From NCBI GenBank assembly GCA_026874595.1, contig CM049307.1:27316362-27380361 (forward strand): 64,000 bases of DNA, read 5' to 3'. The position numbers and the translations under genes were made by a program. This document shows, piece after piece, positions 1-64,000 of this stretch. A model generated the notes under the pieces. The model was not told where the DNA came from. It searched no databases and was given only the letters and a program-made list of their open reading frames with translations. This DNA comes from Sipunculus nudus. Lineage: Eukaryota > Annelida > Sipuncula > Golfingiida > Sipunculidae. Position 1 is the first letter of the stretch. The number at the start of each line of letters is the position of its first letter.

Positions 1-505
1 AGATCTGGATCAAACTATTTTCCATATCTCGTCTATATACTAAAAATACGGGAAACTTAATATAATATTACAAAAACGATAATAATGATAATAAAACCAA
101 TATAACGAATACGCTCTTGGAGAAAAAACTCATTGAAATCTTTCATATCCCTTTCAGGATGATTTGGTTATCTGCTGTCAGAACTGATAATTCATTCACC
201 CGTACACGGGCCTCAACATCACCGGTGAGTCACGCCGCATGAACAACCGCATTAACCGGCCGTGCACTGTAGATCTAATCATAAAAGACTCGAGAGTCTA
301 CCAAATGTACACTCAGGCGACACCACACTCTAGTGTATATATGTATAGGTTCCGTACCTGTGCATAGGTCTTGCATGAGTACACGTGTCCCCACAGACTC
401 GTGCGGGCTCACTGGGACAAAAGCCAACGCTCTCCTGATCGTCCCTCGTCGGCTTCATTGGTGTAACGGAAAATGTGCTTTTTCGTTGTTTTAATTGCCT
501 CCTCC

Positions 506-550
<45 letters not shown>

Positions 551-2887
551 CTCTCTCTCTCTCTGTGATTACGGATATATATATAGTTTAAATTATTTTA
601 TTAATAGTGTTTTAAAAAATTTTAAAAACTTTTGCAGAGTTTGTAAAGATTTAAACAAGACTAATTTATATATATTGTGAAGAATACAAGCACGCGTTAA
701 TTATCATCTTTCTGTTTTCTAGGCCATTCTAGGAGCCTTATTCCTGTCCCTTTACCTGAACATGTCTTTTACATATAACTTCCTTTTTATCCCTTAAACT
801 TAATAAACAACAAGGAAATAATTCTCCCTTTAAGCTAAAGAAAAGTTCACTGGTATTGAAAGAAAATATAATTCCTGATTGTCACATTCTTTTCATATAT
901 ACTTTTGTAGGATATGAACGGTTAGTAAATGATAAATACTCTTTCATTAAATGTTATGCAAGTGTATTAGACAAAGTATACAGTAACCATGAAGGGCTTG
1001 ACATGAAAAAAAAAAAACATAACTGGGTACTTCATCCAATATCGTTCTTTTACCTGTCATTTTTATATATGATCTATGTGAAAATTATGAGAACAAAATA
1101 TTATTATCATTAATGTAAGAAAATAAGATATGGATAAAATCTCCGCCTTTTTCAACATTTTTTTTTTATTTATTAATTTTTTATACTGACTACGGGTTTC
1201 AACATGCCATTTTTTTACGACTGAAATATTCCGCGTGGTATGTCTTAATGAAAGAATCATTGAAAACATTACGGGGGTGAATACACTCTGCAAATCATTT
1301 CCGTTTCCGCCACTGAAGTCGGGCAGACCACGCGCCAGATATCGGAACAACAGGACGTGCTGGAATTGAACACCTGAAATTTCATTTTGGTATGCTATTT
1401 GCAAAAATAAACCCGCTGGTGAAATCGTATAGATATACACTATCGTTAGTGTGGTAGATGGAACTGAAAACCTCGTGACCATTCACGATTGTCACGGATT
1501 GAGTTTGTTGGCATGTCCACGTTGTGTAAGAGCTCAGTTGACAAGCTTCACGAAATCAGTGAATGCCCCCGGTCTGCAGCAGAAGGGTGACGCTTGGCAT
1601 GCGCTGTTTCCCGGTTCAGGCAGTTAGCTGGGCCTCAGATCAGAATAAAATCTTTAGTCGAATGTTTTAATGAATGGGTTGAATTTCAGTGGCGGATCCA
1701 GGATTTTGGAAAGGGGAGAGACCAACCAAGGAAGAAAACCTTAAAAAAAAGGTCATCTGGACCAGAAAAGAGGTCAAGGTTGCAAATTTTGGTTTGAAAC
1801 CCTCAAAAAAGGTGTTAGGTTAAAAATAGGGATCCCCTCTGGATCCAACATTGAATTTAAACACCAAGGGCAAGGCTTCCAAGCATTCCAATTTCCATGA
1901 CCATGGTTAATAATATTAATATTTAACTTTATCTTGAAAAGGAATTCCATTTGTAATAGGTTTTGTGTAATTGTCATTTCAGTTGCCATCTATAGTACAG
2001 ATGGCAATTAAAATGACAATAACACAAGCCAAGTATGAATCTATAGTCTATACTTGAATAGAAAACCAGGTATATTCCTTGTATTGGAAAATTTCATCAT
2101 TTTCATGAAGATGCCTTAAACATTTAACTACTTGCTTTTTGCCTTAACTTTACCCCATAACACATTTTCATCCATGAGAAAGCTGCAGTTATGGGATTCT
2201 GCCCAAGCTAAAGTATGGGCATTAAAAAGCCATTAGTTACTGGAACCGTAGGCAACAAAAGTAAAAGTTATGCTACAGCCAACTTTTCTAGTTACTAAAA
2301 ATAACTTATCTTTGATAAAAGTTTTGCTGATTTGTTGGTTATACTCATTTGAAGAATATGAAGTTGTCTTGTATGATAATGAAGACCAACATTTTTTGCT
2401 TTGCAAAGAGTAGTTTTGAACATCAGTTGGACTTTTGTCCAAAAAAAAATTTTGCCTTTTTCTAAGTTCCTGGTCAAATAAATGTTTGTGGACTTGGTTG
2501 TCAGGGTTAATGTTTGACCCTGCTGGTGACCAGGTTTGATCCTGGCTTGGCCATGACTGGGTTTTCCCAGGCCGATGTTATTCACCAGTTTCCTCCTGAG
2601 TCCACCTCTGCACACACCAGGCGCCATTACTGAAGCCATTGAGAGTGCCAAGAATTGGCTACAGCTACTTGTACAATCCATGTTAGAGTAAATGTAAGGA
2701 TATATGTAGAATTACAGAACTGTCATAATTTATTAAAGCAAGGGTGTCCTTATTGTACAAAATGTAAACTGAAAATGTAGATAACCATACAATACACGGC
2801 TCAGTGCTGGAATATATTTCCAGGCCAATGAACCAGTGTAGACCCCAGCCATATGATAGTTAGAATTCCATTGAGGATAGGACAGAG
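1..2887. other. No gene recognised; upstream flank of the snoRNA host gene
   Basis: No convincing coding exon is visible; open frames here are short and AT-driven. The 5' exon or exons of the snoRNA host gene should lie in this stretch, because the first snoRNA at 2888 must sit in an intron, but I could not find a clear exon with a good splice donor. Near 1688 there is a motif (GGCGGATCCAGGATTTT) that resembles ends of animal DNA transposons; no partner end was found nearby. Confidence 0.5.
507..564. repeat. (CT)n microsatellite
   Basis: Run of CT dinucleotides with a single G interruption near 548. A short open frame through it encodes only a Leu-Ser repeat and is not a gene. Confidence 0.95.
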
Positions 2888-2976
2888 CCAGCTTTGGGTG
2901 ATGATTCAAGGTATGGTTTCGCTTTTTATGCTGAAACTTTGTGATGTAACTATCCTTGGCTGTCTGACAAAGCTGG
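2888..2976 (+). ncRNA. Box C/D snoRNA, predicted 28S Cm3848-type guide, copy 1
   Basis: Seen: C box GTGATGA at 2898-2904, D' box CTGA at 2931-2934, a C'-like GTGATGT at 2941-2947 and D box CTGA at 2964-2967. The ends form a terminal stem (CCAGCTTTG with CAAAGCTGG). The ten bases before the D box, CCTTGGCTGT, are complementary to ACAGCCAAGG of eukaryotic 28S rRNA (rRNA recalled from memory). The fifth base upstream of the D box pairs with the C equivalent to human 28S C3848, a known 2'-O-methylated site. A second stretch, TGGTTTCGCT, pairs with the adjoining 28S bases AGCGAAACCA. It lies several bases away from the D' box, so it is probably an auxiliary pairing and not a second guide. A diverged paralogue lies at 3343-3429. 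The RNA would be released from an intron of the host transcript. Confidence 0.85.
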
Positions 2977-3051
2977 TAATGTCAGATCATTCCTCCCCTG
3001 ACAGTGATTTGCATCAGAACATGTATTTATGGTGTTTTATGTGTATTTCAG

Positions 3052-3163
3052 AGGTTGGTTCATGTGCCGTGATGGAGGGATGGGGTCCAAGGATGAGACG
3101 CATCAAGCTTATTGGGATTACAACGCCTGCAGGGCAGATTGGGCAAACTGCTAGAACTATCAG
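3052..3163 (+). ncRNA. Host-gene exon
   Basis: Acceptor TTTCAG ends at 3051 and donor GTAACT begins at 3164. It sits between the two Cm3848-type snoRNAs. The exon is open in one frame from an ATG at 3072, and this frame stays open into the next exons. Confidence 0.6.
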
Positions 3164-3342
3164 GTAACTTCATTAGGCAAAACGTAGCATTCACAATGAA
3201 ACATTGCAGGCAAAATCTTTGCGTAATATTAATGGATAATTTTTGGTGTTTCAAGAAAATGCTTTCAAGAAACTTCTCCTTTGGTTTGTGCTATTTTTTA
3301 TTGCTCATGTGATTGAAGGATTATATGCAGAGGAAGGAGTGA

Positions 3343-3429
3343 AGTGCTTTGGTGATGATTCAAGGAATGGTTTCGCAACTTTTGCTGAATTTTCATGTTG
3401 TTATCATCCTTGGCTGTCTGAAAAGCTTT
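3343..3429 (+). ncRNA. Box C/D snoRNA, predicted 28S Cm3848-type guide, copy 2
   Basis: Paralogue of the RNA at 2888-2976. C box GTGATGA is at 3352-3358, D' CTGA at 3385-3388 and D CTGA at 3418-3421, with terminal stem GCTTT (3346-3350) against AAAGC (3422-3426). Both rRNA-matching blocks are kept: the D guide ending CCTTGGCTGT and the auxiliary TGGTTTCGC. The D'-C' spacer and the outer stem have diverged, so selection appears to have held just the pairing blocks and boxes. It lies in the intron after the 3052-3163 exon. Confidence 0.85.
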
Positions 3430-3609
3430 TAATTTCAAGATTATATTATTTGGTTACGCAGTTTTAGGTTTAAATTGATGTTATGAAAAATGTTTGTGAG
3501 GAGAGCAGTGCCACTTCAGAGGACTGACATTGCTGGAAGATTTGAATGGTAAAGAGCCACATAATTAATCAACTTAACCATTCTATTCTTTTTGTTTCTG
3601 TTATTCCAG

Positions 3610-3704
3610 ACCTGCTGCCAGGCCATATGTGACAGCCTTGGTCATTCCAGTTGAGCAGGATTACAGGTGCAGATGGACTTGATCTGCAGCAGAGATTCAT
3701 AGAG
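3610..3704 (+). ncRNA. Host-gene exon
   Basis: Acceptor ATTCCAG ends at 3609 and donor GAG/GTGAGG begins at 3705. An alternative weaker donor, CAG/GTGCAG, follows 3666; using it would keep a small reading frame open into the next exon. The SNORD27-like RNA starts about 50 bases downstream. Confidence 0.55.
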
Positions 3705-3756
3705 GTGAGGCTGCCTGGAGGGTTTCTTCAAATGATTTGTGAAGTGACATATCAGG

Positions 3757-3829
3757 GCAGTTCAGTGATGATAAAAATAGACAAGCATATATCTGAAATA
3801 ACTGTGGATACCAGGAGCCTGAGAACTGC
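3757..3829 (+). ncRNA. SNORD27-like box C/D snoRNA, copy a
   Basis: Terminal stem GCAGTTC (3757-3763) pairs with GAACTGC (3823-3829). C box GTGATGA is at 3765-3771, D' CTGA at 3793-3796 and D CTGA at 3819-3822. The block before D', AGACAAGCATAT, is complementary to the 5' end of 18S rRNA (ATATGCTTGTCT). Its register to the D' box is the same as in vertebrate SNORD27, so the fifth base pairs with the nucleotide equivalent to human 18S A27, predicting 2'-O-methylation there. The D-box guide differs between the three copies in this locus and is probably idle. It lies about 50 bases after the preceding exon. Confidence 0.9.
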
Positions 3830-4696
3830 TGAATATGTTTTGTATTCCTGTAAGAGGTTTTGCCTGTACATTGTGATTATGCTTTTGTTATAGACCCTTT
3901 GCACTGACCTCACAGCATCCCAGGCAACAGCCTCACTGAGCCATGCTGGAGGATAAACACAGCTGGAGTGCAGGCTGTCGCTGGCCAGTACCCCAGCCTG
4001 GGCTATCTAGATATCAGTCAAATGGATACTACCAGTAGATCGTTAAGTTAAACAGAGAGCCCAAAAGGAAGATCTATATATGTTACTGACAGGATCTCCT
4101 TCAAATCATGACATTTGCAAGTGTGAACGAAAAATGGATTCTATGTAAAATTATTAAACCCCATATTATTGTAGTCAGATCAACTGGTCGGTTCCAGTTG
4201 ATCATGACATGTTCAGTAATGTAACACATATACATTACGCTGACAATCAAGATGCCTTTATCTTACATCAAATCCATATTTTGAAGTTGCCAGCGAGTCT
4301 TTAGATAGTCACTTGCTTGAGATACAGCTCAGCAGTAATGGAAGTCTTAGATGTTTAACAGAACTGAAACTTAGAAGTACAACGGAGTATGGGCCGGTAA
4401 AATCAGTATGACTGAGAATATGGATCTCTCCAGTCTCAGAAAATCAGACTGTTGTCTATCTATAAAAGGTGGTGTGGAAAATTTTATTTATCTTATTCTC
4501 AATGCAGGTGTATGGGTTAGAGATGTTCTTAAAATGAAGATAACATTTGTGTTGTTTAGATCAAAAGAAAAAGGATGCCAGTCTGATGTTAAAATATAAA
4601 AAAGTCTCTTGCATGCATGATAAAGTTATCACAAGAAAAATATAAGCTTTGATCTTAATTGGATTTTAACATTCAATAAAACTGATAAAATATTGA

Positions 4697-4698
<2 letters not shown>

Positions 4699-4751
<53 letters not shown>

Positions 4752-4752
4752 C
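4699..4752. repeat. (AT)n microsatellite
   Basis: Alternating AT run with one GT interruption, inside the TIR element. Confidence 0.9.
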
Positions 4753-4881
4753 ATTTTACTTACAAGCTTTCTTATTTACTAGTATTAAATGAAAATTTGT
4801 ACATAATTTCATGTACGAGGCCTTGTAAGTTGCTGGCACTTGAGCTGTCCATCCATGTAGAGCTAAATACATAATGTACTT

Positions 4882-4889
<8 letters not shown>

Positions 4890-4970
<81 letters not shown>
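4890..4970. repeat. (AT)n microsatellite
   Basis: Long alternating AT run with a short AAAT interruption. It produces an artefactual Tyr-Ile frame on the minus strand. Confidence 0.95.
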
Positions 4971-5748
4971 ACATATATGTATGTTTACACATATTAACAA
5001 ATATCAAGTCCATTGAATCATTTAACTGGAATGTTTCATGTCTAAATATATGTATGAAGAAGGAACACATATCAGAATAAACCATGGTAAATATGGTATT
5101 TGATAATTATATATCACTAAATATTCCTCCACTACTCAAGTACATATGTCCATATTTGGGAAAACAAATAGTGAAGTCCAGTGAAGGTTAGAAAAATAAC
5201 ATAACATCTTTCATCACAAAATAGGAATAGACAAGGATTTAGAGTTTAATCCAGATGTGCAGTTTTAGGGGGATGGGTTTGATGGGGACTGTCTTGGCCA
5301 GTCACCAGCCCACGGGTTCCTGCTGGTCCTTTGCTATGTTCACCAGTTTAAAATTTCTTATCCCTAATTCCACAGTTAATTACAGCATTAAAAGTTTACA
5401 ATACTGCAAACATAAGTAACGTATATGCTAGTTTGGAGAACACAGCATGCAGTGTCAAGTAGACCTGCTGGGCCATGTGGAGGTCAGCTGGGAAGCATAG
5501 CGTGTACTCCAGTATGGATGCTGGGCTGGCTGGCCAGCCTGTGTGACGTCACATGCAAAGGGTCTATACAGGTCTATCTCCCAAACTTTTTGACAGTTAA
5601 CTAGTGTTAATGTAAACTTTATGTATATACATTTCCCAACATGTGAGACATGATATGGTAAATTGTTTCAGAAGTATTTGAGCATTCTGAGCATCTAAGC
5701 TTATGTAATAGTTGATATCCTGTTGATAAATGTTTTTAATGTTTACAG

Positions 5749-5797
5749 GGAATATTGTGACATTTTTTGGTGGCAACGAAGAATCATTAGCACAAAG
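5749..5797 (+). ncRNA. Host-gene exon
   Basis: Acceptor GTTTACAG ends at 5748 and donor AAG/GTGAGT begins at 5798. The second SNORD27-like RNA begins 76 bases after the donor, repeating the exon-to-snoRNA spacing seen for copy a. Confidence 0.65.
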
Positions 5798-5873
5798 GTG
5801 AGTGGGCTACATAGGCATTTAATTTCACTCTTGAAAGGTATACTATCTGTCCATTTGTTAACCAGTGTTGGCA

Positions 5874-5945
5874 GCAGTTCAGTGATGATAAACTTGACAA
5901 GCATATATCTGAAATAAATGTTGACATCAGGACCCTGAGAACTCT
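5874..5945 (+). ncRNA. SNORD27-like box C/D snoRNA, copy b
   Basis: C box GTGATGA is at 5882-5888, D' CTGA at 5909-5912 and D CTGA at 5935-5938. The terminal stem AGTTC/GAACT directly flanks the boxes. The D' guide GACAAGCATAT is identical to copy a over the 18S-matching part. The D-side guide and outer stem have drifted. Confidence 0.88.
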
Positions 5946-6261
5946 ACAACACTGTGCCCTTTTTGTCTTGTTTTAAAATCGGTTAATTGCTTAGGATCAT
6001 AATGCATGTGCAAAGTAAAAGTATTCAGTCAACAACTAGCAGGTCTGTCATATATGGTGAATCAATTACACTTCAACTATTTAAATATCATTGAGTTGAT
6101 AGTGGTTAGTTGTAATTTACCTAGTAATTAGTATATATATCTGCAGTGAGTGTCAGTTGGTTACTGCTTTGCATTCCAGATTTGAAAGTATACAATATCC
6201 TTGTTTGTAATGTTTTGATCTCAACCAGAATTTGTAAAGGAAGTGTATCATATGATTTCAG

Positions 6262-6325
6262 GTGCCATCGGTGGATGAGTAATTGCCTCAAGTTTGGTTC
6301 CAGGTTGACTTACTAAACTGACCGG
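6262..6325 (+). ncRNA. Host-gene exon
   Basis: Acceptor GATTTCAG ends at 6261 and donor CGG/GTAAGC begins at 6326. It contains in-frame stops. The following intron is expanded to about 3.9 kb by two mobile elements. Confidence 0.55.
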
Positions 6326-6430
6326 GTAAGCAGGTTTTATATCTCAACTCTATCTTGGTAATATACATTCTCTCATGTTCATCACCTGACTAGGTTTTTA
6401 ACCTTGAATTAATTAAACCATGTTTTTTTT

Positions 6431-7951
6431 ATGCCCCCGCCACAAAGTGGCCGGGGCATATAGTTTTACCCATGTCCGTCCTTCCGTCATTCCAAAATCT
6501 AACAGTTGTACGGACTTTTTTTCGCAATGCCTGCAGATATTGGCCTGATTTTTGGTGTGTGGACAGATATAGACCTGTTACAGATCGAGTTCGCGTTTCG
6601 TCCCGGTTGACCTACTTTTGACCGTTTTACGGCTCCTAAACATAGAAATTTTCATGAAAAATAGAAATATTCATGACAGATACACATGTACGGACTTTTT
6701 TTCGCAATGCCTGCAGATATTGGCCTGATTTTTGGTGTGTGGGCAGATATAGAGCAGTTACAGATCAAGTTCACGTTTCGTCCCGGTTGACCTACTTTTG
6801 ACCGTTTTACGGCTCCTAAACTTAGAAAATTTCATAAAAATAGAAATATTCATGACAGATACACATGTACAGACTTTTTTTCGCAATGCCTGCAGATATT
6901 GGCCTAATTTTTGGTGTGTGGGCAGATATAGACCAGTTACAGATCGAGTTCGCATTTCGTCCCGGTTGACCTACTTTTGACCGTTTTACGGCTCCTAAAC
7001 ATAGAAATTTTCATGAAAAATAGAAATATTCATGACAGATACACATGTACAGACTTTTTTTCGCAATGCCTGCAGATATTGGCCTGATTTTTGGTGTGTA
7101 GGCAGATATTGACCAGTTACAGATGGAGTTTGCATTTCGTCCCGGTTGACCTACTTTTGACTGTTTTACGGCTCCTGAACATAGAAAATTTCATGTAAAA
7201 TATATATTTTCATGACAAATACACTTGTACAGACTTTTCTTCACAATACCTGCAGATATTGGCCTGATTTTTGGTGTGTGGGCAGATAATGACCAGTTAC
7301 AGATCAAGTTCATGTTTTGTCCCAGTTGACCTATTTTTGACCGTTTGACGGTGCTCTAACATAGAAAATTTCATAAAAAGGTGCACATGTATGGACTTTT
7401 TTTCGCAGTGCCTGCAGATACGGGCCTGATTTTTGGTGTGTAGGCAGATGATAACCAGTTACAGATCGAGTTCTTGTTTTGTCTCAGTTGACCTACTTTT
7501 GACCATTTGACTGCTCATGAACATAGAAAGTTTCATGAAAAATATAAATTTTCATAACAAATGCATATGTACTGACTTTTTTTCCTCAATGCCTGCAGAT
7601 ACCACCCTGATTTTTTTTGTGTGGGCAGATAATGACAGTTACAGATCGAGTTTGCGTTTCATCCCGGTTTACCTACTTATGATTGTTTTACGGCTCCTAA
7701 ACATAGAAAATTTCATGAAAGACAGAAATTTTTATGGAAAATGCACATGTATGGATTTTTTTTCACAATGCCTGCATATACTGGCATGATTTTTGGTGTG
7801 TTGCTTGATAATGACCCGTTACAGATCAAGTTCGCATTTTGCCCTTGTTAACCTACTTTTGACCATACGACACCTCCTGAACTTAAAAAATTTTACAAAT
7901 GTTTCTAATTTGCCCAAGGCGGGGGCATTTGTGTCGTTCCGACACATCTAG
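6431..7951 (+). mobile_element. Family A Helitron-like element, copy A1, with 180-bp tandem core
   Basis: It starts with a stem-loop (ATGCCCC...GGGGCAT, 6431-6459) and continues with a GTCC/TTCC-rich stretch. It then holds about eight tandem units of 180 bp, most containing a CTGCAGATATTGGCCTGA-type core. It ends with GGCGGGGGCAT, a second stem-loop (GTGTCG/CGACAC) and CTAG before T. The 3' stem-loop plus CTAG-T end is typical of Helitrons; the inverted start/end motif and tandem core recall the bivalve pearl/HINE elements (inference). No protein is encoded. It lies in a host-gene intron. Confidence 0.75.
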
Positions 7952-8095
7952 TTTTAATTTATAATTAAAGAGAATTTATCAGGATCCAAAGAAAAAGAAG
8001 TCTTGACCTCCTCCACTGTTCTTTATTTTCATAAATAATGTTTTGACTTTGAATATGTTCTGTTCTAAAAATATACGAAAAACTAGACATCAGAT

Positions 8096-8168
8096 GCAGT
8101 TCTGTGATGATCACATTTGACAAGCATATATCTGAAACAAACTGTGGATATCTGTATCTGAGAACTGC
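8096..8168 (+). ncRNA. SNORD27-like box C/D snoRNA, copy c
   Basis: Terminal stem GCAGTTC (8096-8102) pairs with GAACTGC (8162-8168). C box GTGATGA is at 8104-8110, D' CTGA at 8132-8135 and D CTGA at 8158-8161. The 18S-complementary block GACAAGCATAT before D' is unchanged from copies a and b. A mobile element now separates it from the upstream exon, but its boxes and stem are intact. Confidence 0.88.
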
Positions 8169-8899
8169 TGGTTATAATATTTTGTAATAAGAAAACTTCA
8201 CAAGATCAACATTTATAGCATCAAAAAAAATGTTTAAAAAAGTGGCAAAGCTTTCTCTTGAAATCATGTGCATAGTTCCCAGCCTTAAAATTTTGAATTT
8301 TTAGCTCTGCTGACAAAGTCATTTTAGCTATGGCAATCACTCTTTGTCCATTATAAGAGTGTGTATGGGTTAACAGGGCACAAATTGTAACTGCCAGACC
8401 TAGAATCTTCTAGCTTGACATCCAGGGCGGTTTATGAATATGAAAAATCTTGTAAACCTGAAATTCGGTCTGTTTCCCATAATCTCCGAGTTGTGGGGCT
8501 CAGAAGTACATACACCCCCTAGAATAAATAAAAATTTGATACAAAATCTTCAGTATTTGAACAACTAATGCATTGATCACCATGATTCTTTGCATGCATA
8601 TTCATGGAGCGTTTCATCAGTTCCTGCAGACTGATAATGACACCTGGAATTTTTACGCATTTTATTCTATTATTGAGAACACTGGGTCTGTTAACAAGGC
8701 ACAAATTGTACCTGCAAAGGTTGGAATCATAAACCTCTTATATTCTGAGAGTTCCCCTAAAGTTCTCCTCAGAAACCTGAAATTAGGTCACTGTGCCTTA
8801 TATTCTCTGAAATTTCGAGGCGTGTTTGAGCACCCCAGAAATAATTCAAAATACACACCAATTTCCAGATTCCTCAGGAATGGCTTGATGGCTTCTTAT
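8169..8899. other. Intronic sequence, no feature recognised
   Basis: Inside the host-gene intron. Two related segments (about 8385-8480 and 8695-8790), each with a CAAATTGTA and a CTGAAATT motif, suggest a decayed tandem duplication. No snoRNA boxes or exons were found. Confidence 0.5.
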
Positions 8900-9878
8900 T
8901 ATACCCTTGCAACGAAGGGATATAGTAAGGCCTCAGTTTGTGCGTCCCTCTGTCCATCCTGAAATGGTTTTTAAATTTATTTAAAAATTTAAATGATTTA
9001 GAGCCAAACTGTTTAATCGAAACCTTTCATCTTCCACATATGGCTCACCCACCATAAGATGAAGAACACTATTGTTTTTGAGGTCACAGGGTCTAAGGTC
9101 ATGGCCACTGGATCCACCTCTTGAAAAAGCTTGTGGACCCATTATAAGCCAAACCGTTTGACTTAAACCTTTCATCTTGCAAATATGGCTCCCCTAACAT
9201 GGATGAAGAAACCTGTCAACCCAATTTTGGCCTAACCATTAGACCAACACCTTTCATCTTGCACATATGGCCCATCCACCTATGCATGAAGATCCCTATC
9301 AATTTTGAGATCACGGTCAAACGTCACATCCACAGCACCCACTTCTTGAAAAAGCTTATGGCCCCATTATAAGCCAAACCGTTTGACTTAAACCTTTCAT
9401 CTTGCAAATGTGGCTCTCCTATCTATGGATGAAGAACCCTGTCAACCCAATTTTGGCCTAACCATTAGACCAACACCTTTCATCTTGCACATATGGCCCA
9501 ACCACCTATGCATGAAGATCCCTGTCAATTTTGAGATCACGGTCAAACGTCACAGCCACAGCACCTACTTCTTGAAAAAGCTATGGCCCCATTATAAGCC
9601 AAACCGTTTGACTTAAACCTTTCATCTTGCAAATGTGGCTCTCCTACCCATGGATGAAGAACCCTATCGACCCAATTTTGGCCTAACCGTTAGACAAACA
9701 CCTGTCAGTGTCATCTTGCTCATGGCTCCACACCCATGGATGTTGCACCCTATTTAGTTTCAAGTCACAGGAGCATAGGTCAAGGCCAGAGAGCTGCCCT
9801 CCTCATTTTCACACTGTGTAATACACCCATTCTAATTCTGGCCCATGCGATGGGATGCTCCACTTTGCATTGCCCTTG
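8900..9878 (+). mobile_element. Family E Helitron-like element with about 230-bp tandem units
   Basis: The 5' stem-loop is ATACCCTT/AAGGGAT (8901-8921). The core holds repeated units sharing CATTATAAGCCAAACCGTTT and TTTCATCTTGCAAATATGGC. The 3' part has the stem CCCAT/ATGGG and ends CCCTTG before TT. No coding capacity. The architecture matches families A-D. Confidence 0.65.
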
Positions 9879-10186
9879 TTAAATTTAGTGTGCCTATGGG
9901 TTTTGATGAACTTAAGCTAATATGCATGAATGATGATACCACCTACATTATCTTAATTAGTTGCAAGAACATATTGTCAGCATCTCAGTCGGCTGAGTTT
10001 CATAACCTATGGGTCACTTGGTGTAATAATGCCAGATCATGGTTCATAATGGTAGCTATCCAAATGCCCTCTGGAATATGATGATAAAATAAAATACCAT
10101 ATATGTGTTGAATTTTTATCCTGAGATCTTTTTTCGTTTTGAGCATATTTCTCGTATAAACAGCTTGTGACTTATTTTTTTTCCAG
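9879..10186. other. Intronic sequence before the exon at 10187
   Basis: No confident feature. A weak box C/D-like arrangement at about 9929-10004 (TGATGA, CTGA and a 5-bp stem) has no recognisable rRNA guide and was not called. Confidence 0.4.
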
Positions 10187-10259
10187 AACTGCTTCCAGGG
10201 TGCCCCAAAATACCACACCATCAACAATGATGCCAGAAAACTACCAGGGAAGTCTAAAG
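10187..10259 (+). ncRNA. Host-gene exon
   Basis: Pyrimidine-rich acceptor ending CCAG at 10186; donor AAAG/GTATGT begins at 10260. The H/ACA RNA lies in the intron that follows. Confidence 0.6.
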
Positions 10260-10549
10260 GTATGTTTTTTCAAGACACTTAATGCTAACAACCTATTTTA
10301 GAGTAAGATCTAAATTGTGATGCTTCAGAATTTAGCTGATATTTATGTAATATTTTGGATGGTAGCACAGAAGTTAAAAATGTACAAACAGATAAAGTGA
10401 GCTTACCATGTTTAAAGGAGGATTTAATATTAGAAGGAAAAAAATCCTGTGTCAGGAAAACTCAAAAACTTATAACTGATATTGAGGTTTGCAGAATCTG
10501 TGACAGATGCATCCTGTGTACAGTTAAACTCATGTGAAGGCTGCAAGAA

Positions 10550-10687
10550 ATAAGGCACCATGTCTTCACTTTACCATGCCACTTCACAGTAGTGGTCATG
10601 GGGTGATTTTTGGTGACAGAACAAGGTGTTATTTTCACTGCCTTTGTGGAGTTGTCTTCACATGGGTATAAGCAATAACAAACATAT
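10550..10687 (+). ncRNA. H/ACA box snoRNA candidate
   Basis: Seen: a 5' hairpin with lower stem CACCA (10556-10560)/TGGTG (10611-10615), an internal loop, and an upper stem CCATGCCACT/AGTGGTCATGG. A hinge AGAACA at 10618-10623 fits the H box ANANNA. The 3' hairpin has lower stem GTTATT (10628-10633)/AATAAC (10674-10679) and upper stem TGTGGAG/CTTCACA. ACA at 10682-10684 is three bases from the inferred 3' end. This is the full hairpin-hinge-hairpin-tail layout with two pseudouridylation pockets. I could not assign the target uridines. It sits about 120 bases upstream of the next exon's acceptor. Confidence 0.7.
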
Positions 10688-10805
10688 CACTGAAAAGGAG
10701 CTATCAACCAAACTTAAGCTGTCAATTTGGTTTGCATTATTACCATTATAAACTTCTTACTGCCAGCATAATAATTATTTTTTCTTCATGATCTTATTTT
10801 TATAG

Positions 10806-10888
10806 GGTCAGGCTGCATACACAGTATGTGAAGGCTTCCACACCAAGAAAAACATGAAAGTGAACACAAAAGAACATCACCAACCAAG
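10806..10888 (+). ncRNA. Host-gene exon, founder of a duplicated exon family
   Basis: Acceptor TTTATAG ends at 10805; donor AAG/GTCATT begins at 10889. The exon and about 70 bases of upstream intron are copied at 11488-11648, and the exon's 3' half again at 11774-11818. Confidence 0.6.
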
Positions 10889-11340
10889 GTCATTGTCTTT
10901 CTTCACAGTTAAGTTCAGTATTATAATAACACTAGTGAGTGTGCTTAACGCTAAGCTCCCAAATGTAACAAGATTAAAGATACATAAAGAGTGCGAAATG
11001 ACTGCATGGGACTCAAAAGGAGTATTGCCAGATATTTTGTCCCTCACGTAAGGAGGGAGGACTACTAAAATTAAATGGTCAACATCCATCTCTCTTTCCT
11101 TGTTCTTTTACAACATATCTCTTAAGACCCTTGCTGCTTTCTTCACCAAATTTTGCAGACTTGGCACATGACTGACGTGATTATAGCCTGCAGTGTTGAA
11201 AAATTTCCCAAAAGGGTCATGGTCACTTATCAGTGATGCCACACTTTTTTTCGTGAAATATATGGCTATGGCTGTGGACTAGTTGTACGTCTGAGCTCTT
11301 GTTTTCTCACTTGTGTGGTCATACATTTTTGACCTAAGTA

Positions 11341-11416
11341 TGTGCAATGATTGAAAGTTGTCTTCCAATTGCTGCTTGCGGTACATGAGGAAAACTTGAT
11401 CCACCGACTGAGCACT
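11341..11416 (+). ncRNA. Box C/D snoRNA, predicted 5.8S Um14 guide, copy 1
   Basis: D box CTGA is at 11408-11411 with closing stem GTGC (11342-11345)/GCAC (11412-11415). A C-box-like ATGATTG (11347-11353, not full consensus) follows the 5' stem, and a C'-like ATGAGGA lies further in. The guide TGATCCACCG (11397-11406) is complementary to CGGTGGATCA of 5.8S rRNA. The fifth base before the D box pairs with 5.8S U14, a methylated residue whose human guide I recall as SNORD71. The imperfect C box lowers confidence that this copy is active. Confidence 0.75.
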
Positions 11417-11571
11417 GCTGTAGTATGTGAATATTAAAATCTGGCTTATGTCTTCCACATTACCACCCATAAATGTTGGGTTTTCATTATTGCCATCATA
11501 AACTTCTTACTACCAGCATAATAATCACAAGTCCAAAGTGCAAGTATTTTTTAATGATTCTATTTGTGTAG

Positions 11572-11648
11572 GGCCTGACTGGATATATATGAAGATTTCA
11601 CAACCAGGATAACATAAAAGTGAACCCAAAAGATCACCACATGCCAAG
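11572..11648 (+). ncRNA. Host-gene exon, second copy of the 10806 exon
   Basis: Acceptor TTGTGTAG ends at 11571; donor AAG/GTAAGT begins at 11649. It matches the 10806-10888 exon over most of its length but with stops, and shares the upstream intron block containing AAACTTCTTACT. Confidence 0.6.
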
Positions 11649-11773
11649 GTAAGTATGTTTCATCAAATAGTAAGCTAATGTCGTGGGCCCGGCCCGCCGG
11701 TTTTACTCGGCAGATCAGGACATTCTGCTGCCATAACCATGTACTATTAATCTATGTTATTTCGGTTTGTCAG

Positions 11774-11818
11774 GATGGCCTAATAAAGGTTAACCCAAAG
11801 GAAATATTATTTCCTAAG
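11774..11818 (+). ncRNA. Host-gene exon, partial third copy
   Basis: Acceptor TTTGTCAG ends at 11773; donor AAG/GTATAT begins at 11819. Its middle (AAAGGTTAACCCAAAGGAAA) aligns with the 3' half of the two upstream exons. The intron before it is only 125 bases and holds no snoRNA. Confidence 0.45.
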
Positions 11819-12351
11819 GTATATTGGTATTTTAGGGGATGAATTATAGAATGCTGGGCTTAAATACCTATTATTAAAGTTGGGAATTATTTAATTGCTC
11901 TCACATACATGCCCACATATATACTGGTGTTCGCACAATAATAAAAAAGTCCAAAGTAAGTTTGAATATTGTTAGAAAAACTATATACCCATTCTCCTAA
12001 AAGGAGGATCCAGCAAATGGCTGGAACATGCTTATTCATATTTACATTTAATGTTATCCAGGTTACCAATAGTTACAGGGGCACTAAAATACTCTAAATA
12101 AATAACAGTCAGCTGACTAATGGATAATTAAAACCTGTTTGTAATGAATTTACTAGCCCACTAATCAATCAGTTTTCTTCTGAGTACAACTATGCACATA
12201 TATAGCAGTGTACAGTGACACAACAGTAATAAAGTATTCATTTTTATGTGCACTACCAACATGGCTATTTAGTCTGATATCCCATCAGTATCTCAATTCC
12301 AATATATAATATTAATAGTCAACAGCTTATACTTTTAGGGCTAGTTCCCCG

Positions 12352-12655
12352 ACCCACACCTTGTAGCACAACTTTCCTGGCCACAGGTGGCACAACTACT
12401 TTACTGGCCACAACAACCTTTCTGGTCACAGGTGGCACAACTACTTTACTGGCCACAATTACTTTTCTGGTCACAGGTGGCATGACTGGTGGCACAACTA
12501 CTTTACTGGCCACAATAACTTTCCAGGTCACAGGCTGTGGCTCACTTCGGGGCACAACCTGGGTCACAGGCTGTGGCACAACCTTCCGGGTCACAGGCTG
12601 TGGCCCAACTTCTTGGGTCACAGGCTGTGGCCCGACTCCCTTGGTCACAGTGGCC
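12352..12655. repeat. Minisatellite rich in GTCACAGG units
   Basis: Repeated blocks such as GGTCACAGGTGGCACAACTA and GGTCACAGGCTGTGGC, in two interleaved unit types. On the minus strand the array is open and would read as a Pro/Val-Val-Thr repeat. With no gene context I treat this as a consequence of the repeat. Confidence 0.8.
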
Positions 12656-13003
12656 ATATCTAGGATATTAATTTGATTTTTGTAATATGCAAACTACACT
12701 AGTTAAATGACCAAAGCCCTTTCAGAATATCTATTCCCATTCATTTAATGCCAGAATAGTCTGGCTCAGGGGGTTTCACCTGAGTGGTTTACGTCAGGAG
12801 CTGACCAAAGTCCTTTGCGCTGGGTGTCGCGGCTGTCGCCTCCTTTATAGGGTCAGGCCTGTGGCCAAAACTGGCCACATACCACGTGATCCTGTGGCCA
12901 AAAAAGAGGTCGCGTACTGCAGTGATTGAAACTTGAAGAAAGCTATATATTTTACTATTAACTAGTGATAGCCTGTTATAAATAAGTATTTACTATTATA
13001 ATT

Positions 13004-14466
13004 GTATCCGCCAAAACGAAGTTTTGCGGATACTATGTTTTTGACCGGGTTCCGCCGCCGCCGCGTTCGTTTCCGGAGAACTCCTCTGAGACTACTGGAC
13101 AGATTTTTCCGAAACTTACACAAATTATCGGGTCACATGTGAACTGGTGCCTTACCAAGTGACCTTGACCTCTGACCTTTTGTCTCTGCCCAGCGTCCGT
13201 TTGTGCGTCTGTTTACACACATAAACCCATATATCTCGGGAACCGTTTGACCGATCCGGAAAATTTTTTTACACAAATGTAGCCCTGGGATAGCTTTATA
13301 ACATACACAACAAAAGGTGGCGCCACCTGCAACCATGTTTGCACAGTGTCCATCTGTTCATCTGCCTGGGGTTAAAATCACTCATATCTCTGCAGTGGTT
13401 TGACTAATTCACCTAAAATTTGGCATGCATATACATCCTAGATAGCTTTCTCAATTTTATGACAGGTGGCGCCACCTACATTCACGTTAACGCTCAACAC
13501 ATAAACCCATATATCTCGGGAACCGTTTGACCGATCCGGAAAAAAATTTTACACAAATGTAGCCCTGGGATAGCTTTATAACATACACAACAAAAGGTGG
13601 CGCCACCTGCAACCATGTTTGCACGGTGTCCATTTGTTCATCTGCCTGGGGTTAAAATCACTCATATCTCTGCAGTGGTTTGACTAATTCACCTAAAAAT
13701 CGGCATGCATATACATCCTAGATAGCTTTCCTGATTTTATGACAGGTGGCGCCACCTACATTCACGTTAACGCACCACACATAAACCCATATATCTCGGG
13801 AACTGTTTGACCGATCCGGAAAAAAATTTTACACAAATGTAGCCCTGGGATAGCTTTATAACATACACAACAAAAGATGGCGCCACCTGCAACCATGTTT
13901 GCACAGTGTCCATTTGTTCATCTGCCTGGGGTTAAAATCACTCATATCTCTGCAATGGTTTGACTAATTCACCTAAAATTCTGCATGCGTATACATCCTA
14001 GATAGCTTCCTTGATTTTATGACAGGTGGCGCCACCTACATTCATGTTAACGCTGCAGACATCAGAGCTCATATCTCGGGAACCGTTTGACCGATCCGGA
14101 AAAAAATTTTACACAAATGTAGCCCTGGGATAGCTTTATAACATACACAACAAAAGGTGGCGCCACCTGCAACCATGTTTGCACAGCGTCCATCTGTTTG
14201 TCTGCTGTGGGATAAAATCACTCATATCTCTGCAGTGGTTTGACTTTTCCACTTGAAATTTTGCATGTGTATATATCTTGGATAGTTTCTCGTTCAAATA
14301 ACAGGTGGCGCCACCTACAATCATGTTTATGTGGCAGAGATCCAATACTAATATTTTACATATGTAACTCTATATCCCCTTGCCACTCAATCCATGCCTC
14401 ACTTCACCCGTCCTTCTCTGATTTTGGCGGATACACGTAGTCGCTTGTCGACTACCCGTATTCTAG
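13004..14466 (+). mobile_element. Family B Helitron-like element with 280-bp tandem core
   Basis: The 5' stem-loop is GTATCCGC...GCGGATAC (13004-13033). About four tandem units of exactly 280 bp follow (ATAAACCCATATATCTCGGG at 13221, 13501 and 13781, and the equivalent near 14061). Each unit carries the palindrome AGGTGGCGCCACCT. The 3' end has TTTTGGCGGATAC, a stem-loop GTAGTCG/CGACTAC, seven bases, then CTAG before TT. The stem-loop plus CTAG-T end is the classic Helitron 3' terminus. Non-coding. It lies in the large intron between 11818 and 15533. Confidence 0.78.
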
Positions 14467-15354
14467 TTAAGAAATGTGACAACATTTAATAATCAGTCGG
14501 GCCTTACTGAAGTTCAAATACCCTGCCCTGCACCCTGCGGTCAACAGCCAATCACAGAACACATGGGCAAGCCCGTATCACTACGCCGCAAATAGTTCGT
14601 AAATGTTGTCAAACAAACGCCCGTCAGCTGATCTTGCAACATGGTTTTCCCAGGGATTAAACGGCTATTTATTGTGCATGACACATATCATATTACCAAA
14701 AGAAATAATCTACGAGGTCTATTTAATGCCTGATCGTTAAGGTAAGACCAAAAGAACAATGTTTTCCCTTGTTATTAAACTGAATCCCTCAATATCGCTC
14801 GAGCCATGGAAAAACCATGTGCTTACATGAATTAATGCCGCCGATCCACACATTCCTATGTTATACTAGTCGGACATGGTTAAATAATGATAATGCAATA
14901 GTTTATTACACTTTAGAATAATAATGATTATGTTTAGGATCCCTAATGATCACAATCATGAATGTTAAAACACGTACAAATTACCGTAAAAAGACGACAA
15001 TGCCAATGCTGTCAGTGACAGTTCTTTAACATTCGCCGTCACTGTCACTGTAAACATGTACTTGTTATTAACTGTGTTATCAATACCATTAGTGATGACA
15101 CGATTATCAATAGCTGTACCAATAAAGCAGCAAAAATGCTCGGATTAACACATATACTGTAACTAGTTACAGTTATACCAACGAACACTCTAAATATTAT
15201 ATTATTTATTATGTTAACACTAGGAACGGTTTTCAAAAACTGTGACACTAATAATAATTAAGTCCACTATTATGTCATGAACTTGTGTGACTTTAAAAAA
15301 GTATGGCCTGAAACGTTTTTTGCAATTATATGATCATAAATTCTTGACCCGTTT
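14467..15354. other. Intronic sequence, no feature recognised
   Basis: AT-rich sequence up to the second 5.8S-guide snoRNA. No exon or structured RNA was found. Confidence 0.5.
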
Positions 15355-15433
15355 ATGTGCAATGATGGAAAAGTTGTCTTCCAAGTGCTGCTTGCAGTAC
15401 ATGAGGAAAACCTGATCCACCGACTGAGTACAG
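15355..15433 (+). ncRNA. Box C/D snoRNA, predicted 5.8S Um14 guide, copy 2
   Basis: Closing stem TGTGC (15356-15360) pairs with GTACA (15428-15432). C box is ATGATGG at 15362-15368 (one base off consensus), the C'-like motif is ATGAGGA, and D CTGA is at 15424-15427. Guide TGATCCACCG (15413-15422) is identical to copy 1 and complementary to 5.8S CGGTGGATCA with U14 at the methylation position. The closing stem has changed between copies while pairing was kept, which argues for function. It sits 100 bases upstream of the 15533 exon. Confidence 0.8.
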
Positions 15434-15532
15434 CTGACCGTTGTAGTATGTGATTACTTCAATCTTGCTTTTATCTTCCACATTACTCCCCATGCTACCA
15501 TCCAGTAAATGTTGCTTTCTATTCAATTTCAG

Positions 15533-15591
15533 GATGAAGATGAGCCAGCCTGATGCAGAAATGTCTTGTTTTCGATGGCAAGAATTGAAAG
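15533..15591 (+). ncRNA. Host-gene exon a
   Basis: Acceptor CAATTTCAG ends at 15532; donor AAAG/GTAAAT begins at 15592. It begins GATGAAG, as does exon a' at 16307, showing that the snoRNA-exon-snoRNA block was duplicated. Confidence 0.6.
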
Positions 15592-15922
15592 GTAAATCAA
15601 ATTGAATATGCTTTTGTTATTCATACAGGAAATTTTAACCATACATTGACACTGTATAAAAGTATCCTAAAGTATTCTACTGTCTGTTAGCCATTCTGTA
15701 GGTTGCACAGGTCCCAGAAAGTTAGCCGTCATTATTTAATTTATATTGCCCACATTTTAATTGTACATGAGAAACATTCTTAAGTAACCCTAACTTGACC
15801 CTCATTCTCAGTGGATGAGAAAATTATTATGAATGACTTGTAATCAATGAATAATTAAAAGATCTACAAAGCTTTTGCAACAGTTGACTGAGACTTATAG
15901 AACATAATAGAGAAGAACCAGA

Positions 15923-16087
15923 TTTTGCGGTGTTATGATGACTCAGGCTAGAGTTTCAGACAGCCCTCTGTCCATGGCTACCAGGCCCACTTGGGTTGCT
16001 TCTGGTGATGTGGGCAGAGGTAAGGCATCCACTCGGAGCAGCCATGACCTCGCTGTATGCGGCAGAATACCCTGACTGAACACAAAA
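15923..16087 (+). ncRNA. Long orphan box C/D RNA, copy 1
   Basis: C box is ATGATGA at 15935-15941; two adjacent D boxes, CTGACTGA, lie at 16072-16079. Flanks can close a stem (TTTTG..GTGT with ACAC.AAAA). Inside is a short hairpin GACAG/CTGTC with loop CCCT. At about 165 nt it is far longer than the 70-90 nt guide RNAs around it. I could not match its D-box guide to any rRNA stretch I remember. It is nearly the same as copy 2 at 16656-16816 over the whole length, while the surrounding intron has diverged. It may correspond to a long, processing-type snoRNA (vertebrate UHG carries the long U22), but no sequence match could be made. Confidence 0.6.
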
Positions 16088-16144
16088 CTTTCAGATTTTG
16101 TAGTATATTTGCTCTGTAATTTCCAGGAGGAAAGATTACTTAGG

Positions 16145-16226
16145 TTTTGCAATAATCAGCCATTCTTCAACTTTTCAGCTCCTCCTTGCAGTACTGGAGG
16201 AAAACATGATCCACCAAATGAGCAGT
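16145..16226 (+). pseudogene. Decayed third copy of the 5.8S Um14 guide snoRNA
   Basis: It aligns with the RNAs at 11341 and 15355. The guide TGATCCACC is kept at 16207-16215, but the D box is ATGA instead of CTGA (16218-16221) and the C-box position reads ATAATCA. It lies just upstream of exon a', as copy 2 lies upstream of exon a. Probably a dead duplicate. Confidence 0.55.
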
Positions 16227-16306
16227 TGTTGCAGGCCCGAAATTCAACCTAACACTCTACCATATTACCAAACAAGCTTCCATCGTTGCTCTCTATTGTA
16301 CTTCAG

Positions 16307-16348
16307 GATGAAGCCAGCCAGCCTGATGAAGAAGGTTAAGATGCAAAG
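16307..16348 (+). ncRNA. Host-gene exon a' (duplicate of exon a)
   Basis: Acceptor TACTTCAG ends at 16306; donor AAAG/GTAAGT begins at 16349. It shares GATGAAG and GCCAGCCTGATG with exon a. Confidence 0.6.
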
Positions 16349-16655
16349 GTAAGTGAGCATTTTTGATATCCACACATGAAATAGTAACCATTTAATCACT
16401 TTGCCTGAAGCCATCCTGCTTGTAAGCCATTTTGTAAAATACTGTCTTTGGTTACACGTCTTAGACATTCGAGGATATTAATTGATATTGCCCACATTTT
16501 AATTGCACAAGAGAAATGTATTTAACTTGTGTAAACTGCACTTGAGCCTCATTCTCTGTGAATGTGAAAATTTATGAGAATGACTTATAATTTATGAATA
16601 ATTAAAATATCTACAAAGCTTTTAAAATAATTGAACTGAAGAGAAGTAGCAGATT

Positions 16656-16816
16656 TTGTGGTGTGATGATGACTCAGGCTAGAGTTTCAGACAGCCCTCT
16701 GTCCACATGGACCAGGCCTACTCGGGCTGCTTCTGGTGTTGTGGGCAGAGGTGAGGCCTCCACTCGGAGCGGCCTTGACCTCGCTGTATGCGGCAGAATA
16801 CCCTGACTGAACACTG
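16656..16816 (+). ncRNA. Long orphan box C/D RNA, copy 2
   Basis: C box ATGATGA is at 16666-16672 (overlapping GTGATGA); D boxes CTGACTGA are at 16803-16810. GTGT and ACAC can close the ends. It has the same GACAG/CTGTC hairpin as copy 1, plus a larger hairpin with AGGCCT arms and CTGC/GCAG. The D-guide region GCGGCAGAATACC is identical in both copies. The exon acceptor at 16918 follows about 100 bases on. Confidence 0.6.
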
Positions 16817-16918
16817 GCAAACCCTTCAGATTTTCTACATCTGCCAAGTCGGTTAACATACACCAAACAATTGAACCTTCAATACCTTATTTTGTCGAAT
16901 TTTGTCTGTATTTTCCAG

Positions 16919-17178
16919 GAAGAAAGGTTGCTTAGCCTCAACAATAATCTACCATTCTTTCATTACAGGGACAGCCCACTAACTTTGCATCTTATAAACC
17001 AGTGGTTCCGTAAGTTCAATCTAAGGACTTCTAAACCCTGGTGCTGCAGTGAAAGACTGCTCATTTGGAAAAGGTCTAGATCACTGGCCATAATGGACCT
17101 GAAATGGATTGAGTGAAATAAAGTGTTTATGGAAAATGTGACCAATGGTATAGAATAAATATTTTGAAATAAGTGGTC
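16919..17178 (+). ncRNA. Host-gene terminal exon
   Basis: Acceptor TTTTCCAG ends at 16918. A second possible acceptor, CATTACAG, ends at 16970. The exon reaches AATAAA at 17117 and 17154 with GT-rich sequence after about 17172, so polyadenylation near 17175-17180 is likely. Its first bases (GAAGAAAGGTTGCTTAG) are a copy of the block at 16127, the equivalent position in the first duplicate. Confidence 0.6.
17117..17159 (+). promoter_or_regulatory. Two polyadenylation signals of the host gene
   Basis: AATAAA at 17117-17122 and again at 17154-17159, followed by a GT-rich stretch at about 17174-17186. Confidence 0.6.
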
Positions 17179-19944
17179 TTGTCTTCAATCATTCATGCGC
17201 CCACAAACACAAGCTTAAAGCAGCTTTTAAAACACATGGCACCTATGCCAGCATTCCTTGGTTGTTACCATAAAAATGTTACCAGTAATTGCAATCCATT
17301 CAAAACCATTGATCACCCTAAATTTTCAGTACTGAATATGAAGAACAGTTATTCCACAAAATAATCCAGAATTTACAAAGATGTTCGTGAGGACTGCATA
17401 CTCTGTGAAAAGTTTTACAAGGTTTTTTTTTTTTCCTCCACAACTTGGATCTGCATTAAAGTTTTACAGCATCAATAAGCATGTGAAATTTGCTGATTAC
17501 AGCTCCCTACATAGCTGCTGCTTTTATCCCCCCTAGCTCGATGCAGCCATAAATAGAGAAAGAAAAAATGAAAACCCATTTTGTTGGACTTGAAGGTAAA
17601 CACAAGTGTTGCAACCTAATGGTAACATTTGCATAAGTTGCACATGGTGAAAATGTTATGCCCATAGTTGCAGCAGTTCTTTGGTAATTTAAATAAATTT
17701 ATAAAATATTTTCTTGCTGAATTGAAGATCGTGGACAAGGCTTTCACCTCAGAATGCAGACAACTTTGGGTGCTGCCCCATGCAGGGACATGGTTTGCAA
17801 AATTGCTAGTATGAAATCGGAATTTCATAATTAAGAAATTCAAGGTGTTGCATAATGTTGTTTTGATAAAAAAAATACTCCATACCCCTTTCTTCACATG
17901 TGGCATAACAGCTTAAGAGTTGAAGGCTAGTTTTCATATTTACTTTTTTGAAGAAAGAGGTGGGGGGGGGGGGGGAATAGGGATCATAAGTAATTCAACA
18001 GATGGCCATGCCTGTAGGTGACTATTACTTATCATTTTAATGAAGTGTCTTGTGTTCTGCAAAAAGTTTTTTTTTTATGGAAGGGATTCGGATAAACCAT
18101 GGAATAAAAAACATAAGATGAGATAAATGTGTGCAAACTTTTCACAATGAACCCTCTTAAAGCTGGGGACTAAGCAGAGCTTAAAATGTTAGTTCACCAA
18201 AAACTCTCTAAGGACCCAAAGTTGATTCTTAGGGGATTTTTTTAGGAGGGGGAGATCTAGGATTATATTCAGTGAAAGTCCATATGGGTTGACATGACTT
18301 GCTCTTTGAATTAGCAGTGAGTGGGCGTAGTACTGGTAGGTGAGGTTCATTCTATTTTCCACCTTTAAAACATTTATATTCTATTTAAATGTTACAAAAT
18401 CATGTTAAAAATTGAAAAGTTATACGAGATAACAGGTTTAAAAGGATGTTCACATCAGGGGGTCTTTAATGAATTTTAAACAACTTGGATTGGTTTCGAT
18501 ATAGTAGTGCTTGCCAACTAAGACACCAGAATGAGGTGTGAAGAATGCAGCAGAAGGCTCTGCTTCTAACAAGCATTATACTAAAAAATCTAGGAACTTA
18601 GCACAGGTCTCTTAAAGCACACTGTGCCTCTTGAATGAGGTAAGGCAGACAGGTGACCTAATCATGCTGGAGGTTTCACATTGGTAGAGTGTCCATTTGG
18701 CCAACTGGAAGGATTCTGCCATAGCAGTTATGGCCAGAAACATGTTTGAATAGAAGCTGTTTAGAATTCTTTAATGGGTCCTGATGCTTGGCTGACTGAT
18801 GTGTTGGTGGTTCTGAGAGCACTGGACACAAGACTAATTTATGCAGAGGTCATTGTGACCTGATTATGTATGCAGAGACTGATTGGTTGGGATCACTATG
18901 CGCAAAATTGGCAAGATTCAGCACCATTGATCATGATCAAAGTTGTCTAAACATTAACTACTTGTTTTAATGGTGGATTTGGGTTTAGCATGTAGCTTGC
19001 AGAATGTCAGCCACTTTGATCCTCTTAAAGGTTTCAGTGGAGTGTTTTTCCAGGACCTTCCTGAATATTATCTTGGGTGTTGAGAAGTTCAACAGTTATG
19101 GTTAATGCCCCACAGTACATCAAAGTTTCAGAAGTTTATAAACAGACACCATTGCTGTAACATGACTGTTCAAATTTATGGGTAAAATGTGGGATTAATA
19201 AAATAAAATAGATGGCACAAGTTGAGAAACATGGAAGATTACTGTCAATTGGCAGTAGAAAATAGGAAAAATGCATACAACTTGGAAAAAAGTTCAGGTG
19301 ATGCCACCCGTCTTTAGCAAATGATAAAACTATCCATGATTAATTTTCAAAGCAATCCATGCATTAATTATTGAGACACGAGCTTTGTATAAAATGATTT
19401 CTGCGGTATATAAACAAGCCCCATAACTTGGTATGTATGGCATATATGACCAGTATATAGGCTACAGTGACCTAATTCAAGGTTTTCAAGGAGAAATTTG
19501 AAGGACCTCTCTGGATGTTAAGTAAAAAGTTTCTAGATCAAACTTTAACAATATGTGCCCTGTTAATGACATGGCAGAAGGACCACAGACAAAGACCCAC
19601 CCTTAAAGGGGAATCGCCTATAAAGCATGTTGAATTAACACAAAAATAGCTTCTTCCCTTTAAAATAAATCTGTACCTGCCAAAATATTACCTTGAAACC
19701 ATGCTTACTCTTGAAAACGAGTGTTAAAAACAGTGGACTGGGCAAATCTCAAGTGTCAAATTATTAACAAGTGGGGTCGTGTGCATCGGGGAGAAGCAAC
19801 ACGTGTTAGTCATGAGTTGCCCTGACTAACGACCCAAAAATGTAATACATGTTCCAGCTGGCTGAAACAAGGCGTTTTGTGGCTCACAATTAGACCTCCA
19901 GTCACACAACTTTATGGTACACAGACACGTGGACTGTGTTTACC
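17179..19944. other. Intergenic sequence, no gene recognised
   Basis: AT-rich non-coding sequence with homopolymer runs (poly-T near 17424, poly-G near 17962). No exon pairs, RNA genes or element ends could be supported. Confidence 0.5.
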
Positions 19945-20453
19945 AACACACAGAGCCATAACAAGGTGTTAAACAGCCGTATAAGAGGTACTGAGACTAC
20001 ATGCTGGGATGGTTTTGTTGAGGAACTTTTGTATAAAGCAAAACTGAACTGAAAGTGTAAAAGAAAAGGCATAATATGTCATAATATGATTATGTCCCTT
20101 TTAAGCTCAGCATGAATGAAAGTCAGCTGAGCTAAAGAGGGAGGTGCATGTTACATGACATTACTTACACAAAGTAAGGAATCTTTCATGTCATTATTGC
20201 AACACAGAGCCATAACAAGGTGTTAAACAGCCGTATAAGAGGTACTGAGACTACATGCTGGGATGGTTTTGCTGAGGAACTTTTGTATAAAGCAAACTGA
20301 ACTGAAAGTGTAAAAGAAAAGGCATAATATGTCATAATATGATTATGTCCCTTTTAAGCTCAGCATGAATGAAAGTTAGCTGAGCTAAAGAGGGAGGTGC
20401 ATGTTACATGACATTACTTACACAAAGTAAGGAATCTTTCATGTCATTATTGC
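19945..20453. repeat. Recent 256-bp tandem duplication
   Basis: The segment starting AACACAGAGCCATAACAAGG at 19945 is repeated from 20201 with very few differences, so the duplication is young. No gene is involved. Confidence 0.9.
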
Positions 20454-20568
20454 TCACTAAGAATATGCTCATACTCACAACCACAAATAACTCCATATCC
20501 ATCATACCCCAGTGTATACAAACCTCCAAGAAGGACACTTAGTACCAGGATTGTTTAATTTAATCATG

Positions 20569-20643
20569 TTGATTTAAATCGCTGATTTAAATTGCAATTT
20601 AAATCACTTGATTTTTTTTTTAAATCCCTGATTTAAATCAACT
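20569..20643. repeat. Cluster of GATTTAAATC-type palindromes
   Basis: Several near copies of the self-complementary motif GATTTAAATC within about 75 bases, around a poly-T run. Likely part of an unclassified interspersed repeat. Confidence 0.6.
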
Positions 20644-20839
20644 GTTATAAAAACTAGGCCTACAAGCCTAATGCGAACCTGTGCAAAGTTTGGGAGTATG
20701 AATGGAGGTTTATTTTTAAAATTTAATATTGATCCTCTTATGTCCTGTATATCTACCTTAGTCATTATGATTTCAGCAAAATGGACGTTTCGGACCTGCA
20801 AGTTTTGGACTAGGACATTTTAAAACTAGTATGTATCAG

Positions 20840-21130
20840 TCAGGATATTTTGGATATGTTCTTTTTGCCAGGGAGGATTATTGGGACAGATGAACGGACA
20901 ATTTAGCAGCATGGTTTCAGAGAAGAAAATTTTTAAATTTTTTTAGCTTCTTCCCTATAAAATCTAAGAAAATGCAGTTAGCCAAGAAATAAGCAAAATC
21001 CAATAGAAGTTTTAAGATGATAAATATTTTGCAAAAAAATTGGTGATGCTAGCTCCTGCCCTTTTTGAGATTGCTATGACGCACGATGGAAGATGGACGA
21101 CGCCACACCATTGCATAAGCTCACAGATTC
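20840..21130. repeat. Unclassified interspersed repeat F, copy 1
   Basis: It shares with 22923-23290 an ordered set of motifs (TTTCAGAGAAGAA, TTCCCTAT, CCAATAGAAGTTT and CGCATAAGCTCACAG-like end) and a GGACG-rich end. Diverged and non-coding. Confidence 0.55.
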
Positions 21131-21400
21131 ACTAAAAATGCAAACCCAAGTTTTTTGAACAGTTGAAAGATATACTTCCAATAGTTCTAATCTGGGCATT
21201 CTGCATCTAGACCATGTGTCTAGACATCTAGACGCTGTGTCTAGACGTCTAGACACCAGACAGCCAGGTCAGTTGCATGGTGATGTCTGGACCCCACCTG
21301 GTTGTACTGAGTGACCTCTTGACTTGGCTGCTGAAACTCAGCATGTTGTCAAATCTGTTTTCAAACACAAAGCCTTTTTCAATTGGCTACACTGCTTTTT

Positions 21401-22650
21401 AGCTCAGCTGACTATAAGTCATCTGAGCTATAGTCGTGGTCCTTTGTCCATCCGGCCGGCCGGCCGGCCATTAACAGGGCACGTTTTAAAACCGTCGGAC
21501 CTTCGAATCCAAAATTTTGCATACTATTAAATATCCTCAAAATCTCCTACCATATCGAAAATTGGGTCATTAGGACTTCGTTCCTTCGAGATATTAAGGA
21601 AAAACCTCCGTCTTGTAGATGCCATGCTGTGGCATTATTTTCTTTTAAATTCAGTTAAAACATTTGTGATTTAAAAATAATAAAATATATGTGTATGCAT
21701 AATATGACCCAGAATGAGCTACACTCTGCATATATAATGATTGCAACTTTGGTGACTGTAGGTCATTCACTGCAACTCTCTATGCTCCCCAGGCTGTTAA
21801 TATGTGATCCCATCACTTGGGCAAGCCCCCTCTCTTGTTGAGCTTGATCAGGCTGCCTGCAGTTAATACCACAGGGAGCCTTTCTCCCTTCCCCCCCCCC
21901 CCCCCCCCGACTCTATACTGTTGACAGACCTGTACTATAAACAAATTTCACATTTTTTCAGTGACGAGCAGTAACAACATAGACCCCTCCCCCACCCACC
22001 CCTTCAATAAACAGGAGTAATAAACAAGACAAATCTTATAATTTAAATGTTAAATAAATTCTTTTTATTGAGACTTGGACAATTTTGATTTTTTTAAAGA
22101 AAAAAATGTTCAGGAATTTAATCCTAATATTCAAATGTGATAAAATATTAGGACCTAATGTAAGTGCTAACTGACAAGATTTAAGAAGATATAAATACTT
22201 GGTAGCATTTCATTCATATCTCTTAAACTTGGCCGGGCCTAGGTTTGAATAACACTGTTAAACTTAGTTTTAAAATGAGGAATATTGGTCAAACTTTGTG
22301 GGTTAATTTTTAACTCATATGGCCATATATTTAACTTTTGAAAACTTAATTACCTTCAGACATTATTTGTTTATGAAATGGAACTTATATATGACACTTA
22401 CCGTAGGCCAATTTTTTCCCTTGGTGCATCACTAAATGGTTTCGGGCCAAAGGTTTCATTTATTACACAGTCCATATGCTTTAGCTCATGTCCATTATTC
22501 TATAATTTACAGAGTTTCATTTAAGCTGGGCCATTTTCTCTTAGCTTTTCAAATGTTAATATACATGAAAAACTATAGGAAATAAAAATATTTTGCAGTT
22601 ACTAATATTTTCCAAAATTCAGCTGAGTGACATGACCCATGGGTCCCTTG
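21401..22650 (+). mobile_element. Family D Helitron-like element, copy D1
   Basis: The 5' stem-loop AGCTCAG/CTGAGCT has an inner stem TGACT/AGTCA (21401-21430) and is followed by a CCGG-rich stretch. The 3' end is TCAGCTGAGTGACATGACCC, the palindrome GACCCATGGGTC and CCTTG before TT. Compared with D5, a central part is missing (D1 jumps from the 5' region to sequence that D5 carries beyond 49430). It contains a C17 run near 21893. Confidence 0.7.
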
Positions 22651-22922
22651 TTTATAGCTGCATTTACCCAATCTTTTCTTATAAAACCGGCAGAACCCTA
22701 CCATAGAATAATTCTTGTAAAGTTTAAACCAATCAGCTTAACTGTTTCATCATAAAGCAGTGTATAAGCTAGAAGAGTCTAAAATTACATTTTCGCTTGT
22801 AAAAAACAGATCAATGTAGGTGGCCCCACCAATACCTCAATTTCAGATGTGACATATGTGATTAACATTGGCATAAAATTTAGTGATGATAGCTCCAGCT
22901 GTTTCTGAGATTTTAATTTAAG

Positions 22923-23290
22923 TGTGCTTTTTAGGACAGATGACTAAGTTCAACCTACTGTAACTCGGCCAAAAATCTCCGAACTGGAACTATTCGAACA
23001 AACTTGAGAAAGATTGTTTCAGGAATCACTTCTTTGAAACATTGGACAATTTGGCTGGACAGTTTCGGAGAAGAAGATTTTAAAAGTTTTTTTAGGTTTT
23101 TCCCTATGAAATCGAAGTTAATGCAGATACCCAAAAAATAAGCTCAATCCAATGAAGTTTGACATGTAACTGATTCCTACATGCAATTTGGAGCTGTTAG
23201 CTCTGACGGTTTCTGAGATAGCATGGGTTAATGTATGGACAATGGCGGACGGACGGCGCTGCGCCATCGCATAAGCTCACAGGTTTGCTA
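22923..23290. repeat. Unclassified interspersed repeat F, copy 2
   Basis: Companion of 20840-21130. It ends in GGCGGACGGACGG, a GCGCTGCGCC palindrome and CATCGCATAAGCTCACAGG. Confidence 0.55.
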
Positions 23291-24119
23291 AAAATTAGTT
23301 ATTGTCTATTTACTTTTCTTTTTCACAAATATTTTCAATTCCATCATTTTCATTTTTATACTTAGTGCTTAAGAGGTACTTTTAAAGAATGTTACACCCT
23401 CTTGAAGTCTGATTTAACAGCACTTTTTATTTTCATCTATATAATTGCAAAACCAATAAATAATCAACATTTTTAAAATAAATAAAAATAAATAATAACT
23501 TTCTGTAGGCTGAATTTATAAACTCTTTTGGAGGAGAATATTCAATAGAGGATATATAAAGTATTCAAGGGTGTACACCTGTCAAATACTTTTAAATAAA
23601 TTACATTTTTTTACTTATTAGCATTTGAAAAGATAAGAGGAAATGGCCTTGCTATTTTGTGATAATCAAATACTAAATATATGAATGCAACACAAATACC
23701 AGATGGCACTTTTTGGACTACATTAAATTATATATGCAGGAGCCTCTCATGATCAAATATTTGTAAAGCTATCTGTATTTTAACTATGTGAAAGTAATAT
23801 ATGTTATATGAATATATGAAACCATGTAAAAAATAGAATAAAGAAGGAAGTGGTGAACATAACAAAACACATTTCATTTATTGACTTAAATGAGGTACTG
23901 TAAAAAAATTTGAATCATACACCTTCAAATGAGCATAAACAAAATCTAATAAGTATATATTTTACTCTGTAATATACACCTTATCCATTTAATCATGCAA
24001 TAAGGGAAAAAGGTTATGAGGCTAAGAGCTATATAAGCATATAAGAAGCTAAGAGGAAAGGGACCCTCCCACTTGGTTATAGTAAAGTTCTAAATATATG
24101 ATTGCAAACTAATACTCTG
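23291..24119. other. No gene recognised
   Basis: AT-rich sequence, possibly the inner end of copy D2, whose left limit I could not place. Confidence 0.4.
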
Positions 24120-25694
24120 ATAAGACTGTCATGAAGAAAAACAGTAACAGTTTTGAGATACTGTGATGCATATGAAAAATTTACAGATGGACAGGCAAGT
24201 GGACAGAATAGACTTATACCTTTATTTCACTTTCAAGAGAATAATGCATTTAAGTTTATATATAAGCCTATTTTTTTTAGCATATCCATTTTTTCCATTA
24301 ATAGTTTTTATCTGATTCATTTTTTTTATTTACAAGTTTTATAAATTTGTAATAAAAAAAACTGAAAATATAAGTTAAAATATTAGAATTCTAAGTTGCA
24401 ATCATTATATATGCAGAGTGTAGCTCATATTGGGTCATATTATGCACACACATATATTTTATTATTTTTAAATCACAAATGTTTAAACTGAATTTAAAAG
24501 AAAATAATCCCACAACATGGCATCCACAGGATTATTCCTTTATTCACTATTAAAAAGTTTTGCACATTGGAGCTTTCAGTACACGCTTAATTTTATTCAC
24601 TGAATTGAAATAAAAGATTAAGTAAATTTAACAAAATAAAAACATCTTTTCAAATAAAGTATACACAATGTTGGTTTAATGAGGGACAAACAATATCATT
24701 GTGCTAATTACTATCTCAGCTATAATTTATTACTGGAATTAATAGTCAATTTCACACCTGGTGAAGTTTTTACTTTTCTGAAGTAAGGAATTACTTATTT
24801 GATGAACATCCACACTTTCATACCAATACACCACTTTGTGGACACAAGGAGTGCAGGGCAGAGGGGAAGCTTGCTAGTAGTGGCCAAGCTGAGCCAAGGC
24901 AAGCTGCCTGGGGTCAGTTACATAATGCAAGTGAAGGCTGTACTACCAGGTGGGCTAGATGTAAACAACACTTGACATGGTGTATGGAAACTTGAATAAA
25001 AGTTACTCTTTTCAATCAATTCCTTTGAAATTTCAGATTTTAAAAGATTAAATCCTTATGTATATATGTTGTGAAAATTAAATCAACAGTGCTTACAGGG
25101 AAAAAACGTGCCATTGCCAAAGTTGGACAAAATTTAAGGTATTGATTTTTTATTTATGCTAATAACTTGACAAATTTGCAAAATTCAGATCTAATTTTGG
25201 GTAAACAATTGAATCTTGATTAAAAAAAGTTATATTCCTGAAAAAAAGTCTCCAGCTTCAGCAATTCTCATGTTAGGTGAGTAAATATATTTCCTGATTT
25301 TTTAAAAATTGCAATATATTTGGGCCCATAACTTCAAAATAATACCCAATACTGACCTAATTTTTGGTATGTTCATAGAAAATGTATGGAAGAAAATGAA
25401 TACTAAATATGATCAGAAACAGGTCAGTGGTTTTGATTTTAGGCAGCCTTGAAGTGTAACAATTGCTTTTAAATGGAAAACGGGAGGTTTTTCCTTAATA
25501 TCTCGAAGGAACTAAGTCCTAATGACCCAATTTTCGGTATGGTAGGAGATTTTGGGGACATCTAATGGTATGCAAAGTTTTGGATTCGTAGGTCCAACGG
25601 TTTTAAAACGTGCCCTGTTAACGGACGGACGGACGGACGGACGATGGACAAAGGACCACGACTATAGCTCAGATGACTTATAGTCAGCTGAGCT
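24120..25694 (-). mobile_element. Family D Helitron-like element, copy D2 (minus strand), left limit uncertain
   Basis: Its 5' stem-loop AGCTCAGCTGACTATAAGTC reads on the minus strand and ends at 25694, with a GGAC-repeat beside it. The body is an inverted match to 48123-49800 (copy D5). No coding capacity. Confidence 0.65.
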
Positions 25695-25749
25695 AAAAAA
25701 TGTGTAAATGTAATTAATAATTCTAAATACAGTTTAAAGATTTATTTCC

Positions 25750-26577
25750 AGGAAAGTGTGTCCACATTCTTTATTGAGTGTACCAGTAGTATGCATGGCA
25801 AGAGATATTAATGGAATGCTCCACACTTTTATAGCAATACATCACTTTGTGGGCGCAATTAAATGTATACTTTAACACAGTAAAAGTACTGGGGGGGGGG
25901 GGGGGGGGGGAGCGAGAGGGATGCAGAGGGGAGGCCATGCCTGGAGTGAGGAGTAATTACATAACATCACCCACTACACACCACTGTAACACCAGGCTGG
26001 CTGATTTTTAAATATTAAATCCTTATGTATACATGCTGTGAAAATTAAATCAACAGTACACACAATGAAAAACACTGCCTTGGCCAAAGTTGGACAAAGT
26101 TAAAGGTACTGAATTATTGTTAATGCTAATAACTTAAGATACTGGCAAAGTCAGATCTAATTTTGAGTACAAAATTGAATCTTGATTAAATAAATTGATA
26201 TCCCTGAAAAAAAAGTCTCAATCTTCAGCAATTCTCGTGTTAAATGGGTAAATATATTTCCTAATTCTTTACAAAGTGCATTTTGTTTGGGCAGAAGAAT
26301 ATGTATATTAAAACTGATAAAAAAAGATCAGTGGTTTTGATATTAGGCAGACTAGAAGTGTAACAGTGGATTTTTAATGAGGTTTTTCCTTAATACCTTT
26401 GGGAATTAAGATCTAGTGACCAAATTTTTGGTATGGTAGGAAATTTTGGGGACATCTAACTGTATGCAAAATTTTGGATTTATAGGTCCAATGCTTTCAA
26501 ACTGTGCCCTGTTAATGGCCAGATGGACAACAGACAAAGGACGACTATAGCTTAGATGACTTATAGTCAGCTGAGCT
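25750..26577 (-). mobile_element. Family D Helitron-like element, copy D3 (minus strand, partial)
   Basis: The 5' stem-loop ends at 26577. The body repeats the order of D2 (AAAAGTCTC block, TTCAGCAATTCTC block) with more divergence, including a poly-G tract near 25890. Confidence 0.6.
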
Positions 26578-27061
26578 AAAAAAGAAAGCGTAGGCTTGGA
26601 TATAATAACATATGTTCCTAAAATTGTGCAGATTTGAAGAAAACTGTCTTCACACATTTTCCCTACAAGTTTCACAGACATATTGGTACATTTGATTGGC
26701 CTGGATTTGAAATCATTTCTATTCAGTTCAAAACCAATAGCCTTTTCATACATAAAAGCCCAGTCCTAAACTAATGTCTTTGTCCGGATTTTCCAATTGG
26801 TCCACCATGGAAAAGAATTTTTCTTCTCCTATAAAAGAAATCTGTCCACCAGTGAAAAGAATATTTCTTGTTTCTATAGCTATAACGTCTTCAAAGAGGT
26901 AGTATTCATGGGTGAGCTTTGGGTCCTTGGGCCCTTGTTTTACTCTTATAGTGTTTTTTAAATGTCAATTTGCATTTCTAAACATTAATGACATGTGAAC
27001 ACAATGTATATATACTTCAAGCAGAACTTTACTCACAGGTGTAAATTTACTCCTTATGGAA
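26578..27061. other. No gene recognised
   Basis: Non-coding. GGGTCCTTGGGCCCTTGTTT at about 26920-26939 resembles a family D/E 3' end with its stem-loop, perhaps a solo end. Confidence 0.4.
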
Positions 27062-28670
27062 CTAGATATTTCTTGGCACCGCAGGTGCCATGGTATCCCC
27101 AGACAATTAATCCCCCCCCCCCTGCCCTTTAAGAATAGCCCCCCCCCCCCCATCTTCAGCAACAATTAATATCAGACAACACTCATAGAAAAGGTAACTC
27201 TCATAGAATAGGTCATGACCCCAATTTCAATATACATCATCCCCTAACCCATGTCTATGTATATGCATAATATGAAAGAAATCTGTCCATTATAAGTTTT
27301 TGACTTATAATGCTCACAGTACTGTGAAGTGGCAATGATGGGGTATTAAACGGCACATAAACAAGTAAAAGAATAACAGTTGGCGCTACCAGTTTCCAGT
27401 ACATGACAACACAATCCAAGATCTTCAGTCAAGTTGATTTTTGGACCAATCAATGCATCCCTTATTGAGATATTAATGATTTTGTGTGATTTTCACCATA
27501 TATGGCAATATTCAAGGTCAACACCTTCATAGAAAAGGTCATGACCCCAATTTAAATAAACATCATTTCCCCATATCTATGTACATGCATAATATAAAAG
27601 AAATCAGTCCATTAGTTGTTGACTTATAATGCTCACAGTACTGTCAAGTGGCAATGATGTGGTATTAAACGGCACAAAAACAAGTAAAAGAATAACAGGT
27701 GGCGCCACCTGTTTCCAGTACATGATAATACTATCCAAGATCTTAGATCAAGTTGATTTTTGGACCAATCCATGCATCTCTTGAAACATTAATGATTTTG
27801 TGTTATTTTCACCATATATGGTAATATAAAAGGTCAAGGCCACTCTAATAGGAAAGGTCATGACCCCAATTTATATATACATCATCCCATAACCCATGTC
27901 TATGTATATGCATAAAATGAAAGAAATCTGTCCATTAGTTTTTGACTTATAATGCTGACAGTACTGTTAAGTGGCAATGATGGGGGTATTAAACAGCACA
28001 TAAACAAGTAAAAGAATAACAGGTGGCGCCACCTGTTTCCTGTACATGACATTACTATCCAAGATCTTCGGTCAAGTGGATTTTTGGACCAATAACTGCA
28101 TCCCTCATTGAGATATTAATGATTTTGTTTGATTTTCACCATATATGGCAATATTCAAGGTCAAGGCCACTCATAGGAAAGGTCATGACCCCAATTTAAA
28201 TAAACGTCATCCCATAACCCATATCTATGTACATGCATAATAAAAAAGAAATCTGTCCATTAGTTTTTTTACTTATAATGCTCACAGTACTGTCAAGTAG
28301 CAATTTTGGGGGTATTTAACGGCATGAAAATAAGTAAAGAATAATAGGTAGCGCCACCAGTTTCTGGAACATGACAACTTGACTTTGGGATCAATCCATA
28401 CAAGATTTCTTGAGATATTTAAAAATTTGTGTGATTTTCTCCAAAATTGGACCTATTCAAGGTCAAGGACACTGTCCTAGTCAAGGTCATGACCTCATTT
28501 TAAATAGGCGTCGTCCTCTCACCCATATCTATACATATACCAAGTTTGGTAAAGATCCGTGAAATATTTTTGGAGTTATCGCGCCAACAAGATTTATATG
28601 CGGCGGCAGCAGCGGGACCCTTATGAAAACATAGTATCCCCAGACTCTGTCAGACTTTGTCTGGGGATAC
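27062..28670 (-). mobile_element. Family C Helitron-like element with about 320-bp tandem core (minus strand)
   Basis: Read on the minus strand, the 5' stem-loop is GTATCCCCAGAC/GTCTGGGGATAC (28634-28670). It is followed by tandem units of about 320 bp containing AGGTGGCGCCACCT (seen at 27697 and 28021, degraded in flanking units). The 3' end is GTCTGGGGATACC, the stem-loop TGGCACC/GGTGCCA, eight bases and CTAG before T (27062-27065). It has the same 3' signature as families A and B. Non-coding. Confidence 0.75.
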
Positions 28671-29689
28671 AAATATAATTACATGAGTAAATGTCTGCAT
28701 GTGAATGGGGCTTTAGTGGAAACATTATGGACACTGATGCCTATGAGCAGTCTGAAGTCTCATTTAATTAAGTGCACAAAATCACATGAATTAGCCTACC
28801 ATTAGAACAAATGTTGTGACTCTAATATTGGTAAAGTTATACCTAATCCCAGTCCTTATCTGAGACCACTTCGCCATTGAGGAATGCCACATTTCAGCAT
28901 CTTTCTTGTAGTCAGAGTCTCTTATGATATGCCCTAAATGCAATTGTCCATAGGTTGCTTCTGGCAGAATGAACGTACCAGTGCCACTGCCTTTACATCA
29001 ACCTTCCTCTTGTAGTGAATATGATTTGGCCAGGTCTTTGGACTCATTGCTGGTACCTTATTAATGCTTTTACATTTATGTAATTGTGAAAAAGAGCCTC
29101 AACCCTCCCAACGCATTCCACCCCCCACCCCCCCAACCCCAGTACATACACCTTGTAATATGACACATGAAGCGAAACAAACTATTTCTCAATAATTTCT
29201 TTTATTTTGATTTTTTTCCACTTGATGCATCTTTTTTTCTTCAGATTTTATGCCACACAAAGCCAATATCACACACAATTTACATTTAATAACCAACTGA
29301 ACTACAAACATAACAACCAAATGACAACTTAATGTACAGATTGTGCAACAAGAATTATGATGAAAGGGTCATAATCTGCAGTACACATGATCACAGGAAC
29401 TCGTATCCAGCACTGAGGCATGGTGACACCTTTTCTGAGATTCAATATTCACAGAACAATTCACCAAGAAATATAAATTAATGCGCAGCTACACTATATT
29501 CTCAAAAATCTGTTCTCAAATTAAGGAATAATATTGTGAATTTATTATAAATATTACACTAGTTTCAACTAACTTTCAATTTAATTTTTCAAAGTGATTT
29601 TAAATTTAACCCCTTAACTCTCCATCAGCATTCTCCTAGTAACCATTATTGACCAATTAAACATTTACTACACATGCCCAACCACCTGG
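28671..29689. other. No gene recognised
   Basis: AT-rich non-coding sequence with CA-rich patches leading into the minisatellite. Confidence 0.45.
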
Positions 29690-30985
29690 TCTACATCCAT
29701 TAACCCTTTATTGTTCTTGTCCAGCCCCACGATTGTCCACCTCCAACCCCCCCCCCTCTTAACAAACATTAACCCTTTCCTATTCATCCACCTTGTTTGA
29801 ATACATTAACCTTTAACTATTCATTTTTACCAGGTCTACATACATTAACCCTTTACTGTTCATCTTTTAAGTCTATACACATTAGCCCTTTCCAGTTCAT
29901 CAACCAGGTGTACATGCATTAACCCTTTGCTGTTCAGCCACCAGGTCTAAATACATTAACCCTTTACTGATTATCTTTCAAGTGTACACACATTGACTCT
30001 GTGGTGTTCAACCTTCTGGACTACATAAATTAACAATTTACTGTTTATCTTCCATGTGTACACACATTGACTCTGTGCTGTTCAACCTTCTGGTCTACAT
30101 AAATTAACAATTTACTGTTGATCTTCCAAGTGTACACACATTGACTGTGCTGTTCAACCTTCTGGTCTACATAAATTAACCATTTACTGTTCATCTTCCA
30201 AGTGTACACACACTGACTCTGTGGTGTTCAACCTTCTGGTCTACATAAATTAACAATTTACTGTTCATCTTCCAAGTGTACACACATTGACTCTGTGCTG
30301 TTCAACCTTCTGGTCTACATAAATTAACCATTTACTGTTCATTTTTGAGTGTATACACATGGACTCTGTGCTGTTCAGCCTTCTGGTCTACATAAATTAA
30401 TCCTTTACTGTTCATCTTGCAAGTGTACACACATTGACTCTGTGCTGTTCAACCTTCTGGTCTACATAAATTTACAATTTACTGTTCATCTTCCAAGTGT
30501 ACACACATTGACTCTGTGCTGTTCAACCTTCTTGTCTACATAAAATAAGCATTTACTGTTCATCTTGCAAGTGTACACACATTGACTCTGTGCTGTTCAA
30601 CCTTCTGGTCTACATAAATTTACAATTTACTGTTCATCTTCCAAGTGTACACACATTGACTCTGTGCTGTTCAACCTTCTTGTCTACATAAAATAAGCAT
30701 TTACTGTTCATCTTGCAAGTGTACACACATTGACTCTGTGCTGTTCAACCTTCTGGTCTACATAAATTTACAATTTACTGTTCATCTTCCAAGTGTACAC
30801 ACATTGACTCTGTGCTGTTCAACCTTCTTGTCTACATAAAATAAGCATTTACTGTTCATCTTGCAAGTGTACAGACATTGACTCTGTGCTGTTCAACTTT
30901 CTGGTCTACATAAATTAAGCATTTACTGTTCATCTCCAAAGTGTACACACATTGACTCTGTGCTGTTCAACCTTCTGGTCTACAT
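29690..30985. repeat. Minisatellite of about 74-bp units
   Basis: Tandem units with TGTTCAACCTTCTGGTCTAC, TTTACTGTTCATCTTCCAAG and TGTACACACATTGACTCTGT, roughly 14 well-preserved copies from about 29940 plus degraded ones before it. Some stretches show a two-unit higher-order pattern (CTTCTGG and CTTCTTG units alternating at 30460-30860). Units directly abut with no spacers. Confidence 0.92.
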
Positions 30986-32521
30986 AACCCCTTAGTTTAT
31001 CATCAACACTTGTAAATTGTATCCTAGTCTTTTATTTTGCCAGTGAGAGTGCATGTGACCATATGAGTGAATGGTTCAGACACACTATGATTTCATTACA
31101 ACATGGTTGCCGTAACCTGCCAGTGAATACATGACTACTGTCATAATTCATCAGGCAAATAATACAATCAAACTTTACCACCAAATATATTGTAGGAGGA
31201 TCCATGACACTTGTGAGAATTAGACAAGAATAATCACCGGCCAGGGTTATACCGCTCCCAGTGCCGTTAGTTTTTTTCTTGTCACCAGGAGGTTATTCAA
31301 ACGAGGGGTTTCCCTGGTTGGAATCAACTTGCATGTCATAACTGTGTATGGGTGCTGATGACGGGAAAAGTATGCAAGCAGACCTTTCTATCATTTAGGT
31401 GGTTTAAAACTAATTTACTCTGTTCTCTTATCTGTGGGGGAAATGTTTCAAGTGAAACATCAACAAAGTACACTTAACTAAGGATGAGGGCAGTGTATTG
31501 TGGATACCTCAAGTTTTATAAACCATAATATTTCTCTACCTTTTATATATAATAATTTTGTAATTTGAAGCAACTGCATGTCTTGAAAATTAATTTGTCA
31601 TGGTAGTTGAGAAGGTATTAAAACTTATGCTTTTCTTATATTCTGGTTTTATTTACTTGGGCTTCATTTGTGTGTCTTTAGGAGTGCTTGGTTATGGCAG
31701 ACTGACATTGTTATACATGTTTTCTGATATTAAAAGCACTGGTGTTTTTTTATTGTCATAACAACACTGAGTCTACGGATTATGGTAGCGGTAATAGTAT
31801 AATCCTAACTTCTAACAAAAGCTTACTCCGTGATCTTTACATCAGGACAAGCCTAAATGGATTTTTAAAAAATTATTTAACTATCGTTTTCCTTAAGCCC
31901 GTGAGCACACATGAAGGTGTATGCGACAGCAAACATGACATGCAAACTGTTTACAGGGCGTGTTTCCATATAGGCAATGCAACACAAGATTTATGTTTTT
32001 TTTTTTCTGCAAAGTTTCATTATAGAAATATTGGCTTCTTTTGCTGTATTTTGTATAATTTAACAAAATGGGTATTCCATAACAGAAGGCAAGGTAGGTG
32101 GGTTATTATAGATCTGAAAACCATGAATATATCACAAGAAGAATACAAGGTTACTTTTTTACTGGAGTGACCCTTCACTAAGGAGTGATTTATCATATTA
32201 ATTGCTTCTCTCCACATCCCAAACTTTGAACATCTTTGTCTAAAAAATGTTGGTTTTGCTGTAAGCAGGTGCTGTATGTAAACAAAAGCAACACCCTTCC
32301 TTTGTGAAGTGACAGTCACCAAGAACGTTACCCTGAGTATTACAGAAAATTGCCTGCCTGTTTGCATTAGCATTCACCAATGTGTATATGAAAACACCAA
32401 GCACAAGCATACGTTTATGCACTATGGAAAAGGTTTTCTACCCTCTTAATCACAATCAATAATTATAATAGAGCATTGCGTCTTTTAAAAAAATATTATG
32501 TTCTTGATATTTTCTAAAGGT
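30986..32521. other. Intergenic sequence, no gene recognised
   Basis: Includes an open frame of 142 codons at 31742-32170 (plus) and overlapping minus frames. None has a recognisable motif, splice partner or plausible composition. Confidence 0.45.
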
Positions 32522-32527
32522 TTTATT
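32522..32527 (-). promoter_or_regulatory. Polyadenylation signal of the RING gene
   Basis: AATAAA on the minus strand, 85 bases past the stop codon at 32613. Confidence 0.65.
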
Positions 32528-32612
32528 TGATGTTCTGTACAAATGTTCCTCACAGAACTGGACACATTTCATTTGGAGCAATACATGTAATAAATCAGCT
32601 GTGTTTGAGTCA

Positions 32613-34159
32613 CTAGAATCGCGGTGGCAATTTTCTCTTTTTAGAAAGTCGCTGACTGGCAGTATCAGGACTGCGTTCTCGCTTCTGGCACGTAGGCTGA
32701 CTAGTAGTGTCTAACTCAGGGTGGTCGGGATAGGAGTAACTAATTGTGGAGACCTGGTTGCCGTGGTGATCTTCCTCATCACTAGTATCATCATAACCAG
32801 AACTGGCATCGTAATGGTCTGAGCTGGAATTATCGTATTCTGAAATATTATCTGGAGAAGCAGGGCTAAAGGTGCCTTCGTGACCTTCCCCTACTCTCTC
32901 TAGGGTCTCTGCTATATGCCTCCCAGGACGAACCCAAACAATGGACCCAGGCTCTACCTGACCAGGAGAGGACCTTAACAAATTCCTGTCTCTGTGAGTA
33001 TTACAATGATTTGTACTCCGGTCTGTGGACAAGGCAGGTTCTGCACAATTTGCACGATCATTTTCTGTTTCAGATTCAGTCAGTGGATCAGTGTAGCCTG
33101 TCTGATGATTAACTGAGTCTGTTCTGTCTGGGTTTGGAGCCACTGGTGCTAAAATAACAGCGTATGTAAGGTTAGAGTCAGAGGAGTGTGTACGACGACC
33201 ATCACGCACAGATGAAGCACTATCAGCTCCATCAACATATCCGCTGTGTGGATAAGGATCTGGGGACACAGGGCTGTTGGCGAAGTCTCCATCTGACAAC
33301 ACAGAACAGCGCTCATGATTGTCATTGTAACTGCTACTGAAACTCATGTTAAATAAATAATCACCATCCCGTCCTGGGTCATCACTGCCATGACCTGGTG
33401 CACTGACCTCTGACCTCACATCTTCAGCATCATCAGCTGGATCTTCCTCTTGAAAATCAATGGTCCCTACCACTTCCTGTGTGTCGCCATCAGAAAACAC
33501 ACTGGCTTCATTTGTACTGTCCTGGTTATCATTATTTTCATTGTCTGCGTCATTTTCAGAATAATACCCATACTGCTCAGAGTATACGGAATCAGACTCA
33601 GAATCCTGTGGCTGATGGTGGTCTGACTGATGGTCACTGTAAGATTCCTGATCATTTGTGGGTATAAAATCAGCAGCAGGATCGTTATCACTGTTTACCT
33701 CCGCTACAGATGATGTAGCCTCTTCATCATCCTCATCATCTAGAAGAATCGTACTTTCATCATAATCATGTTCTTGCACACCCCCTGTGGTTGTCACCTG
33801 GTCTTCACTGCCTGAATGCTGGCCCCTGTAACTCGCTGACGGGGGCTCATAATCATAATCCTCGGAATCAGAATGTTCATCCAGTCCCTGGTCTGGAGAA
33901 GCTAGTGGAGCACCCAGGAAGTCTGTCCCTACACCAGGGCTGTTGTAGCCTCCTTCAGTGTAGCTGTCTGAATCCTCAGTTCCACTGAATGTGTCACTCA
34001 AGTCTGGATTCTCCTGACCAGCCTGTATCCAGGGGGCAGCACGGTGTTCAGCTTCTGACAGTTTCTCTCGTTCCTCTTTCAGCTGATTTTCTAAGTTTGC
34101 TTTGATTCCATCCAACTCTTCAAGTCTTTTTCTCAAGCCACTTAGTGCCTGGTGTTGTT
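32613..34159 (-). CDS. RING gene, coding exon 2 (coiled coil and acidic tail)
   Basis: The acceptor AG ends at 34160. The first two bases AA complete the Glu170 codon, giving an uninterrupted coiled coil across the junction. The stop TAG is at 32615-32613. An ATG-initiated frame runs upstream through the intron to 34256, but splicing is the better reading. Confidence 0.9.
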
Positions 34160-35427
34160 CTGTAAAGAGACAGGTTAACATGACTTGATAAAAGTTAACA
34201 CAGCCATGGATCATGACATTCATGATCTTACAGGAGGTGAGTTTACCGTAATTCAAGCTTCTAGATATAAATCTAATTTATTATTAATTTTAGCACTTGC
34301 CCCAAACTGATGCTTTTTTGAAAATCTTGAAAAAAGGAAATTATGAAATGAAATTGCAAAGAGGTATATTGAAGTATTAATTGAGATTCACAATTTTTGT
34401 CAGCTGGAATACCATGTAAGCAGTCATCACTGCAAAGTGTTTGTGTGATCAGAGTGGTCTGTTTCTCAGTTGGTATTTAAACTGAGCTAATTGGGCCTAA
34501 ATGAAGTCATGAATACAGCCATGGTAGGCTTTACTACAAAATTACTAGTGGTCTGAACTTTTGTGATCACTGCATAAAAAATAAAAGAAAGTGTCCTTCA
34601 GGGAAAACAACTTTTACAGGCCTCATTTCAATGCTAATTATAATGTGATAATAACCTAAAATGTCACAAATGTTGATAAGCTTGAATAAAGATGTCAGGC
34701 AGTTGGGCCTGTTAGTACGAGTGAAAGTTTTCTCATCAAAATTTTCACAGAAGTCTTTGATACAGCTCCACTGCCACTCTAACACTTCTCCTTTGGGCTT
34801 CTATATTGCTGGAGGGACAACACTGCCACTTGGGGTGGTCTTAAGGCAGGAAAAAACTAAATTATAACAATTATAATATTTCTATACTTTCTGTGAACAA
34901 GGATGAAAGATGTCCTCACCTTTAACTCTGTTTTTCAAAGCATCCAGACAGTCATGTTGTTCCATTTCAAACCAAGCCACCATGAGCCCACAGTCTCTGC
35001 TACACTTCTGCTCTCTGTACTGACACTCTGAATTCTCATGAGCCTCCAGATACTTCAGCGGAATTTTTCTACCACAGCGAGAAAATCGACACAATTGCAG
35101 TTCATAAGTACATCCCTTCTCATGGTTCTCCAACAAAGCAAGTTGTATGAGCTGAGGGCATCCATTACTGTAGTTGATACACCGTACCTGGAGTCTGTTG
35201 ATTAAATTCTGCACCATGGGTAAGACGGCTTTCAGCCCACGTGGAATGATGCGTTTACGGCAGGTTGGACATGTGTTGTGCTGAGAGAGCCACGTTTCGA
35301 TGCAGACCTTACAGTATACATGTTGGCATGGTGACACCTGCGGGGTGTCCAGCACGCTGTGGCATATACAGCAGATCAGTTCTGGGTCTGGTGGTGGGTC
35401 AAACCGATCAGCATCATAACGTGACAT
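32613..35427 (-). CDS. RING / TRAF-type zinc-finger E3 ubiquitin ligase, NRDP1/RNF151-like N terminus with long acidic tail
   Basis: Two coding exons (35427-34920 and 34159-32613) join in phase 1 to give 684 residues. Residues 19-56 form a C3HC4 RING (C19, C22, C34, H36, C39, C42, C53, C56), so a RING-type ubiquitin ligase is expected. Residues 83-160 hold three Cys/His clusters of TRAF-type zinc fingers (C83-C106, C113-C135, C142-C160), and about 161-207 look like a coiled coil for oligomerisation. The start MSRYDADRF resembles NRDP1 (RNF41) and RNF151, which supports this ATG; it lies four bases after a CTTTTGTTTCAG acceptor, so a 5' UTR exon exists upstream. Unlike NRDP1, there is no USP8-binding C-terminal domain. 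Residues about 210-660 are Asp/Glu/Ser/Tyr-rich and probably disordered, with SUMO-interaction-like motifs at 306-316 (TILLDDEDDEE) and 398-409, and a basic KKRK at 676-679 that may be a nuclear signal. Substrate unknown. Confidence 0.92.
34160..34919 (-). other. Intron of the RING gene
   Basis: 760 bases, GTGAGG donor and CTCTTTACAG acceptor. Reading frames inside it have no family features. Confidence 0.85.
34920..35427 (-). CDS. RING gene, coding exon 1 (RING and zinc fingers)
   Basis: Starts at the ATG (35427). The donor reads AAAG/GTGAGG, with the intron starting at 34919. It encodes residues 1-169 plus one base. The exon extends four bases upstream to the acceptor at about 35431. Confidence 0.9.
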
Positions 35428-35433
35428 GTCACT

Positions 35434-37149
35434 GAAACAAAAGAAAGTCTGGTTTAAAAACTGATGTCAATGTAGAATTCACCTAATCAACAGTAAATGT
35501 ATATGTATTGGTACACATGTAGTGTGAGGGGTGTGATTAACATGACAAGTCTTGTGTGCCATGATTGACACACACTGAGCATGACCTCAGGGCCTAATAA
35601 GACTGACCCTGATAAAATCAAGCAAGATGAATAGTAAGCCTAGAGATGAGCAGGTAACTATTCTTTATCATGAGCCAGTGAGAATTGCAGTGTAAGCAAT
35701 GAAAATGATTTGCCAGAGCATCAGTGGGGTGCAGTTAACTTGCTGAGAATAAATTCTGTGTATCCTTATTTGGCAACTATGCACGCAAGTTACTTACATA
35801 GCATGTATCCTCTATACCATAAACATAATATTTTTTAAGACTTCTTTACACTAGTGTTCCCTGGACCAGTGTTCCTCCTGACAAGTGGCCATGCAGTGTT
35901 CCCTAGATGAGTATTCCTTATACAAGTGTCTGCTAGCTGAGTGTTCCTGGTCCCCCGCGACACAAACAAAACATGTTAATAAACAGGCTATAACATGGAC
36001 AGACAGAAAAGATCAAAGACATAAAACTTGGTGTAGATCTGAAAACTGTGGCCTGAACTTTCACAAAACCTGACAACATGACACTTGTATGTCTCACAGT
36101 CTGTTTATAATGTTTCAGTGATTAGAAAATGGGACTTCTTTCACATTTCCTATTAAAGGAAAGGGATTTCAATGAGGAGTATTGCAATTGAAAGTTCTTC
36201 AGTGGACAAGAGATCAACGGGACATACCAAATTACAAGTATTTGGATAGAAAAACTAGTTATCTAGAGACTAATTCAACTAATGCTAGATTGGTGAAGAA
36301 AATCATGGCTCCCACCCAAAATCATCAGTCGATATGGCTATATTGTGTTTTTCGAAGGGAAGCCTGGCCAAAAATAGCAAAATGGAAAATTAGAAGCCAT
36401 AGCAATGCTAACAGTTAGTAAATGTGCCATGTTGACTGGGGGCCAAACATTTTGATGGCTTATAGTCAGCTGAGCCACAAAAAGATACCCTGGTCTGTAT
36501 CAGGGGCAAATGGTGTCATGACCTATAGCTCAGCCAGTATGTCATGGCTCAGCCCCACATAATCAGACTCTAAATGTCACTGCATGTTTACAGTCCAATT
36601 AGCTGACATTAAGACTATGCAGTATATGACCTTGCCTAGGTGACGCCATCAGTTGTATGTAATTATAATGATTAATACAAGCTATTTACATAATGCTCAT
36701 TTTTACACCTGCGCTGAATATTAGATACACTATTCTGCATTAAACATGTTTTGAAGTAATCATGTAACATCACTAGTTTGCACATTGGTAGAAGACTGGA
36801 CATAGCCTAGTGTTTCATGTATTGTACTTTGATACAGCACGGAACTCCCATGACAACAAGGTGAGATCTCAAAAGAATATCAGAGATTCATGATGCCTTA
36901 TCCACACTTGTACAGGTCATAGCTTGACCTTCCTTGGTTCTGTGTTACAACATAAAACATATATTCCAGGCAGTTTCTTAATTCACATATAAATACATAA
37001 ATAATAATAAAGTAGTTATCTTAATGTTAATCCTCAATCAAATTCAATACGATTGCCACCTAAAAACACAAAATAAACTGTTGCACCAAGATTACAAACT
37101 TCTTGGCCCACAGGAAAACCACAAATACCTAGAAATCATAAGGACTCTT
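35434..37149. other. Upstream flank or first intron of the RING gene
   Basis: No coding exon seen. A minus-strand fragment of the family D 5' stem-loop lies near 36455-36475. A polypyrimidine/AG at about 35432 shows that transcription of the RING gene comes from further upstream. Confidence 0.45.
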
Positions 37150-37157
37150 CTAAGCAG

Positions 37158-37860
37158 GCATATAATAAAACCCGGAAAATCTCGGAAATTCTCGGAAAAA
37201 CTCGGAAATTAATAAAACTCGGGGAAAATGGCCAAGAGCATAAAAACACATGTAAAAGAGTAATTCAAATGATTCATATAACAGAGAATAATTCAGTGTG
37301 CTTATACATTTAATTTTTTTATTTCTTAAGAGGAATAAAACTACTTTTAACCGACCCTTTTCATTGTTGATCTCCCTGTAAAATCCTGCGTCCGCCAGCT
37401 TGGAGTCATGGTATGTCGGAAAAAAGTTGTCCCCTCGGAAATAAAGTAAAAGTTTCTTTAACACTTTGTTAAACAATCACATTATGAAATAAAGCATAAC
37501 CATTTTAAATAAATCAAAATTAATACTTTTTTGGCATCCAAATCTATTTAATTTTTACCAATCATTTGCAAACCTTTAGAACTTGCTAGAGCTTTTTGCT
37601 CCAGGGATCATTCCCTGATATAATTTTCCTGCGTAAGTCACAGACAGAACATCGTCAGTTTCAGCTTCGTTAGAAAACATGGACAAATTAAAACGTGAAT
37701 CATCGACAAATATACTGTTTATTTAGTAAACAATTCATTATACCATGATAACCCACAGATTTACACCATATATGTATTTTCATCATTTACTGAAATCATA
37801 TGACTTAATTAAAATATAAATTTGGTTTTAAAGAGTAACAATTTATGACATGAAGCATAT

Positions 37861-37934
<74 letters not shown>

Positions 37935-38842
37935 CATATATTCCTAAACAATGCTCACTGTGCATACAATTCTGAATAAAATATATGTATTTGTCATGAT
38001 TTTTTTTTTAATGTTATAAGAAATTTTATTTTTAAAAGAATTCCATATTATTACTACACGGTAGATGTGGAAATGTTTCAATTGAATCCTTGAGAACAAT
38101 AATAACATTTATCATTGTATAGTTTAAACACTAATGTGCCAAGTGACTTTTGTGAATCTTTTAATGTGCATAATATCTCATATTGAAAATGATTCACAGA
38201 TACCTATATCATGTATATATCAACAACTCCATTATAATATGTTGTACTTGTATATATCTTTTATGAATTGTTTACTAAATAAACAGTATATTTGTCGATG
38301 ATTTACTTTTTTATTTTTCCATGTTTTCTAATGAAGCTAAAACCTAACGGTGTTTTATCTGTGACTTGTACAGAAAATTATATCAGGGAATGATCCCCAC
38401 AGCAAGGGGTCCTCGCCAGTTCTAAAAGTTAGATTGGTGTAAATTAAATAGGTTTGATTGCCAAAAGAAGTATAAATTGGGTTTATTTAAAAATATGTAC
38501 GATTTGTTCCATAATGTGGCAGTTTAACAAAGTGTTAACATAAATTTTCTTTATTTCCGAGGGGACAACTTTTTTTCCGACATACCATGACTCCAAGATG
38601 GCGGACGCAGGAAATTTACAGTGTGATCAACACTAAATAGGGTCGGTTAAAAGTAGTTTTATTCATTTTAAGCAAATAAAAAACAGCTGTATGGTAGCAC
38701 TGAATCTTTCTCTGTTAAATGAATCATTTGAATTATTCTTCCTCATGTGTTTATCTTCTTTTCCGGCCATTTTTCCGAGTTTTATTTATTTCCGAGTTTT
38801 TCCGAGAATTTCCGAGTTTTTCCGGGTTTTATTATATGCCTC
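37158..38842. mobile_element. Long inverted-repeat (fold-back) element with 8-bp target duplication
   Basis: The two halves are inverse copies over most of their length. The left end GCATATAATAAAACCCGG and repeated CTCGGAAA motifs mirror the right end TTTCCGAG...CCGGGTTTTATTATATGC. Inner blocks also match: AAGTTGTCCCCTCGGAAATA near 37427 with its inverse near 38553, and CAAATATACTGTTTATTTAG near 37708 with its inverse near 38275. CTAAGCAG flanks both sides (37150-37157 and 38843-38850) as an 8-bp target duplication, as for hAT-type transposition. No transposase. The centre holds an AT microsatellite. Confidence 0.82.
37863..37932. repeat. (AT)n microsatellite
   Basis: About 70 bases of alternating AT in the middle of the fold-back element. 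Confidence 0.95.
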
Positions 38843-38850
38843 CTAAGCAG

Positions 38851-41800
38851 CCCACTCTGTGCTGACCACTGTTTATAACATTATGTATACTGTAAACTGT
38901 AAATGGTACCTAGCAGATTTGCTTCTCTGTAATTAATCTGCAATATTCCCTCATAAATTTTATTTTATTTATTAAATTTATTACTGACAAAGATGCAGAG
39001 TGTATAAAATAATTGGAAAAAAAACATACATGTATTATGAATTAAATCATAACCACTCAGAGGGCCACTCATGCTCCCTTGAGTTGACCCTCATTTGGCC
39101 CGATATTTTTTGGTCAAACATATTGCATATTTATTTCCAATTCAAAGTATTTTCATCAAATTAAAGCAAACACTTCTGTGGTAACAAATGTTTTTTTATA
39201 TTAAGTGGCGATAAAATAAAAACTTTGTGAGATGTTAGCTGTAATGTAATCAAAAAGTGTCAGAATTTGTCCTAAATCTAAAATTAACCTGAGCAGTTGA
39301 CGGTTAGAACATTCAGATTCAACTTATCTGTAAATCTTGTTTGATTATTCTTTACTTTGGCATTCTGCCATATAATAGGACATTTGGAAAATACCTCACA
39401 GGTTGCATAAACACGTATGCAAGCAACTGATCCTAGTGTCAGGTAAACATCAGGCTTACAGGAAAGTGTTAGTAATGATCACATCTGGTGTCTGTGAAAG
39501 CATTCAGTCAAATGACATTTGGCTGCATCACTGCATTGACTGCAAGACATCCAAGTATCATAAAATAAGTCCTCTACAAAACCACATTGTACAAAAAGTT
39601 ACAGTCATCATAAAATCCAATTTCCTTGTGTACAAGTACATCAGTTTAATAAGCATAAAGATAACACAGAATGTGATATATGCCAAAATGCCTTGGATTT
39701 AAAGCAATAGTACTTGCACTAGGGGTATATGAAGCACGCTAAAAACACCAGGATTCTAAGAGTTAGTACTTTCATGATGCTAGTTTATCTATTGCACGTG
39801 TTTATCTTGATAAGAGGTTATAAATGAACATTTACCATGCTGATACAACTTATACAAGATTAAAGATATCAAGACTGCAACAGATTACCTCCACCCCCTA
39901 TCCCTGTGAAAACTAGCTGTTTGAAAAAGAAATTAAACATTGAGGTTAGTTCCCTTATGACAAAACCTTCATCTCATCATAATGAAATGGGACACAAATA
40001 TAGCAGAGCTGTTGGTTTTATTCTGGGTGTACTCTGTGATGGCCTCTGTTGGTAACCCACCCTCCTCCCTAACTCTCAGGTGGCTGGCTTGGATGCCTGG
40101 TGACCTGGCTGTCACTTTTACTGATTAAAAATTCAAAAACAAAAAGTTATCAGTCAAGATGAAGGAGTTTGGCAAGCAGCAGGTCACAGACACTCATAAA
40201 TTTCATTGTCAATCAGGAAATTTCTTCATCAATCATAAACCAATAAGGGATATTGCTAATACCAATACACTTGTTTGTGGAGGCATGAAACGAAAACTTG
40301 CTTGAAAGGCTGCAAGCAGACAACTAGTGCCCCCTAGCATTAAACCTGTCCAGCCCATTCATTCAACACAGCTGTTTGTACACTGGGCATTGTGTTTTTT
40401 GCAGATCATCATGATACTTTTTTATTATCAAATTTATTATGCTGAGTTAAATTAAAATGACAAAGTTTGCATCAAAATTTGATCTTTATTGAATCAACTG
40501 CCTTGTAGGATGATAAAAGGGAAATGTACACAGGGTCTTTCAGTTTTGCAAAGTTTTTTTTCATGAATGTGTTGTACACTCTGGTGTGTAACTATTGTAT
40601 TCTAATATTTATTTGATGATCTTATAATTAATTAGAGTCCATAGCGTATATAATCTAACAAAGTGGGGAAAGTCAGTTTTGTCTGTGCTAATTAGTGTCG
40701 GGCTGAATCAGGCTTGCTTGCACAAACATGCTACCAGCTGCGCCAGCCAGTCATTTATCTCCTCCATCTTCACAAGAAGCTGCATCAGCAATATCCCATA
40801 TTGAGCACTGCCCTACAGCTGTTTCTCATAATTTTATAAAGGTGGAGAGTGGCTTTTGTTCGATTAAGATTTTAAACAACGCCCTTATAGTATCATTTTT
40901 TGATAGATTAACACAGTCTCTCCAGCCAATTAGGCAACACCTTGGACAAGTACAACCACCTGAGAGCAAATTAAAAGTACCTCTGACCCTCATGCTTTTC
41001 AAACTGGTAAAAGGAAGATTGGTCACAGATGTGAGCCTGATATGAGAGGGCCTCACAGTTGTTAAGTTGGGGAACCTCATGCAGTCAGAGCAACCATTGC
41101 AGAACGGTTTGCTTAGGCATTATGCATACCCTTCTTATGGGAATAGAATTTAGAAAGTTTGAAGTTTCTCTTGGCAGAGCACATTTTTATGAAAATTCTG
41201 TTATTTAAATATGACTATAACCTATTACACTGAAAACTGATGTTATTTGATAACTCAGTGAAATCATCTCCAGAATAGGTGGCCCAGTGTGTAAAAGCCA
41301 GTATATGGTGGACACACATTTTAGACGAGAACTTTTTCATCCAAGGACTTTCCAGATTAGAATATTTCAGACAGGCTTTTTGAATGGAAGGAAATTTCAG
41401 CCAGGTCAATATTATAGAGTTATATCAATATCATTGGGATTAATGCTAGAAACTGATTAAAGATAATCATTAGCATTTTAAATTAACTTCTTAAAACTGA
41501 CAATATATATATTTACAGCACTTTAAAGCTATGTTTCCATGGCAGTGTATAAGCATGAAAAAAGCTGTGTTTCCCTGTGCACCTATGTGTGAACTGGAAC
41601 ACATATTTATCAGTACAGTGGATCTAGCAGATCTTCCTAAAAAAAGATGGCATGACATCATTTTACCCTAAATACCTGAGTTCATGCAGACCCTAAGTGT
41701 TAAAATTGCTCCTGTATTGAATTTTATGCATATATGCACATACACATATATGTTGCAGACACATTGAAACACATCAGTTACAAAATCATGAGCAATTTTT

Positions 41801-42464
41801 CACACATATACACAAACCTAAAACACAGCTTAAAGCTCATTATTATAGAGTTTTATTACAGTCTTCATGCAGTTGTTTGATAAGCATCAAGAGTAATAGT
41901 AGGACAGATATTGCTAGATATCAATCAGCAAACAAATGCCACAAAAAGAAATATGTTATATAATTTCACATGAAAATAATTAGAAAATCATCATTTGTAT
42001 CAGCTATCAATTTTAACGTTATGCAAGTATTTATAAATACAAAAAAAATCAGACTTATAATATAATAATATGAATGACCCATCCATCCTTGTATAACTTT
42101 CCCACTCTCCTTTCATATGAAAACCCAAATAAAAGCAGGTCATTAAACAAACTAATATACAATAAAAATTAAGGTATGAAAGTCTATATTGTATATATAT
42201 ACCCCCCCCAATCTCCTTTCATAACAGATTAAACAGAATAATTCTGTACTAATGAAAAATGGTTGCCTGGCCTATAATACTTTCCTGAGACAAAAATCAG
42301 CTTTAAAAGTTATCTATTTTTAGTGATTTTAAGTTTTAATTTTTTTTAAATATGTTATTCATGTTTAGAATCCTTCAGAGACCAATGTATATTTTTTAAA
42401 CCTACCATGAACTGATCACTTTACATCTGGTTAAAGTTTACAAAACAGCAAATTTATAAAAAAA
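38851..42464. other. No gene recognised
   Basis: AT-rich sequence. A 105-codon open frame at 40728-41045 has no recognisable motif or conserved splice context. No tandem arrays or element ends identified. Confidence 0.45.
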
Positions 42465-44320
42465 CTAGATGTGTCGGAACGACACGAATGCCCCCGCCTT
42501 GGGCAAATTAGAAACATTTGTAAAATTTGGAAAATTTTTTAAGTTCAGGAGGTGTCGTATGGTCAAAAGTAGGTCAACAAGGGCAAAATGCAAACTCGAT
42601 CTGTAACAGGACATTATCAAGCAACACATCAAAAATCATGCCAGTATATGCAGGCATTGTGAAAAAAAGTCCATACATGTGCATTTTCCATAAAAATTTC
42701 TGTCTTTCATGAAATTTTCTATGTTTAGGAGCCGTAAAACAATCAAAAGTAGGTCAACCAGGATGAAACGCAAACTCGATCTGTAACTGTCATTATCAAT
42801 ACAAAAAAGTCAGTACATATGCATTTGTTATGAAAATTTATATTTTTCATGAAACTTTCTATGTTCAGGAGCAGTCAAATGGTCAAAAGTAGGTCAACTG
42901 AGACAAAACAAGAACTCGATCTGTAACTGGTCATTATCTGCCTACACACCAAAAATCAGGCCTGAATCTGCAGGCAATGCAAAAAAAAGTCCATACATGT
43001 GCACCTTTTTATGAAATTTTCTATGTTAGAGCACCGTCAAACGGTCAAAAATAGGTCAACTGGGACAAAACGTGAACTTGATCTGTAACTGGTCATTATC
43101 TGCCCACACACCAAAAATCAGGCCAATATCTGCAGGTATTGTGAAGAAAAGTCTGTACAAGTGTATTTGTCATGAAAATATATATTTTACATGAAATTTT
43201 CTATGTTCAGGAGCCGTAAAACAGTCAAAAGTAGGTCAACCGGGACGAAATGCGAACTCCATCTGTAACTGGTCAATATCTGCCAACACCAAAAATCAGG
43301 CCAATATCTGCAGGCATTGCCAAAAAAGGTCCGTACATGTGTATTTGTCATGAAATTTCATATTTTTCATGAAATTTTCTATGTTCAGGAGCCTTAAAAC
43401 GGTCAAAAGTAGGTCAACCGGGACGAAACGCGAACTCGATCTGTAACTGGTCTTTATCTGCCTACACACCAAAAATTAGGCCAATATCTGCAGGCATTGC
43501 GAAAAAAAGTCCGTACATGTGTATCTGTCATGAATATATCTATTTTTCATGAAATTTTCTAAGTTTAGGAGCCGTAAAATAGTCAAAAGTAGGTCAATCG
43601 GGACGAAACGTGAACTCAATCTGTAACTGGTCTATATCTGCCCACACACCAAAAATCAGGCCAATATCTGCAGGCATTGCGAAAAAAAGTCCGTACATGT
43701 GTATCTGTCATGAATATTTCTATTTTTCATGAAAATTTCTAAGTTTAGGAGCCGTAAAACGGTCAAAAGTAGGTCAACCGGGACGAAACGCGAACTCGAT
43801 CTGTAACTGGTCTATATCTGTCCACACACCAAAAATCAGGCCAACATCTGTAGGCACTGCGAAAAAAAGTCCGTACATGTGTATTTGTCATGAAATTTCA
43901 TATTCTTCATGAAAATTTCTAAGTTTAGGAGCCGTAAAACAGTCAAAAGTAGGTCAACCGGGACGAAACGCGAACTCGATCTGTAACTGGTCTATATCTG
44001 CTCACACACCCAAAATCAGGCCAATATCTGCAGGCATTGCAAAAAAAAGTCCGTACATGTGTATCTGTCATGAATATTTCTATTTTTCATGAAATTTTCT
44101 AAGTTTAGGAGCCGTAAAACGGTCAAAAGTAGGTCAACCGGGAAGAAACGCGAACTCAATCTGTAACTGGTCTATATCTGCCCTCACACCAAAAATCAGG
44201 CCAATATCTGCAGGCATTGCGAAAAAAGTCCGTACAACTGTTTGATTTCGGAATGACGGAAGGACGGAATGACGGACGTGGGTAAAACTATATGCCCCGG
44301 CCACTTTGTGGCGGAGGCAT
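42465..44320 (-). mobile_element. Family A Helitron-like element, copy A2 (minus strand)
   Basis: Read on the minus strand it starts with ATGCCTCCGCCACAAAGTGG and a GTCC-rich stretch, then about ten 180-bp units. It ends with GGCGGGGGCATTCGTGTCG, the GTGTCG/CGACAC stem-loop and CTAG before TTTT. The last units carry the same peculiar variants, in the same order, as in A1. Non-coding. Confidence 0.78.
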
Positions 44321-46412
44321 AAAAATCATGTGAAAACCTGAATGTTTCAGTAAATATTATTAACACAAAAACTGCCTAAAGGATATATCCACAATACACG
44401 ATTTAGGATTAAGGAAGTTTATGCCACAACAAGGATGCACTCTTCCTTAATTGTATCTACCCCTGAGGGAGTCTTGAACATGATTAAATGCAAAGTAAAC
44501 AATGAGGCCAACAAGCACCCATTGTGCCATTGTCTATGTGCAATTACAGCAGGAATCTTAACAGCTGACCTGATTCTAAATAATCAAAGATGACTGCATG
44601 TGGTGTACCTCCTTGAAGCTCTATCTACTCAGGGCAACTGGTAGAGCATAGAGATGAAAGGGAGGTGCATGTACCTTGATCAGTTAGGTTATACAGATCA
44701 GCATATTTTCTTAACACTCCCCCCCCTCCCCCCCCCCCTCTCTCTTTTTTCATTCTTCTGCAGCAGCACCAGCTTTCCAATTCATCATACTCTAAACTAA
44801 AGCAACAGAATACATTAAATGTAATTTGAAGTGAAGGATTTTAATTTTGTTTATCAAATCAATTTGATGGGGTTTTATTCTGAAATTTAATTTAAATTAC
44901 AGTAGGTTAGAAATTACCAAATTTACCATATATAAAAAAAAACTATTTAAAATAATTTGTTAATGAGTCATGACTGCAAGTTTTAACAAAACTTTCCAAC
45001 CCCAAACCTGGATCAGGTTCATTAGAATTTTGATGATAAAATTTGGTCTTCCCTTGTTATCTCAAAATCCTTAAACAAAGTAAAAACTGAATAACAGAAT
45101 TCACAATTTTAAACATTCAAACTGAAACATAAACGCAGGATTTCGGAGTAAGGCAAGACAGGTTTGTGTTCTGTTCAGCTGAAAAGGAAAATGAAACCAC
45201 TGTCACCACTGTAACGCTGCCATTATTCAGTAATTTCTTAGTGGTGCAAACTAACATTTTCAGTTACCTAGGGCGATAATTGGTTATTTAAAGGACGTGC
45301 AATATTTTACTTGATCCTTTCCGATTTAAGCGCTACAGGATGGAATCTCATTCTTTCAAAACATCTTACATTTGGGAAATTACTTTTGAATCATAAAACA
45401 GGCAGCAAATATTGTAATTTTACCTGCTTGGTATTGATGAGTAGAGCAGACGGAAGTCGTCACAACAAACGAAATGGTTATAACATGTAAAGGAAATCGT
45501 TACCATCAGCACAGTTTTCATAGAAAATTGAAATTTATTGGATCAACATAGTAAATTTGAGGACTGACTTTAAAGCTTGATTTTACTCTTGCGAAGAAAG
45601 ATCGTAAGATTTTGTATGAAACATTTTGTTTATAAATGTTGAACAAGCATTTTGCTATTTTCCTTTCGGTAAAACATCATTTATTTTTTATCACAATGCT
45701 TATGACCCTAGCTTTAATAACGAAGAAACGAGTTATAATTTTTAAATAGATATTTAGAAATATTTCTTAAAAAAAAAAACATTATTGTTGCCCTATTTTT
45801 ATGCAATAAAAAAAGACAAATGCCATTTGGCAATATATTCCAATATATTTTTTTAGATAATCTAAATTGAAACTATAAAAGGGCCTATTCCTTTGATAAG
45901 TTCATACATATTTTTTTATGTTTTACTACTGAATTAAATTATAACATTTAAATCTCCAATGTTAGTATATTTAATAATATTATGGCGTTAAAAAAAAATA
46001 AATAATTTACATGATTTGAAAAAAAAATAAAAATAAAAGTAGGGGTTTAGCTTCATACAAATCAGAGCCTGCTAAAAAATTAATTTGACAAAATATTTTG
46101 AGTCCATCTGAGTAGTATCACAATTATTCCAAAGTGAATAGCACATATATAAATTGTCCAATACACCATATAACTTCCTTTTTTAAAGATCGCAAGGTCC
46201 GATCAAAACAAACATTAATGCAGGCTGAGGCCCAATGATGCCGTGATGTGTTAAACTTGGGTTCAGCTTTGCTAGGAAGTAATCAGGGTATACGAACAGA
46301 TGAATCAATCAAACAGACAAGTTACTGCAAGGACGTTCCACCAAACTTGAGCGGAGTCTCCATTTAACCTTGACCCCTGTGACCGGTCACAGATGACCGT
46401 CGAATGAGATAG
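44321..46412. other. Intergenic region between the divergent RING and carrier genes
   Basis: No coding exon. It includes the carrier gene promoter region. A possible minus-strand 5' UTR exon ends at 45424 (CAG/GTAAAA on the minus strand) and lies just downstream of an ETS-like ACTTCCG. No TATA box was recognised near 46413. Confidence 0.4.
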
Positions 46413-46482
46413 ATGGCGGAGAATTCAAGACAAATATTGGGGAAATCGACTGACACCGTCATAAAAACACTAATAGCAGGGG
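46413..46482 (+). CDS. SLC25A16: Carrier exon 1
   Basis: ATG at 46413; encodes residues 1-23 plus one base. Donor GTGAGA begins at 46483. Joining to exon 2 restores LIAGGTAGCCAK, the expected start of helix 1. Confidence 0.9.
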
Positions 46483-49400
46483 GTGAGAAATTTTGAGTTG
46501 ACCAATCGTCCTTGTTTTGAATGAGAATTCAAAATTTTATCACAAGTCTTATGATATTGCAAAACAGTAACACTAATAAAATATCTTTTTAACTTATTTA
46601 AGTCACAATAAAACTGAAAGTTAAGTGTATGAATCGTATGAGTGGTGTAGATCTTTCCATTATACAGGGGTTGAACTTCAGGAGCTTAAAAAAGTGAACC
46701 CACATTTTTTTATGCAGGAAAATTGGGGTTCATTATTGTAATATTGACACTTAACTAGTGAACCCACAATTTAATTTTTTACAAAATCCAACATTTCTAC
46801 CAGTTAACCCACATTTTCTTTTTCGGCGTGCTTCGTGCAACCCCCCTATAACATCCAGTGTAACATCTGCAATTTTCCCTGAATTTTCCTGTCTGGATTA
46901 TTTGGCTTGGTGCGACCCTGGCCAGAGCCTACAGTGTCACGTGACTTCCCGATACTAAGTCCACCGAGTAATCACTTACGGGTTTATTTAGCGTTAATTT
47001 CTATTCTTTCAATCATGAAACCTTTGTTTGTTCTTATGCGTTTGTTTAGGGTGTGTTTTTGTTTTTGCAACCAGGCTACTGTTAATTAAGCACCAAAACC
47101 ATTGAATCGTGTCAATCAGTATCAGAATTAAATGGCGTCTTTGATGATAACTTTATGTTCCGTTGCAATGAAAGAATGCGTGCAAGAGAGAATGAAGTGC
47201 ACATTTTATACAACTCACGAGGCAAATTTGGTTAACATTTTCTTTGTATCCATCACATATTACATAAGTAGATGATTACCGCGGCCACCTGTAACACCCC
47301 ACCTTTGTGCGACCAAGCTTTGCCAACACAGGTAGCACGAAGCAACCTCTCAAGCATTCCAGGTCACGTGAGGGGGGTCGCACGGAGAGGGCACCTTCCT
47401 GCATCCCCCCGGTCGCAGGAAGGTCTGCCTTTATTTTTTTGCAAATGAACCCACTTTGCAGTTCTGGAATTTTTGTCAATGGCGTCCTGTAAAATATCAA
47501 GAAAAATTAGGTCAAAGATGTGATGCTTATTTTTATTGCATAATTCTAAATTATAAAATACTATTATATATTGGTATATAGTAAAAGCCTATTAGGTGTT
47601 GAACCCACATTTTTAGCTCAGCTGACTCTTAAGTCATCTGAACTATAGTCATGGTCCTTCGTCTCGCCAGCTGTTAACAAGGTAAGTTTTAAAACAGTTG
47701 GACCTGCGAATCCAAAATACAGTTATAGACATCCCCAAGTTCTCTAACCACCAAAATATGGGTCACTGCTACTTCGTTCCTTTGAGAAATTAAGTGAAAA
47801 CCTCCCTTTTTCCAGTAAAAACCTGTTGTTACACTTCAAAACTGCCCACTATGAAAACAACCATTGTTATTGTATTCATGTTTTATATAACTATTCCTGC
47901 ATATATTTCCTAAGTACATACCATAAATTAGGTCAATATAACATGAATGATCACAGGGTCACAGGTGTACAGCTATATTCATATTACCCTCCCAACCGAG
48001 AGTAATGCAAAAATTGTTATTATTTGAAATGTTCTTGTAAAGCTGTTACAACTCCATTGTTCAAAACTGTTCTAAATCAAGGAGTATTTCATAATGCCAT
48101 GTTGTGGTAATGTAACATTTTTAGCTCAGCTGACTATAAGTCATCTGAGCTATAGTCGTGGTCCTTTGTCCTTCCGTCCGTCCGTTAACAGGGCACATTT
48201 TAAAACCATTGGACCTATGAATCTAAAATTATACATACCATTAGATGTTCCCAAAATCTCCTACCATACCAAAAATTGAGTCATTAGGATTTCGTTCCTT
48301 CGAGATATTAAGGAAAAACCTACGTTTTCCATAAAAACGCCATTGTTACACTTCAAGGCTGCCTAATATCAAAACCACTGATCTGTTCTTGGTCATATTT
48401 AGTATTCATATTCTTCCATACATTTTCTATGAACATACCAAAAATTAGGTCAGAATTGGGTATTATTTTGAAGTTATGGGCCCAAATATAATGCAATTTT
48501 TAAAAAATCAGGAAATATATTTACTCACCTAACATGAGAATTGCTGAAGCTGGAGACTTTTTTTTCAGGAATATAACTTTATTTAATCAAGATTTAATTA
48601 TTTACCCAAAATTAGATCTGAATTTTGCAAATTTTTCAAGTTATTAGCATAAATAAAAAATTAATACCTTAAATCTTGTCCAACTTTGGGAATGGCACGT
48701 TTTTTCTCTTTAAGCACAGTTGATTTAATTTTCACAGCATATATACATAAGGATTTAATCTTTTAAAATCTGAAATTTCAAAGGAATTGATTGAAAAGAG
48801 CAGCTTTTATTCAAGTTTTCATACACCATGTCAAGTGTTGTTTACATCTGGCCCACCTAGTAGACCAGCCAGCACTTGCATTATGTAACCCACCCCAGGC
48901 AGCTTGCCTCAGCCAGGCTCAGCTCGGCCACAACTAGCAGGCTTCCCCTCTGCCCTGCACTCCCCCCCCCCCCCCGATGGTGCATTAACTAGATGAATGT
49001 TATAATTTTCTGTATTTTATTTTATCATGGCTATGCTACATTTTAGATTTTGTATTGTACCACCAGGGTTACAATGATTAAAGTGCTCATTTCATAGTGT
49101 CCACAAAGTGGTGTATTGCTATGAAAGTGTGGATGTTCAACAGATAAGTAATTCCTTACTTCAGAAGAGTAAAAACTTCACCAGTGTGAAATTGACTATT
49201 AATTCCAGTAATAAATTATAGCTGAGATTGTAATAAGCATAATGATATTGTTTGCCCCTCATTCAACCAAAAGTGTGTATACTTTATTTGAAAAGATGTT
49301 TTTATTTTATCAAATTTACTGAATCTTTTATTTTATTTCAGTGAATAAAATTAAGCATGTACTGAAAACTCCAATGTGCAAAACTTTTTAATTGTGATTC

Positions 49401-52400
49401 AAGGAATAATCTAGTAGATGCCATGTTGTGGCATTATTTTCTTTTAAATTCAGTTTAAACATTTATGATTTAAAAATAAAAAAATATATGTGTATGCATA
49501 ATATGACCCAATATGAGCTACACTCTGGATATATAATGATTGCAGCTTAGAATTCTAATATTTTAACTTATACTTTCAGTTGTTTTATTACAAATTTATA
49601 AAACTTGTAAAAAAAATGAATCAGATTTAAAACTATGATTGAAAAAGTGGATATGCTAAAAAAAATAGGCTTAATAAAACTTAAATGCATTATTCCCTTG
49701 AAAGTGAAATAAATGTATTAGTCCATTCTGTCCACTTGCCTTTCCATCTGTAAATTTTTCATATGCATCACAGTATCTCAAAACTTTTACTGTTTCCTCT
49801 GTATAGTTCCTATGTATGTGCCAGTAATTTATTCAGTATTATATAATTTAAAAAAGTTATAATTTAAAAATATATTTTTAGAAAAAATTAAATACATCTG
49901 TGTTTCTATTAAATACTGTGGTTGCCTTTTTGTTCGCAAGGGTTTTAATTTCGCGATATTCACGATTGGAAAAATAATCGCAAAAATGACACCCTCGGAA
50001 ATAATTGGCCAATTGAGTGTGTCCTTCTGATTAAGTGTAGCCAATCCTTGAATGGAAATAGGTTAGAACAGTGAGAAATCTTAATATAAGTTACATCCAT
50101 GCCAGTATAGGGAAAACATTCCCTTAAATTTGAACTAAAGAACCTGTGCTGTGTGTACGGGCCCATCCTTGTATGAGGAGAATATCACAAGCTCATGAAT
50201 TATTCTCAAATTATAATACACACAGCAATGGCTTTACCAAAGATTTAATATAGGTTCTGGTGAGATCGCAAAAATGACACCCTCGCAAAACATTAAAAAT
50301 GGAGAAATCGCGAAATTTCAGCCTCGCGAATATGAAGCCAACCACAGTATCTATTTTCATACTTCAGGACTGCTGAATATCAAAACCACTCATCTGGTTT
50401 TCTTCATATTTACCATAAATATTCCTCTATATAACTTAAATTTTGCCCAAGTTTGACCATGGCATGTTTCTTTCTTGTAAGAACATTTGATTTACTTTTC
50501 ACAGTCGATATATATATAGATTTAATCTGTTAAATTCTGAAATTTCAAAGTAAAAGCTAAAAAAATTGTTCTAGTTATTAAAGTTTTTCTGAGGCTCTAA
50601 TGAATTTTCATTTTGAACCTCCAGACCAGCCATGTCTGGTCCCTACAGCCTTGCCTGGGTAAACTTATTAGTGATGCAACACTCCTGTCACAAATGTACC
50701 ACAGATATGTTGCATTAGTTACATACTTCAATTGCATTGCTGTTTCCAATCCAGTGTATACAACTTTTCCTGAATCAAGTGTTATTTTCAGATATTTATT
50801 ATTTTGCAAATTTAAAAAAATATATTTTAAGAAAAAATAAATACATCTGTGTATATAATGTGATGTTGACTGAGCAGATTAACTGTAAATGTTGATGCAA
50901 TTTAGAATTGTTAATCAACTTAAATTTTCAAATATAATTGATATATATTGTAAATATATAGTAAAATTTATAAATTTTGTCCAAAATTTCCCTTAACAAA
51001 AGGTTGATGTAATAAAAAAATGATGACCTAATGCAAACATTCGTTCAGTATTTTTCTGCCTCAGTAGAATGGGAATTAAAGTGATTTGTTTTGTTTTTCT
51101 ATCTCTCTGTCTGTTTTAAAATATTCAATAATTTTGAATAAAACTTTTTTTACCTGTAAGATTAAATTTTGTATCCTGTATGTTTATGCAAAGGTGTTGC
51201 AACTTTCCTCACTCCCTGCCACTGAGTATTTGTTTAGGACAATATTCTTCTGGCAACTGCATAAAATTTATAAGTGGTAAATAAAGAAATAAATATACAG
51301 AGTTACAAAGGTGTTTTTAAACTCTTATCCTTCCCCCCCCCCCCCCCCCCAATCAGGTCAAACAGCTGAGTCCCCATGTAACCCTTCACCACCACACAAC
51401 ACCAGATTTTGAGTCATCTCTTCTCTATATTCACACTTAGACTCAGTCACTTCAGATTGTTTTCCTCTATAGGTCATCCGCATGTCCCATCAGTAACTTC
51501 TTCTCTGAACTCCCCAAGTTTTAGTTTCTCAAGTTGACCACAACCTGCCTATAGTGATCATGGGCAATTTCAGTATTGACATTTCCAATATAATATATAA
51601 CACCAAATTGACACAATTATGTCAACTCTTTAAATGTCAACAACTAGTCAGAGAACCAACCAATGACCATGGAAATACCATAGATCTTGTCTTTACTAAC
51701 TGTTTAAATGCTTCAGTTTCAACTTTAGAAAACACATGGTCAGATCACAAGATATTATTAGCAACAATCCCCCATTCTTCAATTCAGATCAAACATGGCA
51801 ACTTCTCACAGCTTAATCTACAATTTCTTCTCTATAGATACTTTTTGAGACATTCTGTTTCCTCTCTAATTCAGCAACAACTGCTTCCCTAAACATACAA
51901 GTTTTCTACTTTTCCATACATATTTTGATTTATTAAATGTGTATTTTTATACTTGCAAATCTCCACTTCCTTCCTCTGCAATTTACAACATCTGGTCATT
52001 CCCATTGCAATATTTTAGACACACATTCTTGTTCATATTTAAAATACTGATACTTCTATATAACTATTCCGCTCAACTACATAATTAATACAAAAAATTA
52101 CATCTGTCAAAATGAAATCTTACAGACCTACATACAACAATAGTGACACAATTATATCTGTCTCATTCAGCTGAGTGCCGTGACCCATAGGTCCCTTGTT
52201 AAAGAAATTCATTTCCTTTTAAATGATTTAACAAATTAAAATTTAATGAAACCCATCAGGAAGCATAATTTGACAATATATGAGCCAAATTATGGATAAA
52301 TAACAGTCTAATTTAAAATTGTAAATTCTGGATCAAGTTAAATTTTCAGATATTTATTGATTTGTAGATTTATAAAAAAAATATATATTTTTGTGATAAA

Positions 52401-55400
52401 AAATAAATACATGTGTATACATAATGTGTTGTTATCTGACCAAAATAAGGAATAAATGGTAATGCAATTTAGAAATGTGAATCAGCTTATATATTCAGAT
52501 ACATATGTTATATTGCAAATGTATATAATTTATAAACTTTAAAAAAAAATTGATGTAGAAAAGAATGATGATCTTTTGCATTATGCAAACATTTAATCAT
52601 TTTTTCCTGCCTCAGCAGAATATGAAATAAATTGGCTTTGTTTGTCTGTCTGTTTTTATATGTTTAATAATAATGAATAAACTTTACCTTCTGTAAGCAC
52701 TGTTGCCTTAAATTACATAACCTGTGTGTATATGCAGACATGTTGTAACTTACCATGTTTTAGCTGATCTATATATGTTTAAGGTGAACCCACATTTGTT
52801 GTTTTTGTCAATGACATTGGGTATAAATATCACATTAAAAAAAAATTAGTCAAGAATTGATGCTAATTTTCCCTATACAACTTGTACAAATAAGATGTTG
52901 ATATTTTATTCATACTCAGGTATAGTAGAAGCCTATTAGGCATTGAACCTACTTTTTTTTAATGAAAATTTGCTTCAGGTACTGTTTTTGCCCATGTAAG
53001 TTCAGCCCTGTATAATGCAGTGGAAGGGTGTCTCTACGACTCCAAACCGGATTGATTGGTTCCAAATGTGTTTGTTCAGAATCTGGTCTACATTTTGACA
53101 TGTGAAAAATAAAAATATTGTCTTTAATTATTTCTTGTGTACTCCACTAGATGTCTCTGCTTTTCTATGATTTTTCAATGAATCTCGGAAATAATCCCTT
53201 TCAGAATTTGAACCCACAATCTTATGATGATGAATCCAACAATCCCTCAAATAAGCCTTAGAAATGTGACGCTAAATGAGGTGATTTAAGTTTATTTTAG
53301 GCACTGTTTTTACCACTTGACCCACAGCGTAAAAGCACTACATGGGTGTATGGTGAGAGTTTACCTCATGGGTCCTTGGACAGAACTGTCTTGTCTGGCA
53401 TGAAGTCACCAAATAACCCCTTTATATTATAGACTCAGTTGGGACGAAAATCACTGCAGAATGATCAGTATGTCTGAAAATATTTGCAATTGCTGCAAAG
53501 AAAATGAGGATTTGCCCTGCTACCACCAGAAGATACCAAGAGCTGGTGAAGAAGAATCAAGATCAAATAACTCTTGAAACAGACCTTAGTTAATGACACT
53601 GTTTATCTAAATTCACTTATAATTACACTGTACAGTGATTGACTTGACTGTGTACAACTCAGTCATAATGTAAACAGTGATATTAATCTGTAATTATATA
53701 TGACAGGATATGTTATATAACACTATTTAATTAAAAATTAAATAAAAGTTTTATATAACAGAAACATAGTTTATAAAAAAGCCCATATCATATTGCCCAT
53801 AAAACCCATATATGGGTTTTAAGATGTATTGCTAAACTCTGGTTTTACCCACGTAGGTTTAACTGGCCAGGTACTACCTTGCTGCGCCCAACCCGGGTTT
53901 GACTCAGCAGAACCAATACTGATAGGTACATAACCACAAGAAAAGCCACCTCCTGTTGTTAGGCAGAAATAATCATTTCAGTTGGTAAGGTACACCTCTA
54001 CAATCAGGGTTCAGCATGTGTTCAGCAGTGGTAAATTGAGTCACTGACAAGTGATGCTGCATGAATACTGTGGCATTACTTACTCGCCTGTTAAGTTAAA
54101 CTTCAAATTAATAAAACAAGTATTCATTAGTTAATGAAACAAATCTTAAAGAGAAAAAAAGTCAAATAGTTTTTTAAAGATGATTTTGAAAAGATTCCAG
54201 TATTGCAGGGATTATGGATTTTCATATGCAAAAGTGGTCTATAGTTTCAATATGTTGTAAAAGTAGTACAGTTAGTGTGTTGTCTCTTCCTTGCAGGGAC
54301 TGCAGGATGTTGTGCTAAGACAGCTGTGGCCCCATTTGACAGGGTCAAGATTCTCCTTCAGGCTCATAACCGGCATTATAAACATTTGGGTAAGTTATCT
54401 GTCATTTTGTTGAGGAATTATAAACCTTTATGCTCTTACTATTAGCTCACAGCTTTATTTTAGTGACTTAAATTGAGATTTAACATGCCAAAATTTAAAT
54501 AAAAGAAGGTGAAATAAAAGATGCAACAATCTTTTGTGCAGCTATGCCATCATGCATAGATTGAATGGGCATTATTCTAAACCAGTGGACATGTAATAAA
54601 TTTATATTAATGTTTCATTTTATTGGTTGTATCAAAGGTAATTGTTCTTTATATTTGTCTGAATATATCCATTCATCCATGCTGTGCTCAACACAAATTA
54701 TACATAAAAACATCAGAATTACATCTTGCATAGGCCTGTGTTGGGGATTGACTTTCTATATGACCATCTTTGGTTGTTGATATCTTATGTTTTTCATCAT
54801 TATGTAGTGTGTGTCTTATGTTTTTATAAATGTGTAGTCTGTACCTTATGTTTTTCATCATTGTGTAGTCTGTACCTTATGTTTTTCATCATTGTGTAGT
54901 CTGTGTCTTATGTTTTTCATCATTGTGTAGTCTGTACCTTATGTTTTTCATCATTGTGTAGTCTGTGTCTTATGTTTTTCATCATTGTGTAGTCTGTATC
55001 TTAATTTTTCATCATTGTGTAGTCTTTAGGATATAGCTAACATAACATCTGCTTTGTGGTACCTAAGGTCGAATTTAAAACTGGTTTCTTTTAAAGGTGT
55101 ATTTTCTACAATACGTCATGTAGTTGTACGAGAGGGCCCACTGAGCCTGTATCGGGGTAATGGGGCGCAGATGGTGCGAGTTTTCCCTTATGCAGCTGTA
55201 CAGTTTACCACATTTGAAATATGCAAAAAGGTATGTTGGTAGACATGACATTTAGTTCAAATCATTTTGGCCAGTTTATTTAAAAGCAGTTTAATACAGG
55301 TTGAATTTTATAGACATTTCTCTGTGACTTAATAATCTTCATTAACGTATAAACTTTGCAGTGTTATACTACTTTGTTTAAATGATGTTAACTTTATAAA

Positions 55401-58400
55401 GATATTTCAGATTCATATTGTAATGGGTATAAAATTAATTTCATAGTACAAAAAATAAACAAACATAATTATAAAACATTCTTCTTATACCCTCTATGGG
55501 GCATCCATTTTTTTCAGATGAACATATTTTATAATTCACTAGTAAATATAAAACTCTTATAAAAAAAAAAGAATGAAGTGGTAAAATGTTAATGTTTGCC
55601 TTTTCAGAAAGTCAAACACTGGTTTGGGGTCCAAAATCCAATCCTAGGAAAACTCTTGGCAGGATCCATGGCTGGTAGGAATATTATTGTTTATTTAAAA
55701 TTTTACTCAAGTGATTTCATGTAAAATGTCCTTTTCTAACAGGGTTACCTGTTACCTAGGTACACTATTCAGAGTACCTGTACCTGGCTGTCATGAGTAG
55801 GAAGTGCCCTGTACCTGGAACTAAAGTACCTGTACCTAGTACAAGGTACTCCAGGTACTTGTGTGACTCTGGAAATGGACACCAGGTGTAGGTCAGTTCC
55901 ATGTCAAAAGCTGTCACCCCTGTCAGGAAAGTTAACTATCTCAGGCATGGGTAATTACCAAGCTTTCACCCCTGCTGCCTTTGAAGTTGATTAGGTTAAG
56001 CCTGATGCTGGTCTACCTCCAACCTCTAAAACAGGAAGAGAATTGTGGCATTATCAGAATAGGATATAAACAGGGATGCTCACATGCCCCAAGTAGAAAC
56101 TTCTTGTCTAGTATACATGTATAGAGCGCTGGTGAAGAGTAAAAGTATGAAGAAGAGAGGAAAATACATTTTATACCCTGAACTCTCAGCTCAACTTTGT
56201 TTGTTGATCACTTTTACAAAAGGCTGTCCAGTAAATTAACAAGGTCTTTATTTTTCCTGAAGACACAGGGAGTGGTCTTTCAATATTTTTAGCTCAGCTG
56301 ACTATAAGTCATCTGAGCTATAGTCGTGGTCCATTTTCCATTGTGCCCCCATCAGTCTGTCCTGCCGTCCTTCCCTAAGATCGGCTCGTTTTGACACTAT
56401 TGGATCTACCAATCCAAAATTTAGCATACTGTTAGATGTCCCCAAAATCTCCTACCAAACCAAAAGCTGGGTCACTGCAACTTTGTTCCAAAAAAAAATT
56501 AGGAAAACTTCAAATTTCCATTAAAAACCAATTATCACACTTCAGGACTGCCCAGTCAAAACCACTTACCTGTTTTCCTTAATATTTATCAGAAGTATTC
56601 TCCTTTATATTTCTTATATACATGCCAGAAATTAATCCTGTAAAGTGTAATTTCTTTAAGTTATGGGCCCGAACATGATGGACTTTGTAAAAAATCAGGA
56701 AAAATAATAACTCACTTAACATGAAAATTTTTTATGTTAGAGAATTTTTTTTCAGGTATATAACTTTGTTTAATTAAGATTCAATTGTTTACCCAAAATT
56801 AGATCTGAATTTTGTAAAAAAAAAATTAAGTTATTGGCATAAAAATAAAATCAGTACCTTAAATTTTGCCCAACTTTGATCATGGCACATATTTTTCCTG
56901 TGAGTACTGTTAATATAATTTTCACAGCATGTAAACATAAGTATTTAATTTGTTTAAATCTGAAATTTGAAAATAAAAGGTTGAAAATTAGGCTAGTTTT
57001 TTAATTTTTTCTTGAGGTTCTGTTGTATTCACCTGCTTTATCCAGATGCAGGTTGGCCACTCCTGGTCTCTAGAAGTCAGCTATGCCAGGCTTCCTGATT
57101 TGTTACAGTCACTGGGGGAGATCCCCTGCTGTGACAGGTGTATAGTTCTCATATCCCCCCCCCCACCCCACCCACCCGTCAGTGAATATATAAATATTCA
57201 TTTATATGCATGATGTAGTGTTATATGACAAGATTGAGATTTTTGATGATGCAATTTAGAATTATGAATCAATTTTTTATATTCAGATATATATGTGATA
57301 TTGTATTTATGTATAAAAATATAAACTTAAAACAAATGAGGATCTAATAAAAACATGTGTCCATTATTTTCCATCCTTAGCAGAATTGGAGATCAGGCTT
57401 TTTTTGCCTAAATGTATATGCAGAAGCGTTGTTAATCCCCCCCCCCCCCCCCCCCCCCCCCGCTGCCATTGATTCCTGTGCATTGGGACATTAGTTTTTA
57501 TTGCAAATGTGTACAATGTAATCAATTTAAAAAATAATTGGATTAGAAAAAAATAAGATTTAATTTCAACATATTCTTGCCTCAGGATAATGGAACATAA
57601 GTGGATCAGCTCTGTCTGTCAACCATCTCTCCATTATCATTAAATAGGCATTGTTGAAATAACTTTGTTATGCTGTATGTGTATTGATTTAAGCTATTTA
57701 AGTCTGAATTTTTAAAGCAACTTAAATTTTCAGTTGTGTATTATTGCAAATGTAAAACTTTAAAAAAAATTGATATAATAAAAGAAATAAAGAAATAATT
57801 GAAACTTCATATATTATCAGCTTTGGTTGTCTACCAGTCCGTCTGGCCTTTTTTAAATATTAAGTAATTGTGAATGAACTATTTTATCCTGCAAGCATTG
57901 TTGAATGGGGTTAAAATTCTATGTATACACACTATAATAATACAGAGATGTTATAACTCCCATCATTCCATGCCCTCCTCCCCTCCCCTACCACCACCAA
58001 CACTATTTTCTTGCATCTGTGGTCTTGGGACATTAGTTATATTTCAACTGTATACATTTTATAAAATAAAAAATACATATATTTAATGATATATATTGTT
58101 TAAAAAAAAAACATCCAATTAAGCAAATGTGAAAACTTCTGAACTATCAACAATTTATAAAAAAAACAAGCAATGATCATGGAAATTATATACACCTTAT
58201 GTTCACAAACTGCTAACATGCTTCAATTTTAACATTTGAGAATACATGCATTGGTCACAAAATATTATTTACAACAATTTCTTACTCATCAATACAAACC
58301 AGTCATGTCAACCAGCCATGGCTTATATTACCTTTTCCTCTTAGACTTTATCTCCATTTGATATTTTTTTAAAGTTTTACCTTCAAGGTCAACTTCAGCT

Positions 58401-61400
58401 GAGCACAGTGACCCATGGGTCCCTTGTTTTAATAATATATTTTGCCATTCTACTATAACTTTTTATCGCATATCTAGGTGAAATTTAGTTCAATTTGCTT
58501 TGCAATGTACCTTTACCTAGATACTTTCTAAAGTACCTGTATCTAGGTACATTACAAAGATGCTGTACCTGGACCTGAACCTTCCTATTTTACAAGTACC
58601 AGTACCTATACCTGTACCTAGGTACTATGACATGTACCTGGCCCCAACCCTGATTTCTGAAGGGCGTAAATGTTTATTAATGAAATTTAATCTGCAATAA
58701 TGCAGAAAGTATATATGATCCAATGAAATGATTTTTATAACTAAACCATCTGTCACAGACTGTCAAAACACACATAATGCTGATAATGCAGAGTTCCTAG
58801 GGAAAAATTGATATGAATTTGAAATATGAAAATCTTTAAAGTCCTTACAGTGTCATGGTCTTCAGGAGAGTCTAGAAAATGTCATAATTTGTTCATCTGA
58901 CAGTATTGTTAATCAGGAATCAGGATAAATTGACAGAATTTTGTTTATTTAAATTTTTATAACTTTTTACTAAATAAATTCTCATTTTAATATTTGATGA
59001 TAAATATGTCCTGTTTTCTGGATAAAGAGTTTGAACTACTTTGAAGTAATAAATTCCAGTCTCTTGTATAATGCATTTTTAACAGAGGTAAAATTAGCTA
59101 TAATATTTCCTGACAATTAAACATTTCTTACAGATTATACTTCTCATTACTGTTTCATACAAATGTGACCTGGGTTGTTTATTTTATGACAGGTGTTACA
59201 GCTGTGTTAATTACATATCCCTTGGATGTGATCAGAGCTCGCCTCGCCTTCCAGGTCGCGGGTGAAGATGTTTATACGGGTATCGCTCATGCCTTTCGTG
59301 TTATATTTGTACAGGAAGGAGGTGTGAGGGGGTTGTATCGAGGGATTACCCCCACCCTTTTAGGCATGGCACCATATGCAGGTTTGTAGTAAATGGTGAT
59401 GTCTAAAGGTGTCCTGCCTCTTTATTTTATATGCTGATATGCTGTTTCAATTTCAGTTTAATTCACATGATTTTGAATTATTGAAAGCTGTCCACCTTTT
59501 ACATTTTAAAAATTTTGTTTGTGGATTCTGCCCTTATTACTCCTGAGGCAGCCGTTTATATTGAGCATTCACATGGCCAAATGATATATTTTTCAGAATA
59601 AATTGATAAACTTGAACTGGTTTCATCACTTTATCAGGCATAGAATATTCTTAAGATAAGCTTGAAATAGTCTGATAGCATAAAAAGCAAACTCTAATTC
59701 ATTTGCCTTTCATGGGCTCCATCAGTATCAGTGATTTAATGATAAAATCATAAGAAGTAGGATATAAAAGTAAGTTGAATAGAGATTGTAGTTTCAAGCT
59801 CATGCTTTTATTGTATCATTCATTGTTTGCAGGTCTGTCATTTTGTGGCTTTGAGACTCTGAAGGGTGTCTGCCTGGATCATTTTCCTCATGTATTTGGT
59901 AAACCATGTCCAAACAACACAGGAGGGCTGGTCCTCATCATCCCAGCCAAGCTGATCTGCGGGGGACTCGCAGGGGCATTTGCACAAACAGTCAGGTACA
60001 TATCTTTCTCAGATAACCAGCTCTCAAGGCTCTTATTACAGAACAGTCAGGTTCTGAAGAGAAGGTGGAACATTTAATTAACCTCACCACCAGAGCCCTT
60101 ATGCCCTGCCCTTTTTACCTTATTATGATAACGAGCCCCCAAAACGGTCCTACACATGGTTGCGCGAGCTGTTTACATGATAATAATGATGTCACAAAGG
60201 TCAATGATGTATGATGTCTAATTGACTGACAGCATCAACTTGATCTCTGTTCTCTAGTGATGAATATATCGCAGCCATTTTGATCTGTCCTACCATATTT
60301 TGGATAATTTGTCTCATACGAATTACGTGCTAGTAAGACATTTTTTACTTGGTAGTTGGAGGAATGGCTCCCACAACCTTGGGCTGAGAACGTTTTATAC
60401 AGTCTCCTTTTTTTTTAAAAAATATCCCAGAAAACCTGCCGACACGGGTGCTGGTACAGACTACACATGTTCTGTTTGGGAGAGTAGCCCAAATCATGAA
60501 AAGTTAGTGCTTGTCATCTGTTTACATTTCCAGCAGTAACTTGATTGGTTGCTCCCAACTGCTCTGCTCATGATTATTCATTTAATGAATATGATCACAT
60601 AGAGTTAATGGATTAGTCATTTATATATCATAATGGGTGACTGATCAGATGATCACTGATCTGGTGCTTTTAAGGTGATGAGGAAACCTTCAGGAAACCA
60701 AGATCTGTGATACACATTTTGTATATTTTTACATGCAGCCACTGATTTCTTATTGTGACAGGTTCATCCACTAATGTCAGTGGACTGCCTCAAGACTGTT
60801 AGAGTGCTAGTGCTTGCCAGATTACATTTTGGTACAATGAGCACAGTTGCTGTGCATGAGAATGCCTAAATTATGCAACACCAACCTCATGCAGTTATTT
60901 AGAGATGCAAGAACTGTGATGTTTCAGAGAACCTCATCTGTGATAATTTTCTTGTATACCCCTACAGAGTCAGCTGTGAGTAGTTGTGTTAAATCTGTAT
61001 ATCCTTACAGCTGAAATGCTGAACACAACAAAAACATTGTGTGTCATACCTGATATTTATCACATTGCCCACTCAAAGTAAGTATCTTTCATTCCTTTCA
61101 GGTGAGCAAAGCACTTGGTATCACCTGGGTTGAGACATGCAGACTCACGTTGTCTGAATACATTGCTAGGCCCTGTCTCTTATTAGTCACAGTGTTGTTG
61201 GTGACTGAAGAACAACCTCAGTATTCAAAGAGATTGTCATTGAACATCTTAAATTGCCTTCTTGGTAGACACTTGTGATTTTATATCCATATAAGTGTAA
61301 GCAAGTGCATTTGCCACACCTAATAACTGGTAACTTCTACATGAAAACACAATTGTGAACATACTCTTTTAAGCAAAGAAAGGTTACAATTTTTTGTCCC

Positions 61401-61564
61401 ACACTTGTATTATTAATATTATTATTCTATATCTTTTGTGATCTTTGAAGGTTGGTCATTATATTTTGATATGATGTCCTCTTTTTTATTTTCAGTTATC
61501 CTTTAGATGTAGTAAGAAGACACATGCAGCTCTCCATTATGATTCCAGGTTCAGCAGCAGCCAG
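46413..61564 (+). CDS. SLC25A16: SLC25A16-like mitochondrial carrier (Graves disease carrier / CoA-type), 3' end beyond window
   Basis: Seven exons give 261 residues starting MAENSRQIL; the human protein has about 332, so the sixth membrane helix and its exon or exons lie beyond 64000 or undetected. All three carrier signatures are present: PFDRVK (36-41), PLDVIR (131-136) and PLDVVR (241-246). YRGNGAQMVR (73-82) and LYRG (169-172) follow the odd helices. Diagnostic stretches AGCCAKTAVAP, LLQAHNRHYKHLG and FQVAGEDVYTGI match SLC25A16 far better than other SLC25 members. Family knowledge: an inner-membrane carrier related to yeast Leu5, linked to coenzyme A supply of the matrix; the exact substrate is inferred. 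All splice sites are GT-AG, with phases 1,1,0,1,1,2 that join without frame breaks. Intron 1 (46483-54296) is 7.8 kb and full of mobile elements. The start codon lies in GATGGCGGAG, a YY1-like context. Confidence 0.93.
47615..47930 (+). mobile_element. Family D Helitron-like element, copy D4 (5' fragment)
   Basis: Begins with the AGCTCAGCTGACT stem-loop. The body follows D5 for about 300 bases (CGAATCCAAAAT, TTCGTTCCTTTGAGA), then the match is lost before the next copy starts at 48123. Lies in carrier intron 1. Confidence 0.55.
48123..52198 (+). mobile_element. Family D Helitron-like element, copy D5 (longest)
   Basis: The 5' stem-loop at 48123 is followed by CCGTCCGTCCG. The 3' end is TCAGCTGAGTGCCGTGACCC, a decayed GACCC/GGTC stem and CCTTG at 52198. 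Its first 1.7 kb is the inverse of copy D2. Later parts carry a retrotransposon fragment and a C-run near 51332. It may be a composite of more than one insertion. Lies in carrier intron 1. Confidence 0.6.
51360..51895 (+). pseudogene. Non-LTR retrotransposon endonuclease fragment (broken)
   Basis: The frame 51554-51892 reads GNFSIDI, then QLVREPTNDHGNTIDLVFTN and SDHKILL. This is the C-terminal half of an APE-type endonuclease as found at the start of LINE ORF2 (catalytic Asn of GDFN, Asp of TIDLVFT, SDH motif). Upstream, LYRSSACPISNFFSELP continues the homology in another frame with stops, so the fragment is frameshifted. No reverse transcriptase follows. Confidence 0.75.
52199..54296 (+). 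other. 3' part of carrier intron 1
   Basis: Decayed repeat sequence related to parts of D5, then unique AT-rich DNA up to the exon 2 acceptor. No additional exon found. Confidence 0.5.
54297..54389 (+). CDS. SLC25A16: Carrier exon 2
   Basis: Acceptor CTTGCAG ends at 54296 and donor GTAAGT begins at 54390. Encodes the first PxDxxK signature and LLQAHNRHYKHL. Confidence 0.95.
54785..55030. repeat. Minisatellite of about 31-bp units in carrier intron 2
   Basis: About eight units of the form CTTATGTTTTTCATCATTGT / GTAGTCTGTACC. Confidence 0.9.
55097..55230 (+). CDS. SLC25A16: Carrier exon 3
   Basis: Acceptor TTTAAAG ends at 55096 and donor GTATGT begins at 55231. Encodes residues 56-99 (EGPLSLYRGNG and the helix 2 region). 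Confidence 0.95.
55608..55674 (+). CDS. SLC25A16: Carrier exon 4
   Basis: Acceptor TTTTCAG ends at 55607 and donor GTAGGA begins at 55675. Encodes residues 100-121 ending LLAGSMA, the start of helix 3. Confidence 0.92.
56291..58426 (+). mobile_element. Family D Helitron-like element, copy D6
   Basis: The 5' stem-loop starts at 56291. The 3' end is TTCAGCTGAGCACAGTGACC, the palindrome GACCCATGGGTC and CCTTG at 58426. It carries poly-C runs near 57160 and 57438 and a remnant of the same retrotransposon fragment seen in D5. Confidence 0.68.
58166..58330 (+). pseudogene. Strongly decayed retrotransposon endonuclease fragment
   Basis: Nucleotide match to about 51660-51800 (CATGGAAAT, ACATGCATTGGTCACAAAAT, ACAACAATTTCTTACTC), with deletions and no open frame. 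It lies at the same place in the element relative to the 3' end. Confidence 0.6.
59193..59381 (+). CDS. SLC25A16: Carrier exon 5
   Basis: Acceptor ATGACAG ends at 59192 and donor GTTTGT begins at 59382. Encodes the second signature PLDVIR through GMAPYA. An upstream ATG at 59165 in the same frame belongs to the intron. Confidence 0.95.
59833..59995 (+). CDS. SLC25A16: Carrier exon 6
   Basis: Acceptor TTTGCAG ends at 59832 and donor GTACAT begins at 59996. Encodes LSFCGFETLK to CGGLAGAFAQTV (helices 4 and 5). Confidence 0.95.
59996..61495 (+). other. Carrier intron 6
   Basis: 1.5 kb with no further exon or element end recognised. Confidence 0.6.
61496..61564 (+). CDS. SLC25A16: Carrier exon 7
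   Basis: Acceptor TTTTCAG ends at 61495 and donor CAG/GTATTA begins at 61565. Encodes the third signature YPLDVVRRHMQL. Reading through the donor meets a stop within about 11 codons, so splicing onward is expected. Confidence 0.88.
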
Positions 61565-62155
61565 GTATTACAGTGTATATTGTGACACATTTTGAGTTTT
61601 TTGGATGATCAAGTAAATCACAAGTATGCACAGTGGTTCACCATCCTTTACATTTACCTTTGAGATCCAGTGTTAACTGAAAGATCTGTTTTGAAAGCTA
61701 TCTGGGTATACCTGCTGAAAATGCAGATTGAGCAAGCCTCTCTATAATTTCTGTATATCATTTATTGTCACCAACCTTGTGGGTATCATTTGATGCTTTG
61801 AGTCCTATCCAGTATGTGAAGTTAACACTGGATGATAGTGCTCAGTAACCATTCCAATACCTTTAGTTAGGTCAACACAACAGCATCTAGTGTGAGGCAG
61901 TAAGTGTGAGGCTGTTAGCTGAACTTCCAGGGCTTCCCAGAGTTTAACCTGATCCATGCGTATCCACTTGGGTACTTTTACTATACTGCCATTGTCATAT
62001 ATTGAAAATAGAGTAATGAATTTTATAGTGATTACAAAAAATCTGATAGGGCTTCCCTCCCTAATTAAAATACAGTAGATGTGTTCTTATTGAAAAAAAA
62101 AAACACTAAATTCTAAGTATTTCTTCAAATCTTTAAAGAAAATTCATAGATTTTT
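61565..62155 (+). other. Carrier intron 7, start
   Basis: Begins with the exon 7 donor. The expected last exon (GLYRG and helix 6) was not found before the family A element. Confidence 0.55.
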
Positions 62156-64000
62156 ATGCCCCCGCCACAAAGTGGCCGGGGCATATAGTTTTACCCATGT
62201 CCGTCATTCCGTCCTTCCGTCCTTCCGAAATCAAACAGTTGTACGGACTTTTTTTCGCAATGCCTGCAGATATTGGCCTGATTTTTGGTGTGTAGGCAGA
62301 TATAGACCAGTTACAGATCGAGTTCGCGTTTCGTCCCGGTTGACCTACTTTTGATTGTTTTACGGCTCCTAAACTTAGAAAATTTCATGAAAAATAGAAA
62401 TATTCATGACAGATACACATGTACGGACTTTTTTTCGCAATGCCTGCAGATATTGGCCTGAATTTTGGTGTGTGGGCAGATATAGACCAGTTACAGATCA
62501 AGTTCGCGTTTCGTCCCATTTGACCTACTTTTGACTGTTTTACGGCTCCTAAACTTAGAAAATTTCATGAAAAATAGAAGTATTCATGACAGATACACAT
62601 GTACGGACTTTTTTTCACTATGCCTGCAGATATTGGCCTGATTTTTGGTGTGTGGCCAGATATAGACCAGTTACAGATCGAGTTCGCGTTTCGTCCTGGT
62701 TGACCTACTTTTGATCGTTTTACGGCTCCTGAACATAGAAAATTTCATGAAAAATATGAAATTTCATGACAAATACACATGTACGGACTTTTTTCCCCAG
62801 TGCCTGCAGATAATCGCCTGATTTTTGGTGTGTGGACAGATATAGACCAGTTACAGATCAAGTTCGCGTTTCGTCCCAGTTGACCTACTTTTGATTGTTT
62901 TACGGCTCCTAAACTTAGAAATTTTCATGAAAAATAGAAATATTCATGACAGATAGACATGTACAGACTTTTTTTCGCAATGCCTGCAGATATTGGCCTG
63001 ATTTTTGGTGTGTTGGCAGATATAGACCAGTTACAGATCGAGTTCACGTAACGTCCCGGTTGACCTACTTTTGACCGTTTTACGGCTCCTAAACTTAGAA
63101 AATTTCATGAAAAATAGATATATTCATGACAGATACACATGTACAGACTTTTTTTCGCAATGCCTGCAGATATTGGCCTAATTTTTGGTGTGTGGCCAGA
63201 TATAGACCAGTTACAGATCGAGTTCGCGTTTCGTCCCGGTTGACCTACTTTTGACCTTTTTACGGCTCCTGAACATAGAAAATTTCATGAAAAATATGAA
63301 ATTTCATGACAAATACACATGTACGGACTTTTTTTCGCAATGCCTGCAGATATTGGCCTGATTTTTGGTGTGTCGGCTGATATTGACCAGTTACAGATGG
63401 AGTTCACATTTCGTCCCGGTTGACCTATTTTTGACTGTTTTAAGGTCCCTGAACATAGAAAATTTCATGTAAAATATATATATTCATGACAAATACACTT
63501 GCACAGACTTTTCTTCACAATACCTGCAGATATTGGCCTGATTTTTGGTGTGTGGGCAGATAATGACCAGTTACAGATCAAGTTCACGTTTTGTCCCAGT
63601 TGACCTATTTTTGACCGTTTGTTGGTGCTCTAACATAGAAAATTTCATAAAAGGTGCACATGTATGGACTTTTTTTTGCAGTGCCTGCAGATACGGGCCT
63701 GATTTTTGGTGTGTAGGCAGATAATGACCAGTTACAGATTGAGTTCTTGTTTTGTCTCAGTTGACCTACTTTTGACCATTTGACTGCTCCTGAACATAGA
63801 AAGTTTCATGAAAAATATAAATTTTCATTACAAATGCATATGTACTGACTTTTTTTCCTCAATGTTTGCAGATACCACCCTGATTTTTTTTGTGTGGGCA
63901 GATAATGACAGTTACAGATAGAGTTTGCGTTTCATCCCGGTTGACCTACTTTTGATTGTTTTACGGCTCCTAAACATAGAAAATTTCATGAAAGACAGAA
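62156..64000 (+). mobile_element. Family A Helitron-like element, copy A3 (runs off the window)
   Basis: 5' stem-loop at 62156-62184, then TTCCGTCC repeats and about ten units of 180 bp (GTACGGACTT at 62241, 62421 and 62601). The units near 63480-64000 carry the same variants in the same order as the last units of A1, including a shortened one. The 3' end lies outside the window. Confidence 0.78.

Follow-up and report, generated by a model that had tools for sequence, protein, structure and literature searches.

Noncoding hosts of intronic guide RNAs are known from vertebrates and flies. The plus strand at 2.9 to 17.2 kb of the window (the whole 64,000-nucleotide stretch analyzed here) raises the question of whether it carries another such gene, and from which guides that gene would have been assembled. 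The initial annotation placed snoRNAs in introns here, and 11 snoRNA elements were found in 10 predicted introns, all inside positions 2888 to 17178 (Table 1). Nine elements are intact by sequence (two SNORD53/92-like, three SNORD27-like, the H/ACA RNA, X2, Y1, and Y2), one is doubtful (X1, with a damaged C box), and one is decayed (X3), which replaces the earlier count of eight intact and one decayed. At least five guide families had been claimed, and five were identified: SNORD53/92-like, SNORD27-like, H/ACA, X, and Y. Nine of the 10 predicted introns hold one element, and the tenth holds an intact and a decayed element together.

Table 1. Predicted snoRNA elements and exons, in window coordinates
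Feature	Position	Strand	Basis
Weak first-exon candidate (could equally lie elsewhere)	150..224	+	donor at 224, 8/9; start by eye
SNORD53/92-like C/D snoRNA, copy 1	2893..2971	+	Rfam RF00325, 57.1 bits (gathering 46)
Predicted exon	3052..3163	+	acceptor AG; donor 8/9
SNORD53/92-like C/D snoRNA, copy 2	3347..3425	+	Rfam RF00325, 53.6 bits (gathering 46); guide as copy 1
Predicted exon (alternative donor at 3666)	3610..3704	+	acceptor 15/18 pyrimidines; donors by eye
SNORD27-like C/D snoRNA, copy 1	3760..3826	+	Rfam RF00086, 40.6 bits (below gathering 52), E 3.6e-4
Predicted exon	5749..5797	+	donor 9/9
SNORD27-like C/D snoRNA, copy 2	5877..5942	+	Rfam RF00086, 43.1 bits (below gathering 52), E 9.1e-5
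Predicted exon	6262..6325	+	acceptor AG, only 9/18 pyrimidines; donor CGG/GTAAGC, below 8/9
SNORD27-like C/D snoRNA, copy 3	8099..8165	+	Rfam RF00086, 39.1 bits (below gathering 52), E 8.7e-4
Predicted exon	10187..10259	+	donor 8/9; acceptor 14/18 pyrimidines
H/ACA snoRNA, two hairpins	10556..10687	+	fold and boxes
Predicted exon (weak donor GTCATT)	10806..10888	+	acceptor AG
X1, 5.8S-U14 guide RNA copy (C box TGATTG instead of TGATGR)	11344..11416	+	89% identical to X2
Predicted exon	11572..11648	+	donor 9/9
X2, intact C/D snoRNA	15360..15432	+	strict C/D scan
Predicted exon	15533..15591	+	donor 8/9; acceptor 14/18 pyrimidines
Y1, long C/D snoRNA, SNORD52-type D' guide	15928..16083	+	guide duplex; hairpin z -3.82
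X3, decayed X copy	16160..16226	+	both boxes (C and D) lost; core of the guide remains
Predicted exon, copy of 15533..15591	16307..16348	+	donor 9/9; 34/42 aligned positions identical, 17 gap columns
Y2, second Y copy	16659..16814	+	91% identical to Y1; strict C/D scan; hairpin z -4.03
Predicted last exon (3' end approximate)	16969..17175	+	poly(A) signals at 17117 and 17154

Guide RNAs and their predicted targets

A chance origin of the C/D candidates at the locus is unlikely, because a strict scan (C box, CTGA, and a terminal stem of at least 5 bp) found seven on the plus strand of positions 1 to 17,200, all seven among the elements described here, compared with six across the remaining 110.8 kb of strand in the window (0 on the minus strand of the same interval and 6 on the two strands of 17.2 to 64 kb) and a mean of 0.36 (maximum, 3) in dinucleotide shuffles (n = 200). 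The Rfam curated cutoff was reached by two of the 11 elements, both SNORD53/92-like; for six (the X, Y, and H/ACA elements), the Rfam scan of the locus gave no match reaching it, and a search of 17.2 to 64 kb gave nothing at an E value of ≤1. Near-matches to SNORD121A, ceN28, SNORD14, snoZ266, and Spy490483c, to SNORD75 (minus strand), and to several miRNA families were below the curated cutoffs and were set aside, either as overlapping better explanations or as chance. Three rRNA patterns searched in viral contigs gave no match. The RING-gene exon, used as a protein query, matched two relatives at 53 to 54% identity.

Guide duplexes place D+5 at four human rRNA sites: 18S-27, 28S-3848, 28S-3904 (old numbering), and 5.8S-14. 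The 28S targets were placed on human 28S letters, not on those of the species' own rRNA. In a sample of 300 random 22-mers drawn from the region, 2 to 7 matched the scores of the accepted guides by complementarity alone; with 26 candidate guide positions tried, about half a match is expected by chance at the 2% level.

The D guide of SNORD53/92-like copy 1 forms an 11-nt duplex, including one G-U pair, that sets D+5 at the C of ACAGC, the predicted target 28S C3848 (human 28S letters). A guide matching SNORD27 had also been annotated, and three copies bear this out (Rfam E values from 9e-5 to 9e-4, below the cutoff); their D' guides pair with 18S over 12 bp in copy 1 (on 18S sequence L003) and 11 bp in copies 2 and 3, with D'+5 at A27 in CATATGC. 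A duplex search of rRNA gave no convincing target for the D guides of these three copies.

The D guide of X2, TGATCCACCG, pairs over 10 bp without G-U with one of the four 5.8S sequences compared (L002), at a position that we equate with human 5.8S U14 by way of the human 5.8S sequence. No SNORD71 similarity of X was listed up to an E value of 5 in scans of Rfam, which we take to hold a SNORD71 model. The predicted target site is all that X has in common with SNORD71/HBII-239, 5.8S U14 being the human SNORD71 site (PMC5597630, Table 1). X1 has the same 10-bp guide as X2 and is absent from the strict C/D candidates; its function is doubtful. X3 retains 9 bp to the same 5.8S sequence and is 64% identical to X2, compared with 41% for shuffles. 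A 15-nt match of the X2 D' guide to a yeast-like 18S scored 29.5, above the accepted guides, and was rejected as chance since random 22-mers reach 33.5; the 18S stretch concerned is presumably a variable region.

In Y, as in SNORD52 (RF00276), a D' guide directed at 28S U3904 comes after the C box. The duplex spans 13 nt, including three G-U pairs, and sets D'+5 at the U of GACU in 28S (human letters), the position being fixed by its distance from C3848. The two copies score 23.2 and 17.6 with the SNORD52 model, below the gathering value of 45; the Y1 match is weak (E value of 1.4), and that of Y2 has an E value of 0.041 in a 1.6-kb search and 0.52 in 20 kb, below the cutoff. Y differs from SNORD52 in length (about 156 nt versus a 67-position model), in a 56-nt internal hairpin, and in its D' box, CAGA. 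Its 3' half, whose last 39 bases are identical between Y1 and Y2, is without a known target, unlike SNORD52, and a duplex search of rRNA gave no convincing target for the D guide. By its predicted D' guide, Y is an unusual long SNORD52-type RNA.

The H/ACA element has the hairpin-H box-hairpin-ACA layout of this class, with the H box AGAACA at 10618 to 10623 and ACA at 10682 to 10684 or 10678 to 10680 (boxes picked by eye, letters checked). Its hairpins have z scores of -3.87 and -3.95, and for each, 0 of 200 shuffles were as stable. A pocket search for an rRNA U gave weak matches only, differing between rRNAs, none of them convincing.

Predicted exons and the nature of the host

The predicted exons were first picked by eye. 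All 10 predicted acceptors have AG, and six of the eight plus-strand donors that match 8 or 9 of the 9 consensus positions within 2,888 to 17,178 end predicted exons; the minus strand has 0 such donors. The excess of strong donors is small, because 16 occur on the plus strand in the remaining 46.8 kb of the window, and weaker donors (at least 7/9) within the locus number 40 on the minus strand versus 27 on the plus strand. The exons at 10806 and 11572 are alike (59 of 83 alignment columns identical). Neither an exon ahead of the first snoRNA nor a promoter, which in a host of this kind would be of the TOP/TCT type, was located; CpG-rich DNA lies at 1 to 500 (CpG observed/expected, 1.16) and 1001 to 1500. 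At the other end, the two poly(A) signals in the predicted last exon agree with the polyadenylated terminal exon described previously.

Joined together, the 10 predicted exons contain 11 to 21 stops per frame with either choice of exon 2, and the longest stretch starting with M is 72 amino acids, in keeping with the mostly stop-ridden exons of the initial annotation. There is no common reading frame through them. A protein-coding host, of the kind of WDR43 or the ribosomal-protein hosts, whose visible exons are merely the noncoding or misread ones, would fit the missing first exons and the many snoRNA hosts that encode proteins (PMC13228274, excerpted text); with stops filling all three frames, we regard it as quite unlikely. 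It is most improbable that the elements are scattered retroposed or decayed copies without a working host gene. X3 is indeed decayed, X1 is damaged, and the introns are crowded with repeats; however, in the SNORD53 and SNORD27 copies conservation is confined to the snoRNA, with boxes, guides, and stems kept and flanks near chance level, and the 11 elements share a strand and are flanked by predicted splice sites.

The SNORD27-like guides within a noncoding host could also mean that the locus is the ortholog of SNHG1/UHG. That gene carries eight snoRNAs, SNORD22 and SNORD25 to SNORD31, and is likewise an intronic snoRNA host without a protein product (PMC7154078, excerpted text). Orthology is nonetheless improbable: Rfam scans of the locus gave no SNHG1 guide besides the SNORD27-like ones, and the locus instead has SNORD53/92-like, 52-site, 71-site, and H/ACA RNAs, several in repeated copies; some of these guides sit in other vertebrate hosts. 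The sequence supports the earlier reading as a UHG-type noncoding host and does not support a special kinship to UHG/SNHG1, SNORD27 being the sole common guide. Nor do these guides travel together with SNORD27 in chicken, where, according to the excerpted text of PMC2653536, WDR43 is a host of U53, as is NOL5A, and AP1G1 is the host of HBII-239, the 5.8S-U14 guide.

The locus is very probably a UHG/SNHG-type gene, a noncoding host of snoRNAs, with transcription and splicing predicted from sequence. RNA polymerase II would produce a long precursor, and splicing at the sites seen would join short exons without a common frame. The removed introns would be trimmed to their snoRNAs, as the layout, with one element in nine of the 10, suggests. 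From the computed duplexes, the C/D RNAs are predicted to direct 2'-O-methylation of 18S-A27, 28S-C3848, 28S-U3904, and 5.8S-U14, and the H/ACA RNA would direct one pseudouridine.

Duplication and comparison with known hosts

The guide set was probably enlarged by local duplication. A unit of roughly 740 bp (X, exon, Y) is present in tandem, and its duplication would have brought Y1 and X3 into one intron, X3 presumably decaying later. Folding of a repeat in introns 9 and 10 (15779 to 15887 and 16526 to 16634), tried as another snoRNA candidate, showed no C/D layout, and the repeat was taken as duplicated intron. If X3 decayed after coming to share an intron with Y1, nature has here put the rule of one snoRNA per intron to the test. 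The locus also offers a case in which the birth and decay of snoRNAs through intron-exon duplication can be tested.

As predicted here, the locus adds a new host of a known type with its own mix of guides. Among the matches listed in a literature search (titles and abstract openings, with few subscription papers covered), there was no mollusc snoRNA host gene. If the source is a mollusc, as the initial annotation has it, the locus extends such hosts beyond vertebrates and flies, with C/D guides that can each be assigned to a site. It suggests that the content of host genes is subject to reshuffling, with the modified sites persisting. On a more speculative reading, less likely than not, an invertebrate lineage put together a UHG-type host of its own from guides spread over different hosts in vertebrates, including a 5.8S-Um14 guide without detected SNORD71 likeness and an elongated RNA of the SNORD52 type, the hairpin and 3' half of which would have a second job, in pre-rRNA processing or on another target.

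Drosophila Uhg is similar in having no recognizable ORF and mostly one snoRNA per intron, its introns each holding a single snoRNA save two without any (PMC4430873, excerpted text), whereas the introns of the present locus are long and repeat loaded. For fly 5.8S, the excerpt of PMC13228274 names Gm74 and Um66, not Um14, in contrast to the 5.8S-U14 guide found here. The chicken gas5-like host, as described in the excerpt of PMC2653536, resembles the locus as a noncoding host enlarged by tandem duplication of snoRNA units, a likeness of architecture.

snoRNA elements of the locus

Five families comprising 11 snoRNA elements, all on the + strand, were identified within 2.9 to 17.2 kb of the window, in keeping with the at least five guide families claimed in the initial annotation. 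Six of the 11 (the H/ACA RNA, the three copies of C/D family X, and the two copies of the long C/D RNA Y) had no Rfam match reaching the cutoff, and Rfam returned no matches at E ≤1 from 17.2 to 64 kb. Likeness of Y to the SNORD52 Rfam model was confined to its 5' end (E of 0.041 for Y2 and 1.4 for Y1 in a 1.6-kb search).

Window positions of the snoRNA elements and their Rfam status
Element	Position	Strand	Remarks
SNORD53/92 snoRNA	2893-2971	+	Rfam, above curated cutoff
SNORD53/92 snoRNA	3347-3425	+	Rfam, above curated cutoff
SNORD27-like snoRNA	3760-3826	+	Rfam E 3.6e-4, below cutoff
SNORD27-like snoRNA	5877-5942	+	Rfam E 9.1e-5, below cutoff
SNORD27-like snoRNA	8099-8165	+	Rfam E 8.7e-4, below cutoff
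H/ACA RNA	10556-10687	+	no Rfam match at cutoff
X1, C/D RNA copy	11344-11416	+	C box TGATTG; no Rfam match at cutoff
X2, C/D RNA copy	15360-15432	+	no Rfam match at cutoff
Y1, long C/D RNA	15928-16083	+	no Rfam match at cutoff
X3, C/D RNA copy	16160-16226	+	boxes lost; no Rfam match at cutoff
Y2, long C/D RNA	16659-16814	+	no Rfam match at cutoff

A strict C/D scan (RTGATG[AGT] plus CTGA, 55 to 180 nt, ≥5 bp in the terminal stem) gave seven candidates on the + strand of 1-17,200, all seven among these elements, and none on the minus strand; both strands of the other 46.8 kb gave six. Dinucleotide shuffles of the 17.2 kb (n = 200) averaged 0.36 candidates, with a maximum of 3. Not picked up by the scan were Y1, whose stem has 4 bp; X1, with TGATTG as its C box; X3, which has lost its boxes; and the H/ACA RNA.

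The SNORD53 copies were 78% identical and the SNORD27 copies 82 to 88%, versus 43 to 45% for shuffled letters (30 shuffles per pair). Their flanks (120 bases 5' and 80 bases 3') were at shuffle level (40 to 48% versus 41 to 47%); thus, conservation is limited to the snoRNA itself, from start to end. X1-X2 and Y1-Y2 identities were 89% and 91%; their flanks (50 to 63%) were less similar than the snoRNAs but above chance (43 to 49%), as would be expected of younger duplications. X2-X3 flanks were at chance level in the same pairwise alignment.

Both hairpins of the H/ACA RNA were unusually stable (z of −3.87 and −3.95), as was the internal hairpin of Y in its two copies (−3.82 and −4.03), with 0 of 200 shuffles as stable in each case. 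Among 50 predicted pairs in a joint Y1/Y2 fold, four one-sided changes kept pairing, with no two-sided changes and none broken, which, from two close copies only, would be weak support for the fold. The final 39 bases of Y are identical between copies.

Guide targets in rRNA

A crude duplex routine was applied to 26 candidate guide positions, 18 of them at CTGA and 8 at degenerate boxes, and selected ones were rescored. Target rRNAs came from contaminant contigs: the 18S of L003 (taken by eye as yeast), the partial 18S and 28S of L004, and the 5.8S of L001 to L004, located by Rfam in L001, L002, and L004 and by pattern in L003. The C3848 and U3904 sites are based on the presumed letters of the 3' part of human 28S.

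The D' guide of the SNORD27-like copies (11 to 12 bp) places D'+5 at the A of CATATGC (18S-A27), and the D guide of the SNORD53-like RNAs (11 nt, including one G-U) places D+5 at the C of ACAGC (presumed 28S-C3848). The SNORD27 assignment of the initial annotation can be extended by two guides named by site. X1 and X2 pair over 10 bp with no G-U, with D+5 at the U of CGGUGGAUCA, which is present in one of the four 5.8S sequences (L002) and absent from those of L001, L003, and L004. This U is base 13 from the Rfam start of the L002 5.8S and presumably U14 in human numbering. The same ten letters occur in a Drosophila 5.8S primer, according to the available text of PMC13228274. Y1 and Y2 form a 13-nt duplex with three G-U pairs, with D'+5 at the U of GACUCUAG, 56 nt 3' of C3848 and hence presumably U3904.

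Between 2 and 7 of 300 random 22-mers from the region matched the complementarity scores of the accepted guides, and about half a match of such quality is expected by chance over 26 positions; complementarity alone is therefore modest evidence. The stronger point is that each guide lands on a listed site: a list of 106 human sites includes all four, under SNORD27, SNORD53 and 53_92, SNORD71, and SNORD52 (PMC5597630, available portion). We roughly estimate the chance of this at ∼3 in 10,000 per guide (7/300 × 106 sites/∼7,200 nt). No convincing target in the rRNAs tried emerged for the H/ACA pockets or for the D guides of Y and of the SNORD27-like copies. A match of the X2 D' guide scored higher than the accepted guides and was taken as chance.

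Predicted host exons and known hosts

The predicted exons were initially chosen by eye, with donors in view. All 10 acceptors have AG, with 9 to 15 pyrimidines among the preceding 18 bases. Between 2,888 and 17,178, donors matching 8 to 9 of 9 consensus bases number eight on the + strand, six of which terminate predicted exons, and none on the minus strand. Because donors at ≥7/9 are commoner on the minus strand (40 versus 27) and the other 46.8 kb holds 16 (+) and 9 (−) at ≥8/9, the + excess is in itself minor. Whether exon 2 is taken as 3610-3704 or with the alternative donor at 3666, the ten joined exons contain 11 to 21 stops per frame and no Met-initiated stretch longer than 72 aa. No frame is open across them. 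Two poly(A) signals (17117 and 17154) are consistent with the polyadenylated final exon of the initial annotation. One candidate for the host start is a first-exon donor at 224 in CpG-rich DNA. Exon 10806-10888 has a poor donor (GTCATT) just upstream of the damaged X1 (10806-11416), and the two may be losing function together.

The locus would work like a UHG/SNHG gene, and its predicted exons show the main testable sequence property of such genes in being noncoding. The initial annotation was sound in observation and well interpreted. The less ordinary parts of the host are Y, a long RNA of SNORD52 type, and X, with its predicted 5.8S-U14 site. The human SNORD52 host is C6orf48/SNHG32. SNORD27 is the sole guide shared with the vertebrate SNHG1 set as given in the available text of PMC7154078. 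Chicken U53 is hosted by WDR43 and NOL5A and the chicken 5.8S-U14 guide by AP1G1 (PMC2653536, available text). The initial annotation took the gene to be molluscan; among the literature matches listed, judged by titles and abstract openings, none described a snoRNA host gene from a mollusc.

Duplications, repeats, and neighboring genes

X2-X3, Y1-Y2, and the intervening sequence repeat at a spacing of 731 to 794 bases, which points to a probable tandem duplication of an X-exon-Y unit. Such a duplication would have placed Y1, which is intact, and X3, which is not, in the one intron that they share. Exon copies pair 10806-10888 with 11572-11648 and 15533-15591 with 16307-16348. Tandem growth of snoRNA units is described for a chicken gas5-like noncoding host in the available text of PMC2653536.

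The intron of the first SNORD27 copy has a 1.7-kb insert with AT microsatellites (3889-5568); with TATAGACCCTTTGCA and the complementary sequence as inverted terminal repeats around it, the insert looks like a DNA transposon. An element at 6432-7930 has complementary ends by eye (ATGCCCCCGCC and GGCGGGGGCAT) and six overlapping repeat matches spaced 179 to 342 bases apart. Tandem repeats of ∼225 bases occupy 9003-9707, and the long X2 intron holds four tandem 280-base copies (13216-14355; 74 to 96% identity to the first) in DNA with a CpG o/e of 0.7 to 0.95. A minisatellite of GGTCACAGG type (12350-12660) is open on both strands for ∼124 to 132 aa, and its + strand reading had no Pfam match. 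An inverted repeat seen by eye at 1959-2034, with miRNA-family matches below threshold, is likely a small hairpin element. Elsewhere in the window are a RING-finger gene exon (PF13639) adjoining a 554-aa acidic open frame (32613-35466, minus strand) and a mitochondrial carrier exon (PF00153, E 1.9e-15) at 59114-59386 on the + strand.
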